Assembly (NCBI RefSeq): GCF_003586305.1
Contig: NZ_QXJI01000001.1
Coordinates: 1,612,001 to 1,676,000, forward strand
DNA: 64,000 nucleotides
Direction of reading: 5' to 3'
Origin: Cognatilysobacter tabacisoli
Lineage (GTDB): Bacteria > Pseudomonadota > Gammaproteobacteria > Xanthomonadales > Xanthomonadaceae
Part shown: piece by piece, positions 1-64,000 of the stretch
How the letters are laid out: each line of letters starts with the position of its first letter
Numbering within the stretch: the stretch's first letter is position 1
Position numbers and translations under genes: made by a program
The notes under the pieces: generated by a model
Databases searched by the model: none
Told to the model about the DNA's origin: nothing
What the model saw: only the letters and a program-made list of their open reading frames with translations

Positions 1-306
1 CCGGACCGGATCAGCGCGTTCTGGGAACAGCGCTGGTCCGACGCGTTCGCGACGCGCCTGCAGGCCAACCACGCCGACGACCGGGCGTTCGACCGCAACG
101 GGTCGACCGTCGCGCGCTTCGACGGCTACACGACGTTCGACCTGCAGGCGCGCATCGGCCTGCCGCTCGGCGCGCTGAACGTCGGGCTCGAGAACGTCTT
201 CGACCAGCAGTACGTTACGTACTACTCGCAGACCACGCCGTCGAACGACGACTACGTCGCCGGCCGCGGCCGCGTCTTCAGCGTCGCCTGGTCTCACCGG
301 TTCTGA
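1..306 (+). CDS. TonB-dependent siderophore receptor, C-terminal fragment
   Basis: Only the last 101 residues are in the window; the gene begins upstream. The reading frame is open from base 1 to the TGA at 304-306. The fragment looks like the last beta-strands of an outer-membrane TonB-dependent receptor barrel. It has the LNVGLENVFDQQY segment typical of the penultimate strands of ferric-siderophore receptors and ends in an aromatic residue (SHRF), the usual outer-membrane insertion signature. The next gene, 17 bases downstream, encodes a PepSY membrane protein, a frequent partner of ferric-siderophore receptors, which supports a role in iron uptake. The substrate cannot be told from this fragment. 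Confidence 0.85.
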   Translation, partial: PDRISAFWEQRWSDAFATRLQANHADDRAFDRNGSTVARFDGYTTFDLQARIGLPLGALNVGLENVFDQQYVTYYSQTTPSNDDYVAGRGRVFSVAWSHRF

Positions 307-322
307 CCCCGGCCACGCACGC

Positions 323-1420
323 ATGGTCGCCACCGCCCCGTCCGTCTCCGCCGTCTCCGCGCCGCGTGCGCGGCGGCTGCGCGGCGTGCTGTCGTGGCTG
401 CACCTGTGGGTCGGGCTCGGCGTCGGCACGCTGTTCGCGCTGATCGGCCTGTCGGGCACGGTACTGGTGTTCCACGACGACCTGCTGCGCTGGCAACACC
501 CGCAGCTGGTCGCGCATGACGTCCGCGCTGACGGGGCGGTGCTGGCCGACGTGCTCGCCACCTGGCGGCCGCGCGGCCTGACCGCGATCGACGTGCCCAA
601 GCCGGGGCTGGCGGCGTGGCAGGGCTATTTCGCCGACGGCCGCCGCGGCTACTTCGCGCCCGACGACGGCGAGCTGCTGCTGATGCGCAGCGTCGGCAAC
701 GACCCGCTGCTGTGGCTGCACGAGTTCCACACCGAACTGCTCGGCGGCGAAGCCGGCCATCAGGTCGTCGGCGTCATCGGCTGGGTTTCGCTCGGCCTGA
801 TGCTGACCGGCCTGTACCTGTGGTGGCCGCGCCGCGGGCGCCTGGTCGCGCAGCTAAAGGTGCATGCCGGCCCGCCGGTGCGCCGCTGGCTGACCTGGCA
901 CCGCAGCGCCGGCGTGGTGCTGCTGCCGCTGCTGCTGCTGTCGACCTTGACCGGCGTCGGCATGGTCTACCACGACGGGTCGCGCGCGCTGCTGGTCGCG
1001 CTGTTCGGCGGCGCCGATCCGCCGGGCCCGCCGCAGCGGGCACCGACCGCGGCGGCGCCGGACTGGACCCCGATCCTCGCCACCGCCGCGGCCGCGCTCC
1101 CGGATGCCCGCCTGACCCGGATCGCGCTGCCCGCGCCGGGCAGCGACGTGATCGGGTTCCGCGCGCGCAAGGCCGGCGAGTGGCACCCGAACGGACGCAG
1201 CCTGGTGTTCGTCGACGCCGCCGGCTCGCGCACGCTGCGCATCCACGACGCCACCGCGCAGCCGGCCGGCGCCCGCATCAGCGAGGCGATCTACCCGCTG
1301 CACATCGGCTCGGTCGGCGGCGCCGCGTACCGCTGGCTGACCGCGCTGGCCGGGCTGCTGCCGGCCTTCCTGCTGGTGACCGGCTTCCTGTTCTGGCGGC
1401 GCCGGCGCGGCAAGCGCTGA
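323..1420 (+). CDS. PepSY-associated TM helix protein (iron-uptake membrane protein)
   Basis: A 365-residue inner-membrane protein. Four hydrophobic helices are visible at about residues 24-50, 145-168, 190-217 and 335-360, with soluble periplasmic parts between them. The motif WLHEFHTELLGG at about 131-142 and the histidine-bearing helix ends (VFHDD, TWHRS, MVYHDG) are typical of the PepSY_TM family. Members sit next to siderophore receptors and are thought to act as iron-regulated membrane reductases or accessory factors. The tight spacing to the receptor gene upstream suggests one operon. The ATG at 323 gives an N-terminus ending just before the first helix. The exact biochemical role is an inference from the family. 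Confidence 0.85.
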   Translation: MVATAPSVSAVSAPRARRLRGVLSWLHLWVGLGVGTLFALIGLSGTVLVFHDDLLRWQHPQLVAHDVRADGAVLADVLATWRPRGLTAIDVPKPGLAAWQGYFADGRRGYFAPDDGELLLMRSVGNDPLLWLHEFHTELLGGEAGHQVVGVIGWVSLGLMLTGLYLWWPRRGRLVAQLKVHAGPPVRRWLTWHRSAGVVLLPLLLLSTLTGVGMVYHDGSRALLVALFGGADPPGPPQRAPTAAAPDWTPILATAAAALPDARLTRIALPAPGSDVIGFRARKAGEWHPNGRSLVFVDAAGSRTLRIHDATAQPAGARISEAIYPLHIGSVGGAAYRWLTALAGLLPAFLLVTGFLFWRRRRGKR

Positions 1421-1446
1421 CGCCGGGCCGCGGGAGCCCCCGCCGC

Positions 1447-1452
1447 TACAAT
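1447..1452 (+). promoter_or_regulatory. Candidate -10 element of dusB (leaderless start)
   Basis: TACAAT lies 7 bases before the ATG at 1460, so transcription would begin at or next to that start codon. No Shine-Dalgarno sequence is visible. No convincing -35 box is seen, so this rests on the hexamer and its spacing. Confidence 0.4.
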
Positions 1453-1459
1453 GGCCGGC

Positions 1460-2458
1460 ATGCGCATCGGGCCCCACGACATCACGCCCCGAGTGATCCT
1501 GGCCCCGATGGCCGGGGTCACCGACAAGCCGTTCCGGATGCTGTGCAAGCGGCTCGGTGCCGGGCTGTGCGTGTCGGAAATGACGACCTCGGACCCGCGC
1601 TTCTGGTCGACCGCGAAATCGCGCCACCGCATGGACCACGTCGGCGAGCCGGCGCCGATCAGCGTGCAGATCGCCGGCACCGTGCCCGAGGTGATGGCGC
1701 AGGCCGCCCGCTACAACGTCGACCACGGCGCGCAGATCATCGACATCAACATGGGCTGCCCGGCCAAGAAGGTCTGCAACGCCTGGGCGGGCTCGGCGCT
1801 GATGCGCGACGAGGCGCTGGTCGCGCGCATCCTCGAGGCTGTCGTCGCCGCCGTCGACGTGCCGGTGACGCTGAAGATCCGCACCGGCTGGGCCGCCGAC
1901 CGGAAGAATGCGCTGGCAATCGCGCGCATCGCGCAGGAAGCCGGCATCGCCTCGCTGGCCGTGCACGGCCGCACCCGCGACCAGCAGTACACCGGCGTGG
2001 CCGAGTACGACACGATCGCCGCGGTCAAGGCGGCGCTGTCGATTCCGGTCGTCGCCAACGGCGACATCGATTCGCCCGACAAGGTCGCCGCGGTGCTCGC
2101 GCACACCGGCTGCGACGCGGTGATGGTCGGGCGCGCGGCGCAGGGCCGGCCGTGGATCTTCCGCGAGATCGGCCACTTCCTCGCCACCGGGCAGCGCCTG
2201 CCGCCGCCGACGCTGGACGAGGTCCGCGACGTGCTGCTCGGCCATCTCGACCACCTGCACGACTTCTACGGCGAAGAGTCCGGCGTGCGCATCGCACGCA
2301 AGCACCTGGGCTGGTACGCGAAGGACCGGCCCGAGAACGCCGCGTTCCGCGACGTGGTCAACCGCGCCCAGACCGCCGAGGCCCAGCGCCGCCTGACCCG
2401 CGACTACTTCGATGCACTGGCCGCCGGCGTCGTACCGGACGTCGCCGCAGCCGCCTGA
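1460..2458 (+). CDS. dusB: tRNA-dihydrouridine synthase B
   Basis: A 332-residue flavoenzyme that reduces specific uridines in the tRNA D-loop to dihydrouridine using FMN and NADPH. The TIM-barrel motifs follow DusB closely: LAPMAGVTDKPFR near the N-terminus, DINMGCPAKKVCN with the catalytic cysteine, KIRTGW, VHGRTR, ANGDI and the FMN-phosphate site MVGRAAQGRPWIF. A C-terminal tRNA-binding helical part follows (HDFYG, RIARKHLGWY). I prefer the ATG at 1460 (MRIGPHDI, as in other DusB proteins) to the one at 1451, because a TACAAT hexamer overlaps 1451 and would place the transcript start near 1460. In enterobacteria dusB precedes fis; here it does not. Confidence 0.93.
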   Translation: MRIGPHDITPRVILAPMAGVTDKPFRMLCKRLGAGLCVSEMTTSDPRFWSTAKSRHRMDHVGEPAPISVQIAGTVPEVMAQAARYNVDHGAQIIDINMGCPAKKVCNAWAGSALMRDEALVARILEAVVAAVDVPVTLKIRTGWAADRKNALAIARIAQEAGIASLAVHGRTRDQQYTGVAEYDTIAAVKAALSIPVVANGDIDSPDKVAAVLAHTGCDAVMVGRAAQGRPWIFREIGHFLATGQRLPPPTLDEVRDVLLGHLDHLHDFYGEESGVRIARKHLGWYAKDRPENAAFRDVVNRAQTAEAQRRLTRDYFDALAAGVVPDVAAAA

Positions 2459-2486
2459 TTCCCCGTCCACGCCAGCGAGGCCGGCC

Positions 2487-3320
2487 ATGATTGCCCCGAC
2501 CGAACCGACCGCATCGCCGTACCTGCACGGGTTCTCGCCGACCGAACAGGCGCGGCTGGTCAAGCAGGCGCGGATCGCCGAGTCGACGATCTTCCGCGAC
2601 ATCGACTACACCGGCGCGCGGCGCTTGATCGAGGTCGGCAGCGGCGTCGGCGCGCAGACCGAGATCCTGCTGCGGCGGTTTCCCGACCTGCACGTCGACT
2701 GCATCGACTTCAGCCGCGCGCAGCTCGAGGCCGCGCGCGCGAACCTCGGCGCACGCGCCTGGCTCGACGGCCGCTATGCGCTGCACGAGGCCGACGCGGG
2801 CGATCTGCCGTTCGAGGCGCGGACGTTCGACGCGGCGTTCCTGTGCTGGGTGCTGGAGCACGTGCCGTCGCCGGCGCGCGTGCTCAGCGAGCTGCGCCGC
2901 GTGCTGTCGCCCGGCTCGCCGGTGTACATCACCGAGGTCATGAACGCCTCGTTCCTGCTCGACCCGTACTCGCCGAACGTGTGGCGCTACTGGATGGCGT
3001 TCAACGACTTCCAGATCGACAGCGGCGGCGATCCGTTCGTCGGCGCGAAGCTCGGCAACCTGCTGCTGGCCGGCGGCTTCCGCGACGTCAGCACGCAGGT
3101 CAAGACGTTCCACTTCGACAACGGCGAACCGGCGCGGCGCAAGGCGATGATCGCGTTCTGGGAGGAGCTGCTGCTGTCGGCGGCCGACCAGCTCGTCAGC
3201 GCCGGGAAGGTCACGGCCGAGGTCGTCGACGGCATGCGCCGCGAGTTCCACCAGGTACAGAACGATCCCGACGCCGTCTTCTTCTACGCGTTCGTGCAGG
3301 CGCGCGCGACGGTCTACTGA
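2487..3320 (+). CDS. Class I SAM-dependent methyltransferase
   Basis: A 277-residue soluble protein of the Methyltransf_11/25 type. Motif I (LIEVGSGVGAQTE, residues 48-59) is the glycine-rich SAM loop. An acidic residue that would contact the SAM ribose follows in HVDCIDFS at about 68-75. The FLCWVLEHVPSPARVL segment at about 115-130 is the post-motif region typical of small-molecule methyltransferases. The frame is open further upstream to 2412, inside dusB, but the ATG at 2487 has a GCGAGG ribosome-binding site and starts directly before the conserved fold. It follows dusB by 28 bases on the same strand. The substrate is unknown and the neighbours give no clue. Confidence 0.8.
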   Translation: MIAPTEPTASPYLHGFSPTEQARLVKQARIAESTIFRDIDYTGARRLIEVGSGVGAQTEILLRRFPDLHVDCIDFSRAQLEAARANLGARAWLDGRYALHEADAGDLPFEARTFDAAFLCWVLEHVPSPARVLSELRRVLSPGSPVYITEVMNASFLLDPYSPNVWRYWMAFNDFQIDSGGDPFVGAKLGNLLLAGGFRDVSTQVKTFHFDNGEPARRKAMIAFWEELLLSAADQLVSAGKVTAEVVDGMRREFHQVQNDPDAVFFYAFVQARATVY

Positions 3321-3341
3321 GCCGGGTCGGGCGACCCGCGG

Positions 3342-4100
3342 TCAGCGGATCGGGAAGTCGAAGTAGCGCTTCGGCTCCGGCTCGGGGTCGAGCGTGTAGT
3401 GCCACCACTCCAGCGGGTAGTTGCGGAAGCCCGCGGCCGCCATCGCCGCGCGCAGGCGCTCGCGGTTGCCGCGCTGCTGCGGCGACACCGCCGGCGAGTC
3501 GGTGTTCGCCCGCGGGTCGAAGAAGTCGTACTCGGTGCCCATGTCCAGCGGCAGGCAGCGCGCGGCTTCGCAACGCAGCAGGGTCAGGTCCAGCGTCGCA
3601 CCGCGGCTGTGGCCCGAAGTCGGCGAGATGTAGTCGCCGAGCAGCTCACGCTTGCTCAGATTCGGGTAGTGCGTGGCCTTGGTGCGCTGGTCGCCCAGGT
3701 CGGCGGCCCAGCGCACGAAATGCTGTACGGCGCGCGCGGGCCGGTAGCAGTCGTACACCCGCAGCCGCAGTCCTTCGGCGCGCAGCGCGGCCTCGGCCTT
3801 GGCCAGCGCGTCGGCGGCAGGCGCCTGCAGGAAGCAGCGGCCGGTCTCGTAGCCGTCGACGCGGCCGCCAGTGAAGTTGTTTGGGCCGGCGTAGCGCATG
3901 TCGACGTCGAGATCGGCGACGCGGGCGCGCACGTCGACCATGCCGGCCGCCTCGGGCGTCTCGGCCGCGGCGATCGGCATCGGACTCCCGCTTCCGCCGC
4001 GCATCGGCGACAGCGCGTGCGCGGCCAGCGCGAAGGCCAGCCACGGCAGCACGTAGTACGCGAATTCGCGGAGGCGGGACGACTTCCTGGTCATGGGCAT
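3342..4100 (-). CDS. VanX/DdpX-type D-alanyl-D-alanine dipeptidase, membrane-anchored or exported
   Basis: A 252-residue zinc dipeptidase of the VanX family (M15D). The zinc and catalytic motifs are intact: SGHSRGATLD supplies the His and Asp ligands, and EWWH near the C-terminus supplies the catalytic Glu and third His ligand. DMRYAGPNNF and YDCYRPARAV are further family signatures. A hydrophobic stretch at about residues 12-30 looks like a signal anchor or uncleaved signal peptide, so it probably works in the periplasm, unlike the cytoplasmic VanX of resistance operons. No vanA/vanH partners are present. Its place beside murein-peptide genes suggests it splits D-Ala-D-Ala released from peptidoglycan. 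Starts at 4100 or 4094 are equally likely; no clear ribosome-binding site is seen. Confidence 0.82.
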   Translation of the reverse strand: MPMTRKSSRLREFAYYVLPWLAFALAAHALSPMRGGSGSPMPIAAAETPEAAGMVDVRARVADLDVDMRYAGPNNFTGGRVDGYETGRCFLQAPAADALAKAEAALRAEGLRLRVYDCYRPARAVQHFVRWAADLGDQRTKATHYPNLSKRELLGDYISPTSGHSRGATLDLTLLRCEAARCLPLDMGTEYDFFDPRANTDSPAVSPQQRGNRERLRAAMAAAGFRNYPLEWWHYTLDPEPEPKRYFDFPIR

Positions 4101-4168
4101 GCGATCGGCGGGCGGGGAGCCGTTCCTGGGCAACGTGCGCATAGTGCAAACCGAATGCGGGGAGCGGT

Positions 4169-4184
4169 CAACTGCCGGCAGTTG
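4169..4184. promoter_or_regulatory. Perfect 16-bp palindrome, candidate operator
   Basis: CAACTGCCGGCAGTTG is its own reverse complement. It lies about 70 bases before the start of the VanX-type gene and after the terminator of the gene upstream of it, a suitable place for an operator. It does not resemble the AT-rich inverted repeat at 9042-9061, so a different regulator would be involved. Confidence 0.35.
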
Positions 4185-4361
4185 CCATGGCCCGTTGGGG
4201 GCCGCCGGGCTGAACGGTACAGCCGCGCGGGCCTGCGGGCGTTGGCGTCCAGGCCGGCGAGCCCGCACGAGCCGGTCAGATCCGAACGGGAGGCTGCTGC
4301 AGGCGTCTGCCTCGGCTTACCGGTTAGCGGCCACGGCTGGCGGCCCGGAGCCGGGCCCCTC

Positions 4362-4393
4362 AAAAAAATGGCGGCCCGGTACGCGGGCCGCCA
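4362..4393 (-). terminator. Rho-independent terminator of the TonB receptor gene
   Basis: On the minus strand, a 9-bp stem GGCGGCCCG/CGGGCCGCC with a short loop is followed directly by seven T residues (an A-run at 4362-4368 on the plus strand). It starts 11 bases after the receptor stop codon. Confidence 0.9.
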
Positions 4394-4403
4394 ACGGGGA
4401 GCG

Positions 4404-7400
4404 TCAGAAATTCCAGCTGACCACGAGCTGCGCGTAGCGCGGCGACTGCCAGCGGGTGCCGGTGCCGAAGGTGGTCCGGTAGACGCCCGGCCCCTTCTCG
4501 TAGCGCTGGCGCACATTGATGACCTCCTGCTCGTTGAGCAGGTTGAAGACCGACAGCCGCGCCTTCAGGTCGATGCCCTCGACCGGCAGGGTCCAGGTGA
4601 CGTTGGCGCCGAGGTTGTAGGTCCACGGCATGCGCCCGAACGCGCCGCGCTCGCTGAACTCGTGGACGCGGTTCTGCCACGGGCCGGAACAGTTCTGCAC
4701 GCAGATCCAGCCGCTGCCGCCGCCGCTGCCCTCGGAGGTGAAGCTGCCGACCGAGAAGTTCTCGTCCGGCCAGGTCACGCCGAACGCGCTGATCGGCGCG
4801 CCGGACTGCGCGACCAGCGTGCTGCCGAACGTCCACATCTCGTTGAGCTTGAAGCTGCCGCGCAGCTTGACCTGGTGCCGGTGGTCGTTGAACAGGTCGC
4901 CGTAGCGCTCGTTGACGGCCGGGTGGTCCCAGTGCTGGACCATGCCGGTGTCGCCGTAGTTGGTGTCGGAGTTCACCGGGCCTTCGTGGTTGCCGTCCAG
5001 CTTCGACCACAGGTACGACGCATTGAAGGCCCACCGGTCGTCCCACGCGCGGTCGATCTGGAACTCCAGCGCCTTGTACGTGCGGCGCGGGTCCTTGTAG
5101 CCGATGATCCGGTTGCTGCCGACGGTGATGTAGCCCTCCTTCGACGTGTCGATGGTGACCCAGCCGTTCTGGGCGCAGCCCATCGCGGTGGTGCCCCACA
5201 GGGTCAGCTCCTCGCCCGGGTTGGCGATCGGGAACAGCGTGGCGTGGCGCACGCCGCACAGCGCGTTGATGCGCACGTCGTCGAGCGCGCCCTCCATCTT
5301 CCGGTAGGTGCCGTTGACGCCCCAGGACCACGCCTGGTTGATCATGCTCTGGAAGCCGAGGATGAACTCGTCCTGGTACACGGCATCGAGGTCGCGGTCC
5401 ACGCTGCTGCGCAGGTCACCGACGCCGATGTTCATGTCGTCATCGACCGGGCCGATCTGCGCGCCGAGGATGGGCTGCCGGTAGCTGGCGCCGGTGACCG
5501 GATTGGTTGCCTGCTGCCATCCGTTCAACGCCCAGTACGTGTACTCGTCGGTCAGGCCGCCGGCGAAGGTGTAGTTGATGTTGTTGGTGACCGGCAGGTA
5601 GTAGCGCCCGGCGTTGCCGAACAGCTTCATGCGCCCGTCGGCGCGCACGTCCCACGAGAAGCCCACGCGCGGCGACACCAGGTCGTCCATCTTGATGAAG
5701 CTGCTGCCGGTGGCGGTCTTGTTCTCGAACGCGTCGACGCGGACGCCGAGGTTCAGGACCAGGCTCGGGGTGACGTTCCACACGTCCTCGACGTACCAGG
5801 CGTTGGCGGTCGTCTCGAACACGCCGCCGTCGGCGCGCCGGCGCCCCATGACGATCGCGTTGACGCCCGCGGGCACCGTCGCGCCGTTGTCGAGCAGGCT
5901 GCCGGGCGCGCGCGAGTACACGGTGTAGCGCGTGCCGTCCGGGCCCGGGTACGAGGTGGTGCGGTCGGTGGTCATCTCCTCGCTGTCGACGCCGAACCGC
6001 AGCAGGTGGTCGCCCAGCGTCCACTCGAAGTCGAGCCGGCCGACCTTGCGTTCGTCGTGGTGGTCGACGACCGAGGTGCCGGTGAACGGATGGCAGCTCA
6101 CCGGCGGCCGGCCCAGTGCCGTGTACGCGGCGTTGTAGCTCGAGTCGATGATCACCTGCGAGCACAGCGTGTCGGCCGGCGAGTAGGTCAGCGCCTTGCT
6201 CTTGTTGATGCCGTACATCGCCTTGGCGGTAAAGCTTTCGCCGAAGCGACCGGTGTACGTGGCCGAACCGCTGGTGCCGCCGCTTTCAGCCGTGCTGCTC
6301 CCGGTGAAGCTGGTCGTGCGGGCGTTGTCCCAGTCGTAGGCGTAGGTCTCGGCGGTGGTCTCGGTCTCGTCGGAGAAGCCCATCACCTCCAGCAGGTGGC
6401 TGTCGGTGATGTTCCAGTCGAGCTTGGCGCCCCAGAACCCGTCGCCGTTCTCCGAGTCGGTCCAGCTGGCGCCGTTGGTGCTGGTGTTGCTGGCGTCGGT
6501 CTCGCGCTGCTCGTACATCGCGAACAGGAACACGCGGTCGCGCAGCAGCGGGCCGGACGCCCAGACATTGCCCTTCATGAAGCTGCGCGAGTCGCGGCTG
6601 GCGCGGTAGTACACCGGCACCGGGTTGCCTGCGGCGTCGGTGTCGGAGAACTGGTGGTCGTCGGCGCTGGACTGCAGCGCGCTGGGCTCGAAGGTGAAGG
6701 TCACGCCGCCGTCGAACTCGTTGCCGCCGCGGCGGGTCACGGCGTTGATCACGCCGCCGGTGCTGCGGCCGAACTCGACCGAATAGCCGCCGGTCTTGAC
6801 CTGGAACTCCTGGAAGAAGTCGAACGGCGCCGCGGAGAAGCTTTGCCGGCGGTAGAAGTCGGTGACGTTGAGGCCGTTGATGAACACCGAGTTCTCGGCC
6901 ACCGACGAGCCGCCGAACGAGATGCCGCCGAACGACGAGTTTCCGCCGATCACGCCCGGGGCCACCAGCGCGACGGACGTCAGGCTCTGGTCCACCGGGA
7001 TGCGCGCGATCTCCTCGCGCGTGATGTTGGTGGCGGTCTCGGTCGACCGCACGTCGACGCGGTTCACCACGCGCGAGCCGATCACCTGCACCGAGTCGAG
7101 GTTGACGACGTCACCGCCGCTGCCGAGGTTGACCGTGGTCGTGCCGCCCAGCGCCACGTTGACCTGCACCGGCGCGCCGACCGGCTGGCCGTCGCGAACC
7201 ACCTGCAGCGTGTAGTCGCCGACCGGCAGCTGGCTGAGCCGGTACGCGCCGTTGGAGCCGACGGTCACCGTGCGGGTGACGCCGGTGGCGGGGTTGCTGA
7301 CCGTGATCTGGTCGCCGGCGCTGGCGCGGCCCGCGACGGCGCCGGTCACGCTCTGCGCGAGCGCCATCGGCGCCACCGTGCCCAGGCACGCACCCAGCGC

Positions 7401-7454
7401 GAGGCACAGCGCCGCTTTCTTCATCCGCTTCGACAACGACCGCCTGGCTTTCAT
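4404..7454 (-). CDS. Oar-type TonB-dependent outer-membrane receptor
   Basis: A 1016-residue outer-membrane protein. A signal peptide ends after about residue 34 (MALAQ). Next comes a carboxypeptidase-regulatory-like Ig domain at about 35-105 (GDQITVSNPATG, GAYRLSQLPVGDY), then a plug domain (ITREEIARIP, FINGLNVTDFYRR, EFGRSTGGVINAVTRRGGNE), then a long barrel ending in WNF. This layout is that of Oar-like receptors, which often import peptides or other large substrates. The ATG at 7454 has a strong ribosome-binding site (GGAGGGGA). The frame is open to 7679, but that part lies inside the upstream gene. It starts only 40 bases after the transglutaminase-fold gene stops, so the two are probably cotranscribed. 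Neighbouring genes suggest murein peptides as substrate; this is inference. Confidence 0.88.
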   Translation of the reverse strand: MKARRSLSKRMKKAALCLALGACLGTVAPMALAQSVTGAVAGRASAGDQITVSNPATGVTRTVTVGSNGAYRLSQLPVGDYTLQVVRDGQPVGAPVQVNVALGGTTTVNLGSGGDVVNLDSVQVIGSRVVNRVDVRSTETATNITREEIARIPVDQSLTSVALVAPGVIGGNSSFGGISFGGSSVAENSVFINGLNVTDFYRRQSFSAAPFDFFQEFQVKTGGYSVEFGRSTGGVINAVTRRGGNEFDGGVTFTFEPSALQSSADDHQFSDTDAAGNPVPVYYRASRDSRSFMKGNVWASGPLLRDRVFLFAMYEQRETDASNTSTNGASWTDSENGDGFWGAKLDWNITDSHLLEVMGFSDETETTAETYAYDWDNARTTSFTGSSTAESGGTSGSATYTGRFGESFTAKAMYGINKSKALTYSPADTLCSQVIIDSSYNAAYTALGRPPVSCHPFTGTSVVDHHDERKVGRLDFEWTLGDHLLRFGVDSEEMTTDRTTSYPGPDGTRYTVYSRAPGSLLDNGATVPAGVNAIVMGRRRADGGVFETTANAWYVEDVWNVTPSLVLNLGVRVDAFENKTATGSSFIKMDDLVSPRVGFSWDVRADGRMKLFGNAGRYYLPVTNNINYTFAGGLTDEYTYWALNGWQQATNPVTGASYRQPILGAQIGPVDDDMNIGVGDLRSSVDRDLDAVYQDEFILGFQSMINQAWSWGVNGTYRKMEGALDDVRINALCGVRHATLFPIANPGEELTLWGTTAMGCAQNGWVTIDTSKEGYITVGSNRIIGYKDPRRTYKALEFQIDRAWDDRWAFNASYLWSKLDGNHEGPVNSDTNYGDTGMVQHWDHPAVNERYGDLFNDHRHQVKLRGSFKLNEMWTFGSTLVAQSGAPISAFGVTWPDENFSVGSFTSEGSGGGSGWICVQNCSGPWQNRVHEFSERGAFGRMPWTYNLGANVTWTLPVEGIDLKARLSVFNLLNEQEVINVRQRYEKGPGVYRTTFGTGTRWQSPRYAQLVVSWNF

Positions 7455-7494
7455 GTCCCCTCCAACGCGTGATGTGGACCGCGAGTCGCCGGCA

Positions 7495-9027
7495 TCAGTG
7501 GCCCGGCGATGGCGGCAGTACCTTGGCCTCGAACGTGTAATCCCACTGGTCGAAGTAGAGGTTCCCTCCCCTCCACTCCGCCTCGCCGCGCTGGGAGTCC
7601 ACGGTCTCGGATCGGAAATGCTGTTTCGGCGGAACCAGCGGCGTTCCGTAGTCGTCATTGAAGGCGATGCGATACGCATCGAGCCCGCCGAAGTAGAACC
7701 ACTCCAGCCCCGGGTCGCGCTCGCCCTCGAACCGGCCGGTGGTGACGTCCATCGGCAGCCAGCCGTACGGGGCGAGGTACATCCAGCCCCAGTCGTGCAG
7801 GTTGTCGTAGTCGCCGTCGGAGAAGACCATCCCCGACTGCCAGCGCGCGGGAATACCGTTGAGCCGCAGCAGCGTCATCAGCAGCAATGTCTGCTGCCCG
7901 CAGTCGCCGTGTCCGGTGGCCAGCACGTAGTGGGGGATGTTGCGGATCGTCGAGTACTCGCGCGCGCCGGCCCACGGGATGCGGTCGACGGCCTCGAACA
8001 GCTTGCGCGCGACGCGGTACGGATTGGATTCGTCGCCGACGACGCGCGCCGAGAACGCGCGGATCTCGTCGCTGAAGACGATGTGCGGCGGTCGTTCGCC
8101 CAGGTGCTCGGCCAGCGCGGCGGTCGGCACGACCGGCACGACGCTGTCGGGATCGATCGCGTGCACCTGCGCGTGGACGGTCAGTTCGTAGTCGATCGCG
8201 AAGCGCGTCGGCTGGCCGGCCACCGCGCGCTGCTCGAGGTAGACGGTCCGCTGGCGGGTGTCCTCGGGCGCGACGACTGCCTGCGCCGGCGTGGTCGCGT
8301 GCAGGCGCAGCCCATCCTGCTGGCCCGGAAGGGCGCGCGGGTACGGGATCCACGCGCGCACGGTCTCGCCGGCGGGGACCGCGTCGGCCTCCACGACGAG
8401 GGACTGCGTGACCCGCACGCGGCGCGGGGCCACGCTGCTCGCGCCGGTGGCGCGCGCGTGGGCGAGCGCCTCGGCGTGGTGCGCGTGCGGGGACTCCATC
8501 GGTCCGCCGCCGCCCGCGGCCGGTCGGGCGCGCCGCGCTGCCGCGTCGGGGCTGAGCAGGAACAGGTTCGAGACTGCGCGGGCGAAGTAGCGGGGCTCGC
8601 CGTCGATGACCAGGTGCTCGAGCTGCCCGGCCCGCGTCCAACGGTCGAATTCGTCGTCGCGCAGGTCCGGCACCTGCGCCCGCAGCCGCTCGCGCGCGGC
8701 CGCCTCGTCGAGCGGGAAGTCCAAGCGGATCCGGCGCATGCGTTCGCGCTCGAAGGCCAGCGCATCGCGGGTCGCGGGGGCCAGCGCGCCGTCGGCGAGC
8801 GCTGCGTCGATGCGGCGGCCGGCGTCGGCAAAGGCGCCGCGATCGACCAGCGACGCGACCGCCGGCAGCGGGTCCTCGACGGCCCGCGTTGGCCGCGCCG
8901 CCATGGCCAGGCACGCGCAGGCCAGCAGCGCGGACACCACGCGCGCCGGCGTCGGCGAAACCTGCTCGATGCTGCCCCTGCTCACGCCGCCGACCGCCCC
9001 TGGCTGACTGTCGCGGCTGTGTAACAT
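7495..9027 (-). CDS. Exported transglutaminase-fold protein (papain-like triad)
   Basis: A 510-residue protein with an N-terminal signal sequence (hydrophobic run at about 29-44, ending MAARPTRA). The last third is a transglutaminase-like domain with the full Cys-His-Asp triad: Cys376 in GHGDCGQQT, His411 in NLHDWGWMY and Asp427 in LPMDVT. Residues 50-170 are helical and of no recognised family; 200-320 look like a beta-rich domain (TQSLVVEADAVPAG, AWIPYPR) often found before such domains. Bacterial members usually cut or transfer amide bonds rather than crosslink proteins. It is the first gene of the minus arm beside murein-peptide enzymes, so action on peptide crosslinks is plausible but unproven. 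A GTG at 8985 would give a shorter, more typical signal peptide. Confidence 0.78.
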   Translation of the reverse strand: MLHSRDSQPGAVGGVSRGSIEQVSPTPARVVSALLACACLAMAARPTRAVEDPLPAVASLVDRGAFADAGRRIDAALADGALAPATRDALAFERERMRRIRLDFPLDEAAARERLRAQVPDLRDDEFDRWTRAGQLEHLVIDGEPRYFARAVSNLFLLSPDAAARRARPAAGGGGPMESPHAHHAEALAHARATGASSVAPRRVRVTQSLVVEADAVPAGETVRAWIPYPRALPGQQDGLRLHATTPAQAVVAPEDTRQRTVYLEQRAVAGQPTRFAIDYELTVHAQVHAIDPDSVVPVVPTAALAEHLGERPPHIVFSDEIRAFSARVVGDESNPYRVARKLFEAVDRIPWAGAREYSTIRNIPHYVLATGHGDCGQQTLLLMTLLRLNGIPARWQSGMVFSDGDYDNLHDWGWMYLAPYGWLPMDVTTGRFEGERDPGLEWFYFGGLDAYRIAFNDDYGTPLVPPKQHFRSETVDSQRGEAEWRGGNLYFDQWDYTFEAKVLPPSPGH

Positions 9028-9041
9028 GGGGATCAGGGCGC

Positions 9042-9084
9042 GTCAATAATTTATTCTTGACTAAAACATCGACTGAAGTATCTA
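9042..9084. promoter_or_regulatory. Divergent promoter region with inverted-repeat operator candidate
   Basis: A strikingly AT-rich island between the divergent arms. Bases 9042-9061 form an inverted repeat with arms GTCAA and TTGAC and a partly symmetrical AAT..ATT core; 16 of 20 positions obey dyad symmetry. The right arm overlaps TTGACT (9057-9062), a good -35 box for the plus arm, with TATCTA at 9079-9084 as possible -10 at 16-bp spacing. On the minus strand the AT-rich core could act as the -10 of the other arm. One protein bound here could control both arms; the RpiR-type regulator encoded at 11772 is the obvious candidate. Confidence 0.55.
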
Positions 9085-9125
9085 TTCCACTTCGACGGGC
9101 GCTGCCCGCGGAAGAAGACGCCCCG

Positions 9126-10598
9126 ATGCCCGTTTGCGTTTCCCCAGCACCCCCGCCGCAGGCCGGTGCCATGGCCCTCCGGCGGGCGTGGATGCTGCCG
9201 CTGCGCGCCACCGCCGTGGTGCTCGCGCTCGCGACGCCGTTCGCGCTCGCAGCCGCGGCGACCGGCCCGTCTGCGAACCCGCCCCACGGGGTCGTCGGCG
9301 TCGAAGACGCCCAGCTCGATCCCCGCTATTGGGTGGCCCGCCATCCGAACCCCGATGCGGCGTACCTCGACCGGCCCGCCATCGACGCGCACAACGCGAC
9401 CCTTCGGGCGACCGACCGCAGCGTCCACGACCTGCAGGCCCTCCCGCGGGTGCTCCCGCGGGAGCAGGTCGCGCAGTGGGTGGGCGCGCTGTCGGCGCCG
9501 CCATCGCGAACGCTCTACGACGTGCAGGGCGCTCCGCTCCCGCCCGCCACGCTCGCGGGCATCGTCGCCAACGCTGCGGTCGCGGCGATCCCGGCCGAGC
9601 GGCCGGCGCGCTACGGGCTCGCCGTGCGGCGCGCCGACTTGCGCACGTTCCCGACCGCGCTGCGGGTGTTCCGCGAGGTCGGCGACACCGACATTGACCG
9701 CTTCCAGGAAAGCACGCTGTTCCCGGGCGACCCGGTGGTGATCGCGCACGAGAGCGCCGACGGCCAGTGGTGGTTCGTCGTCAGCCCGCGCTATGCCGCG
9801 TGGGTGGAGCGCCGCCACATCGCCGAGGGCGACGCCGGGCAGGTGCTCGGCCACACGACGCGGTCGCCGTACCGGATCGTCACCGGCGCGACGGCGCACA
9901 CGGTCTACAACCCCGAGCTGCCGGCCGTGTCGGAACTGCAGCTCGACATGGGGGTGCGGATGCCGCTGCGCACCGACTGGCCCGCCGACCGCGCGGTCCA
10001 CGGGCAGCACCCCTACGCCTCGCACGTCGTCGACCTGCCCACGCGCGACGCCGATGGGCGGCTGCGGTTCGCCCCCGCGCTGCTGCCGCGCCGCGAGGAC
10101 ACCGCGGGCACCCCGCTGGCGCTGACCCCGCGCAACCTCATCGGGCAGTCGTTCAAGTTCCTCGGCGAGCGCTACGGGTGGGGGCACGCGTACAACGGGC
10201 GCGACTGCAGCGGCTTCGTGTCGGAGGTCTATCGCAGCCTCGGCGTCGAGTTGCCGCGCAACACGAGCGACCAGGCGCGCAGTCCGGCGCTGGCCGGGGT
10301 CGTGTTCGGCGAGCGCGACGGACGCGAGGCGCGCGAGGCCGCCGTGCGCGCGCTGCAGGTCGGCGACCTGGTGTACATCCCCGGCCACGTGATGATGGTG
10401 ATCGGGCACGTCGACGGCGCGCCGTACGTCATCCACGACACCACCGGCATCTCCTACCGCGGCGCCGGCGGCGCACTGGTGCGCATGCCGCTGAACCAGG
10501 TCGCTGTCACTCCGCTGCTGCCGCTGATGTTCAACGCGCGCGAGCGCAAGGTCGACCGCATCACCGCCATCCGCCACGTGCGCCACGCCGCGCGCTGA
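9126..10598 (+). CDS. YkfC-like NlpC/P60 murein-peptide endopeptidase
   Basis: A 490-residue exported enzyme. A signal sequence covers about residues 18-45 (LPLRATAVVLALATPFALAAAA). SH3-like domains fill about 160-320 (e.g. DPVVIAHESADGQWWFVVSPRYAAWVERR cut at about 202-230), and an NlpC/P60 cysteine peptidase domain covers 336-460 with Cys361 in GRDCSGFVSEVYR, His421 in IPGHVMM and His437 in VIHDTTG. The order and motifs match YkfC of Bacillus, which cuts the gamma-D-Glu-diamino acid bond of free murein peptides to release L-Ala-D-Glu. The next gene encodes a YkfB-like epimerase, as in the ykf operon. The ATG at 9126 follows a GGAAGAAG ribosome-binding site; the longer open frame overlaps the divergent gene. 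Its signal peptide suggests a periplasmic site. Confidence 0.87.
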   Translation: MPVCVSPAPPPQAGAMALRRAWMLPLRATAVVLALATPFALAAAATGPSANPPHGVVGVEDAQLDPRYWVARHPNPDAAYLDRPAIDAHNATLRATDRSVHDLQALPRVLPREQVAQWVGALSAPPSRTLYDVQGAPLPPATLAGIVANAAVAAIPAERPARYGLAVRRADLRTFPTALRVFREVGDTDIDRFQESTLFPGDPVVIAHESADGQWWFVVSPRYAAWVERRHIAEGDAGQVLGHTTRSPYRIVTGATAHTVYNPELPAVSELQLDMGVRMPLRTDWPADRAVHGQHPYASHVVDLPTRDADGRLRFAPALLPRREDTAGTPLALTPRNLIGQSFKFLGERYGWGHAYNGRDCSGFVSEVYRSLGVELPRNTSDQARSPALAGVVFGERDGREAREAAVRALQVGDLVYIPGHVMMVIGHVDGAPYVIHDTTGISYRGAGGALVRMPLNQVAVTPLLPLMFNARERKVDRITAIRHVRHAAR

Positions 10599-10637
10599 CC
10601 GCACTCCCGCCGACGAACCCGCCGAGCCACCCCCTTC

Positions 10638-11735
10638 ATGAAGATCACCGACATCCGTTTCGGCCTGCTGCGCGTGCCGCTGAAGACGCCTTTCAAGACC
10701 GCGCTGCGCACGGTCGAGGCGGTCGAGGACATTGTCGTTACGGTCCACACCGACACCGGCCACGTCGGCTACGGCGAGGCGCCGGCCACGGCGGTGATCA
10801 CCGGCGACACCCACGGCTCGATCGTGGAAGCCATCGGCCGCTACATCGCGCCGCGGCTGGTCGGCGAGGACATCGCCAACCTCAACCGCATCACCCAGCT
10901 CATACAGGGCGCGCTGGAGCGCAACACCAGCGCGAAGGCGGCGGTCGAGATCGCCGTCTACGACCTGTTCGGCCAGCTCTACGGCGCCCCGCTGTACCGG
11001 CTGCTCGGCGGCGGCGACCCGGTGATCACCACCGACATCACCATCAGCGTCGACTACATCGACAAGATGGTCGCCGACTCGATCAGCGCGGTGGACCGCG
11101 GCTTCGAGTCGCTGAAGATCAAGGTCGGCAAGGACATGGGCGTCGACGTCGAGCGGGTCAAGGCGATCTACGCTGCGGTCGAGGGCCGTGCCCTGCTGCG
11201 CCTCGATGCGAACCAGGGCTGGACGGCGAAGCAGGCCGTGCATGCGATCGGCACGCTCGAGGACGCCGGCGTGCGCCTCGAACTGGTCGAGCAGCCGGTC
11301 AAGGCGCACGACCTGGAGGGCATGAAGTACGTCACCGAGCGGGTCAACACGCCGATCATGGCCGACGAAAGCGTGTTCGGCCCGCGCGAAGTGATCGACC
11401 TGATCCGGATGCGCGCCGCGGACATCATCAACATCAAGCTGATGAAGACTGGCGGCCTGTCCAACGCGATCCGGATTGCCGACATCTCCGCGCTGTACGG
11501 GGTGGAGTGCATGATCGGCTGCATGCTGGAAACGAGCATCTCGGTGGCCGCGGCCGTGCACCTGGCGGTGGCCAAGTCGAACGTGATCACCAAGGTCGAC
11601 CTCGACGGCCCGTCGCTGTGCGCGTTCAACCCGGTCGACGGCGGAGTGCAGTTCAACGAGTCGGAGATCTCGGTGACCGATGCGCCCGGCCTCGGCATCC
11701 GCGAGATCCGCGGGCTCGAACCCTACCGGGCCTGA
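10638..11735 (+). CDS. ykfB: L-Ala-D/L-Glu (dipeptide) epimerase, enolase superfamily
   Basis: A 365-residue cytoplasmic enzyme that interconverts L-Ala-D-Glu and L-Ala-L-Glu so that ordinary peptidases can use murein dipeptides. All enolase-superfamily (MLE subgroup) residues are in place: the KxK pair Lys160/Lys162 in LKIKVGK, metal ligands Asp190 (RLDANQGW), Glu218 (ELVEQP) and Asp243 (MADES), and the opposing Lys267 (INIKLMKTGG). The C-terminal GCMLETSIS loop fits dipeptide epimerases. Numbering and motifs follow B. subtilis YkfB almost residue for residue. It lies 39 bases after the YkfC-like gene and 36 before the regulator gene, so an operon is likely. Other dipeptide specificities exist in this family. 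Confidence 0.88.
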   Translation: MKITDIRFGLLRVPLKTPFKTALRTVEAVEDIVVTVHTDTGHVGYGEAPATAVITGDTHGSIVEAIGRYIAPRLVGEDIANLNRITQLIQGALERNTSAKAAVEIAVYDLFGQLYGAPLYRLLGGGDPVITTDITISVDYIDKMVADSISAVDRGFESLKIKVGKDMGVDVERVKAIYAAVEGRALLRLDANQGWTAKQAVHAIGTLEDAGVRLELVEQPVKAHDLEGMKYVTERVNTPIMADESVFGPREVIDLIRMRAADIINIKLMKTGGLSNAIRIADISALYGVECMIGCMLETSISVAAAVHLAVAKSNVITKVDLDGPSLCAFNPVDGGVQFNESEISVTDAPGLGIREIRGLEPYRA

Positions 11736-11771
11736 CGCGCGGCCCGGAGTTGAATCGACGATGATTCCGCC

Positions 11772-12620
11772 ATGCCACCGCTGCTGAAGATCCGCGCCGA
11801 GCGCGACCGCATGTCGGCGATCGAGCGCCGCATCGCCGACTACCTGCTCGACAACGCGCACCTGCTGCGCGACTACTCGTCTCAGCAGCTCGCCGACGCG
11901 CTCGGGATCAGCCAGTCGAGCGTGGTGAAGTTCAGCCAGAAGCTCGGCTTCAAGGGCTACCCGGACCTCAAGTACACGATCGGGCAGGCCATCGCACGCG
12001 GCACCGGCATTGAGGAGGCGTCCGTGCGCGCCGACGACGCGGGCGACCCGCACGCGGCGCTGGCCGATTCGCTGTGGCAGATGAAGGCGCAGGCCGAGGC
12101 CGCGACGCGGCTGATCAATCCGCCCGCGCGCATCGATGCGATCGCCGCGGCGATCGAAGCCGCCGGCAAGGTCTACATCATCGGGCTCGGCGAAGACGGC
12201 ATCCCGGCGCGCGCGTTCGCCACCCGGCTGTCGATGCTCGGGGTGCTGACGGTCCACTACGTCGATGCGGCGCTGATGCAGGCCGGCGTGTCCAGCGCCG
12301 CGCCGGGCGACGTGCTGCTGGTGTTCTCCGAACACGGGCGCCAGCCGTCGCTGTGCCAGATCGGGCGCGGCGTGCGCGAACTCGGCGGCAGCGTGGTCAC
12401 CGTCACCCGGCACACGCCCAACCCGCTGCGCGCGCACGCCGACCATGCGCTGCTGGTGTCCGCGCACCACGAGTGCCGCTACATCGAGCCGCTGCTGTAC
12501 CAGTCGGCCCTGCAGCACCTGCTCGACGTGCTGTTCGTGCTGCTGTGCGAAGGCAGCGCGGCGCGACGCGACCGGCTCGACCTCAACCTCGATCGCATGC
12601 ACGATCTGCCCGATGGCTGA
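11772..12620 (+). CDS. RpiR/MurR-family transcriptional regulator with an unusual SIS domain
   Basis: A 282-residue regulator. Residues 1-76 form the HTH_6 DNA-binding domain (MSAIERRIADYLLDN, SQQLADALGISQSSVVKFSQKLG). Residues 120-265 form a SIS domain, which in this family normally senses a phosphosugar. Here the usual sugar-phosphate motifs differ: the G-x-G-x-S loop reads GLGEDG at 138-143, and the S-x-S-G-x-T motif reads FSEHGR at 185-190. The ligand may therefore not be a classical sugar phosphate. No sugar-catabolic gene (murQ, nagA, nagK) is nearby; all partners are peptide enzymes or transporters. Likely target is the inverted repeat at 9042-9061, about 2.7 kb upstream in the same operon. 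Confidence 0.85.
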   Translation: MPPLLKIRAERDRMSAIERRIADYLLDNAHLLRDYSSQQLADALGISQSSVVKFSQKLGFKGYPDLKYTIGQAIARGTGIEEASVRADDAGDPHAALADSLWQMKAQAEAATRLINPPARIDAIAAAIEAAGKVYIIGLGEDGIPARAFATRLSMLGVLTVHYVDAALMQAGVSSAAPGDVLLVFSEHGRQPSLCQIGRGVRELGGSVVTVTRHTPNPLRAHADHALLVSAHHECRYIEPLLYQSALQHLLDVLFVLLCEGSAARRDRLDLNLDRMHDLPDG

Positions 12621-12693
12621 TGCGGCCGTGGACGCTGTGATGCCGCACCGCCCGGCGCACGCCCCTTCCTTCCCGTACAGGACCACACCGACG

Positions 12694-13479
12694 ATGCCCC
12701 GACTCCTCGCCGCCACCGTGCGCACCGCGCTCCTCGGCATCGCCCTGGCGGCCACCGGCTGCACCACGGTGGCCGAGCCGGCCGCCTCGACCGACGCGCA
12801 GGCGTGGGCGCAGGCGCAGCAGATGGTCGTCGTCACCACGCCCGGCTGGGACGCGATCGACGGCCAACTTCGCCGGTTCGAACGCACCCCCGCCGGCTGG
12901 CGCGAAGTCGGCCCGGGCGCGCCGATCGTGATCGGCCGCAGCGGCAGCGGATGGGGGCTGGGCCTGCACCCGACGCAGGCGACCGGCCCGCAGAAGCGCG
13001 AAGGCGATGGCCGCGCGCCCGCCGGCGTGTTCGCGATCGGTCCTGCGTTCGGCTACGCGCCGAGCGCCGACACCGCGCTGCCGTACCAGGCGATGGATGC
13101 CGGCGACTACTGCATCGACGTGCCCGATTCGCCGCTGTACAACCGCATCGTCGATACCAAGGACGTCGGCGCCGAAGCGGTCAAGGGATCCACCGAGCCG
13201 ATGCGCCGCGACATCCACCTCGACGGCGACGACGTGTACCGGCTCGGGTTCGTGATCGAGCACAACGCGGGCGGCCGCGCGAACGCCGGCAGCTGCATCT
13301 TCGCCCACCTGTGGCGGGGCCCGTCGCGGCCGACGGCGGGCTGCACCGCGATGGCCGAGCCAGCGATGCGCGAGCTGCTGGCGTGGCTGGGGCCCAACCG
13401 CAAGCCGGTGTTCGTGCTGCTGCCCGAGCCCGAGTACCGACGCGTCCAGGCCGAATGGGGCCTGCCGCCGCTGCCGTGA
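12694..13479 (+). CDS. L,D-transpeptidase-fold (YkuD) lipoprotein
   Basis: A 261-residue predicted lipoprotein: the N-terminus is a short basic start, a hydrophobic run and the lipobox AATGC with Cys23. The YkuD domain follows, with catalytic His205 in IFAHLWRG and Cys217 in PTAGCTAM. This is the variant T-A-G-C form of the usual [S/T]-x-G-C motif, seen in a subgroup of L,D-transpeptidase-like proteins. Such enzymes make or break L,D-bonds at diaminopimelate or anchor proteins to murein. The ATG at 12694 gives an ideal lipoprotein signal; an in-frame ATG at 12640 would bury it. Its place between the regulator and the symporter genes ties it to murein turnover. Whether it works as transpeptidase or carboxypeptidase cannot be told. 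Confidence 0.82.
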   Translation: MPRLLAATVRTALLGIALAATGCTTVAEPAASTDAQAWAQAQQMVVVTTPGWDAIDGQLRRFERTPAGWREVGPGAPIVIGRSGSGWGLGLHPTQATGPQKREGDGRAPAGVFAIGPAFGYAPSADTALPYQAMDAGDYCIDVPDSPLYNRIVDTKDVGAEAVKGSTEPMRRDIHLDGDDVYRLGFVIEHNAGGRANAGSCIFAHLWRGPSRPTAGCTAMAEPAMRELLAWLGPNRKPVFVLLPEPEYRRVQAEWGLPPLP

Positions 13480-13558
13480 CGCGCGCCGGCGCGTCCACGC
13501 TGCCGCGCCGCGCGTAGGTCCACGCCCCTCCTCTTCCGCTTCCTTTGGAATCCGCCAC

Positions 13559-14827
13559 GTGTCGACGACTGCCCGCGTACTGCTCGGCCTCCTGCTCGGT
13601 GCCGCGATCGGCCTGGCGCTCGCGTGGTGGGACGCGTCCACCGCGACAGTCGTCGCCGACGCGGTCCAGCCGATCGGCCGCCTGTGGCTCAACGCGCTGC
13701 AGATGACCGTGGTGCCGCTGGTCGTCGCGCTGGTGATCATCGGCGTCAACGCCGCCCGCGACGCGGCCGCATCGGGGCGCACCGCGCGCCGCGCGATCGC
13801 GACGTTCGTCGTGCTGCTGTCGGCCGGCGCCGCGTTCGCCGCGATCGCCGCACCGCTGCTGCTGTCGCTGCTGCCGCGCCCAGCCGGGCTGGCCGAATCG
13901 CTGCGCGCGGCATCGCCGGAGGCCTCGACGCTGTCGGTGCCGGCGTCGCTGGGCGAGTGGTTCACCGCGATCATCCCGAGCAATGCGATCGCCGCCGCCG
14001 CGCAGAACGCGATGCTGCCGCTGGTGGTGTTTGCGCTGTTCTTCGGCTTCGCGCTCGCGCGGATCGAGCCGGAGCGTCGGCACCGGCTGCTCGAGCTGGT
14101 GCAGGCCGTCGCCGACGTGATGATCGTGATCGTGCGCTGGGTGCTGTGGGCCGCGCCGCTGGGCGTATTCGCGCTGGTTCTCGCGGTGTGTGCGCGCGTT
14201 GGCAGCGGCATGCTCGGCGCGTTCGGCACCTACATCGGCCTGCAGGTGGTGCTGTACGTCGCCGCGACGCTGCTGCTGTACCCCGTGGCGGTACTGGCCG
14301 GCGGCGAGCGCCTGCGCCGCTTCGCCGCGGCGATCCTGCCGGCGCAGACCATCGCCGCCAGCACGCAGTCTTCGCTGGCGTCGCTGCCGGCGATGATCGA
14401 AAGCGCGCGCACCCGGCTCGGCCACCCGGTCGCGACCACGTCGCTGGTGCTGCCGATGGCGGTCACGCTGTTCCGGCTGACCAGCCCGATGCAGTACGTC
14501 GGCGTCGCGGCGTTCATCGCCTGGGCCTACGGCATCGACCTGTCGATCGCGCAGCTCGCCGCGGGCGCCGCGCTCGCAGTGGTGATCAGCATGGGCTCGG
14601 TGGGCCTGCCCGGGCAGGTCAGCTTCATGGCGACGAACATGCCGGTGTCGCAGGCGATGGGCCTGCCGGTCGAGCCGCTCGGCCTGCTGCTGGCGCTAGA
14701 CACGATTCCCGACGTATTCGCCACGGTCGGCAACGTCACCGCCGACCTCACCGCGAACAGCATCGTGTCGCGGCAGGGCGCGGGCGACGCGCGCGACGAG
14801 CCCTCGACGGACACCGCGCTCGACTGA
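13559..14827 (+). CDS. DAACS-family (GltP-like) cation:amino-acid symporter, altered substrate site
   Basis: A 422-residue inner-membrane transporter with eight predicted helices and two re-entrant loops. The serine-rich HP1 loop reads ASTQSSLASLP. The TM8 signature reads DTIPDVFATVGNVTAD: the sodium-site Asn and last Asp are kept, but the Arg that holds the side-chain carboxylate of aspartate or glutamate in GltPh (Arg397) is Ala. The TM7 NMDGT motif is also replaced (FRLTSPMQ). A neutral amino acid or small peptide is thus more likely than glutamate. The start is a GTG at 13559 with GGAA nearby; no better ATG exists. It is the last gene of the plus arm, 79 bases after the L,D-transpeptidase gene. 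Transport of D- or L-alanine from murein breakdown would fit the context. Confidence 0.83.
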   Translation: MSTTARVLLGLLLGAAIGLALAWWDASTATVVADAVQPIGRLWLNALQMTVVPLVVALVIIGVNAARDAAASGRTARRAIATFVVLLSAGAAFAAIAAPLLLSLLPRPAGLAESLRAASPEASTLSVPASLGEWFTAIIPSNAIAAAAQNAMLPLVVFALFFGFALARIEPERRHRLLELVQAVADVMIVIVRWVLWAAPLGVFALVLAVCARVGSGMLGAFGTYIGLQVVLYVAATLLLYPVAVLAGGERLRRFAAAILPAQTIAASTQSSLASLPAMIESARTRLGHPVATTSLVLPMAVTLFRLTSPMQYVGVAAFIAWAYGIDLSIAQLAAGAALAVVISMGSVGLPGQVSFMATNMPVSQAMGLPVEPLGLLLALDTIPDVFATVGNVTADLTANSIVSRQGAGDARDEPSTDTALD

Positions 14828-15098
14828 CGCGCACTCGACTGATGCGCGCGGTTGGCACGCGGCCCGCGTGCAGCGCATCGCTCCCGCATCGATCGTGCCC
14901 AAAGCGGTGGGTTACCCCACGTCAGCAAGGGCCGTGCCGCAACGGGCACGAATCCGCGCGGCCATGGCATCAGTCAGGGGTGCGTCCGGCACGCGTTTTC
15001 CTGCGCGCATGAGCGAATGATTCGGTGGCGGTCATGCCCCCTGCCGCGCGGCGCGCCGACCGCACCCCGCCGCCCGGCCCCCCACCGGAGAGAGCACC

Positions 15099-15410
15099 AT
15101 GAAGATCCGCTACGCCATCGCAGCCCTCGCCCTGTGCTTCGCGACGCCCGCGTTCGCCGAAGACCCGATCAGCCAGCTGGCCGATGCGACCGGCCTGAGC
15201 GAACGCAAGGTCCAGATGGTCCTCGGCACGCGCAGTTCGTTCGCCGAGTACCGGTACACCTACGACCGTGCACTCGAGCAGTTCCGCGACGCGGTCGGCG
15301 AGGAGCAGTACCAGCGCTTCGTCGCCGGCCAGCCGATCGACCTCGAAGCCGTCGCGCGTGCGCGCGCCACCGCGCAGAGCGCCCGCACCGACGTCGCCGC
15401 CCGCCTGTGA
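15099..15410 (+). CDS. Small exported protein of unknown function
   Basis: A 103-residue protein with a clear signal peptide (MKIRYAIAALALCFATPAFA, cleavage after AFA). The mature part of about 83 residues is polar and helical, begins EDPISQLADATGL and contains a YRYTYDRALEQFRDAVGEEQ stretch rich in aromatic and acidic residues. A GGAGAG ribosome-binding site precedes the ATG. I recognise no domain. It converges on the YdjM-type gene, with only five bases between the two stop codons. The 271 bases before it, after the symporter gene, show no clear promoter or structure. Confidence 0.7.
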   Translation: MKIRYAIAALALCFATPAFAEDPISQLADATGLSERKVQMVLGTRSSFAEYRYTYDRALEQFRDAVGEEQYQRFVAGQPIDLEAVARARATAQSARTDVAARL

Positions 15411-15415
15411 CGACG

Positions 15416-16474
15416 TCATCGCGCGGTCGCGGGCGGCGCCCCTGACGGCGTCGCCGGCGACTGCGCGATCGTCGGCTCGCGCCAGATCCGCTGCCACAGC
15501 GCCCCCAGCCGCTGCGTGGCCTGCCATGGCCACTGCAGCTGCCGGGGCGGCGTCGCGCGCCAAGCGCCGCCCTCGCGCCGCGCCACGGCGAAGCGGAACG
15601 TGTAGTCCGGCTCCGATCCCATCCGCAGGTCGCTGAGCACCAGCGCGCCGTCGCGCTGCTCGGCCTTCATGAAGCCGCGGTTGAACCACGACAGCCGCTG
15701 CACCGACGGCTGCGTGGAGACCATGCGCAGCGCCGCGACGTCCGAACCGTGCGAGCGGAACGCGATCGGCCCGCGATCGGCCACCAGCGAGCGCTCGCCT
15801 TCGACGAAACCGTGCGGCGTCATCGCGACCACCCGCCACAGCAGCGTGGTGAACGGCGCCGGCGTCGAGAAGCGCGGCGCGTCCTGCAGCCCCAGCGCGG
15901 CGAGGCTGCGCTCGGCGTCGCGTTCGACCACGGCCTTGGCCACCAGCGACCAGCCCAGGTAGGCGGTGCTCAGTGCCAGCCCGATCACGAGCGCGCGCTG
16001 ACCGCGCTGCGACGCACGCGCGAACCACGCGACGCCGCACGCGGCCAGCAGCCACACCGTGTACAGCGGGTCGATGATGAACACGCTCGACCACATCGCC
16101 GGCGGCAGCGGCAGCGGCCACAGCAGCTGGGTGCCGTACACGGTGAAGGCGTCGAGCAGCGGGTGCGTGACCAGCGCGAGCGCGATCGCCCAGAACCAGC
16201 GCCGCGGCGCCTGCGCGACGCGGCCGCCGCGGGTGCGGCACCACGCCCAGATCGCCCACGCGACGACCGGCAGCACGAACAGCGAATGGCTCGCGCTGCG
16301 ATGCCAGGTCATCCGCGCGACCGGGTCCTCGGTCAGCAGGTTGATCGGAATGATGTCGAGGTCCGGCAGCGTGCCGAGCGCGGCGCCGGCGAGCAGCGCG
16401 GCGCGGCGGTGCTGCGGCGGGGCGATGGCGGCGGCGACGGCGGCGCCGAGGACGATCTGGCTGAGCGAATCCAT
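15416..16474 (-). CDS. YdjM/DUF457-type membrane-bound metal-dependent hydrolase
   Basis: A 352-residue inner-membrane protein. The N-terminus [17 protein letters not shown] followed by [11 protein letters not shown] and [12 protein letters not shown] is the hallmark of the YdjM (PF04307) family, in which the His and Asp residues look like metal ligands. Hydrophobic segments are seen at about 8-30, 70-90, 100-120, 140-175 and 185-205; the last 140 residues are soluble and poorly conserved. E. coli YdjM is a LexA-regulated membrane protein, and no enzyme activity has been firmly assigned to the family. The gene converges with the small exported protein gene. Function is unknown beyond the family name. 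Confidence 0.82.
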
Positions 16475-16589
16475 CCGCCGATCGTACCGGCTGCACGCGG
16501 CGGGCCGGCGTCCGGCGCGCCGTGGTCGGGCCGCTTAACCCCATGGCAACATCGGCCCGGCGCAGAATGCACCGGCGCGGCCGAGCCTG

Positions 16590-16628
16590 TATCATGCGCG
16601 GCCATCCTTTTATCCGAATGCAAGGATA
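16590..16628 (+). promoter_or_regulatory. metK -10 candidate and leader hairpin over the ribosome-binding site
   Basis: TATCAT at 16590-16595 is a plausible -10. In the short leader, ATCCTT (16604-16609) is complementary to AAGGAT (16622-16627), which contains the metK Shine-Dalgarno. A second, overlapping dyad TATCC/GGATA spans 16611-16628. The element could act as an RNA hairpin hiding the ribosome-binding site or as a DNA operator. Confidence 0.45.
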
Positions 16629-16635
16629 TAGCCCG

Positions 16636-17850
16636 ATGTCGAGCTACCTGTTCACCTCCGAATCCGTCTCCGAAGGCCATCCGGACAAGATCGCCGACCA
16701 GATCTCCGATGCCGTCCTCGACGCGATCCTCGCGCAGGACAAGCGCGCCCGCGTGGCGTGCGAGACGATGGTGAAGACCGGCGCGGCGATCGTCGCCGGC
16801 GAGGTCACCACCAACGCCTGGGTCGACATCGAGTCGCTCGCGCGCAAGGTGATCAACGACATCGGCTACAACAACTCCGAGGTGGGCTTCGACGGCCACA
16901 CCTGCGCGATCATCAACATGCTCGGCAAGCAGTCGCCCGACATCAACCAGGGCGTCGACCGCAAGAAGCCGGAAGAACAGGGCGCGGGCGACCAGGGCCT
17001 GATGTTCGGCTACGCCTGCAACGAGGCCCCGGAGTACATGCCGGCGCCGCTGTACTACTCGCACCGCCTGGTCGAGCAGCAGGCCAAGGTCCGCAAGAGC
17101 GGCAAGCTCAAGTGGCTGCGTCCGGACGCGAAGTCGCAGGTCACCCTGCGCTACGACGGCAACAAGATCCTCGGCCTCGACGCCGTCGTGTTGTCGACCC
17201 AGCACGATCCGGACATCAAGCAGAAGGACCTGATCGAGGCCGTGCGCGCCGAGATCCTGGTGCCGGTGCTGCCGAAGAAGTGGCTGGAAGCGCTGTCGAA
17301 GAACAAGGTGCACATCAACCCGACCGGCAAGTTCGTGATCGGCGGTCCGGTGGGCGACTGCGGCCTGACCGGGCGCAAGATCATCGTCGACAGCTACGGC
17401 GGCATGGCCCGCCACGGCGGCGGCGCGTTCTCCGGCAAGGACCCGTCGAAGGTCGACCGCTCCGCGGCGTACGCGGCGCGCTATGTCGCCAAGAACATCG
17501 TCGCCGCCGGGCTGGCCGACAAGTGCGAGGTGCAGGTCTCGTACGCGATCGGCGTGGCCGACCCGACCTCGATCTCGGTCACCACGTTCGGCACCGGCCA
17601 CATCAGCGACGACAAGATCGAGAAGCTGATCCGCAAGCACTTCGACCTGCGCCCGTACGGCATCACCCGGATGCTCGACCTGGAGCACCCGATCTACCAG
17701 CCGACCGCCAGCTACGGCCACTTCGGCCGCAAGCCGAAGGAAATCAGCTACACCGACGGCGCCGGCAAGAAGCACAAGGCGACGGCCTTCTCGTGGGAGA
17801 AGACCGACCGCGCCGAGGCGCTACGCAAGGACGCCGGGCTGAAGAAGTAA
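16636..17850 (+). CDS. metK: S-adenosylmethionine synthase
   Basis: A 404-residue cytoplasmic enzyme that makes S-adenosylmethionine from methionine and ATP. Signatures are [17 protein letters not shown] near the N-terminus (ATP and metal binding), [12 protein letters not shown] (the first PROSITE-type motif) and [16 protein letters not shown] (phosphate-binding loop). Length and motif order are normal. The start at 16636 has the ribosome-binding site AAGGA nine bases upstream; longer frames lack homology. A T-tailed terminator follows at 17891. It sits ahead of ahcY and metF, so most of the methyl cycle is in 6 kb, though each gene has its own control region. The leader hairpin may provide regulation. 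Confidence 0.97.
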
Positions 17851-17890
17851 CACAGCCTCGCGCCGCCCTGCGGCCGCTGAAGCAGTCTGG

Positions 17891-17920
17891 ACGGGCCGCA
17901 ATCGCGGCCCGTTCCTTTTT
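17891..17920 (+). terminator. metK rho-independent terminator
   Basis: A 9-bp stem ACGGGCCGC/GCGGCCCGT with a four-base loop is followed by TCCTTTTT. It begins 41 bases after the metK stop codon. Confidence 0.88.
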
Positions 17921-17978
17921 GCGTCGATCGCGTCTGCGTGGACTGCGGATGCAGGGCGCAGCGCATGAAGGCCGCAAA

Positions 17979-18010
17979 CGACAGCGGGGCGCCGGAGCGC
18001 CCCGCTGTCG
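17979..18010 (-). terminator. Terminator of the S9 peptidase gene
   Basis: A perfect 14-bp stem (17979-17992 with 17997-18010) and a CGGA loop, 19 bases after the peptidase stop on the minus strand. The downstream side has only a short TTTG, but stem strength and position support termination. Confidence 0.75.
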
Positions 18011-18028
18011 TGTCCGATCGCCGCCGCG

Positions 18029-20542
18029 CTACTTCGACGCGGGCGCCGGCGCCGCGCCGCCGCCCTGCTTCACGTAGCGCTCGAGCCAGTCGTTGCTCTC
18101 GGCCAGCATGTGCAGGATCGACTCGCGCGCGCGGTAGCCGTGCGACTCGTTCGGCAGCATCACCAGACGTGCGGTGCCGCCCAGGCCCTTGATCGCGGCA
18201 AACATGCGCTCGCTCTGGATCGGGAACGTGCCGGAGTTGTTGTCCTGCTCGCCGTGGATCAGCAGGATCGGGTCCTTGATCTTCTGCGCATGGTTGAACG
18301 GCGACATCGCCGCGTAGGTGACCTGCGCCTGCCAGTAGTTGCGCTCCTCGGCCTGGAACCCGAACGGCGTGAGCGTGCGGTTGTACGCGCCGCTGCGCGC
18401 GATGCCGGCCTTGAACAGCCGGGTGTGCGCGAGCAGGTTCGCGGTCATGAACGCTCCGTACGAGTGGCCGCCGATGGCGATCCGGTCGCGGTCGGCGACG
18501 CCGCGCGCGACCACCGCGTCGACCGCGGCCTGGGCGCTGTCGGTCAGCTGCTGCAGGTAGGTGTCGTTCGGCTCGCGGTCGCCCTCGCCGACGATCGGCA
18601 TCGAGGGGTCGTCGAGCACCGCGTAGCCCATCGCCAGGAACGCCTGCGGTCCCCAGTAGCCGATCGCGTTGAAACGGTACGGCGAGTCCGTGACCTGGCT
18701 GGCCGCGCTGGCCGATTTGAACTCCTGCGGGTAGGCCCACATCAGCAGCGGCAGCGGGCCGTCGCGCTTGGCGTCGTGGCCCGGCGGCAGGTAAAGGGTG
18801 CCGGTCAGCTCGACGCCGTCCTTGCGGCGGTAGCGGATCTGCTCCTTGCGCACGTCGCGCAGCTGCGGCGTCGGGTGCGGGAAGCGGGTCAGCGCCACCG
18901 GCGCGGTCGCCGCCGCAAGATCACGGACGTAGTAGTTGGCCGGCTCGGTCGGCGACTCGCGGGTGGTGACGATGCGCCGGCCGGTGTCGTCGAGCATCGC
19001 GCGCGGCACTTCGTAGTGCGGCGCCTGCGAATGGAACAGCCGGGTCTTGGCCTTCGTCGCCAGGTCGAGGCGGTCGACGAACGGGCGGTCGCCCTCGGGC
19101 GACGCACCGTCGCCGAGCAGGAACACCGCGTCGCCATCGAGCACCAGCCGCGACTGGCCGTTCTCGTCGGCGCGCGTGGCCGGCGTGCCCGGGTCGCGGT
19201 AGCGGTCCTCGTACGACCCTTCGAACACGAGTGTCGGGGCGGTCGTCGGGGCATCGGGCGCGACGCGCCACTGTTTCGTCTGCCGCGTCTTCCACCACGC
19301 CTCCGACAGCAGGGCGAGGTCGCCGCGCCCCCAGTCGATCCGCGCCAGCCGGGTGCCGAGCCGCGCGAGCGTCACCGGCGGGTCCTTGAACGGAGCCGAC
19401 TGCAGGAACACCGCGTCGCGCACGTCGGCCGCGCGCGACGGATCGCCGCCGTCCTGCGCTTCGGCCCACGCCAGCGTCGCCGGCGCGTCGCTGCGCCACT
19501 CGATGTCGCGCACGCCGGTCGGCACCGCGTCGTTGCCGGTCGGCAGGCCCTCGAACAGCGGCAGCGCGGCGACTTCGTGCACGCGCCTGCCATCGAGCCC
19601 GAGCACTTCGATGCGGCGCGGGAAGTAGAACCACGGCACGACGTACGAGAACGGCCGCTCGATCCGCTGCGACAGCAGCAGCGTGCCGTCCGGCGACGGC
19701 TGCACCGAGACGAACAGGTCGGGCGCGCCAACCGGCACCGCCCGGCCGTCGAGGCCGACCAGCGCGGTCTGCGAGCGCAGGTAGTGGGCGAACACCTGCG
19801 CGTCGGACTCGTTGCGCAGCAGGTCCTGGTAGGTCCGCAGCTGGCGCACGCTGCCGCCGCCGTCGGTCTGCTGCGTGGCGGGTCCGGTGGGGATCCCACC
19901 GAGCGACGGCGCCGCGCCCTGCCCTTCGGGCTGCAGCTGCACGACCAGGCGCCGGCTGTCGGGCATCCAGGTGTAGCCGCGGCCGCTGACGGTGTTGAGC
20001 GGCCGCGTCGTCAGGCGCCGCGCGCGGCGCTGGGCGACGTCGACGACCCACAGCTCGTTGCGGCCGCTGCGCGCGTCGACGTGGTTGAACGCCAGGTGCG
20101 ACTGGTCCGGGGACCAGCTCATGCTCGCGATCGCCAGCGGCTGCGGCAGGCCCTGCAGGCGCCGGTCGGCCTGCGTGGCGATGTCGAGCAGCCACAGGTC
20201 GCTGCCGAACACGAAGCGGCTCTGCGCGTACGTGCGCGGGTTGATGCGGGTGCCGGCGAGCTTGAGCTCGGGCTGGGCGACGACGTCGATGCCGGGCAGG
20301 TTCGGCACCTGCATCAGCGCCGCCACGTCGCGCTTGGGGCCCAGCGACAGCTGCGGCGGACGTGGCGCATCGACCAGCGCCTGCAACGCCGGTGGCGGCA
20401 GGCGGTAGCCGTTCGCCGCCGTCGGGGCGGGATTGGAGCGGGGCGCGGCCTCCTGCGCCGGCACCGCGGCCGGCAGGAGGACGAGCAGCAGGAAACCGGA
20501 CAGCAGCCCGGACAACTTCAGACGCCGCGAAGGCAGGTTCAT
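18029..20542 (-). CDS. Exported S9-family (prolyl oligopeptidase fold) serine peptidase
   Basis: An 837-residue exported peptidase. A signal peptide spans residues 1-30 (LLSGFLLLVLLPAAVPAQ). Residues 50-560 are a beta-propeller-like region with repeated WSPDQSHLAF and WMPDSRRLVV-type blades that would gate substrate entry. Residues 570-837 are the alpha/beta-hydrolase domain with Ser694 in GGHSYGAFM, Asp767 in HGEQDNN and His801 in ESHGYR. Similarity is to the S9 enzymes annotated as glutamyl endopeptidase or prolyl oligopeptidase-like. The open frame continues to 20788, but the ATG at 20542 starts a perfect signal peptide. It is divergent from ahcY and probably independent of the methyl cycle. 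Confidence 0.87.
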   Translation of the reverse strand: MNLPSRRLKLSGLLSGFLLLVLLPAAVPAQEAAPRSNPAPTAANGYRLPPPALQALVDAPRPPQLSLGPKRDVAALMQVPNLPGIDVVAQPELKLAGTRINPRTYAQSRFVFGSDLWLLDIATQADRRLQGLPQPLAIASMSWSPDQSHLAFNHVDARSGRNELWVVDVAQRRARRLTTRPLNTVSGRGYTWMPDSRRLVVQLQPEGQGAAPSLGGIPTGPATQQTDGGGSVRQLRTYQDLLRNESDAQVFAHYLRSQTALVGLDGRAVPVGAPDLFVSVQPSPDGTLLLSQRIERPFSYVVPWFYFPRRIEVLGLDGRRVHEVAALPLFEGLPTGNDAVPTGVRDIEWRSDAPATLAWAEAQDGGDPSRAADVRDAVFLQSAPFKDPPVTLARLGTRLARIDWGRGDLALLSEAWWKTRQTKQWRVAPDAPTTAPTLVFEGSYEDRYRDPGTPATRADENGQSRLVLDGDAVFLLGDGASPEGDRPFVDRLDLATKAKTRLFHSQAPHYEVPRAMLDDTGRRIVTTRESPTEPANYYVRDLAAATAPVALTRFPHPTPQLRDVRKEQIRYRRKDGVELTGTLYLPPGHDAKRDGPLPLLMWAYPQEFKSASAASQVTDSPYRFNAIGYWGPQAFLAMGYAVLDDPSMPIVGEGDREPNDTYLQQLTDSAQAAVDAVVARGVADRDRIAIGGHSYGAFMTANLLAHTRLFKAGIARSGAYNRTLTPFGFQAEERNYWQAQVTYAAMSPFNHAQKIKDPILLIHGEQDNNSGTFPIQSERMFAAIKGLGGTARLVMLPNESHGYRARESILHMLAESNDWLERYVKQGGGAAPAPASK

Positions 20543-20682
20543 GGGCGACCCATCGTGGGAACGGAGCAAGGGGACGCGCCGCGGGCCGGCATCGTCCCCT
20601 GCCGGCGGGCCCGTCGATGAACGGGGCAGGCGCGCGCCGGCCCCGGCCCGCGAGGATAGCGGCTTCGCGGCGGGCGAACCGG

Positions 20683-20773
20683 TACAATGGCGCCCGTTCG
20701 CCGAGGGGCGCTGCGACCGTGACGCAAGGGCACGGCCAGGCTCGGATGGACGCACCAGCTGCAACGGCGCCCG
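20683..20773 (+). promoter_or_regulatory. SAH riboswitch upstream of ahcY, with -10 candidate
   Basis: The stretch 20701-20773 matches the SAH riboswitch consensus: CCGAGG-GCGCTGC at its start, GCCAGGCTCGG in the middle and GCAACGGCGC at its end. CCGAG (20701-20705) pairs with CTCGG (20741-20745), and GGGCGC (20706-20711) pairs with GCGCCC (20767-20772) as the pseudoknot. TACAAT at 20683-20688 would start transcription just ahead of it. This class turns on ahcY when SAH accumulates; the aptamer ends 64 bases before the ahcY ATG. Confidence 0.92.
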
Positions 20774-20836
20774 ATGTCCGCGGACCACCGCGGAAGTCCG
20801 ATCCCCGGATCGGTCTCCCCACTATCGGAGCTCACA

Positions 20837-22270
<1,434 letters not shown>

Positions 22271-22297
22271 TCGCGCACTGCGGTCACGGCACACGGG

Positions 22298-22321
22298 AAC
22301 GGGCGCTTCGGCGCCCGTTTT
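22298..22321 (+). terminator. ahcY terminator
   Basis: Stem AACGGGCGC/GCGCCCGTT closed by a stable TTCG tetraloop, ending in TTTT, 28 bases after the ahcY stop. It separates ahcY from metF, which then needs its own promoter. Confidence 0.85.
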
Positions 22322-22366
22322 CGTTGCGGGGGCGCGCCCGCTGGCCCGTTGCATCGAACTTCTTCG

Positions 22367-22394
22367 TTTACTTGCATCGCGATGAAGCGATACT
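22367..22394 (+). promoter_or_regulatory. metF promoter with palindromic operator candidate in the spacer
   Basis: TTTACT (22367-22372) and GATACT (22389-22394) are separated by 16 bases and form a fair sigma-70 promoter. The perfect palindrome CATCGCGATG (22375-22384) lies between them, where a bound protein would block RNA polymerase. TTGCATCG also occurs upstream at 22349-22356 as a direct repeat. Confidence 0.5.
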
Positions 22395-22422
22395 CTCCCC
22401 CGGACTTCCACGGCGTGCCGCG

Positions 22423-23250
22423 ATGACCCCGATCAGCTTCGAGTTCTACCCGCCCAAGACCGATGAGCAGCGCGCGCAGCTCGACCGCACGGTCGACAAG
22501 CTGCGCCCGCTGGGGCCGGAGTACGCGTCGTGCACGTTCGGCGCCGGCGGCTCGACGCTGAGCTACACGCCCGAGACCGTGGAACGCCTGCGGGCCCACC
22601 ACGGGCTCGAGGCGGCGCCGCATGTCTCGTGCGTCGGAGGCACCCGCAGCGAGTTGGGCGAGCTGCTGCAGCGCTACCGCGAAATGGGCTGCCGCCGCAT
22701 CGTGGCGCTGCGCGGCGACCTGCCGTCGGGCATGGGCCAGGCCGGCGAGTTCCGCTACGCGCGCGACCTGGTCGAGTTCATCCGCAGCGAGCACGACGGC
22801 TACTTCCACATCGAGGTCGCCGCCTATCCGGAAATGCACCCCCAGGCGCGCGACGCGGCCAGCGACGTCCAGCATTTCGCCGACAAGGTCCGGGCCGGCG
22901 CGGACGGGGCGATCACCCAGTATTTCTACAACGCCGACGCCTACTTCCGCTTCGTCGACGACGTGCGCGCCCTGGGCATCGACGTGCCGATCGTCGCCGG
23001 CATCATGCCGATCTCGAACTTCAGCCAGGTCCGTCGCTTCTCGGAGATGTGCGGCGCGGAGATCCCGCGCTGGATCGGCCAGCGCATGGCCGCCTACGGC
23101 GACGACGCCGACAGCGTGCGCGCGTTCGGCGCCGAGGTCGTCGCGCAGCTGTGCCAGCGGCTGGTCGACGGCGGTGCACCGGGGCTGCACTTCTACACGT
23201 TGAACCTCGCCAAGCCGACCCAGCAGGTGCTGGCGCGGCTGCGCGCGTAG
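22423..23250 (+). CDS. metF: 5,10-methylenetetrahydrofolate reductase
   Basis: A 275-residue FAD-dependent TIM-barrel enzyme that reduces methylene-THF to methyl-THF, the methyl donor for homocysteine remethylation. Motifs: SFEFYPPKTDEQ at the N-terminus, TFGAGGSTLSYT, VALRGDLP, EVAAYPEMHPQA and TQYFYNADAYFRF, then AGIMPISNFSQV. Length fits bacterial MetF. The ATG at 22423 starts the conserved N-terminus. It follows ahcY on the same strand, but a terminator and a separate promoter lie between. Together with metK and ahcY it covers most of the methionine/SAM cycle; the methionine synthase gene is not in the window. Confidence 0.95.
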   Translation: MTPISFEFYPPKTDEQRAQLDRTVDKLRPLGPEYASCTFGAGGSTLSYTPETVERLRAHHGLEAAPHVSCVGGTRSELGELLQRYREMGCRRIVALRGDLPSGMGQAGEFRYARDLVEFIRSEHDGYFHIEVAAYPEMHPQARDAASDVQHFADKVRAGADGAITQYFYNADAYFRFVDDVRALGIDVPIVAGIMPISNFSQVRRFSEMCGAEIPRWIGQRMAAYGDDADSVRAFGAEVVAQLCQRLVDGGAPGLHFYTLNLAKPTQQVLARLRA

Positions 23251-23450
23251 CGTCCCGCCTGCAGCGCGCGTGCTCACGCGCGCTTCGCGTCGCTGATCGC
23301 GGCCTGAGCCGCCCGGGAACCGCTCGTGAACGCGCGCGTCGATACACGACGCGTTCGGTGAGGGTTAAGCGCCAGAGGCTCGTTTCGAACAATGCGTTGA
23401 CGCCGCGGTACCGAGCCTAGTCGCACCTCCACGCGACGCTCGCCCCCGCC

Positions 23451-24104
23451 ATGAAGACGCTGTCCCGCAAGCTGCCCGTTGCCGCCTTCTCGCTGACCCT
23501 GCTGGCCGCCGCGATGCTGCCGGTCGCGCAGCCGGTCCAGGCCGCCGCCACCGGCCTGCAGCGCTGCGAAGGCGCCAACGGCGAAGTGGTCTACACCGAC
23601 AAGGCCTGTGCGTCGTTCGGCGCCGCCGCGGTGCCGATGTCCGGCGAACTGCTGACCCGCATCGCCTACGAGGAGGCCAAGACCTTCGAGGACGCCAGCC
23701 TGGCGCCGATCGACGGCCGCGTCGCCCCGTCGGCCGTTGCCCCGGCCCGCCGCTCGGCCCACGCCGGCTGCGCGCGCACGCCAACCCAGCTGTCGATGGA
23801 CCTGCAGGGCGCGCTCGCGCTCGGCGACGTCAACCGCGTGGCCGAGAGCTACCACTGGGTCGGCATGGGTCATCGCCAGGCGCAGCAGGTCCTTGCCCGG
23901 CTCGACGACCTGACCCGCCGCCCGGTCGTGCACGCGCAGTACTTCAACGCGCAGATCGGCGGTGCACTCGCGATGGCCGACGCGTCGTCGTCGGCCCCTG
24001 CGGCCGGCGGCATGCTGCAGGTGATGTTCGGCGAGGGCAGCGCGCGCCGCGTGGTTGACTTCGACGTGCAGCGCTACGCCGGGTGCTATTTCGTCAGGTT
24101 CTGA
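23451..24104 (+). CDS. Exported protein of unknown function, tandem paralogue 1
   Basis: A 217-residue exported protein with a signal peptide (residues 1-32, AAAMLPVAQPVQAAA). The mature N-terminus LQRCEGANGEVVYTDKAC resembles the DUF4124 pattern (cysteine pair around a G-x-x-x-Y-T-D segment). The middle part CARTPTQLSMDLQGAL...DVNRVAESYHWVGMG and the end RYAGCYFVRF are shared with the next gene, which is also 217 residues long. Four cysteines in equivalent places suggest disulphides in the periplasm. The two genes are a tandem duplication. The 200 bases before it contain GC-rich inverted repeats but no clear promoter. Function unknown. Confidence 0.75.
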   Translation: MKTLSRKLPVAAFSLTLLAAAMLPVAQPVQAAATGLQRCEGANGEVVYTDKACASFGAAAVPMSGELLTRIAYEEAKTFEDASLAPIDGRVAPSAVAPARRSAHAGCARTPTQLSMDLQGALALGDVNRVAESYHWVGMGHRQAQQVLARLDDLTRRPVVHAQYFNAQIGGALAMADASSSAPAAGGMLQVMFGEGSARRVVDFDVQRYAGCYFVRF

Positions 24105-24182
24105 ACGAAGCCCCCGGCGTAACCGCGCGCATGTGATCCGCACACTGTCGCGCCCCGCCGCCCGCGGCTAGGCTGCGCGCCT

Positions 24183-24836
24183 ATGCCGTTGCACGTCCAC
24201 TACACCGCCCTCGCCTGCTCCGCCGCGCTGCTTGCCGTGGCGTGCGGCTGGCCGACGCCCGCGCAGGCACAGGTGCGGCGTTGCGCGCTCCCGGACGGCC
24301 GGACGATCTTCACCGACCGCCGCTGCGACGAAGTTGGGGCCACCGAGCGGCTGCCAAGGAACGGGGCGGCCACAATCGGCGCGCGCCAGACCTATCGCGG
24401 CGGCTGCGCGCGCAACCTGCAGGACCTGATGTACGAGGTGACGAGCGCGATCGACGGCCGCGATCCGAACCGGCTCGCCGGCGTGTACCACTGGACCGGC
24501 ATGTCGTCCGACGCCGCGTACCGCGTTCTGGCGCGGCTGGACGCCATCGCGCAGCGGCCGCTGGTCGACCTGGTGCCGGTCATGCCGGCCGAACCCGACG
24601 CCGAACCGCTGCCGCGGCCCGAGTGGACCGTCAGCGAGGTGCCGCCGCTACCGGCCCCAACCGGCGCCGTGGACGCGGCGACGCCCACCCCGGACCTCGG
24701 CGACTCGCCGCCGCCCCGCCGCGCGCGGGCGCCGGTGGCGCTGCGGGTCGAGCAGACCTTGGCCAACGGCACCACCCCGTCGCGGACCGTGTTCGGACTG
24801 CAGCGCCACCTCGGCTGCTGGTGGCTGACCCGCTAG
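24183..24836 (+). CDS. Exported protein of unknown function, tandem paralogue 2
   Basis: A 217-residue exported protein with a signal peptide (ACSAALLAVACGWPTPAQA) and the same plan as its upstream neighbour: VRRCALPDGRTIFTDRRC at the mature start, CARNLQDLMYEVTSAIDGRD, NRLAGVYHWTGMSSDAAY, LARLDAIAQRPLVDL, and the end RHLGCWWLTR. It differs by a proline-rich linker at about 140-180 (PEPDAEPLPRPEW, PLPAPTG). Conservation of the Y-H-W-x-G-M core and paired cysteines over the pair points to a retained fold. TAGGCT at 24169-24174, eight bases before the ATG, might be a -10 of its own. Function unknown. Confidence 0.73.
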   Translation: MPLHVHYTALACSAALLAVACGWPTPAQAQVRRCALPDGRTIFTDRRCDEVGATERLPRNGAATIGARQTYRGGCARNLQDLMYEVTSAIDGRDPNRLAGVYHWTGMSSDAAYRVLARLDAIAQRPLVDLVPVMPAEPDAEPLPRPEWTVSEVPPLPAPTGAVDAATPTPDLGDSPPPRRARAPVALRVEQTLANGTTPSRTVFGLQRHLGCWWLTR

Positions 24837-24918
24837 CCTCGTGGCGCCGCGGGCACGGGTGCCCCGACCGTCGCCCCGGTAGACTTGCGGGCTTCGCAGC
24901 GCCTTCCGAGAGCCCCGC

Positions 24919-25845
24919 ATGAGCACGCAGCAGTACCCCGAATGGATCTGGCAGAACGGCGTCATCAAGCCGTGGGCTGAGGCCACCACCCACGTCATGT
25001 CGCACGCGCTGCACTACGGCTCGTCGGTGTTCGAGGGCATCCGCTGCTACGACACGCCGAACGGGCCGGCGATCTTCCGCCTGACCGACCACAACAAGCG
25101 CCTGTTCGCGTCGGCCAAGATCTACGACATGGCGATCCCGTACACGCTCGACGAGATCAACGCCGCGTGCCACGCGGTCATCGTCCGCAACGGGCTGCGC
25201 AAGGCGTACCTGCGCCCGTTCGCCTACCGCGGCCTCGGCGGCTTCGGCCTCTCGGCCGACACGCCGGTCGACGTCTCGGTCGCGACCTGGTTCATGGGCC
25301 CGTACCTCGGCGAGGGCGTGCTCGACGCCGGCATCGACGCCTGCGTGTCGAGCTGGCAGCGGTTCGCGCCGAACACGATCCCGGCCGGCGCGAAGGCCGG
25401 CGGCAACTACCTGTCCGGCCAGCTGGTCGCGCGCGAGGCGCGGCGGCTGGGCTTCGGCGAAGGCATCGCGCTGGCATCGACCGGCCTGTTGTCCGAGGGC
25501 GCCGGCGAGAACCTGTTCCTGGTGTTCGACGGCGCGCTGCACACCACCCCGGTCAGCGCGGCCCTGCTCAACGGCATCACCCGCAACACGATCATCACCC
25601 TGGCCCGCGCCAACGGGATCGAGGTGGTCGAGCGCGACCTGCCGCGCGAGTACCTGTACCTGTGCGACGAGCTGTTCATGTGCGGAACGGCGGCCGAGAT
25701 CACCCCGATCCGCTCGGTCGACGGCCGCCAGGTCGGCACCGGCAAGCCCGGGCCGCTCACCCGCCGGATCCAGGACCTGTTCTTCGGCCTGTTCGACGGC
25801 CGCACGCCCGACACGCACGGCTGGCTCGAGCCGCTGCAGGGCTGA
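24919..25845 (+). CDS. ilvE: Branched-chain amino acid aminotransferase
   Basis: A 308-residue PLP enzyme (fold type IV) for the last step of leucine, isoleucine and valine synthesis, or the first of their breakdown. It shows HALHYGSSVFEGIRCY at the N-terminus, the PLP lysine in GAKAGGNYLSGQLVAREA, the family segment LSEGAGENLFLV and the C-terminal MCGTAAEITPI. The ATG at 24919 follows a CGAGAG-like site, and TAGACT at 24880-24885 is a possible -10. The gene stands alone, without other ilv or leu genes. It converges with the histidine kinase gene, 21 bases away. Specificity over D-amino-acid transaminase is supported by the FEGIR motif and length. Confidence 0.93.
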   Translation: MSTQQYPEWIWQNGVIKPWAEATTHVMSHALHYGSSVFEGIRCYDTPNGPAIFRLTDHNKRLFASAKIYDMAIPYTLDEINAACHAVIVRNGLRKAYLRPFAYRGLGGFGLSADTPVDVSVATWFMGPYLGEGVLDAGIDACVSSWQRFAPNTIPAGAKAGGNYLSGQLVAREARRLGFGEGIALASTGLLSEGAGENLFLVFDGALHTTPVSAALLNGITRNTIITLARANGIEVVERDLPREYLYLCDELFMCGTAAEITPIRSVDGRQVGTGKPGPLTRRIQDLFFGLFDGRTPDTHGWLEPLQG

Positions 25846-25866
25846 GCCGGCGGCCGGCGCGCGTGC

Positions 25867-27219
25867 TCAGCGCGCGTCGGCAGCGCCGAGGAAGTTCATC
25901 GTCGCGACCACGCCGCGTTCGTCGCCGGGCTTCACCGACACGCCCCAGCCGTACAGGTCGCACAGCCGGCGCACGATCGACAGGCCGATGCCGCCGCCCT
26001 GCGAGTGGCCGGCGTGGGTGCCGCGGTAGCCGCGCTCGAACAGCTTGGCGGCGTCGGCCTGGCTGAGGCCGGGCCCCGAGTCGATCACCGTCACCGAGGT
26101 CGGCCACAGCTGCACGACGACGTCGCCGCTGGGCGTGTACTTGACCGCGTTGCCGATCAGGTTGCCCAGCGCCACCGCGACCGCCGCCTCCGGCGCGTCG
26201 ACCACGAGGCCGCGCTCGCCCTCGATCCGCAGCGCCAGCGGCTTGCCGCCGAGCTGGGCGCGGTGCGCGTCGAGCAGCTGCTCGGCGACCTTGGCCACGT
26301 CGGTCGCGCCGTGGCCGCGCTCGTTGCGCGACAGCAGCAGCAGCGCGCTGATCAGGTCGGTGCATTGCTGCTCGGCGCGCTGGATCCGCAGCAGCCGGCT
26401 GCGGGTCTTGTCGTCGAGGTCCGGCCGCGACAGCAGCAGCTCGACCGCGCCCTTGATCACCGCCAGCGGCGTGCGCAGCTCATGGCTGACGTCGGCGTTG
26501 AATTCGCGGTCGCGCTGGACCACATCGGTAAGCCGCGCGGCGTAGTCGTCGAGCGCCTCGGCCAGCTGGCCGACCTCGTCGTCGGGAAAGTGCGACGCCA
26601 GCGCCTCGGGCTGCGCGCTGCGGCCCGACAGCTTCAGCCGCGTGGCCAGCTCGGACACCGGGCTCATGACGCGCGACGCCGCCCACCAGCCGACGACCAG
26701 CGACAGCAGCGAGAACACCACCACCGAGCTGTAGATCGCGCGGTTGAACTGGGCCTCGCCGCGCGTGGCCTGGGTCATGTCGTAGGCCAGGAAAAACCAT
26801 TCGTTCGGCGTCTTGCGCACGGCGAGCTTGTACGAGAACGGGCTGCCGTCGGGGTTGGTGCCGTTGATGCTGTGGATGCCGTCGGGCAGCGCGTACCAGT
26901 CGGGCTGCTCGACGCGCAGGTCCTCGAAGCGGTCGCGCCGGACGACGCGCCCTAGCATCTGCTGCACGCCGAACTCCGGCTTGCCGCTCGGGTCGGCGAA
27001 GTACTGCTGGGCGTAGGCGTCGATGTTGCGGTTCATCACGTCCTCGACCAGCTGGTTCTCCACGCGGTTGCGGGTCCAGTTGGTGGCGAACGCGAACAGC
27101 GCGGTCAGGCCGAAGCCCAGCAGCACGAAGGCCAGGATGATGCGGCTGCGCAGCCGGCGCCGGTAGCGGATCTTGCGCCGCGCCGGCGCGGGCGCGGGCG
27201 ACGCGTCGGCTGCCGCCAT
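25867..27219 (-). CDS. Sensor histidine kinase
   Basis: A 450-residue membrane kinase. The first transmembrane helix is at about 27-46 and the second at about 155-178, enclosing a periplasmic sensor loop of about 110 residues (DRFEDLRVEQPDWYALPDG). A HAMP-like linker follows, then the HisKA helix with the phosphoryl-accepting His in DVSHELRTP at about 245. The ATPase domain shows NLIGNAVKYTP (N box), DSGPGLS (G1), FERGYRGT (F box) and GGGIGLSIV (G2). It is downstream of the response regulator gene with a four-base gap, so they are coexpressed and surely partners. The pair resembles Xanthomonas ColR/ColS in arrangement, but I cannot confirm orthology, so no symbol is given. Confidence 0.92.
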   Translation of the reverse strand: MAAADASPAPAPARRKIRYRRRLRSRIILAFVLLGFGLTALFAFATNWTRNRVENQLVEDVMNRNIDAYAQQYFADPSGKPEFGVQQMLGRVVRRDRFEDLRVEQPDWYALPDGIHSINGTNPDGSPFSYKLAVRKTPNEWFFLAYDMTQATRGEAQFNRAIYSSVVVFSLLSLVVGWWAASRVMSPVSELATRLKLSGRSAQPEALASHFPDDEVGQLAEALDDYAARLTDVVQRDREFNADVSHELRTPLAVIKGAVELLLSRPDLDDKTRSRLLRIQRAEQQCTDLISALLLLSRNERGHGATDVAKVAEQLLDAHRAQLGGKPLALRIEGERGLVVDAPEAAVAVALGNLIGNAVKYTPSGDVVVQLWPTSVTVIDSGPGLSQADAAKLFERGYRGTHAGHSQGGGIGLSIVRRLCDLYGWGVSVKPGDERGVVATMNFLGAADAR

Positions 27220-27223
27220 GCGG

Positions 27224-27904
27224 TTACCCGTTTTCCGGCGGCGCGATGCGGTAGCCGATGCCGTGGCGCGTCTGGATCAGCGGCACGTCGAACGGCTTGT
27301 CGACCACCGCGCGCAGGCCGTGGATGTGCACGCGCAGGCTGTCCGAGTCGGGCAGCTCCTCGCCCCAGACGCGGGTCTCGAGCTCCTGCCGCGTGACCAC
27401 CGCCGGCGAGGCTTCCATCAGCGCCTGCAGGATCTTCAGCGCGGTCGGATTGAGCTGCAGCAGCTTGCCCTGGCGGCGGACCTCGAGCGTGTCGAGGTTG
27501 TATTCGAGGTCGTGGGTGTTCAGCACCCGGGTCTGTACGCCGCGGCCGCGGCGCGACAGCGCGTTCAGCCGGACCTCGACTTCCTGCAGCGCGAACGGCT
27601 TGATCAGGTAGTCGTCGGCGCCGGAGTCGAAGCCGGCCAGCTTGTTGTCGAGCGTGTCGCGCGCGGTGAGCATCAGCACCGGGGTCTGCTTGCGCGCCTC
27701 GTTGCGCAGCTTGCGGCAGACCTCCAGCCCGTCGAGGCCCGGCAGGTTGAGGTCGAGCACGATCGCGTCGAATTCGTGGACCACGGCCAGGTGCAGCCCG
27801 GTGATGCCGTCGGCGGCGAAGTCCACGGTGTGGCCGCGGTCCTCGAGAAAGTCGCCGAGGTTGGCGGCAATGTCCTGGTTGTCTTCAATGACGAGGATGC
27901 GCAT
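27224..27904 (-). CDS. OmpR-family response regulator
   Basis: A 226-residue DNA-binding response regulator. The receiver domain (1-115) has the acidic pair in VIEDNQD, the phosphorylated Asp in AIVLDLNLPG at about 51, Thr in LMLTARD and Lys in YLIKPFA. The C-terminal winged helix (130-222) is of OmpR/PhoB type (LNPTALKILQALME, RVHIHGLRAVVD, IQTRHGIGYRI). It precedes its kinase gene by four bases. The upstream region carries a -10-like GTTAAG near 28000 on the minus strand and is insulated by a terminator at 28080. The regulon is not shown by the sequence. Confidence 0.93.
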   Translation of the reverse strand: MRILVIEDNQDIAANLGDFLEDRGHTVDFAADGITGLHLAVVHEFDAIVLDLNLPGLDGLEVCRKLRNEARKQTPVLMLTARDTLDNKLAGFDSGADDYLIKPFALQEVEVRLNALSRRGRGVQTRVLNTHDLEYNLDTLEVRRQGKLLQLNPTALKILQALMEASPAVVTRQELETRVWGEELPDSDSLRVHIHGLRAVVDKPFDVPLIQTRHGIGYRIAPPENG

Positions 27905-28079
27905 GCGGTCGTCCTGTTTGGGCGTTCGACCGGATTCCCGCGCTGGGGTTCCGGCGACGCTGCGATGGCGGGAGAGGCATCTGGGCCCGGAGGCCGCGTC
28001 TTAACGATTCTGCCAGAGCGGCGGTGGTCGGCCCGATCACGCGCGCCGTGCACGCCGGGCCGGATCCAGGAGCCGGATG

Positions 28080-28116
28080 AAAAAGACCCAGACGCGGGGC
28101 TGCCGCGCCTGGGTCA
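28080..28116 (-). terminator. Strong rho-independent terminator with no gene directly upstream
   Basis: On the minus strand a 13-bp stem with one mismatch (28086-28098 with 28104-28116) is followed by six T residues (A-run 28080-28085 on the plus strand). The preceding annotated gene on this strand, rimK, is already served by a hairpin 100 bases upstream, so this terminator may end a separate short transcript. Confidence 0.85.
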
Positions 28117-28210
28117 AAAGGGTGTTGCCCCGATTACCGCAACCTGCTGGGACCGAACTGACGAGGAGCGGGACAGGCAGTGTTCCGGTCCACCTAGGCT
28201 ACGCGGATTT
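28117..28210 (-). ncRNA. Candidate small RNA ending at the 28080 terminator
   Basis: The minus-strand segment between two consecutive terminators lacks a protein frame. A promoter could lie in the AT-richer stretch upstream (TTGCTT and CTTGAT with 17-bp spacing between about 28295 and 28265, or TTGGCT near 28250). I do not recognise a known RNA family. The case rests on the orphan terminator; limits are approximate. Confidence 0.3.
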
Positions 28211-28236
28211 CGATTAAACCGCCGTTAAAACGGCGG
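28211..28236 (-). terminator. rimK terminator
   Basis: CCGCCG and CGGCGG flank a six-base AT loop (28219-28236), and the minus strand continues TTTAAT. It lies about 100 bases after the rimK stop. Confidence 0.65.
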
Positions 28237-28339
28237 CGAAAATTTAGCCAATTTGGGGCAGTCGTCGTCTCATCAAGCTGCTAGACGTTCGGATAAGCAA
28301 CTGTAATTAAACGATTTTTCCTGAGTGGCGCCAGCATTC

Positions 28340-29254
28340 TCACCGCAGCGCGCGACCGCCGACCCGTCGCCCGACCGGGCGCTGGACCGCGGTCGCCAGG
28401 TGGGCCATGACCGCCCCGGCGACGTCGACCCCGGTTGCCTCCTCGATGCCCTCGAGGCCCGGCGACGCGTTGACCTCGAGCACCAGCGGACCACGCGCCG
28501 AACGGATCAGATCGACACCGGCCACGCCGAGGCCGAGCACGCCGGCGGCGCGAACGGCCACGTCCTGCTCGGCGGCGCTCGCGCGCACGCCCTTGGCCGT
28601 GCCGCCGCGGTGCAGGTTCGAGCGGAAGTCCCCCTTCGGCGCCTGCCGCTTCATCGCCGCGACGACGCGCCCACCGACGACGAAGCAGCGCAGGTCCGCG
28701 CCCCGCGCTTCCTCGACGAACTCCTGCACGAGGAAATTCGCGTACAGCCCGCGCAGCGCCTCGATCACCCCGCGCGATGCCGAGAGTTTCTCGGTCAGCA
28801 TCACGCCGGCGCCCTGGGTGCCCTCGTTGAGCTTGACCACGTGCGGCGGCGGGCCGAGCAGCAACAGCAGGTCGTTGGTGTCGTCGGGGTTGTCGCCGAA
28901 CACGGTGTCGGGCAGCCCGATCCCCTGCGCGGCGAGCAACTGGTGGCAGCGCAGCTTGTCGCGCGCCTTGACGATCGCGTCGGACGAGTTCGGCGTGTAG
29001 CAGCCCATCAGCTCGAACTGGCGCAGCACCGCGGTGCCGTAGCGGGTCACCGACGCGCCGATGCGCGGGATCACCGCGTCGTAGCCGGCGATCGAACGGC
29101 CCTTGTAGTGCATCGCGAAGCCGTCGCTGGCGATGCGCATGTAGCAGCGCAGCGGGTCGAGCACGCGCACGGTGTGCCCGTGCTGTCGCGCGGCGTCGAC
29201 GAGCCGCCGGGTCGAATACAGCTTGGTGTTGCGGGACAGGATGGCCAGCTTCAT
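28340..29254 (-). CDS. rimK: RimK-family ATP-grasp alpha-L-glutamate ligase
   Basis: A 304-residue ATP-grasp ligase. The N-terminus [18 protein letters not shown] and the segments [36 protein letters not shown] (ATP-grasp glycine loop) and [15 protein letters not shown] (metal-binding Asn/Glu) are those of E. coli RimK, which adds glutamates to the C-terminus of ribosomal protein S6 and makes poly-glutamate. The start at 29254 overlaps the stop of the protease-like gene by ATGA, so translation is coupled. The open frame reaches 29593 but only through that neighbour. Target could be S6 or another protein or peptide; the sequence does not decide. Confidence 0.9.
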
Positions 29255-29715
29255 GGCGCGGTACCGGGACGGGGCGCGGCGCCGGCAACCGGCGCGCGCC
29301 CATGGAGGAAGGAGCGGGCCGGGTCGACGGTGAACTGCCGCACCATCGCCGATCGGCCGAGCAGCATCGGGAACAGCATGCCGTGCCGATCGGTCAGGTT
29401 GATGTCGATCTCGCGCTCGACGCCGGCCAGCCGCAGGGTAGTCCGCAGGAACGCCCGCACGGTGCGGTGGCCGCCCGAGTCGGTGACCTCGCGCTCGTCG
29501 AGCACCGGCGCGGCCGCTTCGATGCCTGGCATACCGGCGCGCTGGCTGACGCGGAAGCCGACCCACGGCGTGCCGGCTTCGACGAAGCGCCACTGCGCGT
29601 CGACGTGCAGCGAAGAACTGCGTGCCCCGCTGTCGACCTTGGCGCGCAGTCCGGCCAGCCCGAGCACGGGCAGGTCAACGCACTCGCGCCAGCCCAGCAT
29701 GATCCGCGTCGCCAT
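29251..29715 (-). CDS. RimK-associated retropepsin-like (ATP-dependent zinc protease) family protein
   Basis: A 154-residue protein of the family found beside rimK (PF05618, called Zn_protease or RimB-like). The conserved core [31 protein letters not shown] (quoted region about 6-36; key residues Asp, Ser-Gly-Ala-Arg) has the D-S/T-G-A pattern of a retropepsin-like aspartic protease, and [16 protein letters not shown] follows near the C-terminus. In related systems the partner removes or processes glutamates added by RimK. The ATG at 29715 has an AGGG ribosome-binding site; the ORF start at 29787 adds a low-complexity tail. It overlaps rimK by four bases, so the two are one unit. Confidence 0.85.
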
Positions 29716-29837
29716 GGTCGGGAGCCCTCGCGTCGGCGCGGCCTGGCGCCGTGGTCCGAAAGTCTGGATCTGAACGCCGCGCGGCACGCGTGCGGCACGG
29801 AGGAAACGGCGAAGCGCGCGCCGCGGGCAGCCGCGTC

Positions 29838-29876
29838 AAACAACAACGGCGGTCCTGCCGAGGCAGGCCGCCGTTG
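29838..29876 (-). terminator. Terminator after tRNA-Gly
   Basis: On the minus strand a long stem (29862-29876 with 29844-29859, one bulge) is followed by TTGTTTG. It begins eight bases after the tRNA CCA end. Confidence 0.75.
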
Positions 29877-29883
29877 CATTGTC

Positions 29884-29957
29884 TGGAGCGGGTGATGGGA
29901 ATCGAACCCACGCTAGCAGCTTGGGAAGCTGCAGTTCTACCATTGAACTACACCCGC
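29884..29957 (-). tRNA. tRNA-Gly(CCC)
   Basis: Read on the minus strand, 74 bases form a complete cloverleaf: acceptor GCGGGTG/CACCCGC, discriminator T and encoded CCA (29884-29886), anticodon stem GCAGC/GCTGC with loop TTCCCAA, so the anticodon is CCC, and T-arm GGGTTCGATTCCC. It decodes GGG glycine codons. It stands alone, between the rimK unit and the GDSL autotransporter gene. Confidence 0.96.
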
Positions 29958-30058
29958 GCCGGTCCAGTTTAAGCCAATGCCGCGCGCCTTGGCATCCCCG
30001 TCGGAGACGCCCGGTCACCCGCCGGAGCGGCGACCGGGCACGCGACATCGGCCGTGGA

Positions 30059-31873
30059 TCAGAACCCCGTGCCGACCGTCGCGAACAGGGTGGCGTGGTT
30101 GCCGCCGCCCTGGTTCGTGGTGACGCTGGCACCGAGGTTCGCGTCGAGCCCGAACAGCTGGGTGCGGGCGCCGAAGCGGACCGTGGCGTACTTGTCGTCG
30201 AACGCGACGCCCGGCACCGCGTACGGCAGCGTGCCCGGCATCGACTGCGACTGCGCGAACGCCTCGGCCGGCGCGTCCTCGAACTCGCGGTCGATCGTCA
30301 CCTGCGCGTACGGCTGCAGGTGCTCGTTGATCGTGTAGCGCACCTGCCAGCCGGCGCTGCCGATCAGCGAGTCGAAGGTCTGGTCCGGGTAGGCCAGCGA
30401 GGTCGACAGGGTCGGCTCGCTCTCGGCGAACCCGTCGATGTCGATCTGCTGGGCCAGCACCGCCAGCACCGGGCCGTGGCGCAGCGCGCCGTCGCCGAAC
30501 TCCCAGCCGCCCTTCACGCCGACGCTGAGGTTGCTGCCGTCGGCCGAGCCGGTGTGGGTGCGCTCGGTGCGGCCGAGCACGACGTTGCGCTCGGTGTCGA
30601 AGCCCAGCTGGCTGTAGCTGACCTGGGCGTTGACCCACGCCGCGTCGCCGTACCAGCCGACGAAGCCGCCGAGGCTGACTTCGTCCTGGTCGAAGCTGCC
30701 GCCGCGGCGGCCCCAGTCGAGTTGCGAGCGGCCGAAGCCGGCGAACGCGCCGTACACCAGGTTGCCGCGACTCCAGTCGACGCCGCCGGTCAGCGCCGGG
30801 CCGACGCCGTCGTAGACGTCGCCGCCGCCGTAGCGCTGGAAGTCGCCGCGCACGTCGGCCCACCAGCGCATGCCGTCGGCCACCGGCTTGCCGGCGTGGG
30901 CGGCGACCTGCTCGGCGCGCGCGCGGCCGGTCATGGCCGCCGAGTTCGGCAGCATTGCGATCTGGCGCGGGGCCTCGAGCAGGGACACCACGTAGTCGGC
31001 GACGACCTCGTGCGCGGCGGTGGTCGGGTGCACGCCGTCGGCAAACAGGTACGTGTACGGCGCGTCCGGCGACACGTACGAGGTCGGGTTGCAGGTCAGC
31101 GAATTCGCCGTGATCTGCGGCTGGCAGGCCGTGCCGGTGATGTTGGTGAAGCCGAAGGCCGACGGATTGGCGGCGACTTCGCGCAGCAAGTTGAACGTGT
31201 CGACCGGGATCACGCGGTAGCCGCCGCTGGCCAGCGCGCCGAACAGCGCGGTGTTGTAGCTGGTGGTCAGCGCGGTGCCCTGCGCCTGCGCCGTCGCGCC
31301 CTGGGCGCGGAACGCCGGGGTGATGCCGAGGTCCGGCACCGTCGGCACGAGGATGTAGCGCGCGCCGGCGTTCTGCAGCGTGGCGACGATGCCGACCTGC
31401 GCGCCGACCGCGCCGGCGATCGTCGTGGTCGGATTGGCGCCGGCGTTGGTGATCGCGAACAGGTCGTTCGCCCCGCCCCAGACGGTGTACAGCGCGTTGC
31501 CGTCGGCGCGGCCGCCGTTGGCGGTCAGGTAGGTGTTGACCTGCGTGGCCAGCGACGGGATCGGGCCGAGCGCGCCGGTGGTGTTGGTGCCCACGCGGGC
31601 GCCGCCGGCGGCGTAGTTGGTGCCGGTCTGCCCGTTGCCGTTGGGGTCGGCGCGGGTGCCGTAGTAGTCGGCCAGGACCTGCGCCCAGACCAGGCCCGGG
31701 TTGGTCGTGAACTGCCCGGTGACCGGACGCACGCTCGCCGGCAGCAGCGGACGGAAGTAGCCGGCGTCCGTCAGGCTGTCGCCGAAGAACACGGTCTGCG
31801 AATAGGTCTGCGCCAGCGCGGGCGTTGCGGCGAGGGCCAGGGCGGCGGCCAGCGCGGTACGGACAAAGGTCAT
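30059..31873 (-). CDS. EstA-type GDSL esterase autotransporter
   Basis: A 604-residue outer-membrane esterase. A signal peptide covers 1-22 (ALALAATPALAQ). The GDSL hydrolase passenger has block I FFGDSLTDAGYF with the nucleophile Ser, block II GTNYAAGGARVG, block III VWGGANDLF and block V FADGVHPTTAAHE with the catalytic Asp and His. The last 280 residues form an autotransporter beta-barrel ending in an aromatic residue (VGTGF). The family (EstA of Pseudomonas and kin) displays a lipase/esterase on the cell surface. The ATG at 31873 has a GGGGAGC ribosome-binding site; the ORF extends to 31951 without support. Monocistronic. Confidence 0.92.
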   Translation of the reverse strand: MTFVRTALAAALALAATPALAQTYSQTVFFGDSLTDAGYFRPLLPASVRPVTGQFTTNPGLVWAQVLADYYGTRADPNGNGQTGTNYAAGGARVGTNTTGALGPIPSLATQVNTYLTANGGRADGNALYTVWGGANDLFAITNAGANPTTTIAGAVGAQVGIVATLQNAGARYILVPTVPDLGITPAFRAQGATAQAQGTALTTSYNTALFGALASGGYRVIPVDTFNLLREVAANPSAFGFTNITGTACQPQITANSLTCNPTSYVSPDAPYTYLFADGVHPTTAAHEVVADYVVSLLEAPRQIAMLPNSAAMTGRARAEQVAAHAGKPVADGMRWWADVRGDFQRYGGGDVYDGVGPALTGGVDWSRGNLVYGAFAGFGRSQLDWGRRGGSFDQDEVSLGGFVGWYGDAAWVNAQVSYSQLGFDTERNVVLGRTERTHTGSADGSNLSVGVKGGWEFGDGALRHGPVLAVLAQQIDIDGFAESEPTLSTSLAYPDQTFDSLIGSAGWQVRYTINEHLQPYAQVTIDREFEDAPAEAFAQSQSMPGTLPYAVPGVAFDDKYATVRFGARTQLFGLDANLGASVTTNQGGGNHATLFATVGTGF

Positions 31874-32050
31874 TCGGTAGCTCCCCAGGATGGATATGTC
31901 GGTCGTCGCGCGGCACGTACGCCGGCGCACGGGCTGCATCGGATCACGCAACGTTCACAGACTCAAGGGGCAGCGCGGAAAACGCGCGTGCCGGAAGGCA
32001 CCTGAACGCGGCGCGCGCCGAGTCGGTTTGGTGTGAGCGGTGGCGCCGGC

Positions 32051-32056
32051 GACAAT
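32051..32056 (+). promoter_or_regulatory. Candidate -10 of thiS (leaderless start)
   Basis: GACAAT ends six bases before the thiS ATG, so the transcript would begin at the start codon. No Shine-Dalgarno is visible. Confidence 0.35.
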
Positions 32057-32062
32057 GGCGGC

Positions 32063-32263
32063 ATGGACATCCTGCTCAACGGCGAACCGCGCCAGCTCGC
32101 CGACGCCACCTGCATCGCCGACCTGCTGCGCGCCGAAGGGCTGGCCGAACGCCGCGTCGCGGTCGAGGTCAACGGCCGGATCGTGCCGCGTGGCCGCCAC
32201 GCCGAGCATGCCCTCGCCGCCGGCGACCGGGTCGAGATCGTGCACGCGCTCGGCGGCGGCTGA
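32063..32263 (+). CDS. thiS: Thiamine biosynthesis sulfur carrier protein ThiS
   Basis: A 66-residue ubiquitin-fold protein that carries sulfur as a C-terminal thiocarboxylate for thiazole formation by ThiG. It starts MDILLNGEPRQLAD and ends in the essential Gly-Gly (ALGGG; the functional tail is Gly-Gly), with the family segment VAVEVNGRIVPR in the middle. The ATG at 32063 is chosen over 32033 because it begins the conserved strand and is preceded by a -10-like GACAAT. In most relatives thiG follows at once; here a terminator and a 2.5-kb gene on the opposite strand separate them, and thiG is 3.1 kb downstream. Confidence 0.93.
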   Translation: MDILLNGEPRQLADATCIADLLRAEGLAERRVAVEVNGRIVPRGRHAEHALAAGDRVEIVHALGGG

Positions 32264-32296
32264 GCCCCGGCCACGATCGCGCTTCCGCGCAAACGA

Positions 32297-32324
32297 AAAG
32301 GCCCCGGCGCGAGCCGGGGCCTTT
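32297..32324. terminator. Bidirectional terminator between thiS and the exported-protein gene
   Basis: A perfect 12-bp stem AAAGGCCCCGGC/GCCGGGGCCTTT with a GCGA loop lies between the convergent genes. A-run on one side and T-run on the other let it work in both directions. Confidence 0.88.
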
Positions 32325-32354
32325 CCTCGCGCGTCCTGCGCGTCTTGCGGTGCG

Positions 32355-34829
32355 CTACTTCGACGACAGCAGCGTCGCCGGCGATTCGGAGCAGTGCCCC
32401 GGACCGATCGCGCCTTCGTTGTACGAACCGAGGGTGCCGGCCAGCGAGATCGCCGTGGTGCGCGCCGTGCCGCTGACCTTGGTCGCCGGGCTGCGGCCGA
32501 CGAACCAGGCTTCGGCCTGCGCGATGGCCGAGGCCACCGCCGGCGTGGTGCCCGCGCCCGACAGCACGTTCAACTTGGCGGCGATGTACTGGTGCGCCAG
32601 GTTGTAGTACGCGTTGCCCTGCGGCGGCGTCCACATCACCGCGATGTAGCTCTGGCCGCTGGCGAAGAACAGCGTGTCCTCGCCGTCCGCACCGATCAGG
32701 TCCCAGTTGGCGTCGCGCTTCTTCGAGAACTGCGGCTTGGCGGCGTAGTCCACGTGGGTCTTCCAGTAGCCCTGCGTGTACGTGCAGCCCTGCGTGCACA
32801 GCTCCGGCACCTTGACGCTGACGATCGCCTCGTCGGTGCTGGCGCCGTCGCCGGCGGTGGTGACCGTCAGCAGGTTGGGCACCATGAACTCGCAGGTCGC
32901 ATCCTCGATCTGCGTCGGCAGGATCCAGTCGGCGAAGATCGCCAGGTTGCCCAGCAGCGTGGCACCGTCGAACACGTCACCGGTGTAGTAGCCGCTGAAG
33001 CTGGCGCACTGGTTGCCCAGGCCGAAGCTGAAGCTGGCACCGAGGTTGAGCCCGGCCACGCCGTTGAACAGGTCGCCCAGGTCGGCGCACGCATCCAGGT
33101 TCACGTCGGCTTCGGCGGCGTAGGTCAGGGCCGCCTGGTTCGAGGTGTAGGTGCGCGTGCCGCACGGGGTCGCATTGCCCTGCGCGTCGTAGCACTGCTT
33201 GACCCGGTCGATGCTCGCCTCGTTGTAGCCCGGGACGAAATCGCGCGGCAGGTTGGCGTCGTAGGTGCACGCCAGCGAAGTCGCGCCCTGCGCTCCGCAC
33301 GTCGGCGTGACCGCCTGCGTGCCGTTGGTGGCGTCGGTGAAGGTCAGGGTGTCGCTCGGGTTGGCCGGATCGAACACCGGGGTCAGGCCGGCCGGCCAGC
33401 TGACAGTGATGCTGCCGCTGACGGCGAAGCCGAACTCGTCCTCGACGCTCTTGGCCGCGGACAGCCAGTACACGGTGTCGTACGAACCGCCGGCGTTGAG
33501 CTCGATGTCGAGGTCGTCGCACAGGTAGCTGCCCGCGTACGTCCCGCCGACGATCGGCGCGTCGTCGCAGCTGGCGTCATTGGCGGCGGCGTCGGCCGCG
33601 CTGGCGACGATCTTCTTCTCCGGCGTCCACGCGTAGTCGCGGCTGTAGCGGGTCACGGCGGTCTTCTGCACGGTAACCGTTTCGCACACGACCTGGACCG
33701 TGGCCGAGTCGCTGGCCGAACCGCTGGTCGACGGACCGGTGCTCCACGAACCGCTGGCGGTGTTCTGCTTCATGCCTTCGTCGGCATCGCAGGTGAACGT
33801 CTTGTCGTACGTCCACACGTAGCTGTCGCCGAGGCCGAACGTCTTGTCCGGGTTGCCGGGCAGCATCGAGTCGTCGACCGACAGCGTGTCGCCGTAGCTC
33901 TCGGCCGGCGTGGCCGGGATCGAGAACGCGGCGTTCGGCGTCAGCATGTAGACCTCACCCTGCCGCACGGTGCGGATCGCGGCGGTGTTGGTGCCGCCGG
34001 TGGCCGCGAGCAGGAACGGATGGCTCGTGCTCTGCAGGATGAACTCGTACGTGCAGCTGAGGATGATCTTGTTCGGATCGTTGGCCGGCGTCGTGCACGC
34101 GATGGTGTCGGCGTTGCCGCCAGGTCCGTCCCACGCCAGCGTGAACTCGGTCGCGCTGTTGTTGAACGTCATGACGTCCGCGACGTTGGTCGCCGTCCAG
34201 CCGAAGCCGTAGGGGTCCTTCGCGGTGATTCCGCCGTAGACGCGGTACGTTCCGCGCGTGGTCGGCTCGACCGTCACGGTGTACTCGGCCTCGTGCTGGT
34301 CGCCGTCGAACATCGTGATCTGGGTCGGGGTGACCGACTTCTCGACGGTCCAGTCGGTGTAGCGCTTCCAGGTGGCCTTCGCGGTCTTCGAGCCGGTCGG
34401 CTTCGGCAGCGCGCAGAACACCACATGGCTGACGCCGGCCGGCTCGCCGCTGCCGTTGTCCGGCGCGTACAGGCCGGTGTCGGAAAGCTGCCCAGGGCTG
34501 TATGCGAACACGTTGTACGCGTTGCCGCCCTTCACGACGATGTAGTCCATCGGAATGGTCGCGGTGAAGCCGATGTACTGGTTCTGCCCCGGCGGCGTGT
34601 AGTTGAACGTGATCGACTGGCCGTTGCCGAGGTCGTACGACTCGCCGTTGACCGGCGCGTCGCCGGTGGAATAGCCGATGCCGGGCCACGTGCCCACGCC
34701 CGGCAGGTCGTCGCAGTCGGTGAAGTTGCCTTCGTAGCTGGTGGGGGTCGGGGTGACGGCAAACGCGCCTCCCGACACCACGAGGGCGGCGACCGCGAGC
34801 AGCGATCGCCAGTGCTTGAGAGTTTTCAT
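32355..34829 (-). CDS. Large cysteine-rich exported protein with a TQGYWK motif, unknown function
   Basis: An 824-residue exported protein. The signal peptide covers 1-24 (LAVAALVVSGGAFA). Residues 30-145 form a unit rich in G, N and Y (FNYTPPGQNQYIGFTA, VVKGGNAYNVFAY, SHVVFC). Two beta-sandwich-like units follow, each opened by an aromatic W-x-x-E-K motif: RYTDWTVEKSV at about 156 and RYSRDYAWTPEKKI at about 390. Near residue 685 comes CTQGCTYTQGYWKTH, a motif of many bacterial and archaeal surface proteins, then a helical tail to residue 824. About 18 cysteines suggest disulphides. No membrane anchor or sorting signal is seen. It lies reversed between thiS and thiG, with less GC-extreme codon use than its neighbours, suggesting insertion. 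Function unknown. Confidence 0.8.
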   Translation of the reverse strand: MKTLKHWRSLLAVAALVVSGGAFAVTPTPTSYEGNFTDCDDLPGVGTWPGIGYSTGDAPVNGESYDLGNGQSITFNYTPPGQNQYIGFTATIPMDYIVVKGGNAYNVFAYSPGQLSDTGLYAPDNGSGEPAGVSHVVFCALPKPTGSKTAKATWKRYTDWTVEKSVTPTQITMFDGDQHEAEYTVTVEPTTRGTYRVYGGITAKDPYGFGWTATNVADVMTFNNSATEFTLAWDGPGGNADTIACTTPANDPNKIILSCTYEFILQSTSHPFLLAATGGTNTAAIRTVRQGEVYMLTPNAAFSIPATPAESYGDTLSVDDSMLPGNPDKTFGLGDSYVWTYDKTFTCDADEGMKQNTASGSWSTGPSTSGSASDSATVQVVCETVTVQKTAVTRYSRDYAWTPEKKIVASAADAAANDASCDDAPIVGGTYAGSYLCDDLDIELNAGGSYDTVYWLSAAKSVEDEFGFAVSGSITVSWPAGLTPVFDPANPSDTLTFTDATNGTQAVTPTCGAQGATSLACTYDANLPRDFVPGYNEASIDRVKQCYDAQGNATPCGTRTYTSNQAALTYAAEADVNLDACADLGDLFNGVAGLNLGASFSFGLGNQCASFSGYYTGDVFDGATLLGNLAIFADWILPTQIEDATCEFMVPNLLTVTTAGDGASTDEAIVSVKVPELCTQGCTYTQGYWKTHVDYAAKPQFSKKRDANWDLIGADGEDTLFFASGQSYIAVMWTPPQGNAYYNLAHQYIAAKLNVLSGAGTTPAVASAIAQAEAWFVGRSPATKVSGTARTTAISLAGTLGSYNEGAIGPGHCSESPATLLSSK

Positions 34830-34904
34830 GTCCGAAGTCCGTGAATGGGGCAGGGCCGCCCGTTCAACCCCTCGGCAGTCCGGCCGTGCCCGCGTTGCGC
34901 GGGC

Positions 34905-34982
34905 ACCCGTGGCTTTGCGACCCCGGCTCGCGCCGGGTGTGCCGTTATCGAGAACCTGGTGGAACCGCGCGGTGCGGCACCG
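34905..34982. repeat. Imperfect direct repeat, copy 1
   Basis: A 39-base unit at 34905-34943 (begins ACCCGTGGCTTTGCG, ends GCGCCGGGTGTGCC) is followed, after 20 bases, by a 19-base unit at 34964-34982. Both units recur in copy 2 in the same order. It contains self-complementary CCCGG...CCGGG parts that could fold. Confidence 0.75.
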
Positions 34983-35028
34983 GCGGTAACGGGAACCCGG
35001 CCATCCACGCTGCGGGGAGGCAGCGGGG

Positions 35029-35093
35029 ACCCTCGGCTTTGCGGCCCCGGCTTGCGCCGGGTGTGCCTTTGCGTACCGCACGGTGCAGCACCG
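35029..35093. repeat. Imperfect direct repeat, copy 2
   Basis: The 39-base unit at 35029-35067 differs from copy 1 at only a few positions, and the 19-base unit at 35075-35093 differs at two. The gap between units is 7 bases here and 20 in copy 1. The pattern suggests a dispersed intergenic repeat family of the host genome. Confidence 0.75.
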
Positions 35094-35356
35094 CGCGCGG
35101 CGCAGCGACTCGGTGGCGGGATACAGGGGGGTCCCGCGACGCGAATGCACTGTGCTCGATGGCCTGTACGCAGTGGCCCGTGGCGGACGGTCAGGCGCGA
35201 ACGGATGAATGCGGGCGCGCCGGACTGTCGGTCGCGCGGCGCCGACCGGCGGCGGCCGGTTATCCCCCGTCCGGGGGGCGGCTTCGCGGCCGAACGCGAA
35301 CCCAACGCCCGTCCTTCTCGCGCCGCCTCGGGCTTCGGCCGCGGGGCACGCGGCAC

Positions 35357-35362
35357 TAGAAT
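35357..35362 (+). promoter_or_regulatory. Candidate -10 of thiG (leaderless start)
   Basis: TAGAAT ends six bases before the thiG ATG; transcription would start at the codon. Needed because the terminator after thiS cuts thiG off from the thiS promoter. Confidence 0.45.
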
Positions 35363-35368
35363 GTCGGG

Positions 35369-36175
35369 ATGACCCCCGACACCCCCCGCCCCCTGGCCGA
35401 TGACGCCCTCGTCATCGCCGGCCAGACCTACCGCTCACGCCTGCTGACCGGCACCGGTAAGTTCACCGGCCTGGAGCAGACGCGCCTGGCCACCGAGGCC
35501 GCCGGCGCGCAGATCGTCACCGTCGCGATCCGCCGCACGAACATCGGCCAGCAGCCCGGCGAGCCGAACCTGCTCGACGTGCTGCCGCCGGACCGCTACA
35601 CGATCCTGCCGAACACCGCCGGCTGCTACACCGCCGACGAGGCCGTGCGCACCTGCCGGCTGGCGCGCGAACTGCTCGACGGCCACGCGCTGGTCAAGCT
35701 CGAGGTGCTCGGCGACCAGAAGACGCTGTACCCGGACGTCGTCGAGACGCTGAAGGCCGCCGAGACCCTCGTCGCCGATGGCTTCCAGGTGATGGTCTAC
35801 ACGTCCGACGACCCGATCCTGGCCAAGCGGCTGGAGCAGATCGGCTGCGTCGCGGTGATGCCGCTGGCCGCGCCGATCGGCTCGGGCCTGGGCGTGCAGA
35901 ACAAATACAACCTGCTCGAGATCGTCGAGAACGCGACCGTGCCGATCATCGTCGATGCCGGCGTCGGCACCGCGTCGGACGCCGCGATCGCGATGGAGCT
36001 CGGCTGCGACGGCGTGCTGATGAACACCGCGATCGCCGGCGCCAGGGACCCGGTGCTGATGGCGCACGCGATGAAGCTGGCGGTCGAGGCCGGCCGCGCC
36101 GCGTTCAAGGCCGGCCGCATCCCGCGCAAGCGCTTCGCCAGCGCGTCGTCGCCGATCGACGGCCTGGTGGCCTGA
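35369..36175 (+). CDS. thiG: Thiazole synthase
   Basis: A 268-residue TIM-barrel enzyme that forms the thiazole phosphate ring of thiamine from deoxyxylulose phosphate, dehydroglycine and ThiS-bound sulfur. Motifs: [10 protein letters not shown] at the N-terminus, [37 protein letters not shown] with the catalytic lysine, [11 protein letters not shown] and [22 protein letters not shown]. The ATG at 35369 has no ribosome-binding site but a -10-like hexamer six bases upstream. trmB begins eight bases after the stop, so the two form an operon. thiS lies 3.1 kb upstream behind an oppositely oriented gene. Confidence 0.96.
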
Positions 36176-36183
36176 CGCCGCGC

Positions 36184-36933
36184 ATGACCGATCCGTTCTC
36201 CAGCGACGGCGCCAAGACCCCGCCGAAGCCGTTCACGATCGAGGAAGGCCACCGCAAGGTGCGCAGCTTCGTGCTGCGGCAGGGGCGCTTCACCCCGGCC
36301 CAGCAGCGCGCGTTCGACGAACTGTGGCCGCGGTACGGGCTCGACTTCAGGCCGGTCCCGGCCAGCGGCGCGCCGCGCGACTTCGACGCCGCGTTCGGGC
36401 GCAGCGCACCGCTGGTGGTCGAGATCGGCTTCGGCAACGGCGAGGCGCTGCGCTTCGCCGGCCGCCACGACGCGCACCGCAACGTCATCGGCATCGAGGT
36501 GCACGCGCCCGGCGTCGGACGCGTGCTCAACGCGCTGGCCGAGGACGGCAGCGAGCACGTGCGCGTCTACCACCACGACGCGGTCGAAGTGCTCGAGCAC
36601 GAGATCGCCGACGGGTCGCTCGACGAGATCCGCATCTACTTCCCGGACCCGTGGCACAAGAAGCGCCACAACAAGCGCCGGCTGGTCAACCCGGCGTTCG
36701 CCGCGCTGCTGGTGCGCAAGCTCGCGCCGGGCGGGCGCTTGCACCTCGCCACCGATTGGCAGGACTATGCCGAGCAGATGTGGGACGTGCTCGATGCGAC
36801 ACCCGGGCTGCGCAACCGGGCCGGTCCACGCGGCGCGGTGGAGCGGCCGGAATGGCGACCGCAGACCCACTTCGAGACCCGCGGCCAGAAGCTCGGCCAC
36901 GGCGTGTGGGACCTCCTGTACGACCGCACCTGA
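36184..36933 (+). CDS. trmB: tRNA (guanine-N7-)-methyltransferase
   Basis: A 249-residue class I methyltransferase that makes m7G46 in the tRNA variable loop from SAM. Motif I is [15 protein letters not shown] at about 79-93; the family signature [17 protein letters not shown] follows at about 152-168, with the catalytic Asp; the RHNKRR stretch contacts RNA. The C-terminal [10 protein letters not shown] and [17 protein letters not shown] match TrmB. It is coupled to thiG by an eight-base gap, an order common in Xanthomonadaceae. The start is the ATG right after the thiG stop. Confidence 0.95.
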
Positions 36934-36953
36934 CGAGCACCTGACCCCACGGC

Positions 36954-38795
36954 ATGGATACCGCGCTGACGCTCACCACCGAGATGAAGCTCGTGCTCGG
37001 GCTGGTGGGCTTCACGATGGTGATGTTCCTGTTCGAGCGCATCCGCGCCGACGTCGTCGCCCTGGTCGTGCTGGTGCTGCTGGGCCTGTCCGGGCTGGTC
37101 GAGCCCGATGCGCTGTTCAGCGGCTTCTCCGGCAACGCGGTGATCAGCATCATCGCCACGATGATCCTCGGCGCCGGGCTCGACCGCACCGGCGCGCTGA
37201 ACCGCCTCGCCGGCTGGCTGCTGCGCCGCGCGCACGGCGTCGAGCAGCGGCTGCTGCTGCTGACGACCGGCATCGCCGGCCTCAATTCGTCGTTCATGCA
37301 GAACCCGTCGGTGATGGCGCTCTACATGCCGGTGGCGTCGCGGCTGTCGTCGCGCACCGGCATCGCCCTGCCCCGCCTGCTGCTGCCGCTCGCCGCGGCG
37401 ATCGTGATGGGCGGCGGGCTGACGATGGTCGGCAACTCGCCGCTGATCCTGCTCAACGACCTGCTGCTGGCGGCCAACGCCAACCTGCCGTCGGGCGCCG
37501 CGACGCTGGAGCCGTTGAAGATGTTCGCGCCGCTGCCGATCGGCCTGGCACTGCTCGGCGCCTCGCTGGCGTACTTCCATTTCTTCGGCGACAAGCGCCT
37601 GCGCGATGAGGACGACGGCAAGGGCGTGACGCCGGCGCGCACCGAGAGCTACTTCGCCCAGGCCTACGGCATCGACGGCGACGTCTACGAGCTCACCGTC
37701 AGCGCCGACAGCCCGCTCGTGGGCATGTCGCTGGGCGAGGCCGAGGCCCGCATCGGCGCGCCGCTGCTGCTCGCGCTGAAGACCGGCGACGAATCGCGGC
37801 TGGCGCCGCCGGCCGACGCGCGGATCTGGGTCGGCAGCGTGCTCGGCGCGATGGGCCCCAAGCAGCAGGTCGCGGACTTCGCGCAGAACCACTTCCTGCG
37901 GGTCAGCGCGCGGCTGCGCACGTTCGGCGACCTGTTCAACCCGAGCCGCGCCGGCATTTCCGAGGCGGTCGTGCCGGCCACTTCGAAGTTCATCGGCAAG
38001 ACCGGCGCGGACCTGCAGTTGCGCAAGCAGTTCGGCGTCAGCCTGCTGGCGGTCAACCGCGACAAGCACGTGCTGCGCGACAACGTCCGCGACGTGCCGC
38101 TGCGCGCCGGCGACATGCTGGTTCTGCACAGCATCTGGACCGACCTGGGCGAACTGGCCTCGGGCAAGGACCTGGTGGTCGTTACCGACTACCCGAAGGG
38201 CGAGCAGCGCCCGCACAAGTTCAAGATCGCGATGGCGATCTTCGCCGTGGCGATGCTGCTGGCGCTGTCGTCGCGGCTGCCGGTGTCGATCGCGCTGATG
38301 ACCGGCGTGGCCGGCATGCTGATCGCCGGCGTGCTGCACATCGACGAGGCCTACGCGGCGATCAACTGGAAGACCGTGTTCCTGATGGCGTGCCTGATCC
38401 CGCTGGGCTGGGCGATGGACTCCAGCGGCGCGGCCGCCTGGGTCGCCGGCAACACGATCGAACAGCTCCCGGACGGGACGCCGGTGTGGCTGCTGGAGAT
38501 CGCGCTGGGCCTGCTGACGACGGCGTTCTCGCTGGTGATCAGCCACGTCGGCGCGACGATCGTCGCGGTGCCGCTGGCGATCAACCTTGCGCTTGCCGCC
38601 GGCGGCGACCCGACCGCGTTCGCGCTGATCGTCGCGCTGTCGGCGTCGAACAACTTCATGACCGCGTCGAATCCGGTGATCTCGATGATCACAGGGCCGG
38701 CCGGCTACACCGGCAAGGAGCTGTGGAAGATCGGCGGCCCGCTATCGCTGGTCTACACCGTGGTGATCGTCGCGATGGTCAACCTGCTGTTCTGA
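36954..38795 (+). CDS. SLC13-type anion permease with central TrkA-C (RCK_C) domains
   Basis: A 613-residue inner-membrane transporter. About eleven hydrophobic segments are split into two halves (residues 10-210 and 420-613). Between them, about 215-410, are two soluble RCK_C/TrkA-C domains (GDVYELTVSADSPLVGMSLGEAEAR and GADLQLRKQFGVSLLAVNRD regions). This layout is that of the SLC13/DASS-like permeases often annotated as sodium:sulfate or dicarboxylate symporters. Motif GLNSSFMQNPSVMALYMPV and, near the end, LSASNNFMTASNPVISM carry the conserved Asn-Pro pairs expected of the ion and substrate sites. The substrate cannot be assigned; no sulfate genes are nearby (cysK is 9 kb away). It lies 20 bases after trmB. 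Confidence 0.88.
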   Translation: MDTALTLTTEMKLVLGLVGFTMVMFLFERIRADVVALVVLVLLGLSGLVEPDALFSGFSGNAVISIIATMILGAGLDRTGALNRLAGWLLRRAHGVEQRLLLLTTGIAGLNSSFMQNPSVMALYMPVASRLSSRTGIALPRLLLPLAAAIVMGGGLTMVGNSPLILLNDLLLAANANLPSGAATLEPLKMFAPLPIGLALLGASLAYFHFFGDKRLRDEDDGKGVTPARTESYFAQAYGIDGDVYELTVSADSPLVGMSLGEAEARIGAPLLLALKTGDESRLAPPADARIWVGSVLGAMGPKQQVADFAQNHFLRVSARLRTFGDLFNPSRAGISEAVVPATSKFIGKTGADLQLRKQFGVSLLAVNRDKHVLRDNVRDVPLRAGDMLVLHSIWTDLGELASGKDLVVVTDYPKGEQRPHKFKIAMAIFAVAMLLALSSRLPVSIALMTGVAGMLIAGVLHIDEAYAAINWKTVFLMACLIPLGWAMDSSGAAAWVAGNTIEQLPDGTPVWLLEIALGLLTTAFSLVISHVGATIVAVPLAINLALAAGGDPTAFALIVALSASNNFMTASNPVISMITGPAGYTGKELWKIGGPLSLVYTVVIVAMVNLLF

Positions 38796-38807
38796 GCCGG
38801 GCGGGCG

Positions 38808-39167
38808 TCAGCCGGCGTCGAGGAACACCGCGCCGTCGCGGACCGCCAGCGGCACCGCGCGCAGCGATTCGCCGCGGCACGGCCCGGCGACGCAGTGGCC
38901 GCCGACCAGTTCGAAGCTGGCCCCGTGCGCGGCGCACACGAGCAGACCGTCCTTGCTGCGCAGGAACTGGCCCGGCGCCCAGTCGAGTCGCCGTCCGGCG
39001 TGCGGGCACACGTTGAGCCAGCCGCGCACGGCGTCGCCGTCGCGGAACAGCAGCAGCGATTCGGCGTCGCCGTCGAGCACCACCTCCGCCTCGGCGAAGC
39101 CGCCATCGGCGATGCGGTCCAGCGACAGCAGCGCGACGGGAACTCGCGGATCGGCGACGTCGGTCAC
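38808..39167 (-). CDS. Small Rieske [2Fe-2S] protein
   Basis: A 119-residue single-domain Rieske protein. The two cluster-binding motifs are CPHAGRRLDW and CAAHGASF, giving the Cys-x-His and Cys-x-x-His ligand pairs. Such stand-alone proteins resemble the ferredoxin component of dioxygenases or the NirD subunit and may serve as small electron carriers. The GTG start at 39167 has CGGAG seven bases upstream; the longer frame begins with a GTG at 39212 without such a site. It is divergent from the small membrane protein gene. No dioxygenase or nitrite reductase gene is present nearby, so its partner is unknown. Confidence 0.85.
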   Translation of the reverse strand: MTDVADPRVPVALLSLDRIADGGFAEAEVVLDGDAESLLLFRDGDAVRGWLNVCPHAGRRLDWAPGQFLRSKDGLLVCAAHGASFELVGGHCVAGPCRGESLRAVPLAVRDGAVFLDAG

Positions 39168-39280
39168 GACTGGGCTCCGGTGGCGGGGCGAATGGTTTAA
39201 CGGGTTTCTCACAACTTCACATGGCCGTCACCCGATACTTCGGCGACCGGCACCCGCCGCATTGTGTCATGGCCCCTCGA

Positions 39281-39571
39281 ATGTCCGTCCGCTCGTTCCG
39301 CTTCGATTCCCACCTGTTCAACGCCCGCATGCGCAGTGCCTTCGCGCCGCGCAAGCCGCGCCACCGCGTGCTGCGCGTGGTGCTGGGCCTGGTCGGGCTG
39401 GCGCTGCTCGCGGCGCTGGTCGTGTTCGGCGTGGTGGTCGGCGCGGCGATGCTCGCCGCGGGCGTGGCCTATCGCCTGTGGCGCGGGCGCAACAAGCCGC
39501 TGGCGCGCGACCCGCGCGTCGTCGACGCCGACTACCGCGTGGTCGGCAAGCTCGCGCTGCCGTCGCGCTGA
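39281..39571 (+). CDS. Small membrane protein of unknown function
   Basis: A 96-residue protein with a basic N-terminal part (SVRSFRFDSHLFNARMRSAFAPRKPR in pieces: many Arg) and one long or hairpin hydrophobic segment at about 32-65 (VVLGLVGLALLAALVVFGVVV, rich in Val and Leu), then a basic tail. The start is uncertain: ATGs exist at 39221, 39269 and 39281, none with a ribosome-binding site; I chose the last because the residues before it look like translated intergenic DNA. The stop is two bases before the GTG of the next gene, so they may be coupled. No family recognised. Confidence 0.55.
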   Translation: MSVRSFRFDSHLFNARMRSAFAPRKPRHRVLRVVLGLVGLALLAALVVFGVVVGAAMLAAGVAYRLWRGRNKPLARDPRVVDADYRVVGKLALPSR

Positions 39572-39573
39572 GC

Positions 39574-40284
39574 GTGGGCGACGTCGTCGCCGCGCCGCCA
39601 CCGGTCCGCATTCCGGTTCGCGGCGGCGGCACGTTCCCGGTTCGCCGGATCTACTGCGTCGGCCGCAACTTCGCCGAGCACGCGCGCGAGATGGGCGCGT
39701 CGGTGCCGACCTCGACCGCCGACCGCGGCAGCCCGGTGTTCTTCTGCAAGCCTGCCGACGCGATCGTGCTCGACGGCCAGGTGCCCTACCCGCGCGGCAC
39801 CCGTGAACTGCACCATGAGGTCGAACTGGTCGTGGCGATCGGCCGCGATGCCGGCCCGGATCCGATCGCGCCGGCCGACGCGGCCTCGTACGTGTTCGGC
39901 TACGCGCTCGGCCTCGACCTGACCCGTCGCGACCTGCAGACCGAGGCCAAGGCCAAGGGCCTGCCGTGGGACACCGGCAAGGCGTTCGACCACTCGGCGC
40001 CGATCAGCGAGATCGTCCCGGCGGGTGCGTTCGGCGACGTCGCCGCACGCGCCATCGAACTGTCGGTCAACGGTCGCGTGCGCCAGCACAGCGGGTTCGA
40101 CGACCTGGTGTGGACGGTGCCGGAGATCGTGCACGAGCTGTCGCGGCTGTTCGCGCTGCGCGCCGGCGACCTGGTGTTCATGGGCACGCCGGCCGGCGTG
40201 GGCCCGCTGGTGCCCGGCGACGTCTACGTCGCGCGCATCGACGCTATCCTCGAACTGCGCGGACAGGTCAGCGACCCGCGCTGA
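39574..40284 (+). CDS. Fumarylacetoacetate hydrolase-family protein (YcgM/FAHD1-like)
   Basis: A 236-residue metal-dependent enzyme of the FAH superfamily. It has RRIYCVGRNFAEHAREMGA at the N-terminus, FFCKPADAI, the metal-binding HHEVELVVAIG, GYALGLDLTRRDLQ, the catalytic-lid KGLPWDTGKAFDHS and the terminal GTPAGVGPL. Length and motifs fit the short acylpyruvate hydrolase/oxaloacetate decarboxylase branch (E. coli YcgM, human FAHD1), rather than the longer FAH of tyrosine breakdown. The start is a GTG at 39574, two bases after the upstream stop; the frame is open further upstream but lies over the neighbour. The exact substrate (fumarylpyruvate, acylpyruvate or oxaloacetate) is open. Confidence 0.87.
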   Translation: MGDVVAAPPPVRIPVRGGGTFPVRRIYCVGRNFAEHAREMGASVPTSTADRGSPVFFCKPADAIVLDGQVPYPRGTRELHHEVELVVAIGRDAGPDPIAPADAASYVFGYALGLDLTRRDLQTEAKAKGLPWDTGKAFDHSAPISEIVPAGAFGDVAARAIELSVNGRVRQHSGFDDLVWTVPEIVHELSRLFALRAGDLVFMGTPAGVGPLVPGDVYVARIDAILELRGQVSDPR

Positions 40285-40336
40285 CGCGAGCCCGATCCCC
40301 GGCGCCGACGCGTCGACCACCCGAAGGAGCGCACGC

Positions 40337-40747
40337 ATGGGCATGATCAGCGAGTTCAAGGAGTTCATTTCCCGCGGCAACGTCGTCGACCTCGCCGTCG
40401 GCGTGGTGATCGGCGCGGCCTTCGGCAAGATCGTCACCGCGCTGGTCGACGGCATCGTGATGCCCGTCGTCTCGATGGCCACCGGCGGCGTGGCGGTCGA
40501 GGACTGGAAATACCTGGTCACCCCGGCGCAGGTCGATGCCGCCGGCAAGGAGATCGCCGCCGAGGTCGCGATCAAGTACGGCCTGGTGCTGCAGACGCTG
40601 ATCGACTTCGTACTGATCGCGTTCGTGATCTTCCTCGTGCTCAAGGCGTACAACCGCATGCGCAAGCCGGCGGAGGCCCCGCCGGCCGCCCCGGCGGAAG
40701 ACGTGCTGCTGCTGCGCGAGATCCGCGACGCGCTCAAGGCGCGCTGA
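40337..40747 (+). CDS. mscL: Large-conductance mechanosensitive channel
   Basis: A 136-residue inner-membrane channel that opens under membrane tension to save cells from hypo-osmotic shock. The N-terminal amphipathic helix (MISEFKEFISRGN), TM1 pore helix VVDLAVGVVIGAAFGKIVTALV cut at residues 17-37, the periplasmic loop and TM2 (LIDFVLIAFVIFLVLKAYN) and a charged C-terminal helix (LLLREIRDALKAR) are all present. Length equals E. coli MscL. AAGGAG lies seven bases before the ATG at 40337; a second ATG two codons on is a less likely start. Confidence 0.97.
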   Translation: MGMISEFKEFISRGNVVDLAVGVVIGAAFGKIVTALVDGIVMPVVSMATGGVAVEDWKYLVTPAQVDAAGKEIAAEVAIKYGLVLQTLIDFVLIAFVIFLVLKAYNRMRKPAEAPPAAPAEDVLLLREIRDALKAR

Positions 40748-40870
40748 GCCACGCGCGCCGCGCGGGCCAGACCCCGATCGCGGTCACGCCTGCGCGTGAC
40801 TTGCGGCATGCCGGCCCCGGGCCGCGGGTTGCTAAGCTCGCGGCCTTGTCGTTTCTTGCTGGGGAATCGG

Positions 40871-42349
40871 ATGCGCAACGCGTTGTGGACGGCCGTGGCG
40901 GCCGCGATGTTCGGGAGCGTGCTCGCTTCCGCGGCGGCACCGTCGTCCGAGGGGCTGTCGCTGGGTTCGCTGTCGCCGATCGCAGGCGCGCATGCCGCCA
41001 CGCGCGAAACGCGCATCCCCGATGACGCCCTGGCCGCGGCCGCGCAGCTGCGCGAATCCGCGCTGGCCAGCGAGCTGGGCTACCGCATCACCGAGGCGCT
41101 GACGACCGAGGTCGGCCCGCGCCTGGCCGGCAGCGAGGCCGACGCGCGCGCGGTCGCCTGGGCCGAGGCGAAGTTCCGCGAACTCGGCTACGACCGCGTG
41201 TGGAAGGAGCCGGTGACGTTCCCGAAGTGGGTGCGCCGCAGCGAGAGCGCCGCCGTGGTCGGCACCAGCGCCCAGCCGCTGGCGATCACCGCGCTCGGCG
41301 GCAGCCCGGGCGGGACGGTCGAGGCCCAGGTGGTGCGCTTCGCCGACCTGGCGGCGCTCGAGGCCGCGCCGGCCGGTTCGCTCGCCGGCAGGATCGCCTT
41401 CGTCGACTACCGGATGGAGCGCGCACGCGACGGCAGCGGCTACGGCCCGGGCTCGCGCGTGCGCAGCCGCGGCCCGTCGGCGGCGATCCGCGCCGGCGCC
41501 GCCGCGTTCGTGATGCGTTCGGCCGGCACCGACTCGCACCGCAATCCGCACACCGGCATCACGCGCTTCGACGACGGCCTGACCCCGATCCCGTCGGCGG
41601 CGCTGTCGGTGCCCGACGCCGACCAGCTGGCGCGGCTGCTGCAGCGCGGCCCGGTCACGCTGCGGGTGGCGCTGGACTGCGGCTGGGACGGCGAGGCGAC
41701 GTCGTACAACGTGATCGGCGAGATGCGCGGGCGCACGAAGCCGAACGAAGTCGTGCTGATCGGCGGGCACCTGGATTCGTGGGACCTGGGCACCGGCGCG
41801 ATCGACGACGGCGCCGGCATCGGCATCACGATGGCCGCCGGCAAGCTGATCGGCGAGCTCAAGCGCCGCCCGGCGCGCAGCATCCGCGTGGTCGCGTTCG
41901 CCAACGAGGAACAGGGCCTGTGGGGCGGCAAGGCCTATGCCGAGAAGTACCAGGCTGACGTCAAGCGCCACCTGATCGCGGCCGAGAGCGACTTCGGCGC
42001 CGGCCGCATCTACGCGTACTCAAGCTCGGCGCCGGCCCATGCGGCGCGCGCCGATGCGCAGATCGCGCAGGCGCTCGCGCCGCTGGGCATCGAGCACACC
42101 CCCGGCAAGGGCGGGCCCGGCCCCGACATCGGCCCGATCGCCGCGAAGGGCGCGGCGTGGGCGCGGCTGGCGCAGGACGGCACCGACTACTTCGACCTGC
42201 ACCACACGCCGGACGACACCTTCGACAAGATCGATCCGAAGGCGCTGGCGCAGAACGTCGCGGCGTACGCGGTGTTCGCCTACCTGGCCGCGTCGGCCGA
42301 CGGGAATTTCGGCAGCGCGCCGAAGCCGGCGGCGCCAGCGGCCGACTGA
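40871..42349 (+). CDS. Exported M28-family metallopeptidase
   Basis: A 492-residue exported aminopeptidase-like enzyme. A signal peptide spans residues 1-23 (AVAAAMFGSVLASAAA). A PA (protease-associated) insert is at about 170-270 (AGRIAFVDYRMERARDG, AAAFVMRSAGTDSH). The zinc domain follows: GGHLDSWDLGTGAIDDGAG with His, Asp and bridging Asp; ANEEQGLWGG with the catalytic Glu pair; AESDFGAG; and the last His in LHHTPDDTF. All five zinc ligands are present. Similar to bacterial carboxypeptidase Q-like/M28 enzymes. The ATG at 40871 follows GGGGAA; TAAGCT upstream is a possible -10. Converges with rlmB. Confidence 0.9.
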   Translation: MRNALWTAVAAAMFGSVLASAAAPSSEGLSLGSLSPIAGAHAATRETRIPDDALAAAAQLRESALASELGYRITEALTTEVGPRLAGSEADARAVAWAEAKFRELGYDRVWKEPVTFPKWVRRSESAAVVGTSAQPLAITALGGSPGGTVEAQVVRFADLAALEAAPAGSLAGRIAFVDYRMERARDGSGYGPGSRVRSRGPSAAIRAGAAAFVMRSAGTDSHRNPHTGITRFDDGLTPIPSAALSVPDADQLARLLQRGPVTLRVALDCGWDGEATSYNVIGEMRGRTKPNEVVLIGGHLDSWDLGTGAIDDGAGIGITMAAGKLIGELKRRPARSIRVVAFANEEQGLWGGKAYAEKYQADVKRHLIAAESDFGAGRIYAYSSSAPAHAARADAQIAQALAPLGIEHTPGKGGPGPDIGPIAAKGAAWARLAQDGTDYFDLHHTPDDTFDKIDPKALAQNVAAYAVFAYLAASADGNFGSAPKPAAPAAD

Positions 42350-42371
42350 CCGACCCGCGTGATCCGCGCGC

Positions 42372-43373
42372 TCAGGCGCGCGTGCGCGCCCACTCGGCGA
42401 GCAGCACCGCGGTCGCGGCGGCGACATTGAGGCTCTCGACCGCGCCGCTGCCGGGGATCGACACGCGCTGGTCGCACGCCGCGACCAGCTCGCGATCCAT
42501 GCCCTCGCCTTCGGCGCCGAGCACGTAGACCACCCGCGGCCCGAGCCCGGCGGCGAACACGCTGCGGCCGCCGTGCACGACGGTCGCCGCCAGCGTGAAG
42601 CCCGAGCTGCGCAGCTGCGCCATGGCGTTGTCGCTGCGGCCCAGCCGAACCAGCGGCACCGACTCGGCGCCGCCCTCGGCCACACGCGCGGCCGCGCCGG
42701 ACAGCGCCAGCGTCGAATGCTTCGGCAGCAGCACCGCGCCGGCGCCGAAGTGCGCGGCCGAGCGCAGGATCGCGCCGAAGTTGTGCGGGTTGCCGACGCC
42801 GTCCAGCCACAGCGCGCACTGCGGGCCGTCCGGCAGCGTGCGCAGCCACTCCGACAGCGACGCCGGCTCGGCGCGCAGCACGTCGACGACGACGCCCTCG
42901 TGGTGGCCCGAGCCGGCGAGCTTGTCGAGGTCGGCCGGCTCGACGACGCGGTAGCCGACGCGGTTGGCGACGCACCACTTCAGCAGCGGCTGCAGCGCCG
43001 GGATGCGCGCCTCGGCCAGGTAGACCTTGCGGATCGCCGCGGGCCGCCGCGCGAACACCGCATGCACCGCGTTGAGGCCGTACAGCCGCAGCTCGGTCTG
43101 GCGCTGGGTTGGAGCGGGCTCGGCCACCGGGGGTTCGGCCAGGCGCGGGTCGCGCCGGCTGGGCCCGGCGGCGGGTCCGCGCGCGCGCGCGGTACCGACG
43201 GCGCCCGCGTCGCGCGGCCCGCGTTCGCGGCCGATCGGGTCCCGCGCCATGACGTCGCGCGGCGGCGCGTCCGACCGCGGGCCGCGGCGCCACGGCGAGG
43301 ACGCTTCGCCCTCGGTCGGAGCGGCGGGACGGTGCGGCGGGCGGCCGGGCGGGCGATTGCGGTGGTCGGTCAC
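42372..43373 (-). CDS. rlmB: 23S rRNA (guanosine-2'-O-)-methyltransferase with N-terminal extension
   Basis: A 333-residue SPOUT methyltransferase that methylates Gm2251 in the 23S rRNA P-loop. From about residue 90: substrate-binding domain (LYGLNAVHAVFARR, GVVVDVL), then the knotted domain with motif 1 NPHNFGAILRSAAHFG, motif 2 VLGAEGEGMDREL and motif 3 IPGSGAVESLNVAAATAVLL. The first 90 residues are an Arg/Pro-rich, low-complexity tail (RNRPPGRPPHRP, RRDPRLAEPP) absent from E. coli RlmB. The GTG at 43373 has AGGA seven bases upstream; the longer frame starts at a TTG. It follows the RND gene on the same strand by 102 bases. Confidence 0.9.
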   Translation of the reverse strand: MTDHRNRPPGRPPHRPAAPTEGEASSPWRRGPRSDAPPRDVMARDPIGRERGPRDAGAVGTARARGPAAGPSRRDPRLAEPPVAEPAPTQRQTELRLYGLNAVHAVFARRPAAIRKVYLAEARIPALQPLLKWCVANRVGYRVVEPADLDKLAGSGHHEGVVVDVLRAEPASLSEWLRTLPDGPQCALWLDGVGNPHNFGAILRSAAHFGAGAVLLPKHSTLALSGAAARVAEGGAESVPLVRLGRSDNAMAQLRSSGFTLAATVVHGGRSVFAAGLGPRVVYVLGAEGEGMDRELVAACDQRVSIPGSGAVESLNVAAATAVLLAEWARTRA

Positions 43374-43475
43374 GGGGCGGTCCTGGCGTCGGCCGCGTGC
43401 CAAGGTGCACGCGGCGGGACCGCCATTGTGGACGCGCGGTCCGCCGCTGTCCCGAGCGACCGCGAGCAGCCGCGC

Positions 43476-46400
43476 TTACGCGTGGCCGCTGACCGGCGGC
43501 GTGGCCGCCTCGAGCTTCTCCAGTTCGTGCGCCACGGCTTCCGGCGACTGCGTGTACTTGGCCAGCAGCAGGTAGAACGCCGGCACCACGTACAGCGACA
43601 GCAGCGTCGAGAACGACACGCCGAAGATCACCACCACGCCGATCGTGGCGCGGCTGGCCGAGCCCGGGCCGCCGGCGATCACCAGCGGCACGGCGCCGAC
43701 CACCGTCGCCACCGAGGTCATCAGGATCGGCCGCAGGCGCACCGCCGACGCTTCGGTGATCGCCGCGGCGATGCTCTTGCCTTCGTCGCGCAGCTGGTTG
43801 GCGAACTCGACGATCAGGATGCCGTTCTTCGCCGCCAGGCCGATCAGCATGACGATGCCGATCTGGCTGAACAGGTTGAGCGTGCCTCCGGTCACGAACA
43901 GGCCGATCAGCGCGCCGAGCACCGCCAGCGGCACCGTCAGCATGATCACCAGCGGGTGGATGAAGCTCTCGAACTGCGCGGCCAGCACCAGGTACACGAT
44001 CAGCAGCGCCAGCCCGAACGTCAGCGCGATCGCGCCGCCGGCGCGCAGGTACTCGCGCGACTCGCCCTTCCAGTCCAGCTGCGCGGTCTCGGGCAGTTCC
44101 TCGGCGGCGACCTGCCGCGTCCACTCGATCGCCTCGCCCATCGTGTAGCCCGGCGACAGGCCGGCGCTGATCGTGATCGCGCGCAGGCGGTTGAAGCGGT
44201 TGAAGCTGCCCGGTTCGGCCACTTCGCGCAGCGTCACCAGGCTCGACAGCGGCACCAGCCCATCGCTGCCGCGCACATAGGTGTTGCCCAGGTCGGCCGG
44301 CGTCGCGCGGTCGCCGCGGTCGGCCTGCAGCAACACGTCGTACTCCTCGCCGTTGTCGACGTAGGTCGTGACCTGGCGCGAGCCCATCATCGTCTCGAGC
44401 GTGCGCCCGATCTCCTGCACCGAGACGCCGAGGTCGGCCGCGCGGTCGCGGTCGATGTCGACGCGCATCTGCGGCCGGGTCTCCTTGTAGTCGGAGTCGG
44501 CGCCGAACAGGCCGGGGTTCTGCTCGATCCGCGCGAGGATCCGGTCGCGCCACTGCGCGAGCTCGGCGTACTCGGGTCCGCCGAGCACCAGCTGGTACGG
44601 CTGGCCGCGGCCGCTGAGCAGGCCCGACGGCACCTGCGCTCGCGCCTGCACGCCGGGCAGCTCGGCCAGCTGGCCGCGCAGCTTGGTCACGACCTCGTCG
44701 GTGGTGGTGTCGCGCTTGTCCCAGTCCTGCAGGAACACGATCACGTTGCCGGTGTGCATCTCCTCGCTGGCGCCGAAGCCGCCCGGCACGCGCGAGTTGG
44801 CGCGCTGGATCGGGCGGTCATCGCCGATGCTCGGGGCGAGGATCGCCTCGACCTGCTGCACCTGCTTGACCGTGTAGTCGAAGCCGGCGCCTTCCGGCCC
44901 CTGGATCGAGATGAAGAAGCGCCCGCGATCCTCGGCCGGCGACAGTTCGCTCGGCACCATCGTGAACAGCAGTGCCGCGGCGCCGAGGCACGCCAGCATC
45001 GCGCCGCCGACCAGCACCATCACGCGCGTCCTCGGCAGCGCGACGATGCGCTGGACCTGGCGGCCGTAGCCTTGGCTGAGGCGATTCAACGTGCGGTTGG
45101 TCCACGCGTTGAAGCCGCGCGGCTCGGTGTGGGCGCGCACCAGCTTCGACGACATCATCGGCGTCAGCGTCAGCGCGACGAACGCCGAGATCGCCACCGC
45201 CGCGGCCAGCGCGACCGACAGCTCGCGGAACAGGCGGCCGGCGTTGCCGTCCATGAAGCCCACCGGCAGGAACACCGCCACCAGCACGGCGGTGGTCGCG
45301 ATCACGGCGAACGCGACCTGCGCGGTGCCGCGGCGCGAGGCGACGAGCGCCGGCTCGCCCAAGTCGGCGCGCCGCTGGATGTTCTCGAGCACGACGATCG
45401 CGTCGTCGACGACCAGGCCGATGCACAGCACCAGCGCCAGCAACGTCAGCAGGTTGATCGTGAAGCCGAACGCATACAGCGCGATGAACGACGCGACCAG
45501 GCACACCGGCACGGTCACCGCCGGGATCAGCGCCGCGCGCAGGCTGCCGAGGAACAGCCAGATCACCAGGAACACCAGCACCAGCGCCTCGGCCAGCGTC
45601 CAGTACACGCGCTCGACCGAGGCCTCGATGAACACGGTGCTGTCGTAGGCGACGAAGATCTCGGTGCCGACCGGCAGCGTCGGCGCGATGCGCTCGGCCT
45701 CGGCGCGCGCGGCGCGGGCGACGTCGAGTGCGTTGGCGGTCGACGTGCGCACGATGCCGATGCCGACGTTCGGCACGGCGTTGCTGCGCAGGTACGAGCG
45801 GCGCTCCTGCGGGCCGACTTCGATCCGCGCCACGTCGCCGAGCTTGACCACGTAGCCGTCGTCGCCCTTCATCAGCGGGACCTGGGCGAACTGTTCGGAC
45901 GTGCGGTAGCCGCGCTCGACGCGCAGGGTGAAGTCGCGGGTGTTGGATTCGATGCGGCCGGCCGGCAGCTCGACGTTCTCGCGCCGCAGCGCGCTTTCGA
46001 CGTCGCCGGCGGTGACGCCGCGCGCGGCCATCGCGTCGCGGTCCAGCCACAGCCGCATCGCGTAGCGCTGGCCGCCGCCGAGCTGCACGCGGGCGACGCC
46101 GTCGAGCGCGGACAGCCGGTCGACGACGTAGCGCTCGGCGTAGTCGGTCAGCTGCAGCGTGTCCATGTTCTCCGACCGCATGTTCAACCAGACGATGACG
46201 TCGGCGTCGGCTTCGACCTTCTCGATCTCCGGCGGGTCGGCCTCTTCGGGCAGGCGGTCTGCGACGCGGCTGATCGCGTCGCGTACGTCGTTGGCGGCGG
46301 CTTCGATGTCGCGCGACAGGTTGAACTCGATGGTGACCTGCGAGCGGCCGTTGACGCTGCGCGACTGGATCGTGTTGATGCCCTCGGTGCCCGACAGCGC

Positions 46401-46607
46401 GTCCTCGAGGATCTGGGTGACGCGGGTCTCGACCACGGCCGCGGACGCGCCCGGGTAGGTCACGTCGACCGACACGATCGGCGGGTCGATGTTCGGCAGC
46501 TCGCGCAGCGTCAGGCGCATGAAGGCCATCGCGCCGAGCACGACCAGCATCAGGCTCATCACCGTGGCGAACACGGGGCGGCGGATCGAGACGTCTGAAA
46601 GCTTCAT
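43476..46607 (-). CDS. RND (HAE1) efflux pump inner-membrane transporter
   Basis: A 1043-residue proton-driven exporter with twelve transmembrane helices. The N-terminus MKLSDVSIRRPVFATVMSLM is that of the MexK/MuxB-like HAE1 subfamily. The TM4 proton-relay segment GLVVDDAIVVLENIQRR keeps both aspartates. Two large periplasmic loops (about 35-330 and 560-870) form the porter and docking domains; the repeat of the relay region in the second half is GLAAKNGILIVEFANQLRDEG. The adaptor gene lies 43 bases upstream; no outer-membrane TolC-type gene is in the window, so one from elsewhere must serve. Substrates unknown; the subfamily exports drugs and detergents. Confidence 0.94.
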   Translation of the reverse strand: MKLSDVSIRRPVFATVMSLMLVVLGAMAFMRLTLRELPNIDPPIVSVDVTYPGASAAVVETRVTQILEDALSGTEGINTIQSRSVNGRSQVTIEFNLSRDIEAAANDVRDAISRVADRLPEEADPPEIEKVEADADVIVWLNMRSENMDTLQLTDYAERYVVDRLSALDGVARVQLGGGQRYAMRLWLDRDAMAARGVTAGDVESALRRENVELPAGRIESNTRDFTLRVERGYRTSEQFAQVPLMKGDDGYVVKLGDVARIEVGPQERRSYLRSNAVPNVGIGIVRTSTANALDVARAARAEAERIAPTLPVGTEIFVAYDSTVFIEASVERVYWTLAEALVLVFLVIWLFLGSLRAALIPAVTVPVCLVASFIALYAFGFTINLLTLLALVLCIGLVVDDAIVVLENIQRRADLGEPALVASRRGTAQVAFAVIATTAVLVAVFLPVGFMDGNAGRLFRELSVALAAAVAISAFVALTLTPMMSSKLVRAHTEPRGFNAWTNRTLNRLSQGYGRQVQRIVALPRTRVMVLVGGAMLACLGAAALLFTMVPSELSPAEDRGRFFISIQGPEGAGFDYTVKQVQQVEAILAPSIGDDRPIQRANSRVPGGFGASEEMHTGNVIVFLQDWDKRDTTTDEVVTKLRGQLAELPGVQARAQVPSGLLSGRGQPYQLVLGGPEYAELAQWRDRILARIEQNPGLFGADSDYKETRPQMRVDIDRDRAADLGVSVQEIGRTLETMMGSRQVTTYVDNGEEYDVLLQADRGDRATPADLGNTYVRGSDGLVPLSSLVTLREVAEPGSFNRFNRLRAITISAGLSPGYTMGEAIEWTRQVAAEELPETAQLDWKGESREYLRAGGAIALTFGLALLIVYLVLAAQFESFIHPLVIMLTVPLAVLGALIGLFVTGGTLNLFSQIGIVMLIGLAAKNGILIVEFANQLRDEGKSIAAAITEASAVRLRPILMTSVATVVGAVPLVIAGGPGSASRATIGVVVIFGVSFSTLLSLYVVPAFYLLLAKYTQSPEAVAHELEKLEAATPPVSGHA

Positions 46608-46650
46608 CGGCGGGGTCCTGCAGGGGCGGCCGCGGCGGCCGCGCGGGGCA

Positions 46651-47745
46651 TCACGGCGTGGCGGGCGCGGCGGGCTTGGCGTCGGCGTCGGCGGGCTGCG
46701 GGGCCGCGGCCTTGGCCTCGACCACCTTGGCGCCCGGGCGCAGCTTGCCGGTGCCGTCGACGACGATGCGGTCCCCGGCCTGCACGCCGGTCGCGATCTC
46801 GGCCAGGCCGTCGCGGCGCGTGCCGACCGTGACGTCGACGCGCTCGACCGTGCCGTCCGCCTTGACCCGATACACGAAGGTGTCGCTGCCGACCTGCACC
46901 ACCGAAATCTCCGGCAGCAGCAGCGCCTGCCGCTGCGGGCGCTGCAGTTCGACCCGCAGCAGCATCCCCGGCCGCAGCGTGCGGTCGGTGTTGATGAAGT
47001 CGCCGCGCACCGTGATCGCGCGCGTGGTCGGGTCGACGCGCGCGTCGACGGTCGAAACGATGCCGTCGAACGAACGGTCGGCGTAGGCGTCGGTGCGCCC
47101 GGACAGTCGCTGGCCCGCGGCCAGCTCGGCCAGCCGCAGCTCCGGCACCGGGAAATCGACGAACACGCGCGCGGTGTCGTCGAGCGTCGCGATCGCGGTG
47201 CCCGGGGTCACCAGCGTGCCGGGGCTGACCTGGCGCAGGCCGAGCACGCCGGCGAACGGCGCGCGGATCACGCGGTCGCCGAGGTTGGCGCGGATCTCGG
47301 CGACGCGCGCGTTCGCGGCATCGCGCGCGGCGCGCTGGGTGTCGAGCGCCGAGCGTGCGACCAGCTGCTGGGCGGCCAGCTCGCTCTGGCGGCGGAACAG
47401 CCGGTCGGCCTCGACCGCCTGCGCCTGCGCGGCGGCCAGCTCGGCCTGCTGCGCCTGCCCGCTCAGCGTCACCAAAGGCTGCCCGGCCGCGACCACGTCG
47501 CCGCTGTCGAAGTGCACGCGCTGCACTGTCTCGCTGACCTTGGCGGTGATCGTCACCGACTCGCGCGCCTTGACCGTGCCGAGCGCCTGCAACGTATCGT
47601 TCCACGGCTGCGGACGCAGCACCTGGGTGGTGACGGTGACCGGGCGGTCGCCGCCCTGCTGGGGAGCGGCGTCCTTGCCGCACGCGGCAAGCAGCAGGGC
47701 GAACGCGAAGGCGCCTAGCGCGCCGGGCAGGATCTGGTTACGCAT
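46651..47745 (-). CDS. RND efflux periplasmic adaptor lipoprotein
   Basis: A 364-residue membrane-fusion protein. The N-terminus has a lipoprotein signal with lipobox LLAAC (Cys22). Then come a beta-barrel part, lipoyl half-motifs (SVTITAKVSETVQRVHFDSG and VIRAPFAGVLGL), a helical hairpin (about 95-150, rich in Ala, Gln and Arg), and a membrane-proximal domain ending in an Ala/Pro-rich tail. It would link the RND pump to an outer-membrane channel. The ATG at 47745 has GAGAGAGG as ribosome-binding site. First gene of the pump operon; no regulator gene is adjacent. Confidence 0.93.
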   Translation of the reverse strand: MRNQILPGALGAFAFALLLAACGKDAAPQQGGDRPVTVTTQVLRPQPWNDTLQALGTVKARESVTITAKVSETVQRVHFDSGDVVAAGQPLVTLSGQAQQAELAAAQAQAVEADRLFRRQSELAAQQLVARSALDTQRAARDAANARVAEIRANLGDRVIRAPFAGVLGLRQVSPGTLVTPGTAIATLDDTARVFVDFPVPELRLAELAAGQRLSGRTDAYADRSFDGIVSTVDARVDPTTRAITVRGDFINTDRTLRPGMLLRVELQRPQRQALLLPEISVVQVGSDTFVYRVKADGTVERVDVTVGTRRDGLAEIATGVQAGDRIVVDGTGKLRPGAKVVEAKAAAPQPADADAKPAAPATP

Positions 47746-47994
47746 GCCTCTCTCTATGGGGGTCGACGCTGGGCAGCGGCGAGTCTAGCCGCGGAGCATC
47801 AACGCCCGCGTGGGCCAAAGGTTGACGGGGTGGGGTTTACAGCCGACTCGGCAAAGCCCGTGACCGGGTTGGCGCAGCGTCCCACTCTGGCACAGCGCAG
47901 TGAGCGACGCGTCACCCCGCGCGGCCTCCTTTCCTACGGCACGCCGTCTCATCCGGATGCATCCTGCATCCCCCGACCCCGGAGTCACCGGCCC

Positions 47995-48948
47995 ATGATC
48001 CACGACAGCATCCTCGACACCGTCGGACGCACCCCCATCGTCCGGCTGCACCGCATCGCCCCGTCGCACGTCACCGTCTACGCGAAGGTCGAATCGTTCA
48101 ACCCCGGCGGCTCGGTCAAGGACCGGCTGGCGCTGGCGATCATCCTCGACGCCGAAGCCCGCGGCCTGCTGAAACCCGGCGACACCGTGGTCGAGGCCAC
48201 GTCGGGCAACACCGGCGTCGCCCTGGCGATGGTGTGCGCGGCGCGCGGGTACAAGTTCGTGGCGACGATGGCAGAAACGTTCTCGATCGAGCGCCGCAAG
48301 CTGATGCGCGCATACGGCGCGAAGGTGATCCTGACCCCGGCGGCCGAGCGCGGCAGCGGCATGGTCCGGCGCGCGAAAGCGCTCGCCGAGCAGCACGGCT
48401 GGTTCTACGCGCGCCAGTTCGAGAACCCGGCCAACCCGGCGTACCACCGGCAGACCACCGCGGCGGAGATCCTGCAGGACTTCGCCGGCCGGCGGCTCGA
48501 CCACTTCGTCACCGGCTGGGGCACCGGCGGCACGCTGACCGGCGTCGGCGAAATGCTGCGCGCCGGCCGCCCCGAGGTCCGCATCACCACGTGCGAGCCG
48601 GCCGGCGCGGCGCTGCTGATGGGCAAGGAGTGGCAGCCGCACAAGATCCAGGGCTGGACGCCGGACTTCATCCCCGAGGTGCTGAACCGCGACGTCGCCC
48701 ATGAGGTGCTGCCGGTCGACGACCTGGTCGCGCGCGACACCGCACGCCGGCTCGCCGCGGAGGAAGGCATCTTCGTCGGCATTTCCGCGGGCGCGACGAT
48801 GGCCGCGGCGCTCGACGTGGCCGCCCGGGCCAACGACGGCGACGTGATCCTCGCGATGCTGCCCGACACCGGCGAACGCTACCTGTCGACGATCCTGATG
48901 GAGGGCGTCGCGGACGGCTCGGACGACGACTGGCTGGCGACGCTGTAG
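47995..48948 (+). CDS. cysK: Cysteine synthase (O-acetylserine sulfhydrylase)
   Basis: A 317-residue PLP enzyme (fold type II) that makes cysteine from O-acetylserine and sulfide. Signatures: the PLP lysine in NPGGSVKDR at about 35-43, TSGNTG (substrate loop), [11 protein letters not shown] (phosphate loop) and ISAGAT near the C-terminus. [14 protein letters not shown] fits the CysK branch (KIQG-x-GAGFIP) better than CysM, though the sequence differs from the classic form, so CysM-like use of thiosulfate cannot be excluded. The ATG at 47995 has GGAG ten bases upstream; the frame is open to 47830. The 249 bases before it show no firm promoter. Confidence 0.85.
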
Positions 48949-49072
48949 TCGCCGGCGCGCGCGCGGACTGCGAACGCGCGCACGGAACGGGCCACGCGCG
49001 CCGGTGCCGCGCGACGAACGGCGGCCCAGCGGGCGTCGGCGGGATTGCCGTGCACGGCACGTACACACGAAG

Positions 49073-49648
49073 ATGGAACCGGTTTCCGCTTCCGGCACGT
49101 CCTTGCGCATCCAGGTCCTCCAAGCCGACATCACCGCGCTCGCCGTCGACGCGATCGTCAATGCGGCGAATGAAGCCCTCCTCGGAGGCGGCGGCGTCGA
49201 CGGCGCGATCCACCGCGCGGCCGGCCCGCGCCTGCTGGCCGAATGCGCGGCGCTGCCCGAGGTACGCCCGGGGGTACGCTGCCCGACCGGCGAGGCCCGC
49301 GCGACCGGCGGCCACCGCCTGCACGCGCGCCACGTGATCCACACGGTCGGCCCGGTCTGGCAGGGCGGCCACGCCGACGAGGCGACGCTGCTGGCGGCCT
49401 GCTACCGCGCCAGCCTGCAGCTGGCCGCACTGCGCGGCGCCCATTCGATCGCGTTCCCGGCGATCAGCTGCGGCGTGTACGGCTACCCGGCCGAGCTGGC
49501 CGTGCCGCTGGCGGTCTCGACCGTGCACGACTGGCTGCTGCGCGACACGCCGCCGCGGCAGGTGGTGTTCTGCTGCTTCGACGCCGCGATGACCGCGCGC
49601 TACCGCGACGCGGTGGCGGCCGTGCTGCCGGCGCCCAGCGAGGCCTGA
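49073..49648 (+). CDS. Macro-domain protein (YmdB-like O-acetyl-ADP-ribose deacetylase)
   Basis: A 191-residue single macro domain. The ADP-ribose site is shown by [27 protein letters not shown] at about 20-46 (key residues Asn-Ala-Ala-Asn and the Gly-rich loop), then [16 protein letters not shown] and [12 protein letters not shown] at about 125-136. This is the MacroD/YmdB class, which removes acetyl groups from O-acetyl-ADP-ribose and can reverse protein mono-ADP-ribosylation. E. coli YmdB also affects RNase III. The ATG at 49073 starts just before the domain; longer frames are GC-rich noise. A hairpin terminator follows at 49685. It stands alone between cysK and the aldolase gene. Confidence 0.9.
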
Positions 49649-49684
49649 GCCACCGCGGCACCGGGCGATCGCGACGCACACACA

Positions 49685-49715
49685 GCAGAACGCCGGCGCG
49701 AGGCCGGCGTTCTGC
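49685..49715. terminator. Bidirectional terminator between the macro-domain and aldolase genes
   Basis: A 13-bp perfect stem GCAGAACGCCGGC/GCCGGCGTTCTGC with a five-base loop between two convergent genes; short T-rich tail (GTTTGC) on the plus side. Confidence 0.75.
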
Positions 49716-49738
49716 GTTTGCAGCGTAGCGCGCGCGGA

Positions 49739-50749
49739 TTACGCGGCGGCCTGCCACTGGCCGAGCGCGGCCAGGCCGTTGTCGCGGGCGCGGGCATACA
49801 CCGTCGCCTGCGCGGCGGCGACGTTGCCGGCGAGGTCCTGCGACCACAGCTTCAGCGCGGCCGACTGCATCGCGCGGCCGTACGAGAACGACAGCGGCCA
49901 CGGGTTCGGGCCCATCTGGTTCATCGCGTTGAGGTGCGCGGTCGCGGCCTCGTCGCTCTGGCCGCCCGACAGGAACACGATGCCCGGCAGCGTCGCCGGC
50001 ACGGTCGCCTTGAGGCACTGCAGCGTCGCCGCGGCGACCTCCTCGACCGTGGCCTGCTCGGCGCAGGTGCTGCCCGGCAGCACCATCGACGCCTTCAGGA
50101 TCGTGCCCTCGAGCATCACGCTGTGCTCGTACAGCGACGCGAACAGCGAACGCAGGGTGACCTCGGTGACCTCGAAGCAGGTCTCGATGTCGTGGCTGCC
50201 GTCCATGATCACTTCCGGCTCGACCATCGGCACGATGCCCTGCTCCTGGCACAGCGCGGCGTAGCGGGCCAGCGCGTGGGCGTTGGAGTCGATGCAGGTG
50301 CCCGACGGGATGTCGTCGCCGATGTTGATGACCGCGCGCCACTTGGCGAAGCGCGCGCCGAGCTTGTAGTACTCCTCGAGCCGCGCGCGCAGGCCGTCGA
50401 GGCCCTCGGTGACGACCTCGCCCGGGCAGCCGGCGAGCGGGAACGTGCCCTTGTCGACCTTGATGCCGGGGATCATGCCGCGCTCGGCCATCAGCCGGGC
50501 GAACGGCACGCCGTCTTTGGTCGACTGCCGGATCGTCTCGTCGTACAGGATCGCGCCGGAGATGTAGTCGCCCAGCTTCGGCGTGGTCAGCAGCAGCTCG
50601 CGGTAGGCCCGGCGGTGCTCCTCGGTGTTCTCGATGCCGACGCCGGCGAACCGCTTGGCGATGGTGGCGTTCGACTCGTCGATCGCGATGATGCCCTTGC
50701 CCGGGGCAACCATGGCGAGGGCGGTTTCGGCAAGCTGTTCGATGCTCAT
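49739..50749 (-). CDS. Class I fructose-bisphosphate aldolase
   Basis: A 336-residue Schiff-base aldolase that splits fructose 1,6-bisphosphate in glycolysis. It is of the metazoan-like class I type: GKGIIAIDESNATIAKRF at the N-terminus, FAKWRAVINIGDD, VPMVEPEVIMDGSHDIE, and the Schiff-base lysine in LEGTILKASMVLPG, then FLSGGQSDEAATAHLNAMN. The family gene name differs between databases (fba, fda), so no symbol is given. The ATG at 50749 follows AGGACGTCC-type sequence; the frame extends to 50836. It is last in the minus-strand glycolytic group and lies 121 bases after pyk. Confidence 0.94.
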   Translation of the reverse strand: MSIEQLAETALAMVAPGKGIIAIDESNATIAKRFAGVGIENTEEHRRAYRELLLTTPKLGDYISGAILYDETIRQSTKDGVPFARLMAERGMIPGIKVDKGTFPLAGCPGEVVTEGLDGLRARLEEYYKLGARFAKWRAVINIGDDIPSGTCIDSNAHALARYAALCQEQGIVPMVEPEVIMDGSHDIETCFEVTEVTLRSLFASLYEHSVMLEGTILKASMVLPGSTCAEQATVEEVAAATLQCLKATVPATLPGIVFLSGGQSDEAATAHLNAMNQMGPNPWPLSFSYGRAMQSAALKLWSQDLAGNVAAAQATVYARARDNGLAALGQWQAAA

Positions 50750-50870
50750 GGACGTCCTGCGGCAGCGGGTGGAAAGAGGCGGAATTATAGCCCGCCCCGG
50801 CTGCCGGTCGGCCCAGGGTCCCACGCGGCGCCGCACCGGCGCCCGGTCTCGCGGCCGCGGCCGCGCGGCG

Positions 50871-52337
50871 TCAGAGCTCGCCGAGGCCCTCGGCGCGGCC
50901 GTCGGCGCCGACCTGCAGCAGGCGCAGCGTGTTGGTCGCGCCGTGGGTCTCCATGTGCTCGCCGCTGGTGAACACCACGCGCTCGCCCGGCGACAGCAGG
51001 CCCGCCTCGACCAGCGTGCGCACGCTGCCGCGGGCGGCCTCGCGCGGGGTCTGGCCGCGGCTGTCGTAGCCCATCGGGAACACGTCGCGCATCAGCGCCA
51101 TGCGCCGGCGCGCGCCGTCGTGGCGCGCGAACGCGTAGATCGGCGCGTTCGAGCGGAACCGCGACAGGTAGCGGGGCGTGCCGCCGGACTCGGTCATCGC
51201 GACGATCGCGCGCACGCCGATGTGCTCGGTCAGGAACATCGTCGCCATCGCGATCGCCTGGTCGGCGCGCTCGAGGCCGCGCTGCGCCTTCTCGAAATCG
51301 GTGTCGTGGGCAAAGTGGCGCTCGGCGCCGGCGCAGATGCGCGCCATCGCCTCGACCGCCTTGACCGGGAAGCTGCCGGCCGCGGTTTCCTGCGACAGCA
51401 TCACCGCGTCGGTGCCGTCGATTACCGCGTTGGCGACGTCGAGCACCTCGGCGCGGGTCGGGATCGGCGAGTCGACCATCGACTGCAGCATCTGGGTCGC
51501 GGTGATCACCACCCGGTTCTGCGCCAGCGACTCGCGGATGATCTTCTTCTGCAGGCCCGGCAGCTCGGCGTCGCCGATCTCCACGCCGAGGTCGCCGCGC
51601 GCGACCATGACCACGTCGCTGGCCTCGACGATCTCGGCGAGGTTCTCGATCGCCTCCGCGCGTTCGATCTTCGACACCAGCGCCGCGTCGCAGCCGTGCG
51701 CCCGCGCCACGGCGCGCGCGTCGTGCATGTCCTGCGCGTTGCGGCAGAACGACACGGCGATGAAGTCCACGCCGATCTGCGCGGCCACCGCGATCAGGGA
51801 TTTGTCGTGCTCGGTCAGCGCGCCGAGCGACAGTCCGCCGCCCTGCTTGTTGAGCCCCTTGCGATTCGACAGCGTGCTGTCGTTGAGCACGGTCGTGACG
51901 ATGCGCTCGCCGTCGACGGCGTCGACCTGCAGCTGCACCACGCCGTCGTCGAGCAGCAGCACGTCGCCCGGAGCGACGTCGCCGGGCAGCCCGAGGTAGC
52001 TGACGCCGACCTGGGTCTCGTCGCCGGGCGGCGCGTCCGCATTCGCGACCAGGGTGAAGCGGTCGCCCGCCTTCAGCCGGACCTTGTCGTTGGCGAACTT
52101 CTCGATGCGGATCTTCGGCCCGGGCAGGTCGGCAAGGATGCCGACCTCGATGCCGAGCCGCTGCGCCGCCTCGCGCACCGCCTGCGCCCGCGCGACCTGC
52201 GCCGAGGGGTCGCCGTGCGAGAAGTTCAGCCGCACCGCGTTGACGCCGGCGCGCAGCAGCGCGTCGAGCACGCCGGGCGCGTCGGTCGCCGGGCCGAGGG
52301 TGGCGAGGATCTTGGTGCGGCGTGGCGGGACGGACAT
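50871..52337 (-). CDS. pyk: Pyruvate kinase
   Basis: A 488-residue glycolytic enzyme that makes pyruvate and ATP from phosphoenolpyruvate. Motifs: RRTKILATLGPATD at the N-terminus, NAVRLNFSHG, the active-site SKIERAEAIENL with its lysine, VMVARGDLGVEIG and VITATQMLQSM. The C-terminal allosteric domain ends GLGEL. Length fits bacterial type II pyruvate kinases. The ATG at 52337 begins the conserved N-terminus; a GTG at 52367 is an alternative. The next gene downstream is the aldolase; pgk is upstream on the same strand, but the divergent GNAT gene is placed between. Confidence 0.96.
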   Translation of the reverse strand: MSVPPRRTKILATLGPATDAPGVLDALLRAGVNAVRLNFSHGDPSAQVARAQAVREAAQRLGIEVGILADLPGPKIRIEKFANDKVRLKAGDRFTLVANADAPPGDETQVGVSYLGLPGDVAPGDVLLLDDGVVQLQVDAVDGERIVTTVLNDSTLSNRKGLNKQGGGLSLGALTEHDKSLIAVAAQIGVDFIAVSFCRNAQDMHDARAVARAHGCDAALVSKIERAEAIENLAEIVEASDVVMVARGDLGVEIGDAELPGLQKKIIRESLAQNRVVITATQMLQSMVDSPIPTRAEVLDVANAVIDGTDAVMLSQETAAGSFPVKAVEAMARICAGAERHFAHDTDFEKAQRGLERADQAIAMATMFLTEHIGVRAIVAMTESGGTPRYLSRFRSNAPIYAFARHDGARRRMALMRDVFPMGYDSRGQTPREAARGSVRTLVEAGLLSPGERVVFTSGEHMETHGATNTLRLLQVGADGRAEGLGEL

Positions 52338-52404
52338 GGGATGCACGGGTGGGTGGTTGCGGGCCACGCTAGCACAGGCGTTCCACGGTCACGGACTGCA
52401 TACG

Positions 52405-52410
52405 TATTCT
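52405..52410 (+). promoter_or_regulatory. Candidate -10 of the GNAT gene (leaderless start)
   Basis: TATTCT ends six bases before the ATG at 52417; no ribosome-binding site is visible in the short gap. Confidence 0.35.
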
Positions 52411-52416
52411 GTGCCG

Positions 52417-53022
52417 ATGGACGCATCGACCCTCGCCAGACCCGCGTTTCCGCCTGCGCTCGAAGGCGCGCGCGTGCGCTTGCGCGCGCACCGCGACGAC
52501 GACCTCGACGACCTGCACGCGGTGCATTCGGACCCGGCGGTGATGCGCTTCTGGAGCACGCCGGCGTGGACCGACGTCGATCGCACCCGGGAACGGCTGG
52601 CCGTTGCGCAGGCCGGCAACGACCCGGATGCGTACCTGGCCTGGGCGATCGCAGACCGCGACGACGACCGCCTGCTCGGCGGCGTCACCGTGTTCCGCAT
52701 CGATCGCGCGCAGGGGCGCGCCGAAGTCGGCTACGCGCTGCGATCGTCGGCGTGGGGACGCGGCCATGCGCAGGAGGCGCTGCGGCTGGCGCTCGCGTAT
52801 GTGTTCGCATTGCTGGCACTGCGCCGGATCGAGGCCGACATCGACCCGCGCAATCTCGCGTCGTGCCGGCTGGTCGAGCGCCTCGGGTTCGTGCGCGAGG
52901 GGCTGCTGCGCGAGCGCTGGTGCGTGGCCGGCGAACTGCAGGACACCGCGCTGTACGGACTGCTGGCGCGGGACTTCATCGACGCGCCGCCTGCTTCGCG
53001 GCCGCGCACCGCGCTCGACTGA
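52417..53022 (+). CDS. GNAT-family N-acetyltransferase (RimJ/RimL-like)
   Basis: A 201-residue acetyl-CoA-dependent transferase. The RimJ/RimL subfamily is shown by the N-terminal RVRLRAHRDDDLDDLHAVHSDP, RFWSTPAWTD, the mid-sheet RAEVGYALRSSAWGRGHAQEAL (motif A with the R/Q-x-x-G-x-G/A CoA loop at about 118-126) and NLASCRLVERLGFVREGLLRERW (motif B). Typical targets are ribosomal proteins, small amines or antibiotics; the gene gives no hint. It is oriented against pyk and pgk and interrupts that pair. The start is preceded by a -10-like TATTCT instead of a ribosome-binding site. Confidence 0.85.
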   Translation: MDASTLARPAFPPALEGARVRLRAHRDDDLDDLHAVHSDPAVMRFWSTPAWTDVDRTRERLAVAQAGNDPDAYLAWAIADRDDDRLLGGVTVFRIDRAQGRAEVGYALRSSAWGRGHAQEALRLALAYVFALLALRRIEADIDPRNLASCRLVERLGFVREGLLRERWCVAGELQDTALYGLLARDFIDAPPASRPRTALD

Positions 53023-53067
53023 GCGCGGGCGCGGCGGGGCGCTCGCCCCGCGTCCGGAGCGGTCAGA

Positions 53068-54258
53068 TCAGCCGGCGCGCGCCTTCAGCGCGGTGACCGC
53101 CGGCAGCTCCTTGCCTTCGAGGAACTCGAGGAACGCGCCGCCGCCGGTGGAGATGTACGAGACGTCGCGCTCGATGCCGTACTTGTCGACCGCGGCCAGC
53201 GTATCGCCGCCGCCGGCGATCGAGAACGCCTTCGACGCGGCGATCGCGCGGGCCAGCGCCTCGGTGCCCTTGCCGAACGCGTCGAACTCGAACACGCCGA
53301 CCGGGCCGTTCCACACCACCGTGCCGGCGCCGCGGATCATCTCGGCGTAGCGCGCCGCAGTCTCCGGGCCGATGTCGAGGATCATGTCCCCGGCGTCGAC
53401 CGCATCGACCGCTTTGACCGTCGCCGGCGCGTCGGCCTTGAACTCCGGCGCGACGACGACGTCGGTCGGCACCGGGATCTCGGCGCCGCGCGCCTTCGCG
53501 TCGGCCATGATCGTGCGCGCGGTGTCGAGCAGGTCGGCTTCGACCAGCGACTTGCCGACGTTGTGGCCCATCGCGGCGATGAACGTGTTGGCGATGCCGC
53601 CGCCGACGATCAGCTGGTCGACCTTGCCGACCAGCGACTGCAGCAGTTCGAGCTTGGTCGAGACCTTGCTGCCGGCGACGATCGCCAGCAGCGGCCGCGC
53701 CGGGTGGTCGAGCGCCTTGCCGAGCGCGTCGAGCTCGGCCATCAGCAGCGGGCCGCCCGCGGCGACCTTCGCGTGGCGGATCACGCCGTGGGTCGACGCC
53801 TGCGCGCGGTGCGCGGTGCCGAACGCGTCCATGACGAACACGTCGCACAGCGCGGCGTACTGCTTCGCGAGCGCTTCGTCGTCCGTGCCCTCGCCGACGT
53901 TCATGCGGCAGTTCTCGAGCAGCACCAGCTGGCCGGGCTGCACGTCCACGCCGGCGACCCAGTCCTTGACCAGCGGCACGTCGATGCCAAGCAGCTCGGA
54001 CAGGCGCGCGGCCACCGGCGCGAGCGAATCGGCCTGGCTCCAGCTGCCTTCCTTCGGCCGGCCCAGGTGCGACATCACCATCACCGCCGCGCCCTTCTCC
54101 AGCGCCAGCGACAGGGTCGGCAGCGCGGCGATGATCCGCTGCTCCGAGGTGATCCGCGCCGGCTGGCCGTCGACGTGCTCGACCGGCACGTTGAGGTCTT
54201 CGCGGATCAGCACGCGCTTGCCGGCGAGGTCGAGGTCGGACATGCGGACGATGGACAC
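53068..54258 (-). CDS. pgk: Phosphoglycerate kinase
   Basis: A 396-residue two-domain glycolytic kinase. Motifs: [16 protein letters not shown] at the N-terminus, [45 protein letters not shown] (ADP/ATP lysines), [27 protein letters not shown] and the end [12 protein letters not shown] with [19 protein letters not shown]. The start is the GTG at 54258, since CTGGAGG lies six bases before it; the ATG at 54243, used by simple ORF logic, has no such site. Closely follows the Xanthomonas protein start. The gapA gene is 9 kb upstream on the same strand, separated by the DUF pair and nrdAB. Confidence 0.96.
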
Positions 54259-54358
54259 GGGGGCCTCCAGGGGCATCGGGACGGGCGCGGGCGCCGAGCC
54301 CGCTATTGTCGCGGGCCGGCGCGGCGATGGGAACCGCGCCGCCGGCGCGGCGCGCGCG

Positions 54359-55813
54359 TCAGGCCGAGGGATTGCGGTCGGCCGGCTCGGGCGCCGCAGT
54401 GTCATCCACCGCGCGATCGCTCGCGGCATCGGCGGCATCGGCCGAATAGGCCGGGCGCGACACCCGCAGCAGCGTCAGCGCGAACGCGGCGACCACGAGT
54501 GCGCCGAGCGCGAGCACGCCCCACAGCAGCCAGGCCTTCCAGTCGCGCCGCGGCGAACGCGCGGCATCGCCGGCCAGCGGCTCCGTTCGCCCGAGGTATG
54601 CGGTGGTCGGCTGCCACTCGGCGCCGCGCTGCCGGCGGATCGCGGTGACCAGGTGCGGCAGCGGCGCGTCGGCCCGCGCCGCGTGCGCGCTGCCGGCCAC
54701 CAGCGTGTACGGCCCGGCGCCCTGGGCGACGAACACGACGACCTCGGGCCGGTAGCCCGCGCGCAGCCGCGGCGTGCCGTCGACGCTGCCGACCGTGCCG
54801 AGCCGCCAGTAGCGGTCGCGCACGACGGCGCCGAGCGCCCGCGCCGGCGAACGCCCGCCGTCGCCGTCGATCCGGTACGCGACCCACGGCGCGCTGCGCG
54901 GGCGCCAGTCGGCGTCCGCATCGTCCCGGCTCTCCAGCCGCCACTCGCCGGCGTGGTAGCCGTCGAGCGCAAGGTCGATCTGCTCGATCGGGAAACGCCC
55001 GCCGAGGTCGAACTCGAACGTCGTGCGCCCGTCGGCTTCCTGACGGCGCCCGTCCAGCGTCAGCCACGCCGTGGGCGCGGCGCCGACCGCGGACGCGAGT
55101 TCGGCCTGCACCGAGGTGATCTCGAACGCCTGGTCGAGGCGGTCCGGCACCAGCCGCAGGTAGCGCGCGCGCTGGTAGTGCGGCAGCAGCCCGTACAGCG
55201 CGACGCGTCGTTGCACCAGCCGCTGGGTTTCGCGGGTCAGGTCGACCAGCCGGCCGCGCGCGGCGAGCGGCTGCCAGCGGTCGAGGTCGTCGCTTGCCTC
55301 CACGCGCAGGCCGACGTCGAGCTCGTCGACCGGCTTCCACGTCAGGTACAGCGCGGTCACCGCCTCGCGCACGCGGCTGAGGTCGATCAGCACCGCGGTG
55401 CGCGGCGCGGTCGCCGCGGCCGGGTCGGTCACCTGCACGTCGACGCGGCGCAGGTGGCCGTCGGCATCGGCCTGCGTCGACAGCCGCCAGCCGCTGGACG
55501 GCGAAGGCGCGACGGCCGGCAGCGGGTACCACGGCAGCGCGATGCGCGGCGCCGGCCGCGCGACCGCGTTGTCCGGCGCGAACAGCGCCGTCGGCACGCT
55601 GCGGCCGTCGCCGTTGAGCACGTCGAGGTCGCGTATGTCGGCGCGGCCGACCTGGCGGTAGACCGCCTCATCGAGCACGACGCGGTACGCGCCGTCGCCG
55701 TCGCGGCCGAGCGTCAGCGGCCACTGCGCGGCGTAGTCGTCGCGCGGCGCGGCGGTGGCGGCGAGCGGGCCGAGCAGCAGGCCCAGCAGCACTGGCATGG
55801 TCAAACGCGTCAT
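54359..55813 (-). CDS. DUF3999-family exported membrane protein
   Basis: A 484-residue protein with a signal peptide ([14 protein letters not shown], residues 6-20) and a single C-terminal transmembrane helix at about 430-455 ([21 protein letters not shown] in pieces), leaving a large periplasmic beta-rich part ([35 protein letters not shown]). This is the DUF3999 pattern. Its ATG overlaps the stop of the DUF2339 gene (ATGA at 55810-55813), so they are translationally coupled; the two families co-occur widely. No function is established. They may form a membrane complex at the cell envelope. Confidence 0.85.
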
Positions 55814-58560
55814 CGCGCCTGCTCCGGTTCGAGGGGGCCGAGGTCGGGGTCGCGCGGCGGCTGCGGCGCGAAGTAGCCCACGACCGCGCACAGCGCGCCG
55901 TAGGCGAGGAACGAAACGATGCCGGTCAGGTTGCCCAGGTGCTGGCGGTCGACCAGCACCAGCTTGACCAGCACGACGCCCATCAGCACCGCGCCGGCCA
56001 GCCACAGCCCGCGCTGGCCGCGGCGCGAGCCGACGATCCAGCCGACGACGCCGAGCACGCTCCACACGACTGTCAGGCTGGTCTGCACGAGGTTCGAGCC
56101 GAGCATGCCGGCGCCCCACGGCACGTCGCCCCAGTGGTGGCAGGCGCGCAGCGTCGCGGCGGTGATCGACGCGAACCCGGCGAAGGCGAGCAGCGGCACG
56201 CGCCGCGCGCGCAGCCCGTCGGGCGCGCGGTCCGACGCGAGCCACGCCTCCAGCACGCCGAGCGCGGCGAGCTGCCACAGCTCGAGCGGATTGAGCACGC
56301 TGACCCACGGCAGCGGCGCGCTGCCGCCGAGCGCGGCGAGGCTGACCGCGCCGAGCGCGACCAGCACCGCGGCCGTCGCGCCCTGCGCGCTGTCGCGCCA
56401 CGCGTCGAAGCGCGCGCCGAACGGCATCGCCAGCGTACCCGGCCGCCGGTGCAGCAGCGCCGCGACGGCCAGCGTCGGCAAGGCGGCCGCGGCGAATCGC
56501 CATCCGTCACCGAGGCCCGCGACGCGCGCGGTTTCGTACGCGGCGAGGGACAGCGCCATCGTCCACGACGCCAGCCAGCCAACGTGTGCGGCGCCGCTGG
56601 CCTCGTCGTCGCGCGCGGCCAGCCGGCGCAGGGCCAGCACGCCGAACAGCGCGTACGCCGCCCAGGCGGCCCAGCCAAGGCCCGCGAACGGCTGCGCATG
56701 CGCCGCGTCCTGCCACCACGCCAGCGGCACGGCCGCCCACAGCGCGGCCGCAACCGTCCACGCCAGCGCGCGCGCCTCTACTCGGCGCAGCGCTTCCGCC
56801 GCGAGCCAGCCGGTCGCGGCCGACCACGCCAGCACCGCGTCGGCGCGCGCGTCGATTGCCACGAAACGCTCGATCTCGCCCAGTCCGCCGCGGGCCCACC
56901 ATGCCAGGCCCCACGCATAGAACAGCGCCGCCGCGGCGGTGGAGCCGGCGCGGTGGAAGCTCCACGCGCTGGCCAGCGCGGCGACCGCGATTAGCAGCGC
57001 GCCCATGAAGGCGCCATTGGCGATCGGCGCGCTGCCGGCGTCGCCGCTGCCGAACACGAACGCCAGCGCCGCGGCGAGCTGCAGCACGACGCCGGCGAAC
57101 ACCTGCAGCGCGCGCTGCTGGCGCAGGCCGAGCCACACCAGCCCGGCGCCTTCGAGCGCGAACACGCAGGCGGTCGCGCTGGCCGACAGCGCCAACGGCA
57201 CCGCGAGCGTCGCGAAGCCGACCGCCAGCACCGCGTACGGCGCAACCAGCGCGGCCAAGTGCTCGTATCGCCGCAGGGCGGCGGCGAGCAGCGCGTAGAT
57301 CGCGCCCAGCGCCAGCGCGCAGTACGCCAGCGGCAGCCGCTCACCGTCGAGCAGCGCGGCCTGCAGCGCGAACGCGACCAGCGGCGTGCCGAACAGCAGG
57401 CAGCCGTCGATCGCGTCGCGCCGCGCGGCGCCGCGACGGCGCGCGAATAGGATCGGGATCGCCAGGTACAGCGCGAAGAACAGCAGCAGGAACGGCTGCG
57501 TCGTCGCGTAATCGTCCGGCCGGTAGCGCAGCACGCCCCACGCGGTGCCGATCGCGAAGGTGAACACGAAGCCGAGCACGTTCAGCAGCCGCCACGGGCG
57601 CCACCACGCGATCGCCGCGATCGCGACGTTGAGCACCGCGTAGTACCCGAACAGCGCGACGTGGTTGCCCTGCCCGGTCGACAGCCAGATCGGCGCGAGG
57701 AAGCCGGCCAGCACCGCGAACACGGCCAGCGCCAGCGCGTTCTGCAGCACCGCCAGCACGCCCATGCCGGCGACCAGCGCCACGCTCAGCGCGAACGCGG
57801 CGCCGGCGGGCAGCAGGCCGTACAGCCGGAACGCGGCGAACACCACCAGCAGCAGCACGCCGATCGCGCCGCCCTGCAGCGCGAGGCCGAACGGCCGGCG
57901 CGCCTCGCGCTGGCGCCAGCCGAACACGAGCCCGCCGATCGCGGCGAGCGCGACCGCGCCCAACCGCAGCTCGATCGGCAGCGACAGCAGGCCGGCGTCG
58001 GTGGCGAACTTCAGCAGCGCCGCCACGCCGGCCAGCAGCACCAGCACGCCGACCTTGACCGGCAGGTTGCCTTCGGTGAACCAGCGCCGGGCGGCGCGGA
58101 AGGCGAGGTCGAACGGGTTCGGCGGCGGCGGGCGGCGTGCGTACGCGGGCGCGGCGCGCGGCGGCAGCGGCAGCGGCGGCGGCACCGGTGGCGCCGCGGC
58201 GTCCAGCGCGGCATCGGTCGCGGCGGGTGGCGCACCCGCGGACGCGCCGTCGAACACCGCGCGCGCCGGGTCGGTGGCGGCGCGCGGCGACGCCGGCGGG
58301 TTGCCGGCGGCGGGGGGTGGCGCGGCCACCGTGGGCGCCGCGGCGCGCGCGCGCATCCAGTCCTGCAGCGTCGGCTCGCTGTCGGCCAAGGGGGCGGGCT
58401 CGGCGGCTGCGGCCGGCGATGCACGCGAGGCCAAACCGGCGACCTGCGCCTCCAGCGCCGCGACCCGGCGTCGCAGGCCAGCGACCATCACCAGCGCGAT
58501 CACCAGCAGCACCGGCACGGCCAACAGGGCCAGCACCAGCAATCCGATCAGTCCCGACAT
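55810..58560 (-). CDS. DUF2339-family polytopic membrane protein
   Basis: A 916-residue inner-membrane protein. After a first hydrophobic helix (residues 3-30) comes a coiled-coil start (VAALEAQVAGL) and a Pro/Ala-rich linker to about residue 140. From there to the end there are more than twenty hydrophobic segments (e.g. GVLVLLAGVAALLKFATDAGLL, SLPIELRLGAVALAAIGG), the hallmark of DUF2339. The ATG at 58560 has GGGGACGGGG before it; the ORF begins at a GTG 15 bases earlier. It is the first gene of a two-gene unit with the DUF3999 protein. Function unknown. Confidence 0.87.
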   Translation of the reverse strand: MSGLIGLLVLALLAVPVLLVIALVMVAGLRRRVAALEAQVAGLASRASPAAAAEPAPLADSEPTLQDWMRARAAAPTVAAPPPAAGNPPASPRAATDPARAVFDGASAGAPPAATDAALDAAAPPVPPPLPLPPRAAPAYARRPPPPNPFDLAFRAARRWFTEGNLPVKVGVLVLLAGVAALLKFATDAGLLSLPIELRLGAVALAAIGGLVFGWRQREARRPFGLALQGGAIGVLLLVVFAAFRLYGLLPAGAAFALSVALVAGMGVLAVLQNALALAVFAVLAGFLAPIWLSTGQGNHVALFGYYAVLNVAIAAIAWWRPWRLLNVLGFVFTFAIGTAWGVLRYRPDDYATTQPFLLLFFALYLAIPILFARRRGAARRDAIDGCLLFGTPLVAFALQAALLDGERLPLAYCALALGAIYALLAAALRRYEHLAALVAPYAVLAVGFATLAVPLALSASATACVFALEGAGLVWLGLRQQRALQVFAGVVLQLAAALAFVFGSGDAGSAPIANGAFMGALLIAVAALASAWSFHRAGSTAAAALFYAWGLAWWARGGLGEIERFVAIDARADAVLAWSAATGWLAAEALRRVEARALAWTVAAALWAAVPLAWWQDAAHAQPFAGLGWAAWAAYALFGVLALRRLAARDDEASGAAHVGWLASWTMALSLAAYETARVAGLGDGWRFAAAALPTLAVAALLHRRPGTLAMPFGARFDAWRDSAQGATAAVLVALGAVSLAALGGSAPLPWVSVLNPLELWQLAALGVLEAWLASDRAPDGLRARRVPLLAFAGFASITAATLRACHHWGDVPWGAGMLGSNLVQTSLTVVWSVLGVVGWIVGSRRGQRGLWLAGAVLMGVVLVKLVLVDRQHLGNLTGIVSFLAYGALCAVVGYFAPQPPRDPDLGPLEPEQAR

Positions 58561-58642
58561 CCCCGTCCCCGGCACCCCTGTCCTGCGCGCACGTTACACC
58601 AGCACCGCGGCGGCCGTTCAGCGACGGGCGTCGCCGAATGAA

Positions 58643-58690
58643 ACCTACATTTCGTGTTGACGCACTCCATCCACCCCACTATGTTGTGGC
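58643..58690 (+). promoter_or_regulatory. Pair of NrdR-box-like sites
   Basis: ACCTACATTTCGTGTT (58643-58658) and CCCACTATGTTGTGGC (58675-58690) each resemble the NrdR consensus (ACAC-WATAT-TWGTGT). Their GTG ends are exactly 32 bases apart, the three-helical-turn spacing usual for NrdR pairs. The second covers the -10 box. Each site deviates from consensus at several positions, so the call rests on spacing and context. Confidence 0.45.
58657..58685 (+). promoter_or_regulatory. Sigma-70 promoter of nrdAB
   Basis: TTGACG (58657-58662) and TATGTT (58680-58685) with a 17-base spacer. Transcription would begin about 58692, at the 5' end of the cobalamin riboswitch, so promoter and aptamer fit each other. 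Confidence 0.7.
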
Positions 58691-58903
58691 AGTCGGTGCC
58701 GGCCTCGCGGTCGGCTTAAAAGGGAAGTCCGGTGCGGCGCGGCCAGTCAGGCCGATCCAATTCCGGCACTGCCCCGCAGCGGTAAGTGGAAACGACCGCC
58801 GTCACATGCACTGGGGCCCCGCGCCCTGGGAAGCGACGGCCAGTAGGCGATGCGGTGCGCACGGCGCACGCGTCCGGTCCACGAGTCCGAAGACCTGCCG
58901 ACA
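58691..58903 (+). promoter_or_regulatory. Cobalamin (B12) riboswitch
   Basis: The order of conserved blocks is right for the adenosylcobalamin aptamer: TTAAAAGGGAA at 58716-58726, CCGGTGC, then CCGGCACTGCCCCGCAGCGGTAAGTG in the 58760-58790 area, a CACTGG...CTGGGAAG block, and the B12-box end CCGAAGACCTGCCG by 58900. GTCGG (58692-58696) pairs with CCGAC (58898-58902) to close the structure. It precedes nrdAB, a B12-independent reductase; this class normally shuts such genes down when B12 is plentiful. Confidence 0.9.
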
Positions 58904-59168
58904 GCCGCGCGAAGCACACCGCGCGGTGACCGGCCAGCGAGTCCTCGGGGGAGGACGGTCGGTGTCGCACGGCGCCGGCCACTCAGTCGCCGCGGCGGGC
59001 CGTCTCGGCCTGCGCGACACCCGCACCCCACCCTCCGGATTCCGCGCCCGCGGGGGCGTGGCGGTGCCGTCGGCGCGATGCCTTTCGCGCGCCGCCGGTG
59101 CATCCGCGTTCCCGTGCGTCGTCCCCGAGGGAGGGGCGGCGAACGTGCGCCATGCACTGGAGACCGCC

Positions 59169-61682
59169 ATGACCGTTCCGTCCGACGTCGACCTCGTCGA
59201 GCCCGTCGCCGCATCCGCTGCCGACGCCGCCGCAGCCACCCCCGCTCCGCCCGCCCCCGGCTTCGCGCTGACGCCGCCGGCGACCAGCCTGACGATGACC
59301 GTGACCAAGCGCAGCGGCCGGCGCGAGCCGGTCGACCTCAACAAGATCGTGCGCGCGGTCCAGCGCAACGCCGAGGGCCTGTACGCGGTCGACCCGATGC
59401 GCGTGGCGACGCGCACGATCTCCGGCCTGTACGACGGCGCCAGCACGTGCGAGCTCGACGAGCTGTCGATCCGCACCGCCGCGCTGCTGACTGCCGAGGA
59501 GCCCGAGTACGGGCGACTGGCGGCGCGATTGCTCGCGCAGGTGATCGAGAAGGAGGTCGCCGGGCAGGAGATCCACGCGTTCTCGCAGTCGGTGCAACGC
59601 GGCGTCGACGCCGGCCTGATCAACGACCGCCTGCTGGCGTTCGTGCAGGCGCACGCGCGCAAGCTCAACGACGCGATCGACCCGGCGCTGGACCAGCGCT
59701 TCGACTACTTCGGCCTGCGCACGCTGTACGACCGCTACCTGCTGCGCCACCCGACCGCGCGCACGGTGATCGAGACGCCGCAGCAGTTCTTCCTGCGCAT
59801 CGCCTGCGCGCTAAGCGAGGACGTCGGCGACGCGCTGGCGCTGTACCGGCGCATGGCGCAGCTGGACTACCTGCCGTCGTCGCCGACGCTGTTCAACGCC
59901 GGCACGACGCACGAGCAGCTGTCGAGCTGCTTCCTGCTCGACTCGCCCGAGGACTCGCTCGAGAGCATCTACCGGCGCTACATGGACGTGGCCAAGCTGA
60001 GCAAGTTCAGCGGCGGCATCGGCCTGAGCTACACCCGCATCCGCTCGCGCGGCTCGCTGATCCGCAGCACCAACGGCCTGAGCAACGGCATCGTGCCGTG
60101 GCTGAAGACGCTCGACGCCTCGGTCGCCGCGGTCAACCAGGGCGGCAAGCGCAAGGGCGCGGCCTGCGTGTACCTGGAGCCGTGGCACGCCGACGTCGAG
60201 GAGTTCCTCGAGCTGCGCGACAACACCGGCGACGAGGCGCGGCGCACGCACAACCTCAACCTCGCCAACTGGATCCCGGACGAGTTCATGCGCCGGGTCG
60301 AGGCCGACGGCGACTGGTCGCTGTTCGACCCGCACCGGGTGCCGCAGCTGACCGACCTGTGGGGCGACGCGTTTGACCGCGCCTACCGCGCCGCGGAAGC
60401 CGCCGGCCTGGCCGTTCGAACCGTCAAGGCGCGCGAGCTGTACGCGCGGATGATGCGCAGCCTCGCGCAGACCGGTAACGGCTGGATGAACTTCAAGGAC
60501 AAGTCCAACCGCTCGTGCAATCAGACCCTGCGCGACGGCAACGTCGTGCACCTGTCGAACCTGTGCACCGAGATCCTCGAGGTCACCTCGCAGGACGAGA
60601 CCGCGGTGTGCAACCTCGGTTCGATCAACCTGTCGCACCACGTCGAGCTGTTCGCCGACGGCCCCGTGCACGGGGACGCGGGACGGGCGTCGATCGGCCG
60701 CTTCGACTTCGACCGGCTGGCCGAAACCGTGCGACTTGCGGTGCGCCAGCTCGACCGCGTGATCGACCTGAACTACTACCCGATCGAGACCGCGCGAAAC
60801 GCCAATCTGAAGTGGCGCCCGGTCGGGCTCGGCGTGATGGGCCTGCAGGACGTGTTCTTCAAGCTGCGCCTGCCGTTCGATTCCGACGCCGCGCGCACGC
60901 TGTCGCGCGAGATCGCCGAGGCGGTCTATTTCCACGCGCTGTCGGCGTCGAACGAGCTGGCCATCGAACGCGGCGCGCATCCTGCGTTCGCCGACACCCG
61001 CGCGTCCGTGGGCGAGCTGCAGTTCGACGCGTGGGGCGTGGCGCCGTCGCAGCCGGAGCGCTGGGACGCGCTGCGCGTGCGGATCCGCGAACGCGGGCTG
61101 CGCAACTCGCTGCTGATCGCGATCGCGCCGACCGCGACGATCGCGTCGATCGCCGGCTGCTACGAGTGCATCGAGCCGCAGGTGTCGAACCTGTTCAAGC
61201 GCGAGACGCTGTCGGGCGACTTCCTCGTCGTCAACCGCTACCTGGTCGAGGAGCTCAAGGCGCTGGGCCTGTGGACCGCCGAGCTGCGCGACGCGGTCAA
61301 GCTGGCCGAGGGCTCGATCCAGGGGTTGGCGCAGATCCCCGAGTCGCTGCGGCAGGTCTACCGCACCGCGTGGGAGCTGCCGATGCGCTCGCTGATCGAC
61401 ATGGCCGCCGAGCGCGGCGCGTTCATCGACCAGAGCCAGTCGCTCAACCTGTTCATCGAGAGCCCGAACATCGGCCAGCTGTCGTCGATGTACATGTACG
61501 CGTGGAAGCAGGGGCTCAAGACCACCTACTACCTGCGCTCGCGCCCGGCCACGAAGATCGCCAAGGCCACCGTGTCGGCCGGCGCGATGCAGGAGCCGCG
61601 CACTGCGTATGCAGACACCGCGTCGGCCGAGTCGATCGCCTGCTCGCTGGAAAACCCCGAAAGCTGCGAGGCGTGCCAGTAG
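59169..61682 (+). CDS. nrdA: Class Ia ribonucleoside-diphosphate reductase, alpha subunit
   Basis: An 837-residue subunit that reduces ribonucleotides to deoxyribonucleotides. Residues 35-130 are an ATP cone for allosteric control (MTVTKRSGRREPVDLNKIV). The barrel has the active-site LSSCFLLD cysteine, FSGGIGLSYTRIRSRG, NLCTEI with the radical Cys and Glu, AVCNLGSINLSHH and the tyrosine pair near QGLKTTYYLRSRPA. The C-terminus ESCEACQ is the redox-active CxxC tail. The ATG at 59169 has TGGAG six bases upstream; the frame is open for 1 kb further, through the riboswitch, but that is not coding. It is coupled with nrdB 124 bases downstream and controlled by the riboswitch. Confidence 0.96.
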   Translation: MTVPSDVDLVEPVAASAADAAAATPAPPAPGFALTPPATSLTMTVTKRSGRREPVDLNKIVRAVQRNAEGLYAVDPMRVATRTISGLYDGASTCELDELSIRTAALLTAEEPEYGRLAARLLAQVIEKEVAGQEIHAFSQSVQRGVDAGLINDRLLAFVQAHARKLNDAIDPALDQRFDYFGLRTLYDRYLLRHPTARTVIETPQQFFLRIACALSEDVGDALALYRRMAQLDYLPSSPTLFNAGTTHEQLSSCFLLDSPEDSLESIYRRYMDVAKLSKFSGGIGLSYTRIRSRGSLIRSTNGLSNGIVPWLKTLDASVAAVNQGGKRKGAACVYLEPWHADVEEFLELRDNTGDEARRTHNLNLANWIPDEFMRRVEADGDWSLFDPHRVPQLTDLWGDAFDRAYRAAEAAGLAVRTVKARELYARMMRSLAQTGNGWMNFKDKSNRSCNQTLRDGNVVHLSNLCTEILEVTSQDETAVCNLGSINLSHHVELFADGPVHGDAGRASIGRFDFDRLAETVRLAVRQLDRVIDLNYYPIETARNANLKWRPVGLGVMGLQDVFFKLRLPFDSDAARTLSREIAEAVYFHALSASNELAIERGAHPAFADTRASVGELQFDAWGVAPSQPERWDALRVRIRERGLRNSLLIAIAPTATIASIAGCYECIEPQVSNLFKRETLSGDFLVVNRYLVEELKALGLWTAELRDAVKLAEGSIQGLAQIPESLRQVYRTAWELPMRSLIDMAAERGAFIDQSQSLNLFIESPNIGQLSSMYMYAWKQGLKTTYYLRSRPATKIAKATVSAGAMQEPRTAYADTASAESIACSLENPESCEACQ

Positions 61683-61806
61683 GCGCGCACCGCACCACAC
61701 CGCCTCCCTTCCCTTCAGCCGGCCGGCGCGACCGCGGTCCGCTTCCTCCCCCGCCGACCGCGACCGCCGCCCGCGCTGAAGGGCGGGCCCCACCGAGACC
61801 CGAACG

Positions 61807-62826
61807 ATGACCGACCCCGCCGCGCCCCGCCTGCTCGACCCCGGCTTCGACCTGACCCTGCGGCCGATGCGCTACCCGCAGTTCTACGAGATGTACCGCG
61901 ACGCCGTGCGCAACACCTGGACGGTCGAGGAGGTCGACTTCGCGCTCGACGTCAACGACCTCAAGCACAAGCTCGGCCCGGCGGAGCGCCACCTGATCGA
62001 GCGGCTGGTCGCGTTCTTCGCCACCGGCGACTCGATCGTGTCAAACAACCTGGTGCTGAACCTGTACCAGCACATCAACGCGCCGGAAGCGCGCATGTAC
62101 CTGTCGCGCCAGCTGTACGAGGAGGCGCTGCACGTGCAGTTCTACCTGACCCTGCTCGACACCTACCTGCCCGACCCGGTCGCGCGCGCCAAGGCGTTCG
62201 CCGCGATCGAGAACATCCCGTCGATCCGCGCCAAGGCCGCGTTCTGCTTCCGGTGGATGGACTCGATCCAGTCGCTGCAGCGGCTGGGCACGCGCGACGA
62301 CCGCCGGCGATTCCTGCTGAACCTGGTCTGCTTCGCGTGCTGCATCGAGGGCCTGTTCTTCTTCGCCGCGTTCGCCTACGTCTACTACCTGCGCTCGCGC
62401 GGGCTGCTGCACGGGCTGGCGTCCGGTACCAACTGGGTGTTCCGCGACGAGAGCGGGCACATGGCGTTCGCGTTCGAGGTGATCCGCACCGCGCGCAGCG
62501 AGGAGCCGGACCTGTTCGACGCCGACCTGCAGGCACAGGTCGTGCGCATGCTCGAGGACGCGGTCGAGTGCGAGATGGCGTTCGCCGAGGACGTGCTGTC
62601 GGGCGGGGTGGCCGGCCTGTCGACCCGCGACATGCGCCAGTACCTGCAGTACGTCGCCGACCAGCGGCTCGCCCAACTCGGCCTGCCGCGGCACTTCGGC
62701 GCCAGCAACCCGTTCGCCTTCATGGACCTGCAGGACGTGCAGGAGGTCACCAACTTCTTCGAGCGCCGCGTGTCGGCATACCAGGTCGGCGTGCAGGGCG
62801 AGGTCGCGTTCGACGCGGCGTTCTGA
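61807..62826 (+). CDS. nrdB: Class Ia ribonucleoside-diphosphate reductase, beta subunit
   Basis: A 339-residue ferritin-like subunit that holds the diiron-tyrosyl radical cofactor. Iron ligands and radical site are intact: the LYEEALHVQFYLTLLD segment gives Glu106, His109 and Tyr113 (spacing as in E. coli Glu115-His118-Tyr122), and the second pair is in EGLFFFAAFAYVYYL and DESGHMAFAFE. The radical Tyr marks class Ia/Ib with an iron (or manganese) centre, independent of B12. The C-terminus TNFFERRVSAYQVG leads to the tail that docks on NrdA. It shares the nrdA promoter and riboswitch. Confidence 0.96.
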   Translation: MTDPAAPRLLDPGFDLTLRPMRYPQFYEMYRDAVRNTWTVEEVDFALDVNDLKHKLGPAERHLIERLVAFFATGDSIVSNNLVLNLYQHINAPEARMYLSRQLYEEALHVQFYLTLLDTYLPDPVARAKAFAAIENIPSIRAKAAFCFRWMDSIQSLQRLGTRDDRRRFLLNLVCFACCIEGLFFFAAFAYVYYLRSRGLLHGLASGTNWVFRDESGHMAFAFEVIRTARSEEPDLFDADLQAQVVRMLEDAVECEMAFAEDVLSGGVAGLSTRDMRQYLQYVADQRLAQLGLPRHFGASNPFAFMDLQDVQEVTNFFERRVSAYQVGVQGEVAFDAAF

Positions 62827-63141
62827 CGCGCCGCGAAACGACGGATTGCGCGGCGCGCGGCAAGGCGCGTCGCGCAGGGTTGCCCGGCGCGCCGATGCGC
62901 GTGGGCAATGGAATGGGTGGCAGGACGCCGCCCAGGGATGGCCGGAGCGCCATCGGCCGCGACCGGAGCGTCGCGGCGGTCACGGCAGGACGCCACAGGG
63001 GACGGCACGACGCCGTCGACAATGGCGACACGGACGTCGCCGACTTCGATCTTTCGTTGTCCTGGCGCGCGCCGGGCGACTGACCCAGACGACGAAGCCC
63101 CGGCGAACCGGGGCTTCGTAGGGGTGCGCGGTGGCGGCGGC
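62827..63141. other. Intergenic region between nrdB and gapA
   Basis: About 315 bases without a gene. Apart from the hairpin at 63092-63119 nothing recognisable is present; no repeat, RNA or small reading frame with coding character was found. Confidence 0.6.
63092..63119. terminator. Bidirectional hairpin between nrdB and gapA
   Basis: A perfect 12-bp stem ACGAAGCCCCGG/CCGGGGCTTCGT with a CGAA tetraloop between convergent genes. It has no T-run, so its strength as a terminator is judged from the stem alone. Confidence 0.65.

Positions 63142-64000
<859 letters not shown>

Follow-up and report, generated by a model that had tools for sequence, protein, structure and literature searches.

A probable TonB-dependent murein-peptide utilisation locus in Cognatilysobacter tabacisoli and its relatives, with two exchanged receptor alleles

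Any site of bacterial lysis is rich in murein peptides. In enterobacteria, the recycling of such peptides involves AmpG, Opp/MppA, YcjG and MpaA, the peptides being handled in the cytoplasm after import across the inner membrane, and we know of no TonB receptor in this pathway. The architecture of carbohydrate-utilisation (CUT) loci is partly general knowledge. Such loci in Xanthomonas group a TonB receptor with degradative enzymes, a carrier in the inner membrane and a regulator of their own, as far as the available text of PMC1790865 goes, and the locus described here is built alike. The accessible part of PMC2954226 places ykfC next to ykfB in Bacillus, assigns a signal peptide to YkfC and none to YkfB in B. 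cereus, again as in the present locus, and mentions the ykfB-ykfC pair in Acidobacteria and Bacteroidetes as well. The GlcNAc clusters of Caulobacter, which belong to peptidoglycan recycling, are comparable: for a component of murein, they unite a TonB receptor, a carrier in the inner membrane and enzymes of the cytoplasm (PMC13046382, available portion). Here we describe a locus from C. tabacisoli, located in a window of 64,000 nucleotides (the whole stretch of DNA analysed), that judging from its sequence is probably, at roughly 0.6, a unit for the TonB-dependent utilisation of murein peptides and would do for peptides what a CUT locus does for carbohydrates.

A first-pass annotation had claimed eight genes in two divergent arms; all eight open reading frames, each with the claimed fold, were found in the sequence by profile searches.

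3342..4268, minus strand: periplasmic D-Ala-D-Ala dipeptidase of the M15 family (VanX-like), third in the left arm; PF01427, 160.6 bits, 5.5e-47
4404..7454, minus strand: Oar-type TonB-dependent receptor, allele type T0; PF25183, 94.5 bits, and PF13620 (CarboxypepD_reg), 37.3 bits
7495..9027, minus strand: secreted transglutaminase-fold (transglutaminase-core) protein; PF01841, 57.7 bits
9042..9061, no strand: operator-like element GTCAATAATTTATTCTTGAC, lying where the two arms diverge, conserved in aligned regions
9126..10598 (ORF 8889-10598), plus strand: secreted SH3b-NlpC/P60 endopeptidase (YkfC-like); PF12913 (SH3_6), PF00877
10638..11735, plus strand: cytoplasmic L-Ala-D/L-Glu epimerase (YkfB-like); top PDB match B. 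subtilis 1jpm/1tkk
11772..12620, plus strand: RpiR/MurR-type transcription regulator; PF01418 (HTH_6), PF01380 (SIS)
12694..13479, plus strand: YkuD/L,D-transpeptidase-fold lipoprotein; PF03734, 22.1 bits, under the gathering score of 23.4
13559..14827, plus strand: DAACS (sodium:dicarboxylate/glutamate) symporter; PF00375, 261.2 bits, 2.1e-77

The arrangement exceeds chance because it recurs across the family: synteny was conserved among the 80 family loci and 80 named loci compared. In 149 unique loci (matches above 45% identity within 11 kb), YkfC was present in 140, RpiR in 123, DAACS or a permease in 117, the YkuD protein in 114, Oar in 111 and the transglutaminase-fold protein in 109, counts that are not independent since the loci are related to each other. 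The 45% filter lost two genuine Oar loci, L070 and L101, of which the former is regained at 43% and the latter, just under 43%, is counted as having none. Separation of enzymes and receptor in relatives had been named beforehand as the outcome that would speak against a common pathway; across the relatives' YkfB loci the two mostly occur together, and the proposal withstood this check. An Oar receptor is at its place in 111 of the 143 unique YkfB loci with long enough upstream sequence, and 13 have only another TonB receptor family. No TonB receptor was found beside YkfB in 15 (a receptor-domain scan covered part of these), three of which (L097, L127 and L159) have one 6 to 8 kb off; the enzymes can therefore stand without the receptor. 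Across species, the receptor is genomically linked to degradative enzymes, carrier and regulator, as in CUT-like loci. In a class-wide sample, 3 of 274 genomes matched at E<=1e-80, all from the same family and one being the genome studied here; alteromonad loci are therefore patchy and were perhaps acquired. The non-Oar TonB receptor family is also seen in alteromonad-type loci.

The receptor, whose start (MKARRSL) was picked from the signal peptide and homologues, comprises a signal peptide, a CarboxypepD_reg domain, a plug and a barrel, which bears out its assignment to the Oar type. Its AlphaFold model has a mean pLDDT of 85, and all 50 PDB matches listed in a fold search were TonB-type receptors, the best being FusA (4.3e-39). 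The locus-type receptor clade (at least 47% identity) was present in 41 of 56 YkfB-bearing genomes, including that of C. tabacisoli, and in 40 of the 41 the gene adjoins YkfB by coordinates; among 74 genomes without a YkfB orthologue the clade was found in none, the best long match there reaching 40%. Oar-like genes farther from this clade are widespread, with and without YkfB.

In agreement with the earlier annotation as an L-Ala-D/L-Glu epimerase, the YkfB-like protein has its closest PDB match in the B. subtilis enzyme of that function (1jpm/1tkk, E 5.8e-100, residues 1-354). Its Arg24, Lys160, Lys162, Asp190, Glu218, Asp243, Lys267, Asp321 and Asp323, invariant in 22 rows, are presumably the lysines, metal ligands and DxD motif typical of the enolase superfamily; the protein misses the equivalog cut-off of NCBIfam NF041118 (252.5 of 500 bits), a model that is Thermotoga-type by name. 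The M15 dipeptidase has an N-terminus that is hydrophobic as judged by eye, and its alignment with PDB 1r44 (E 2e-45) includes the segments SxHSRG...D and EWWHY as well as the arginine of YRP, which we take to be the metal and catalytic motifs. The claim that it is a VanX-type enzyme stood for the M15 family and failed at the NCBIfam dipept_VanX equivalog cut-off (181.4 of 320 bits). In the YkuD-fold lipoprotein, whose Pfam score lies just below the cut-off, His190, His205 and Cys217 (TAGCTAM) are invariant in 21 rows, and because of this conservation a divergent YkuD fold is likely; the protein is probably a periplasmic murein-peptide hydrolase or transpeptidase. The VanX and L,D-transpeptidase identities hold at the family level only. 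The transglutaminase-fold protein is probably a cysteine peptidase: Cys352, His387 and Asp403 (numbered by alignment) do not vary across 56 rows, and its structure model (pLDDT 91) has as top PDB match 3isr, a putative cysteine protease (1.9e-14). Its real start is probably near 8958, at a GTG ahead of the signal peptide.

The YkfC-like protein likely starts at either 9126 or 9171. Residues D346, C347, H407 and H423 (alignment numbering) are invariant in 19 rows and S348 is kept in at least 90%; the protein thereby has the Cys-His-His set and the gamma-D-Glu residues (equivalents of Asp237/Ser239) of the YkfC subfamily, whose specificity for a free N-terminal L-Ala is defined by residues given in the available part of PMC2954226. 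However, the place of B. cereus YkfC Asp256 is taken by Asn365, invariant in 19 of 19 rows, the equivalence being set by the spacing from the catalytic Cys, with the adjoining Arg kept. The NlpC/P60 fold of the original assignment was thus retained, as were the catalytic residues, the subfamily Asp256 was not, and for this reason we name the enzyme YkfC-like and not YkfC.

The first-pass annotation had also called the locus complete-looking. Its eight genes are there, but it is devoid of the LysA, amidase, DUF819 and serine-hydrolase genes of many relatives' loci. Besides DUF819, the additions in relatives are a diaminopimelate decarboxylase (LysA), an AmpD-like amidase and an AmpH-like hydrolase, for each of which one representative was scanned. 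The LysA representative exceeds its equivalog cut-off (451.6 vs 297.9), and locus-borne LysA occurs in 41 of 149 loci. The decarboxylase and the AmpD-like amidase would suit murein stems. DAACS proteins are a family of amino-acid and dicarboxylate carriers, and 36 of 149 unique loci have an amino-acid permease (PF13520, by one scanned representative), which mostly occupies the DAACS position. DUF819 as a general dipeptide importer is unsupported as a rule: it is present in only 37 of 149 unique loci and is encoded elsewhere in 37 of the 38 genomes whose locus is without it.

The core of the operator-like element is the dyad AATAANTTATT, flanked by TTGAC boxes facing both directions, which were read by eye from the aligned regions. 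The element has a single copy in its own genome with up to 3 mismatches allowed, and the core is present in 115 of 120 regions between the transglutaminase-fold gene and the right arm (duplicates counted). The dyad tracks the regulator: of 123 loci that have RpiR, 122 carry the dyad, as against 1 of 16 untruncated family loci that have no RpiR; the complete locus L102 has the dyad, yet no RpiR beside it. In a base-shuffled control it appeared in 1 of 2,960 regions. A sigma-70 scan gave one 9-of-12 match on the plus strand and none of the expected kind. The two arms may be regulated jointly via this one site. Regulators of the RpiR/SIS kind mostly respond to phosphosugars, which speaks against a role in peptide use, since the locus showed no enzyme of sugar metabolism.

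From these results, the following mechanism may be proposed. Soluble murein stem peptides or muropeptides would cross the outer membrane via the Oar-type receptor; in the periplasm, the secreted NlpC/P60 enzyme would cleave between gamma-D-Glu and the diamino acid, D-Ala-D-Ala would be split by the M15 dipeptidase, and the YkuD-fold and transglutaminase-fold proteins may trim cross-linked or tetrapeptide stems. The products might be taken across the inner membrane by the DAACS carrier (in relatives, by the amino-acid permease or the DUF819 protein), whereupon YkfB would convert L-Ala-D-Glu to L-Ala-L-Glu in the cytoplasm and, in many relatives, locus-borne LysA would turn diaminopimelate into lysine. 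Both arms would be under RpiR, bound to the single operator between divergent promoters. For the core idea of the earlier annotation, a single unit leading peptidoglycan peptides from the outer membrane to the cytoplasm, there is strong support in synteny, the YkfB-restricted receptor clade, the common operator-like site and the genes of relatives that fit murein stems.

The same machinery might serve to salvage the cell's own shed wall rather than to feed on neighbours, the receptor recapturing fragments lost through the outer membrane. The enzymes are of the classical recycling type (YkfB, and AmpD-like and AmpH-like proteins in relatives), and the locus also occurs in Stenotrophomonas and Dyella, genera not known as predators; nevertheless, we consider such recycling unlikely, as own turnover products should already be periplasmic and need no outer-membrane receptor, and a second, locus-borne LysA would better fit use as food than reuse in the wall. 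It is still less probable that the receptor takes up another ligand, such as general oligopeptides, protein or a metal chelate, and is merely co-located with murein enzymes: this would agree with the wide occurrence of more distant Oar-like genes and with a receptor that varies strongly beside constant enzymes, but the locus clade is missing from 74 of 74 genomes without YkfB, the receptor shares an operon and the operator-like site with the enzymes, and a different receptor family substitutes in 13 loci. That the cluster remodels the envelope or senses wall damage, by beta-lactamase-type signalling and with the receptor as a sensor or adhesin, seems very improbable. YkuD-fold, M15 and AmpH-like proteins can edit murein, and RpiR hints at ligand-sensing; however, an operon that holds both an amino-acid carrier and YkfB, a cytoplasmic enzyme, suggests catabolism, and the receptor model is an ordinary plug and barrel, with no transducer-type domain among its Pfam matches.

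The receptor gene occurs in two allelic forms that differ over its full length (about 48% identity), with the enzymes of the locus unchanged. One form has replaced the other at a fixed place at least 8 times, including between strains of Stenotrophomonas maltophilia (the named-loci tree omits 3 of 64 receptor rows that lacked a usable YkfC or RpiR). Mosaics are ruled out, since in each of six segments a single change suffices to part the two types, and no segment exchange between the two alleles was seen. The type changed independently 8 times, too few for a tie between receptor type and any of the seven accessory genes examined to reach significance; DUF819 goes with type T1 (18 of 30 vs 2 of 31, direction constant in every differing pair), a pattern that follows relatedness. 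We tentatively suggest, at somewhat less than even odds, that two old alleles are swapped repeatedly as single-gene cassettes in a balanced polymorphism, its most likely drivers being phages or bacteriocins that exploit the receptor, or else two ligand chemotypes. This dimorphism is a new observation and provides a natural experiment, in which close strains differ within the locus mainly in one receptor gene.

If murein-peptide utilisation is the correct reading, a ligand class could be assigned to one branch of the Oar receptor family, and it would be explained how Lysobacter-type bacteria could gain from lysing neighbours. The locus would also bear on the induction of beta-lactamase, linked in Stenotrophomonas and other bacteria to the recycling of peptidoglycan (PMC6448482, in its available part). 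The open-licence literature yielded no account of an outer-membrane protein that actively imports murein peptides; the word 'peptidoglycan' is absent from the available main text of PMC1790865, and the term 'epimerase' from that of PMC13046382. The locus suggests a so far undescribed way to feed on or salvage cell-wall fragments. With enterobacterial recycling it shares the L-Ala-D/L-Glu epimerase step and differs from it, as far as we are aware, in having a TonB receptor. The Bacillus ykf genes belong to Gram-positive bacteria, have dipeptide ABC-type transport neighbours and involve no outer-membrane step, and their YkfC has Asp256 where the present enzyme has Asn (PMC2954226, accessible part). 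The Caulobacter clusters, as given in the accessible text of PMC13046382, handle a sugar, GlcNAc, with PTS uptake and GntR-type regulators. The Xanthomonas CUT loci, in turn, are directed at plant carbohydrate (PMC1790865, available text), whereas a murein peptide and an Oar-type receptor would take that place here, with co-regulation like theirs presumed for the present locus.

The locus at window 3342-14827 is a real, conserved unit, and its two arms are very probably co-regulated. All eight genes that the first-pass annotation had described, in two divergent arms, were found in the window:

Left arm: transglutaminase-fold protein (TGase), Oar-type TonB receptor (4404-7454, minus strand), M15 dipeptidase
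Right arm: SH3b-NlpC/P60 endopeptidase (YkfC-like, YkfC for short below), YkfB-like epimerase, RpiR regulator, YkuD-fold lipoprotein, DAACS symporter
9042-9061: operator-like element GTCAATAATTTATTCTTGAC, between the two arms
1451-2458: flanking Dus gene, looks unrelated to the locus
2412-3320: flanking methyltransferase gene, looks unrelated to the locus
16522-17850: flanking SAM synthetase gene, looks unrelated to the locus

By coordinates the gaps within the arms are about 36 to 135 bases (larger before the dipeptidase if its start is later), so that each arm looks like a single operon. Signal sequences were recognised by eye in the endopeptidase, the dipeptidase and the transglutaminase-fold and YkuD-fold proteins, which places these four outside the cytoplasm; YkfB has none. 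Elsewhere in the window, at 50598-50689, ARAGORN calls a tRNA-Glu(ctc) of 92 bases, unusually long for that tRNA and possibly a false call.

YkfB carries the firmest name among the enzymes: its best solved match is the L-Ala-D/L-Glu epimerase of B. subtilis, and its catalytic residues are unchanged across 22 alignment rows. The M15 dipeptidase has the VanX motifs and scores below the VanX cut-off, and the family match of the YkuD-fold protein is marginal. The transglutaminase-fold protein keeps the Cys-His-Asp set in the alignment; the top structural match of its model is a putative cysteine protease (1.9e-14), with pseudomurein endoisopeptidase far down the list (5.6e-3).

YkfB matches were found in 129 of 198 Xanthomonadaceae genomes (36 of 54 genera), five of them (1.5e-6 to 3.2e-26) too weak for orthologues. 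A first set of 80 loci, up to 20 kb each, was drawn from the remaining matches, and a named set comprised the best 80 loci among the matches listed in a scan of public genomes. The first set contained YkfC in 78/80 loci, YkuD protein and RpiR in 64/80 each, Oar in 61/80 (one a 25%-identity match located elsewhere), TGase in 57/80, DAACS in 39/80 and dipeptidase in 30/80; the named set contained YkfC in 79/80, RpiR in 76/80, Oar in 66/80 (the last two including a few 25-39% matches from alteromonad-type loci), TGase in 62/80 and YkuD in 59/80. With the window included, 161 loci gave 149 unique ones after removal of duplicates. Among the 143 unique loci with enough upstream sequence, Oar stood at its place in 111 and a different TonB receptor family alone in 13; the proposed association of the enzymes with a receptor is not refuted by the YkfB neighbourhoods of relatives. 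In the first set, 28 of 30 genus codes had a receptor in at least one locus. The other 19 of the 143 were scored as having no receptor. One of them (L101) has an Oar just below the filter, and in three alteromonad loci (L161, L184, L185) a long outer-membrane-type protein directly adjoins YkfC; of these proteins two were scanned, both with CarboxypepD_reg and one also with receptor barrel domains. No receptor was found beside YkfB in 15/143 loci, part of which were covered by the receptor-domain scan, and in three of the 15 (L097, L127, L159) a TonB receptor lies at a distance of 6 to 8 kb from YkfB.

Genera represented among the named loci include Lysobacter, Luteimonas, Pseudoxanthomonas, Stenotrophomonas, Xanthomonas, Rhodanobacter, Dyella and Luteibacter; Rheinheimera, Arsukibacterium, Lacimicrobium and Pseudidiomarina also occur, but there the neighbourhood is reduced or altered. 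In the tree of named loci, window included, the nearest named relative is Vulcaniibacterium tengchongense. Rheinheimera and its kin have two families of outer-membrane protein beside YkfC (L182, L186 and L188 versus L184 and L185). The Plug-type protein of Arsukibacterium is 53% identical to a Lysobacteraceae-family protein, and those of R. maricola and MAG HGW-15 reach 71-73%, which suggests transfer. In one genome (G056) about 22 kb separates two YkfB loci: L047 (C4:28200-48100), with the second TonB receptor family, a serine hydrolase and an amidase and with YkfC not found, an arrangement repeated in Lysobacter ruishenii (L120); and L102 (C4:5800-25700), with Oar, TGase and YkfC and without RpiR. 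In L100 (G080:C7) and in G191:C51 the YkfB match is split into two pieces, hence decaying or mis-assembled copies exist. Table 3 of PMC6090828 includes a gene annotated as dipeptide epimerase among 115 putative bean-specificity genes of Xanthomonas.

As a control, the window's receptor was searched in the 74 genomes without a YkfB orthologue (69 matchless and five weak) and in 56 of the 124 genomes with one, picked from those with a fetched locus. A full-length receptor (minimum 47% identity, 833 bits) was present in 41 of the 56, own genome included, and in 0 of the 74, where the best of the long matches reached 40% identity, two scraps of about 40 residues 45-46%, and the highest score 556 bits. 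The next Oar-like genes in genomes with YkfB reach at most 594 bits, so the locus receptor clade stands apart. By coordinates, the locus-type receptor adjoins YkfB in 40 of the 41 genomes; in the exception (G003) the receptor lies on contig C21 and YkfB on C1, in a locus with TGase and without Oar, and relocation of the receptor is possible.

The full element occurs once in the window's own genome at up to 3 mismatches, and its core dyad, AATAATTTAT, was found in either orientation in 115 of 120 inter-arm regions (duplicates included). Of the 123 unique loci in which an RpiR follows YkfB on the same strand, 122 carried the dyad (at most 1 mismatch) upstream of the right arm. The 25 loci scored without such an RpiR divided into 15, all of the family, where the dyad was absent and 10 where it was present (L089, where YkfC was not found, was left out). 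Seven of the ten are alteromonad-type, one an unclassified gammaproteobacterial MAG, and six of these have an RpiR match on the opposite strand; L166 and L187, with no RpiR scored, end at contig ends, and L102, a complete family locus, is a true exception. Untruncated family loci without RpiR had the dyad in 1 of 16 cases, and base-shuffled regions in 1 of 2,960. Such counts, drawn from related and hence non-independent loci, are a footprint, from which RpiR is predicted to bind the element and control both arms. Just left of it, at window 9018-9028, a conserved TGTGTAACA covers the TGase ORF's first ATG; it is perhaps the left arm's -10 box, in which case the ORF start moves to about 8958.

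Accessory genes were counted in the 149 unique loci as matches above 45% identity within 11 kb, each family being named from one to three representatives. A beta-lactamase-fold serine hydrolase (PF00144) is present in 93 loci; 41 have a diaminopimelate decarboxylase, 37 DUF819 and 21 an AmpD-like amidase. The decarboxylase representative exceeds the lysA equivalog cut-off (451.6 versus 297.9), whereas the top NCBIfam matches of the serine hydrolase (AmpH, 81.5 versus 266) and the amidase (AmpD, 106.5 versus 143) fall below theirs. Where the second receptor family is present (22 loci), 13 loci have the amidase, versus 8 of 127 without that family (Fisher p 3.6e-8, relatedness ignored); the association fits a putative division in which Oar would serve free stem peptides and the second family sugar-bearing muropeptides needing the amidase. 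In the window's own genome a DUF819 protein is encoded well away from the locus (G000:C1:1441915-1443099); non-locus DUF819 genes look like another subtype, as their PF05684 scores (mostly 338-459 bits) exceed that of the relatives' locus-borne representative (226.7).

The most surprising part of the locus is a dimorphism of its receptor, whose identity is coupled only loosely to that of the neighbouring genes. Single-linkage clustering at 56% identity divides the Oar receptors of 61 named loci, window included, into two types, with 31 and 30 members. One change splits the types on the receptor tree, and the YkfB+YkfC+RpiR tree shows 9 changes of type, at least 8 of them forced by starred branches (both FastTree). 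Each of six segments of the receptor gene also separates the types by one change, so no segment exchange between them was seen at this division. In 500-base windows, S. maltophilia PC315 and SJTL3 share 50-68% identity across the receptor gene versus 83-97% across the other locus genes, and past the dipeptidase, where the locus has ended, identity is once more down to 58-67%; their receptor proteins are 48% identical and their YkfB proteins 99.5%. SJTL3 and MDMC339, of one type, share 91-97% across the receptor, and Stenotrophomonas RAC2, also of SJTL3's type, only 59-77%, hence the gene varies within a type as well. Only 15 positions are type-fixed (90% in each type), all in the barrel, from residue 586 to 966. 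Between a change of ligand and escape from phages or bacteriocins we weakly prefer escape, because in the PC315/SJTL3 pair the receptor type differs and the enzymes beside it do not.

The function assigned to the locus, murein-peptide uptake and utilisation, is well founded, albeit inferred. A literature search, with most subscription journals outside its reach, found no description of a TonB-dependent murein-peptide system; with that function, the locus would be a hitherto undescribed form of TonB utilisation locus.
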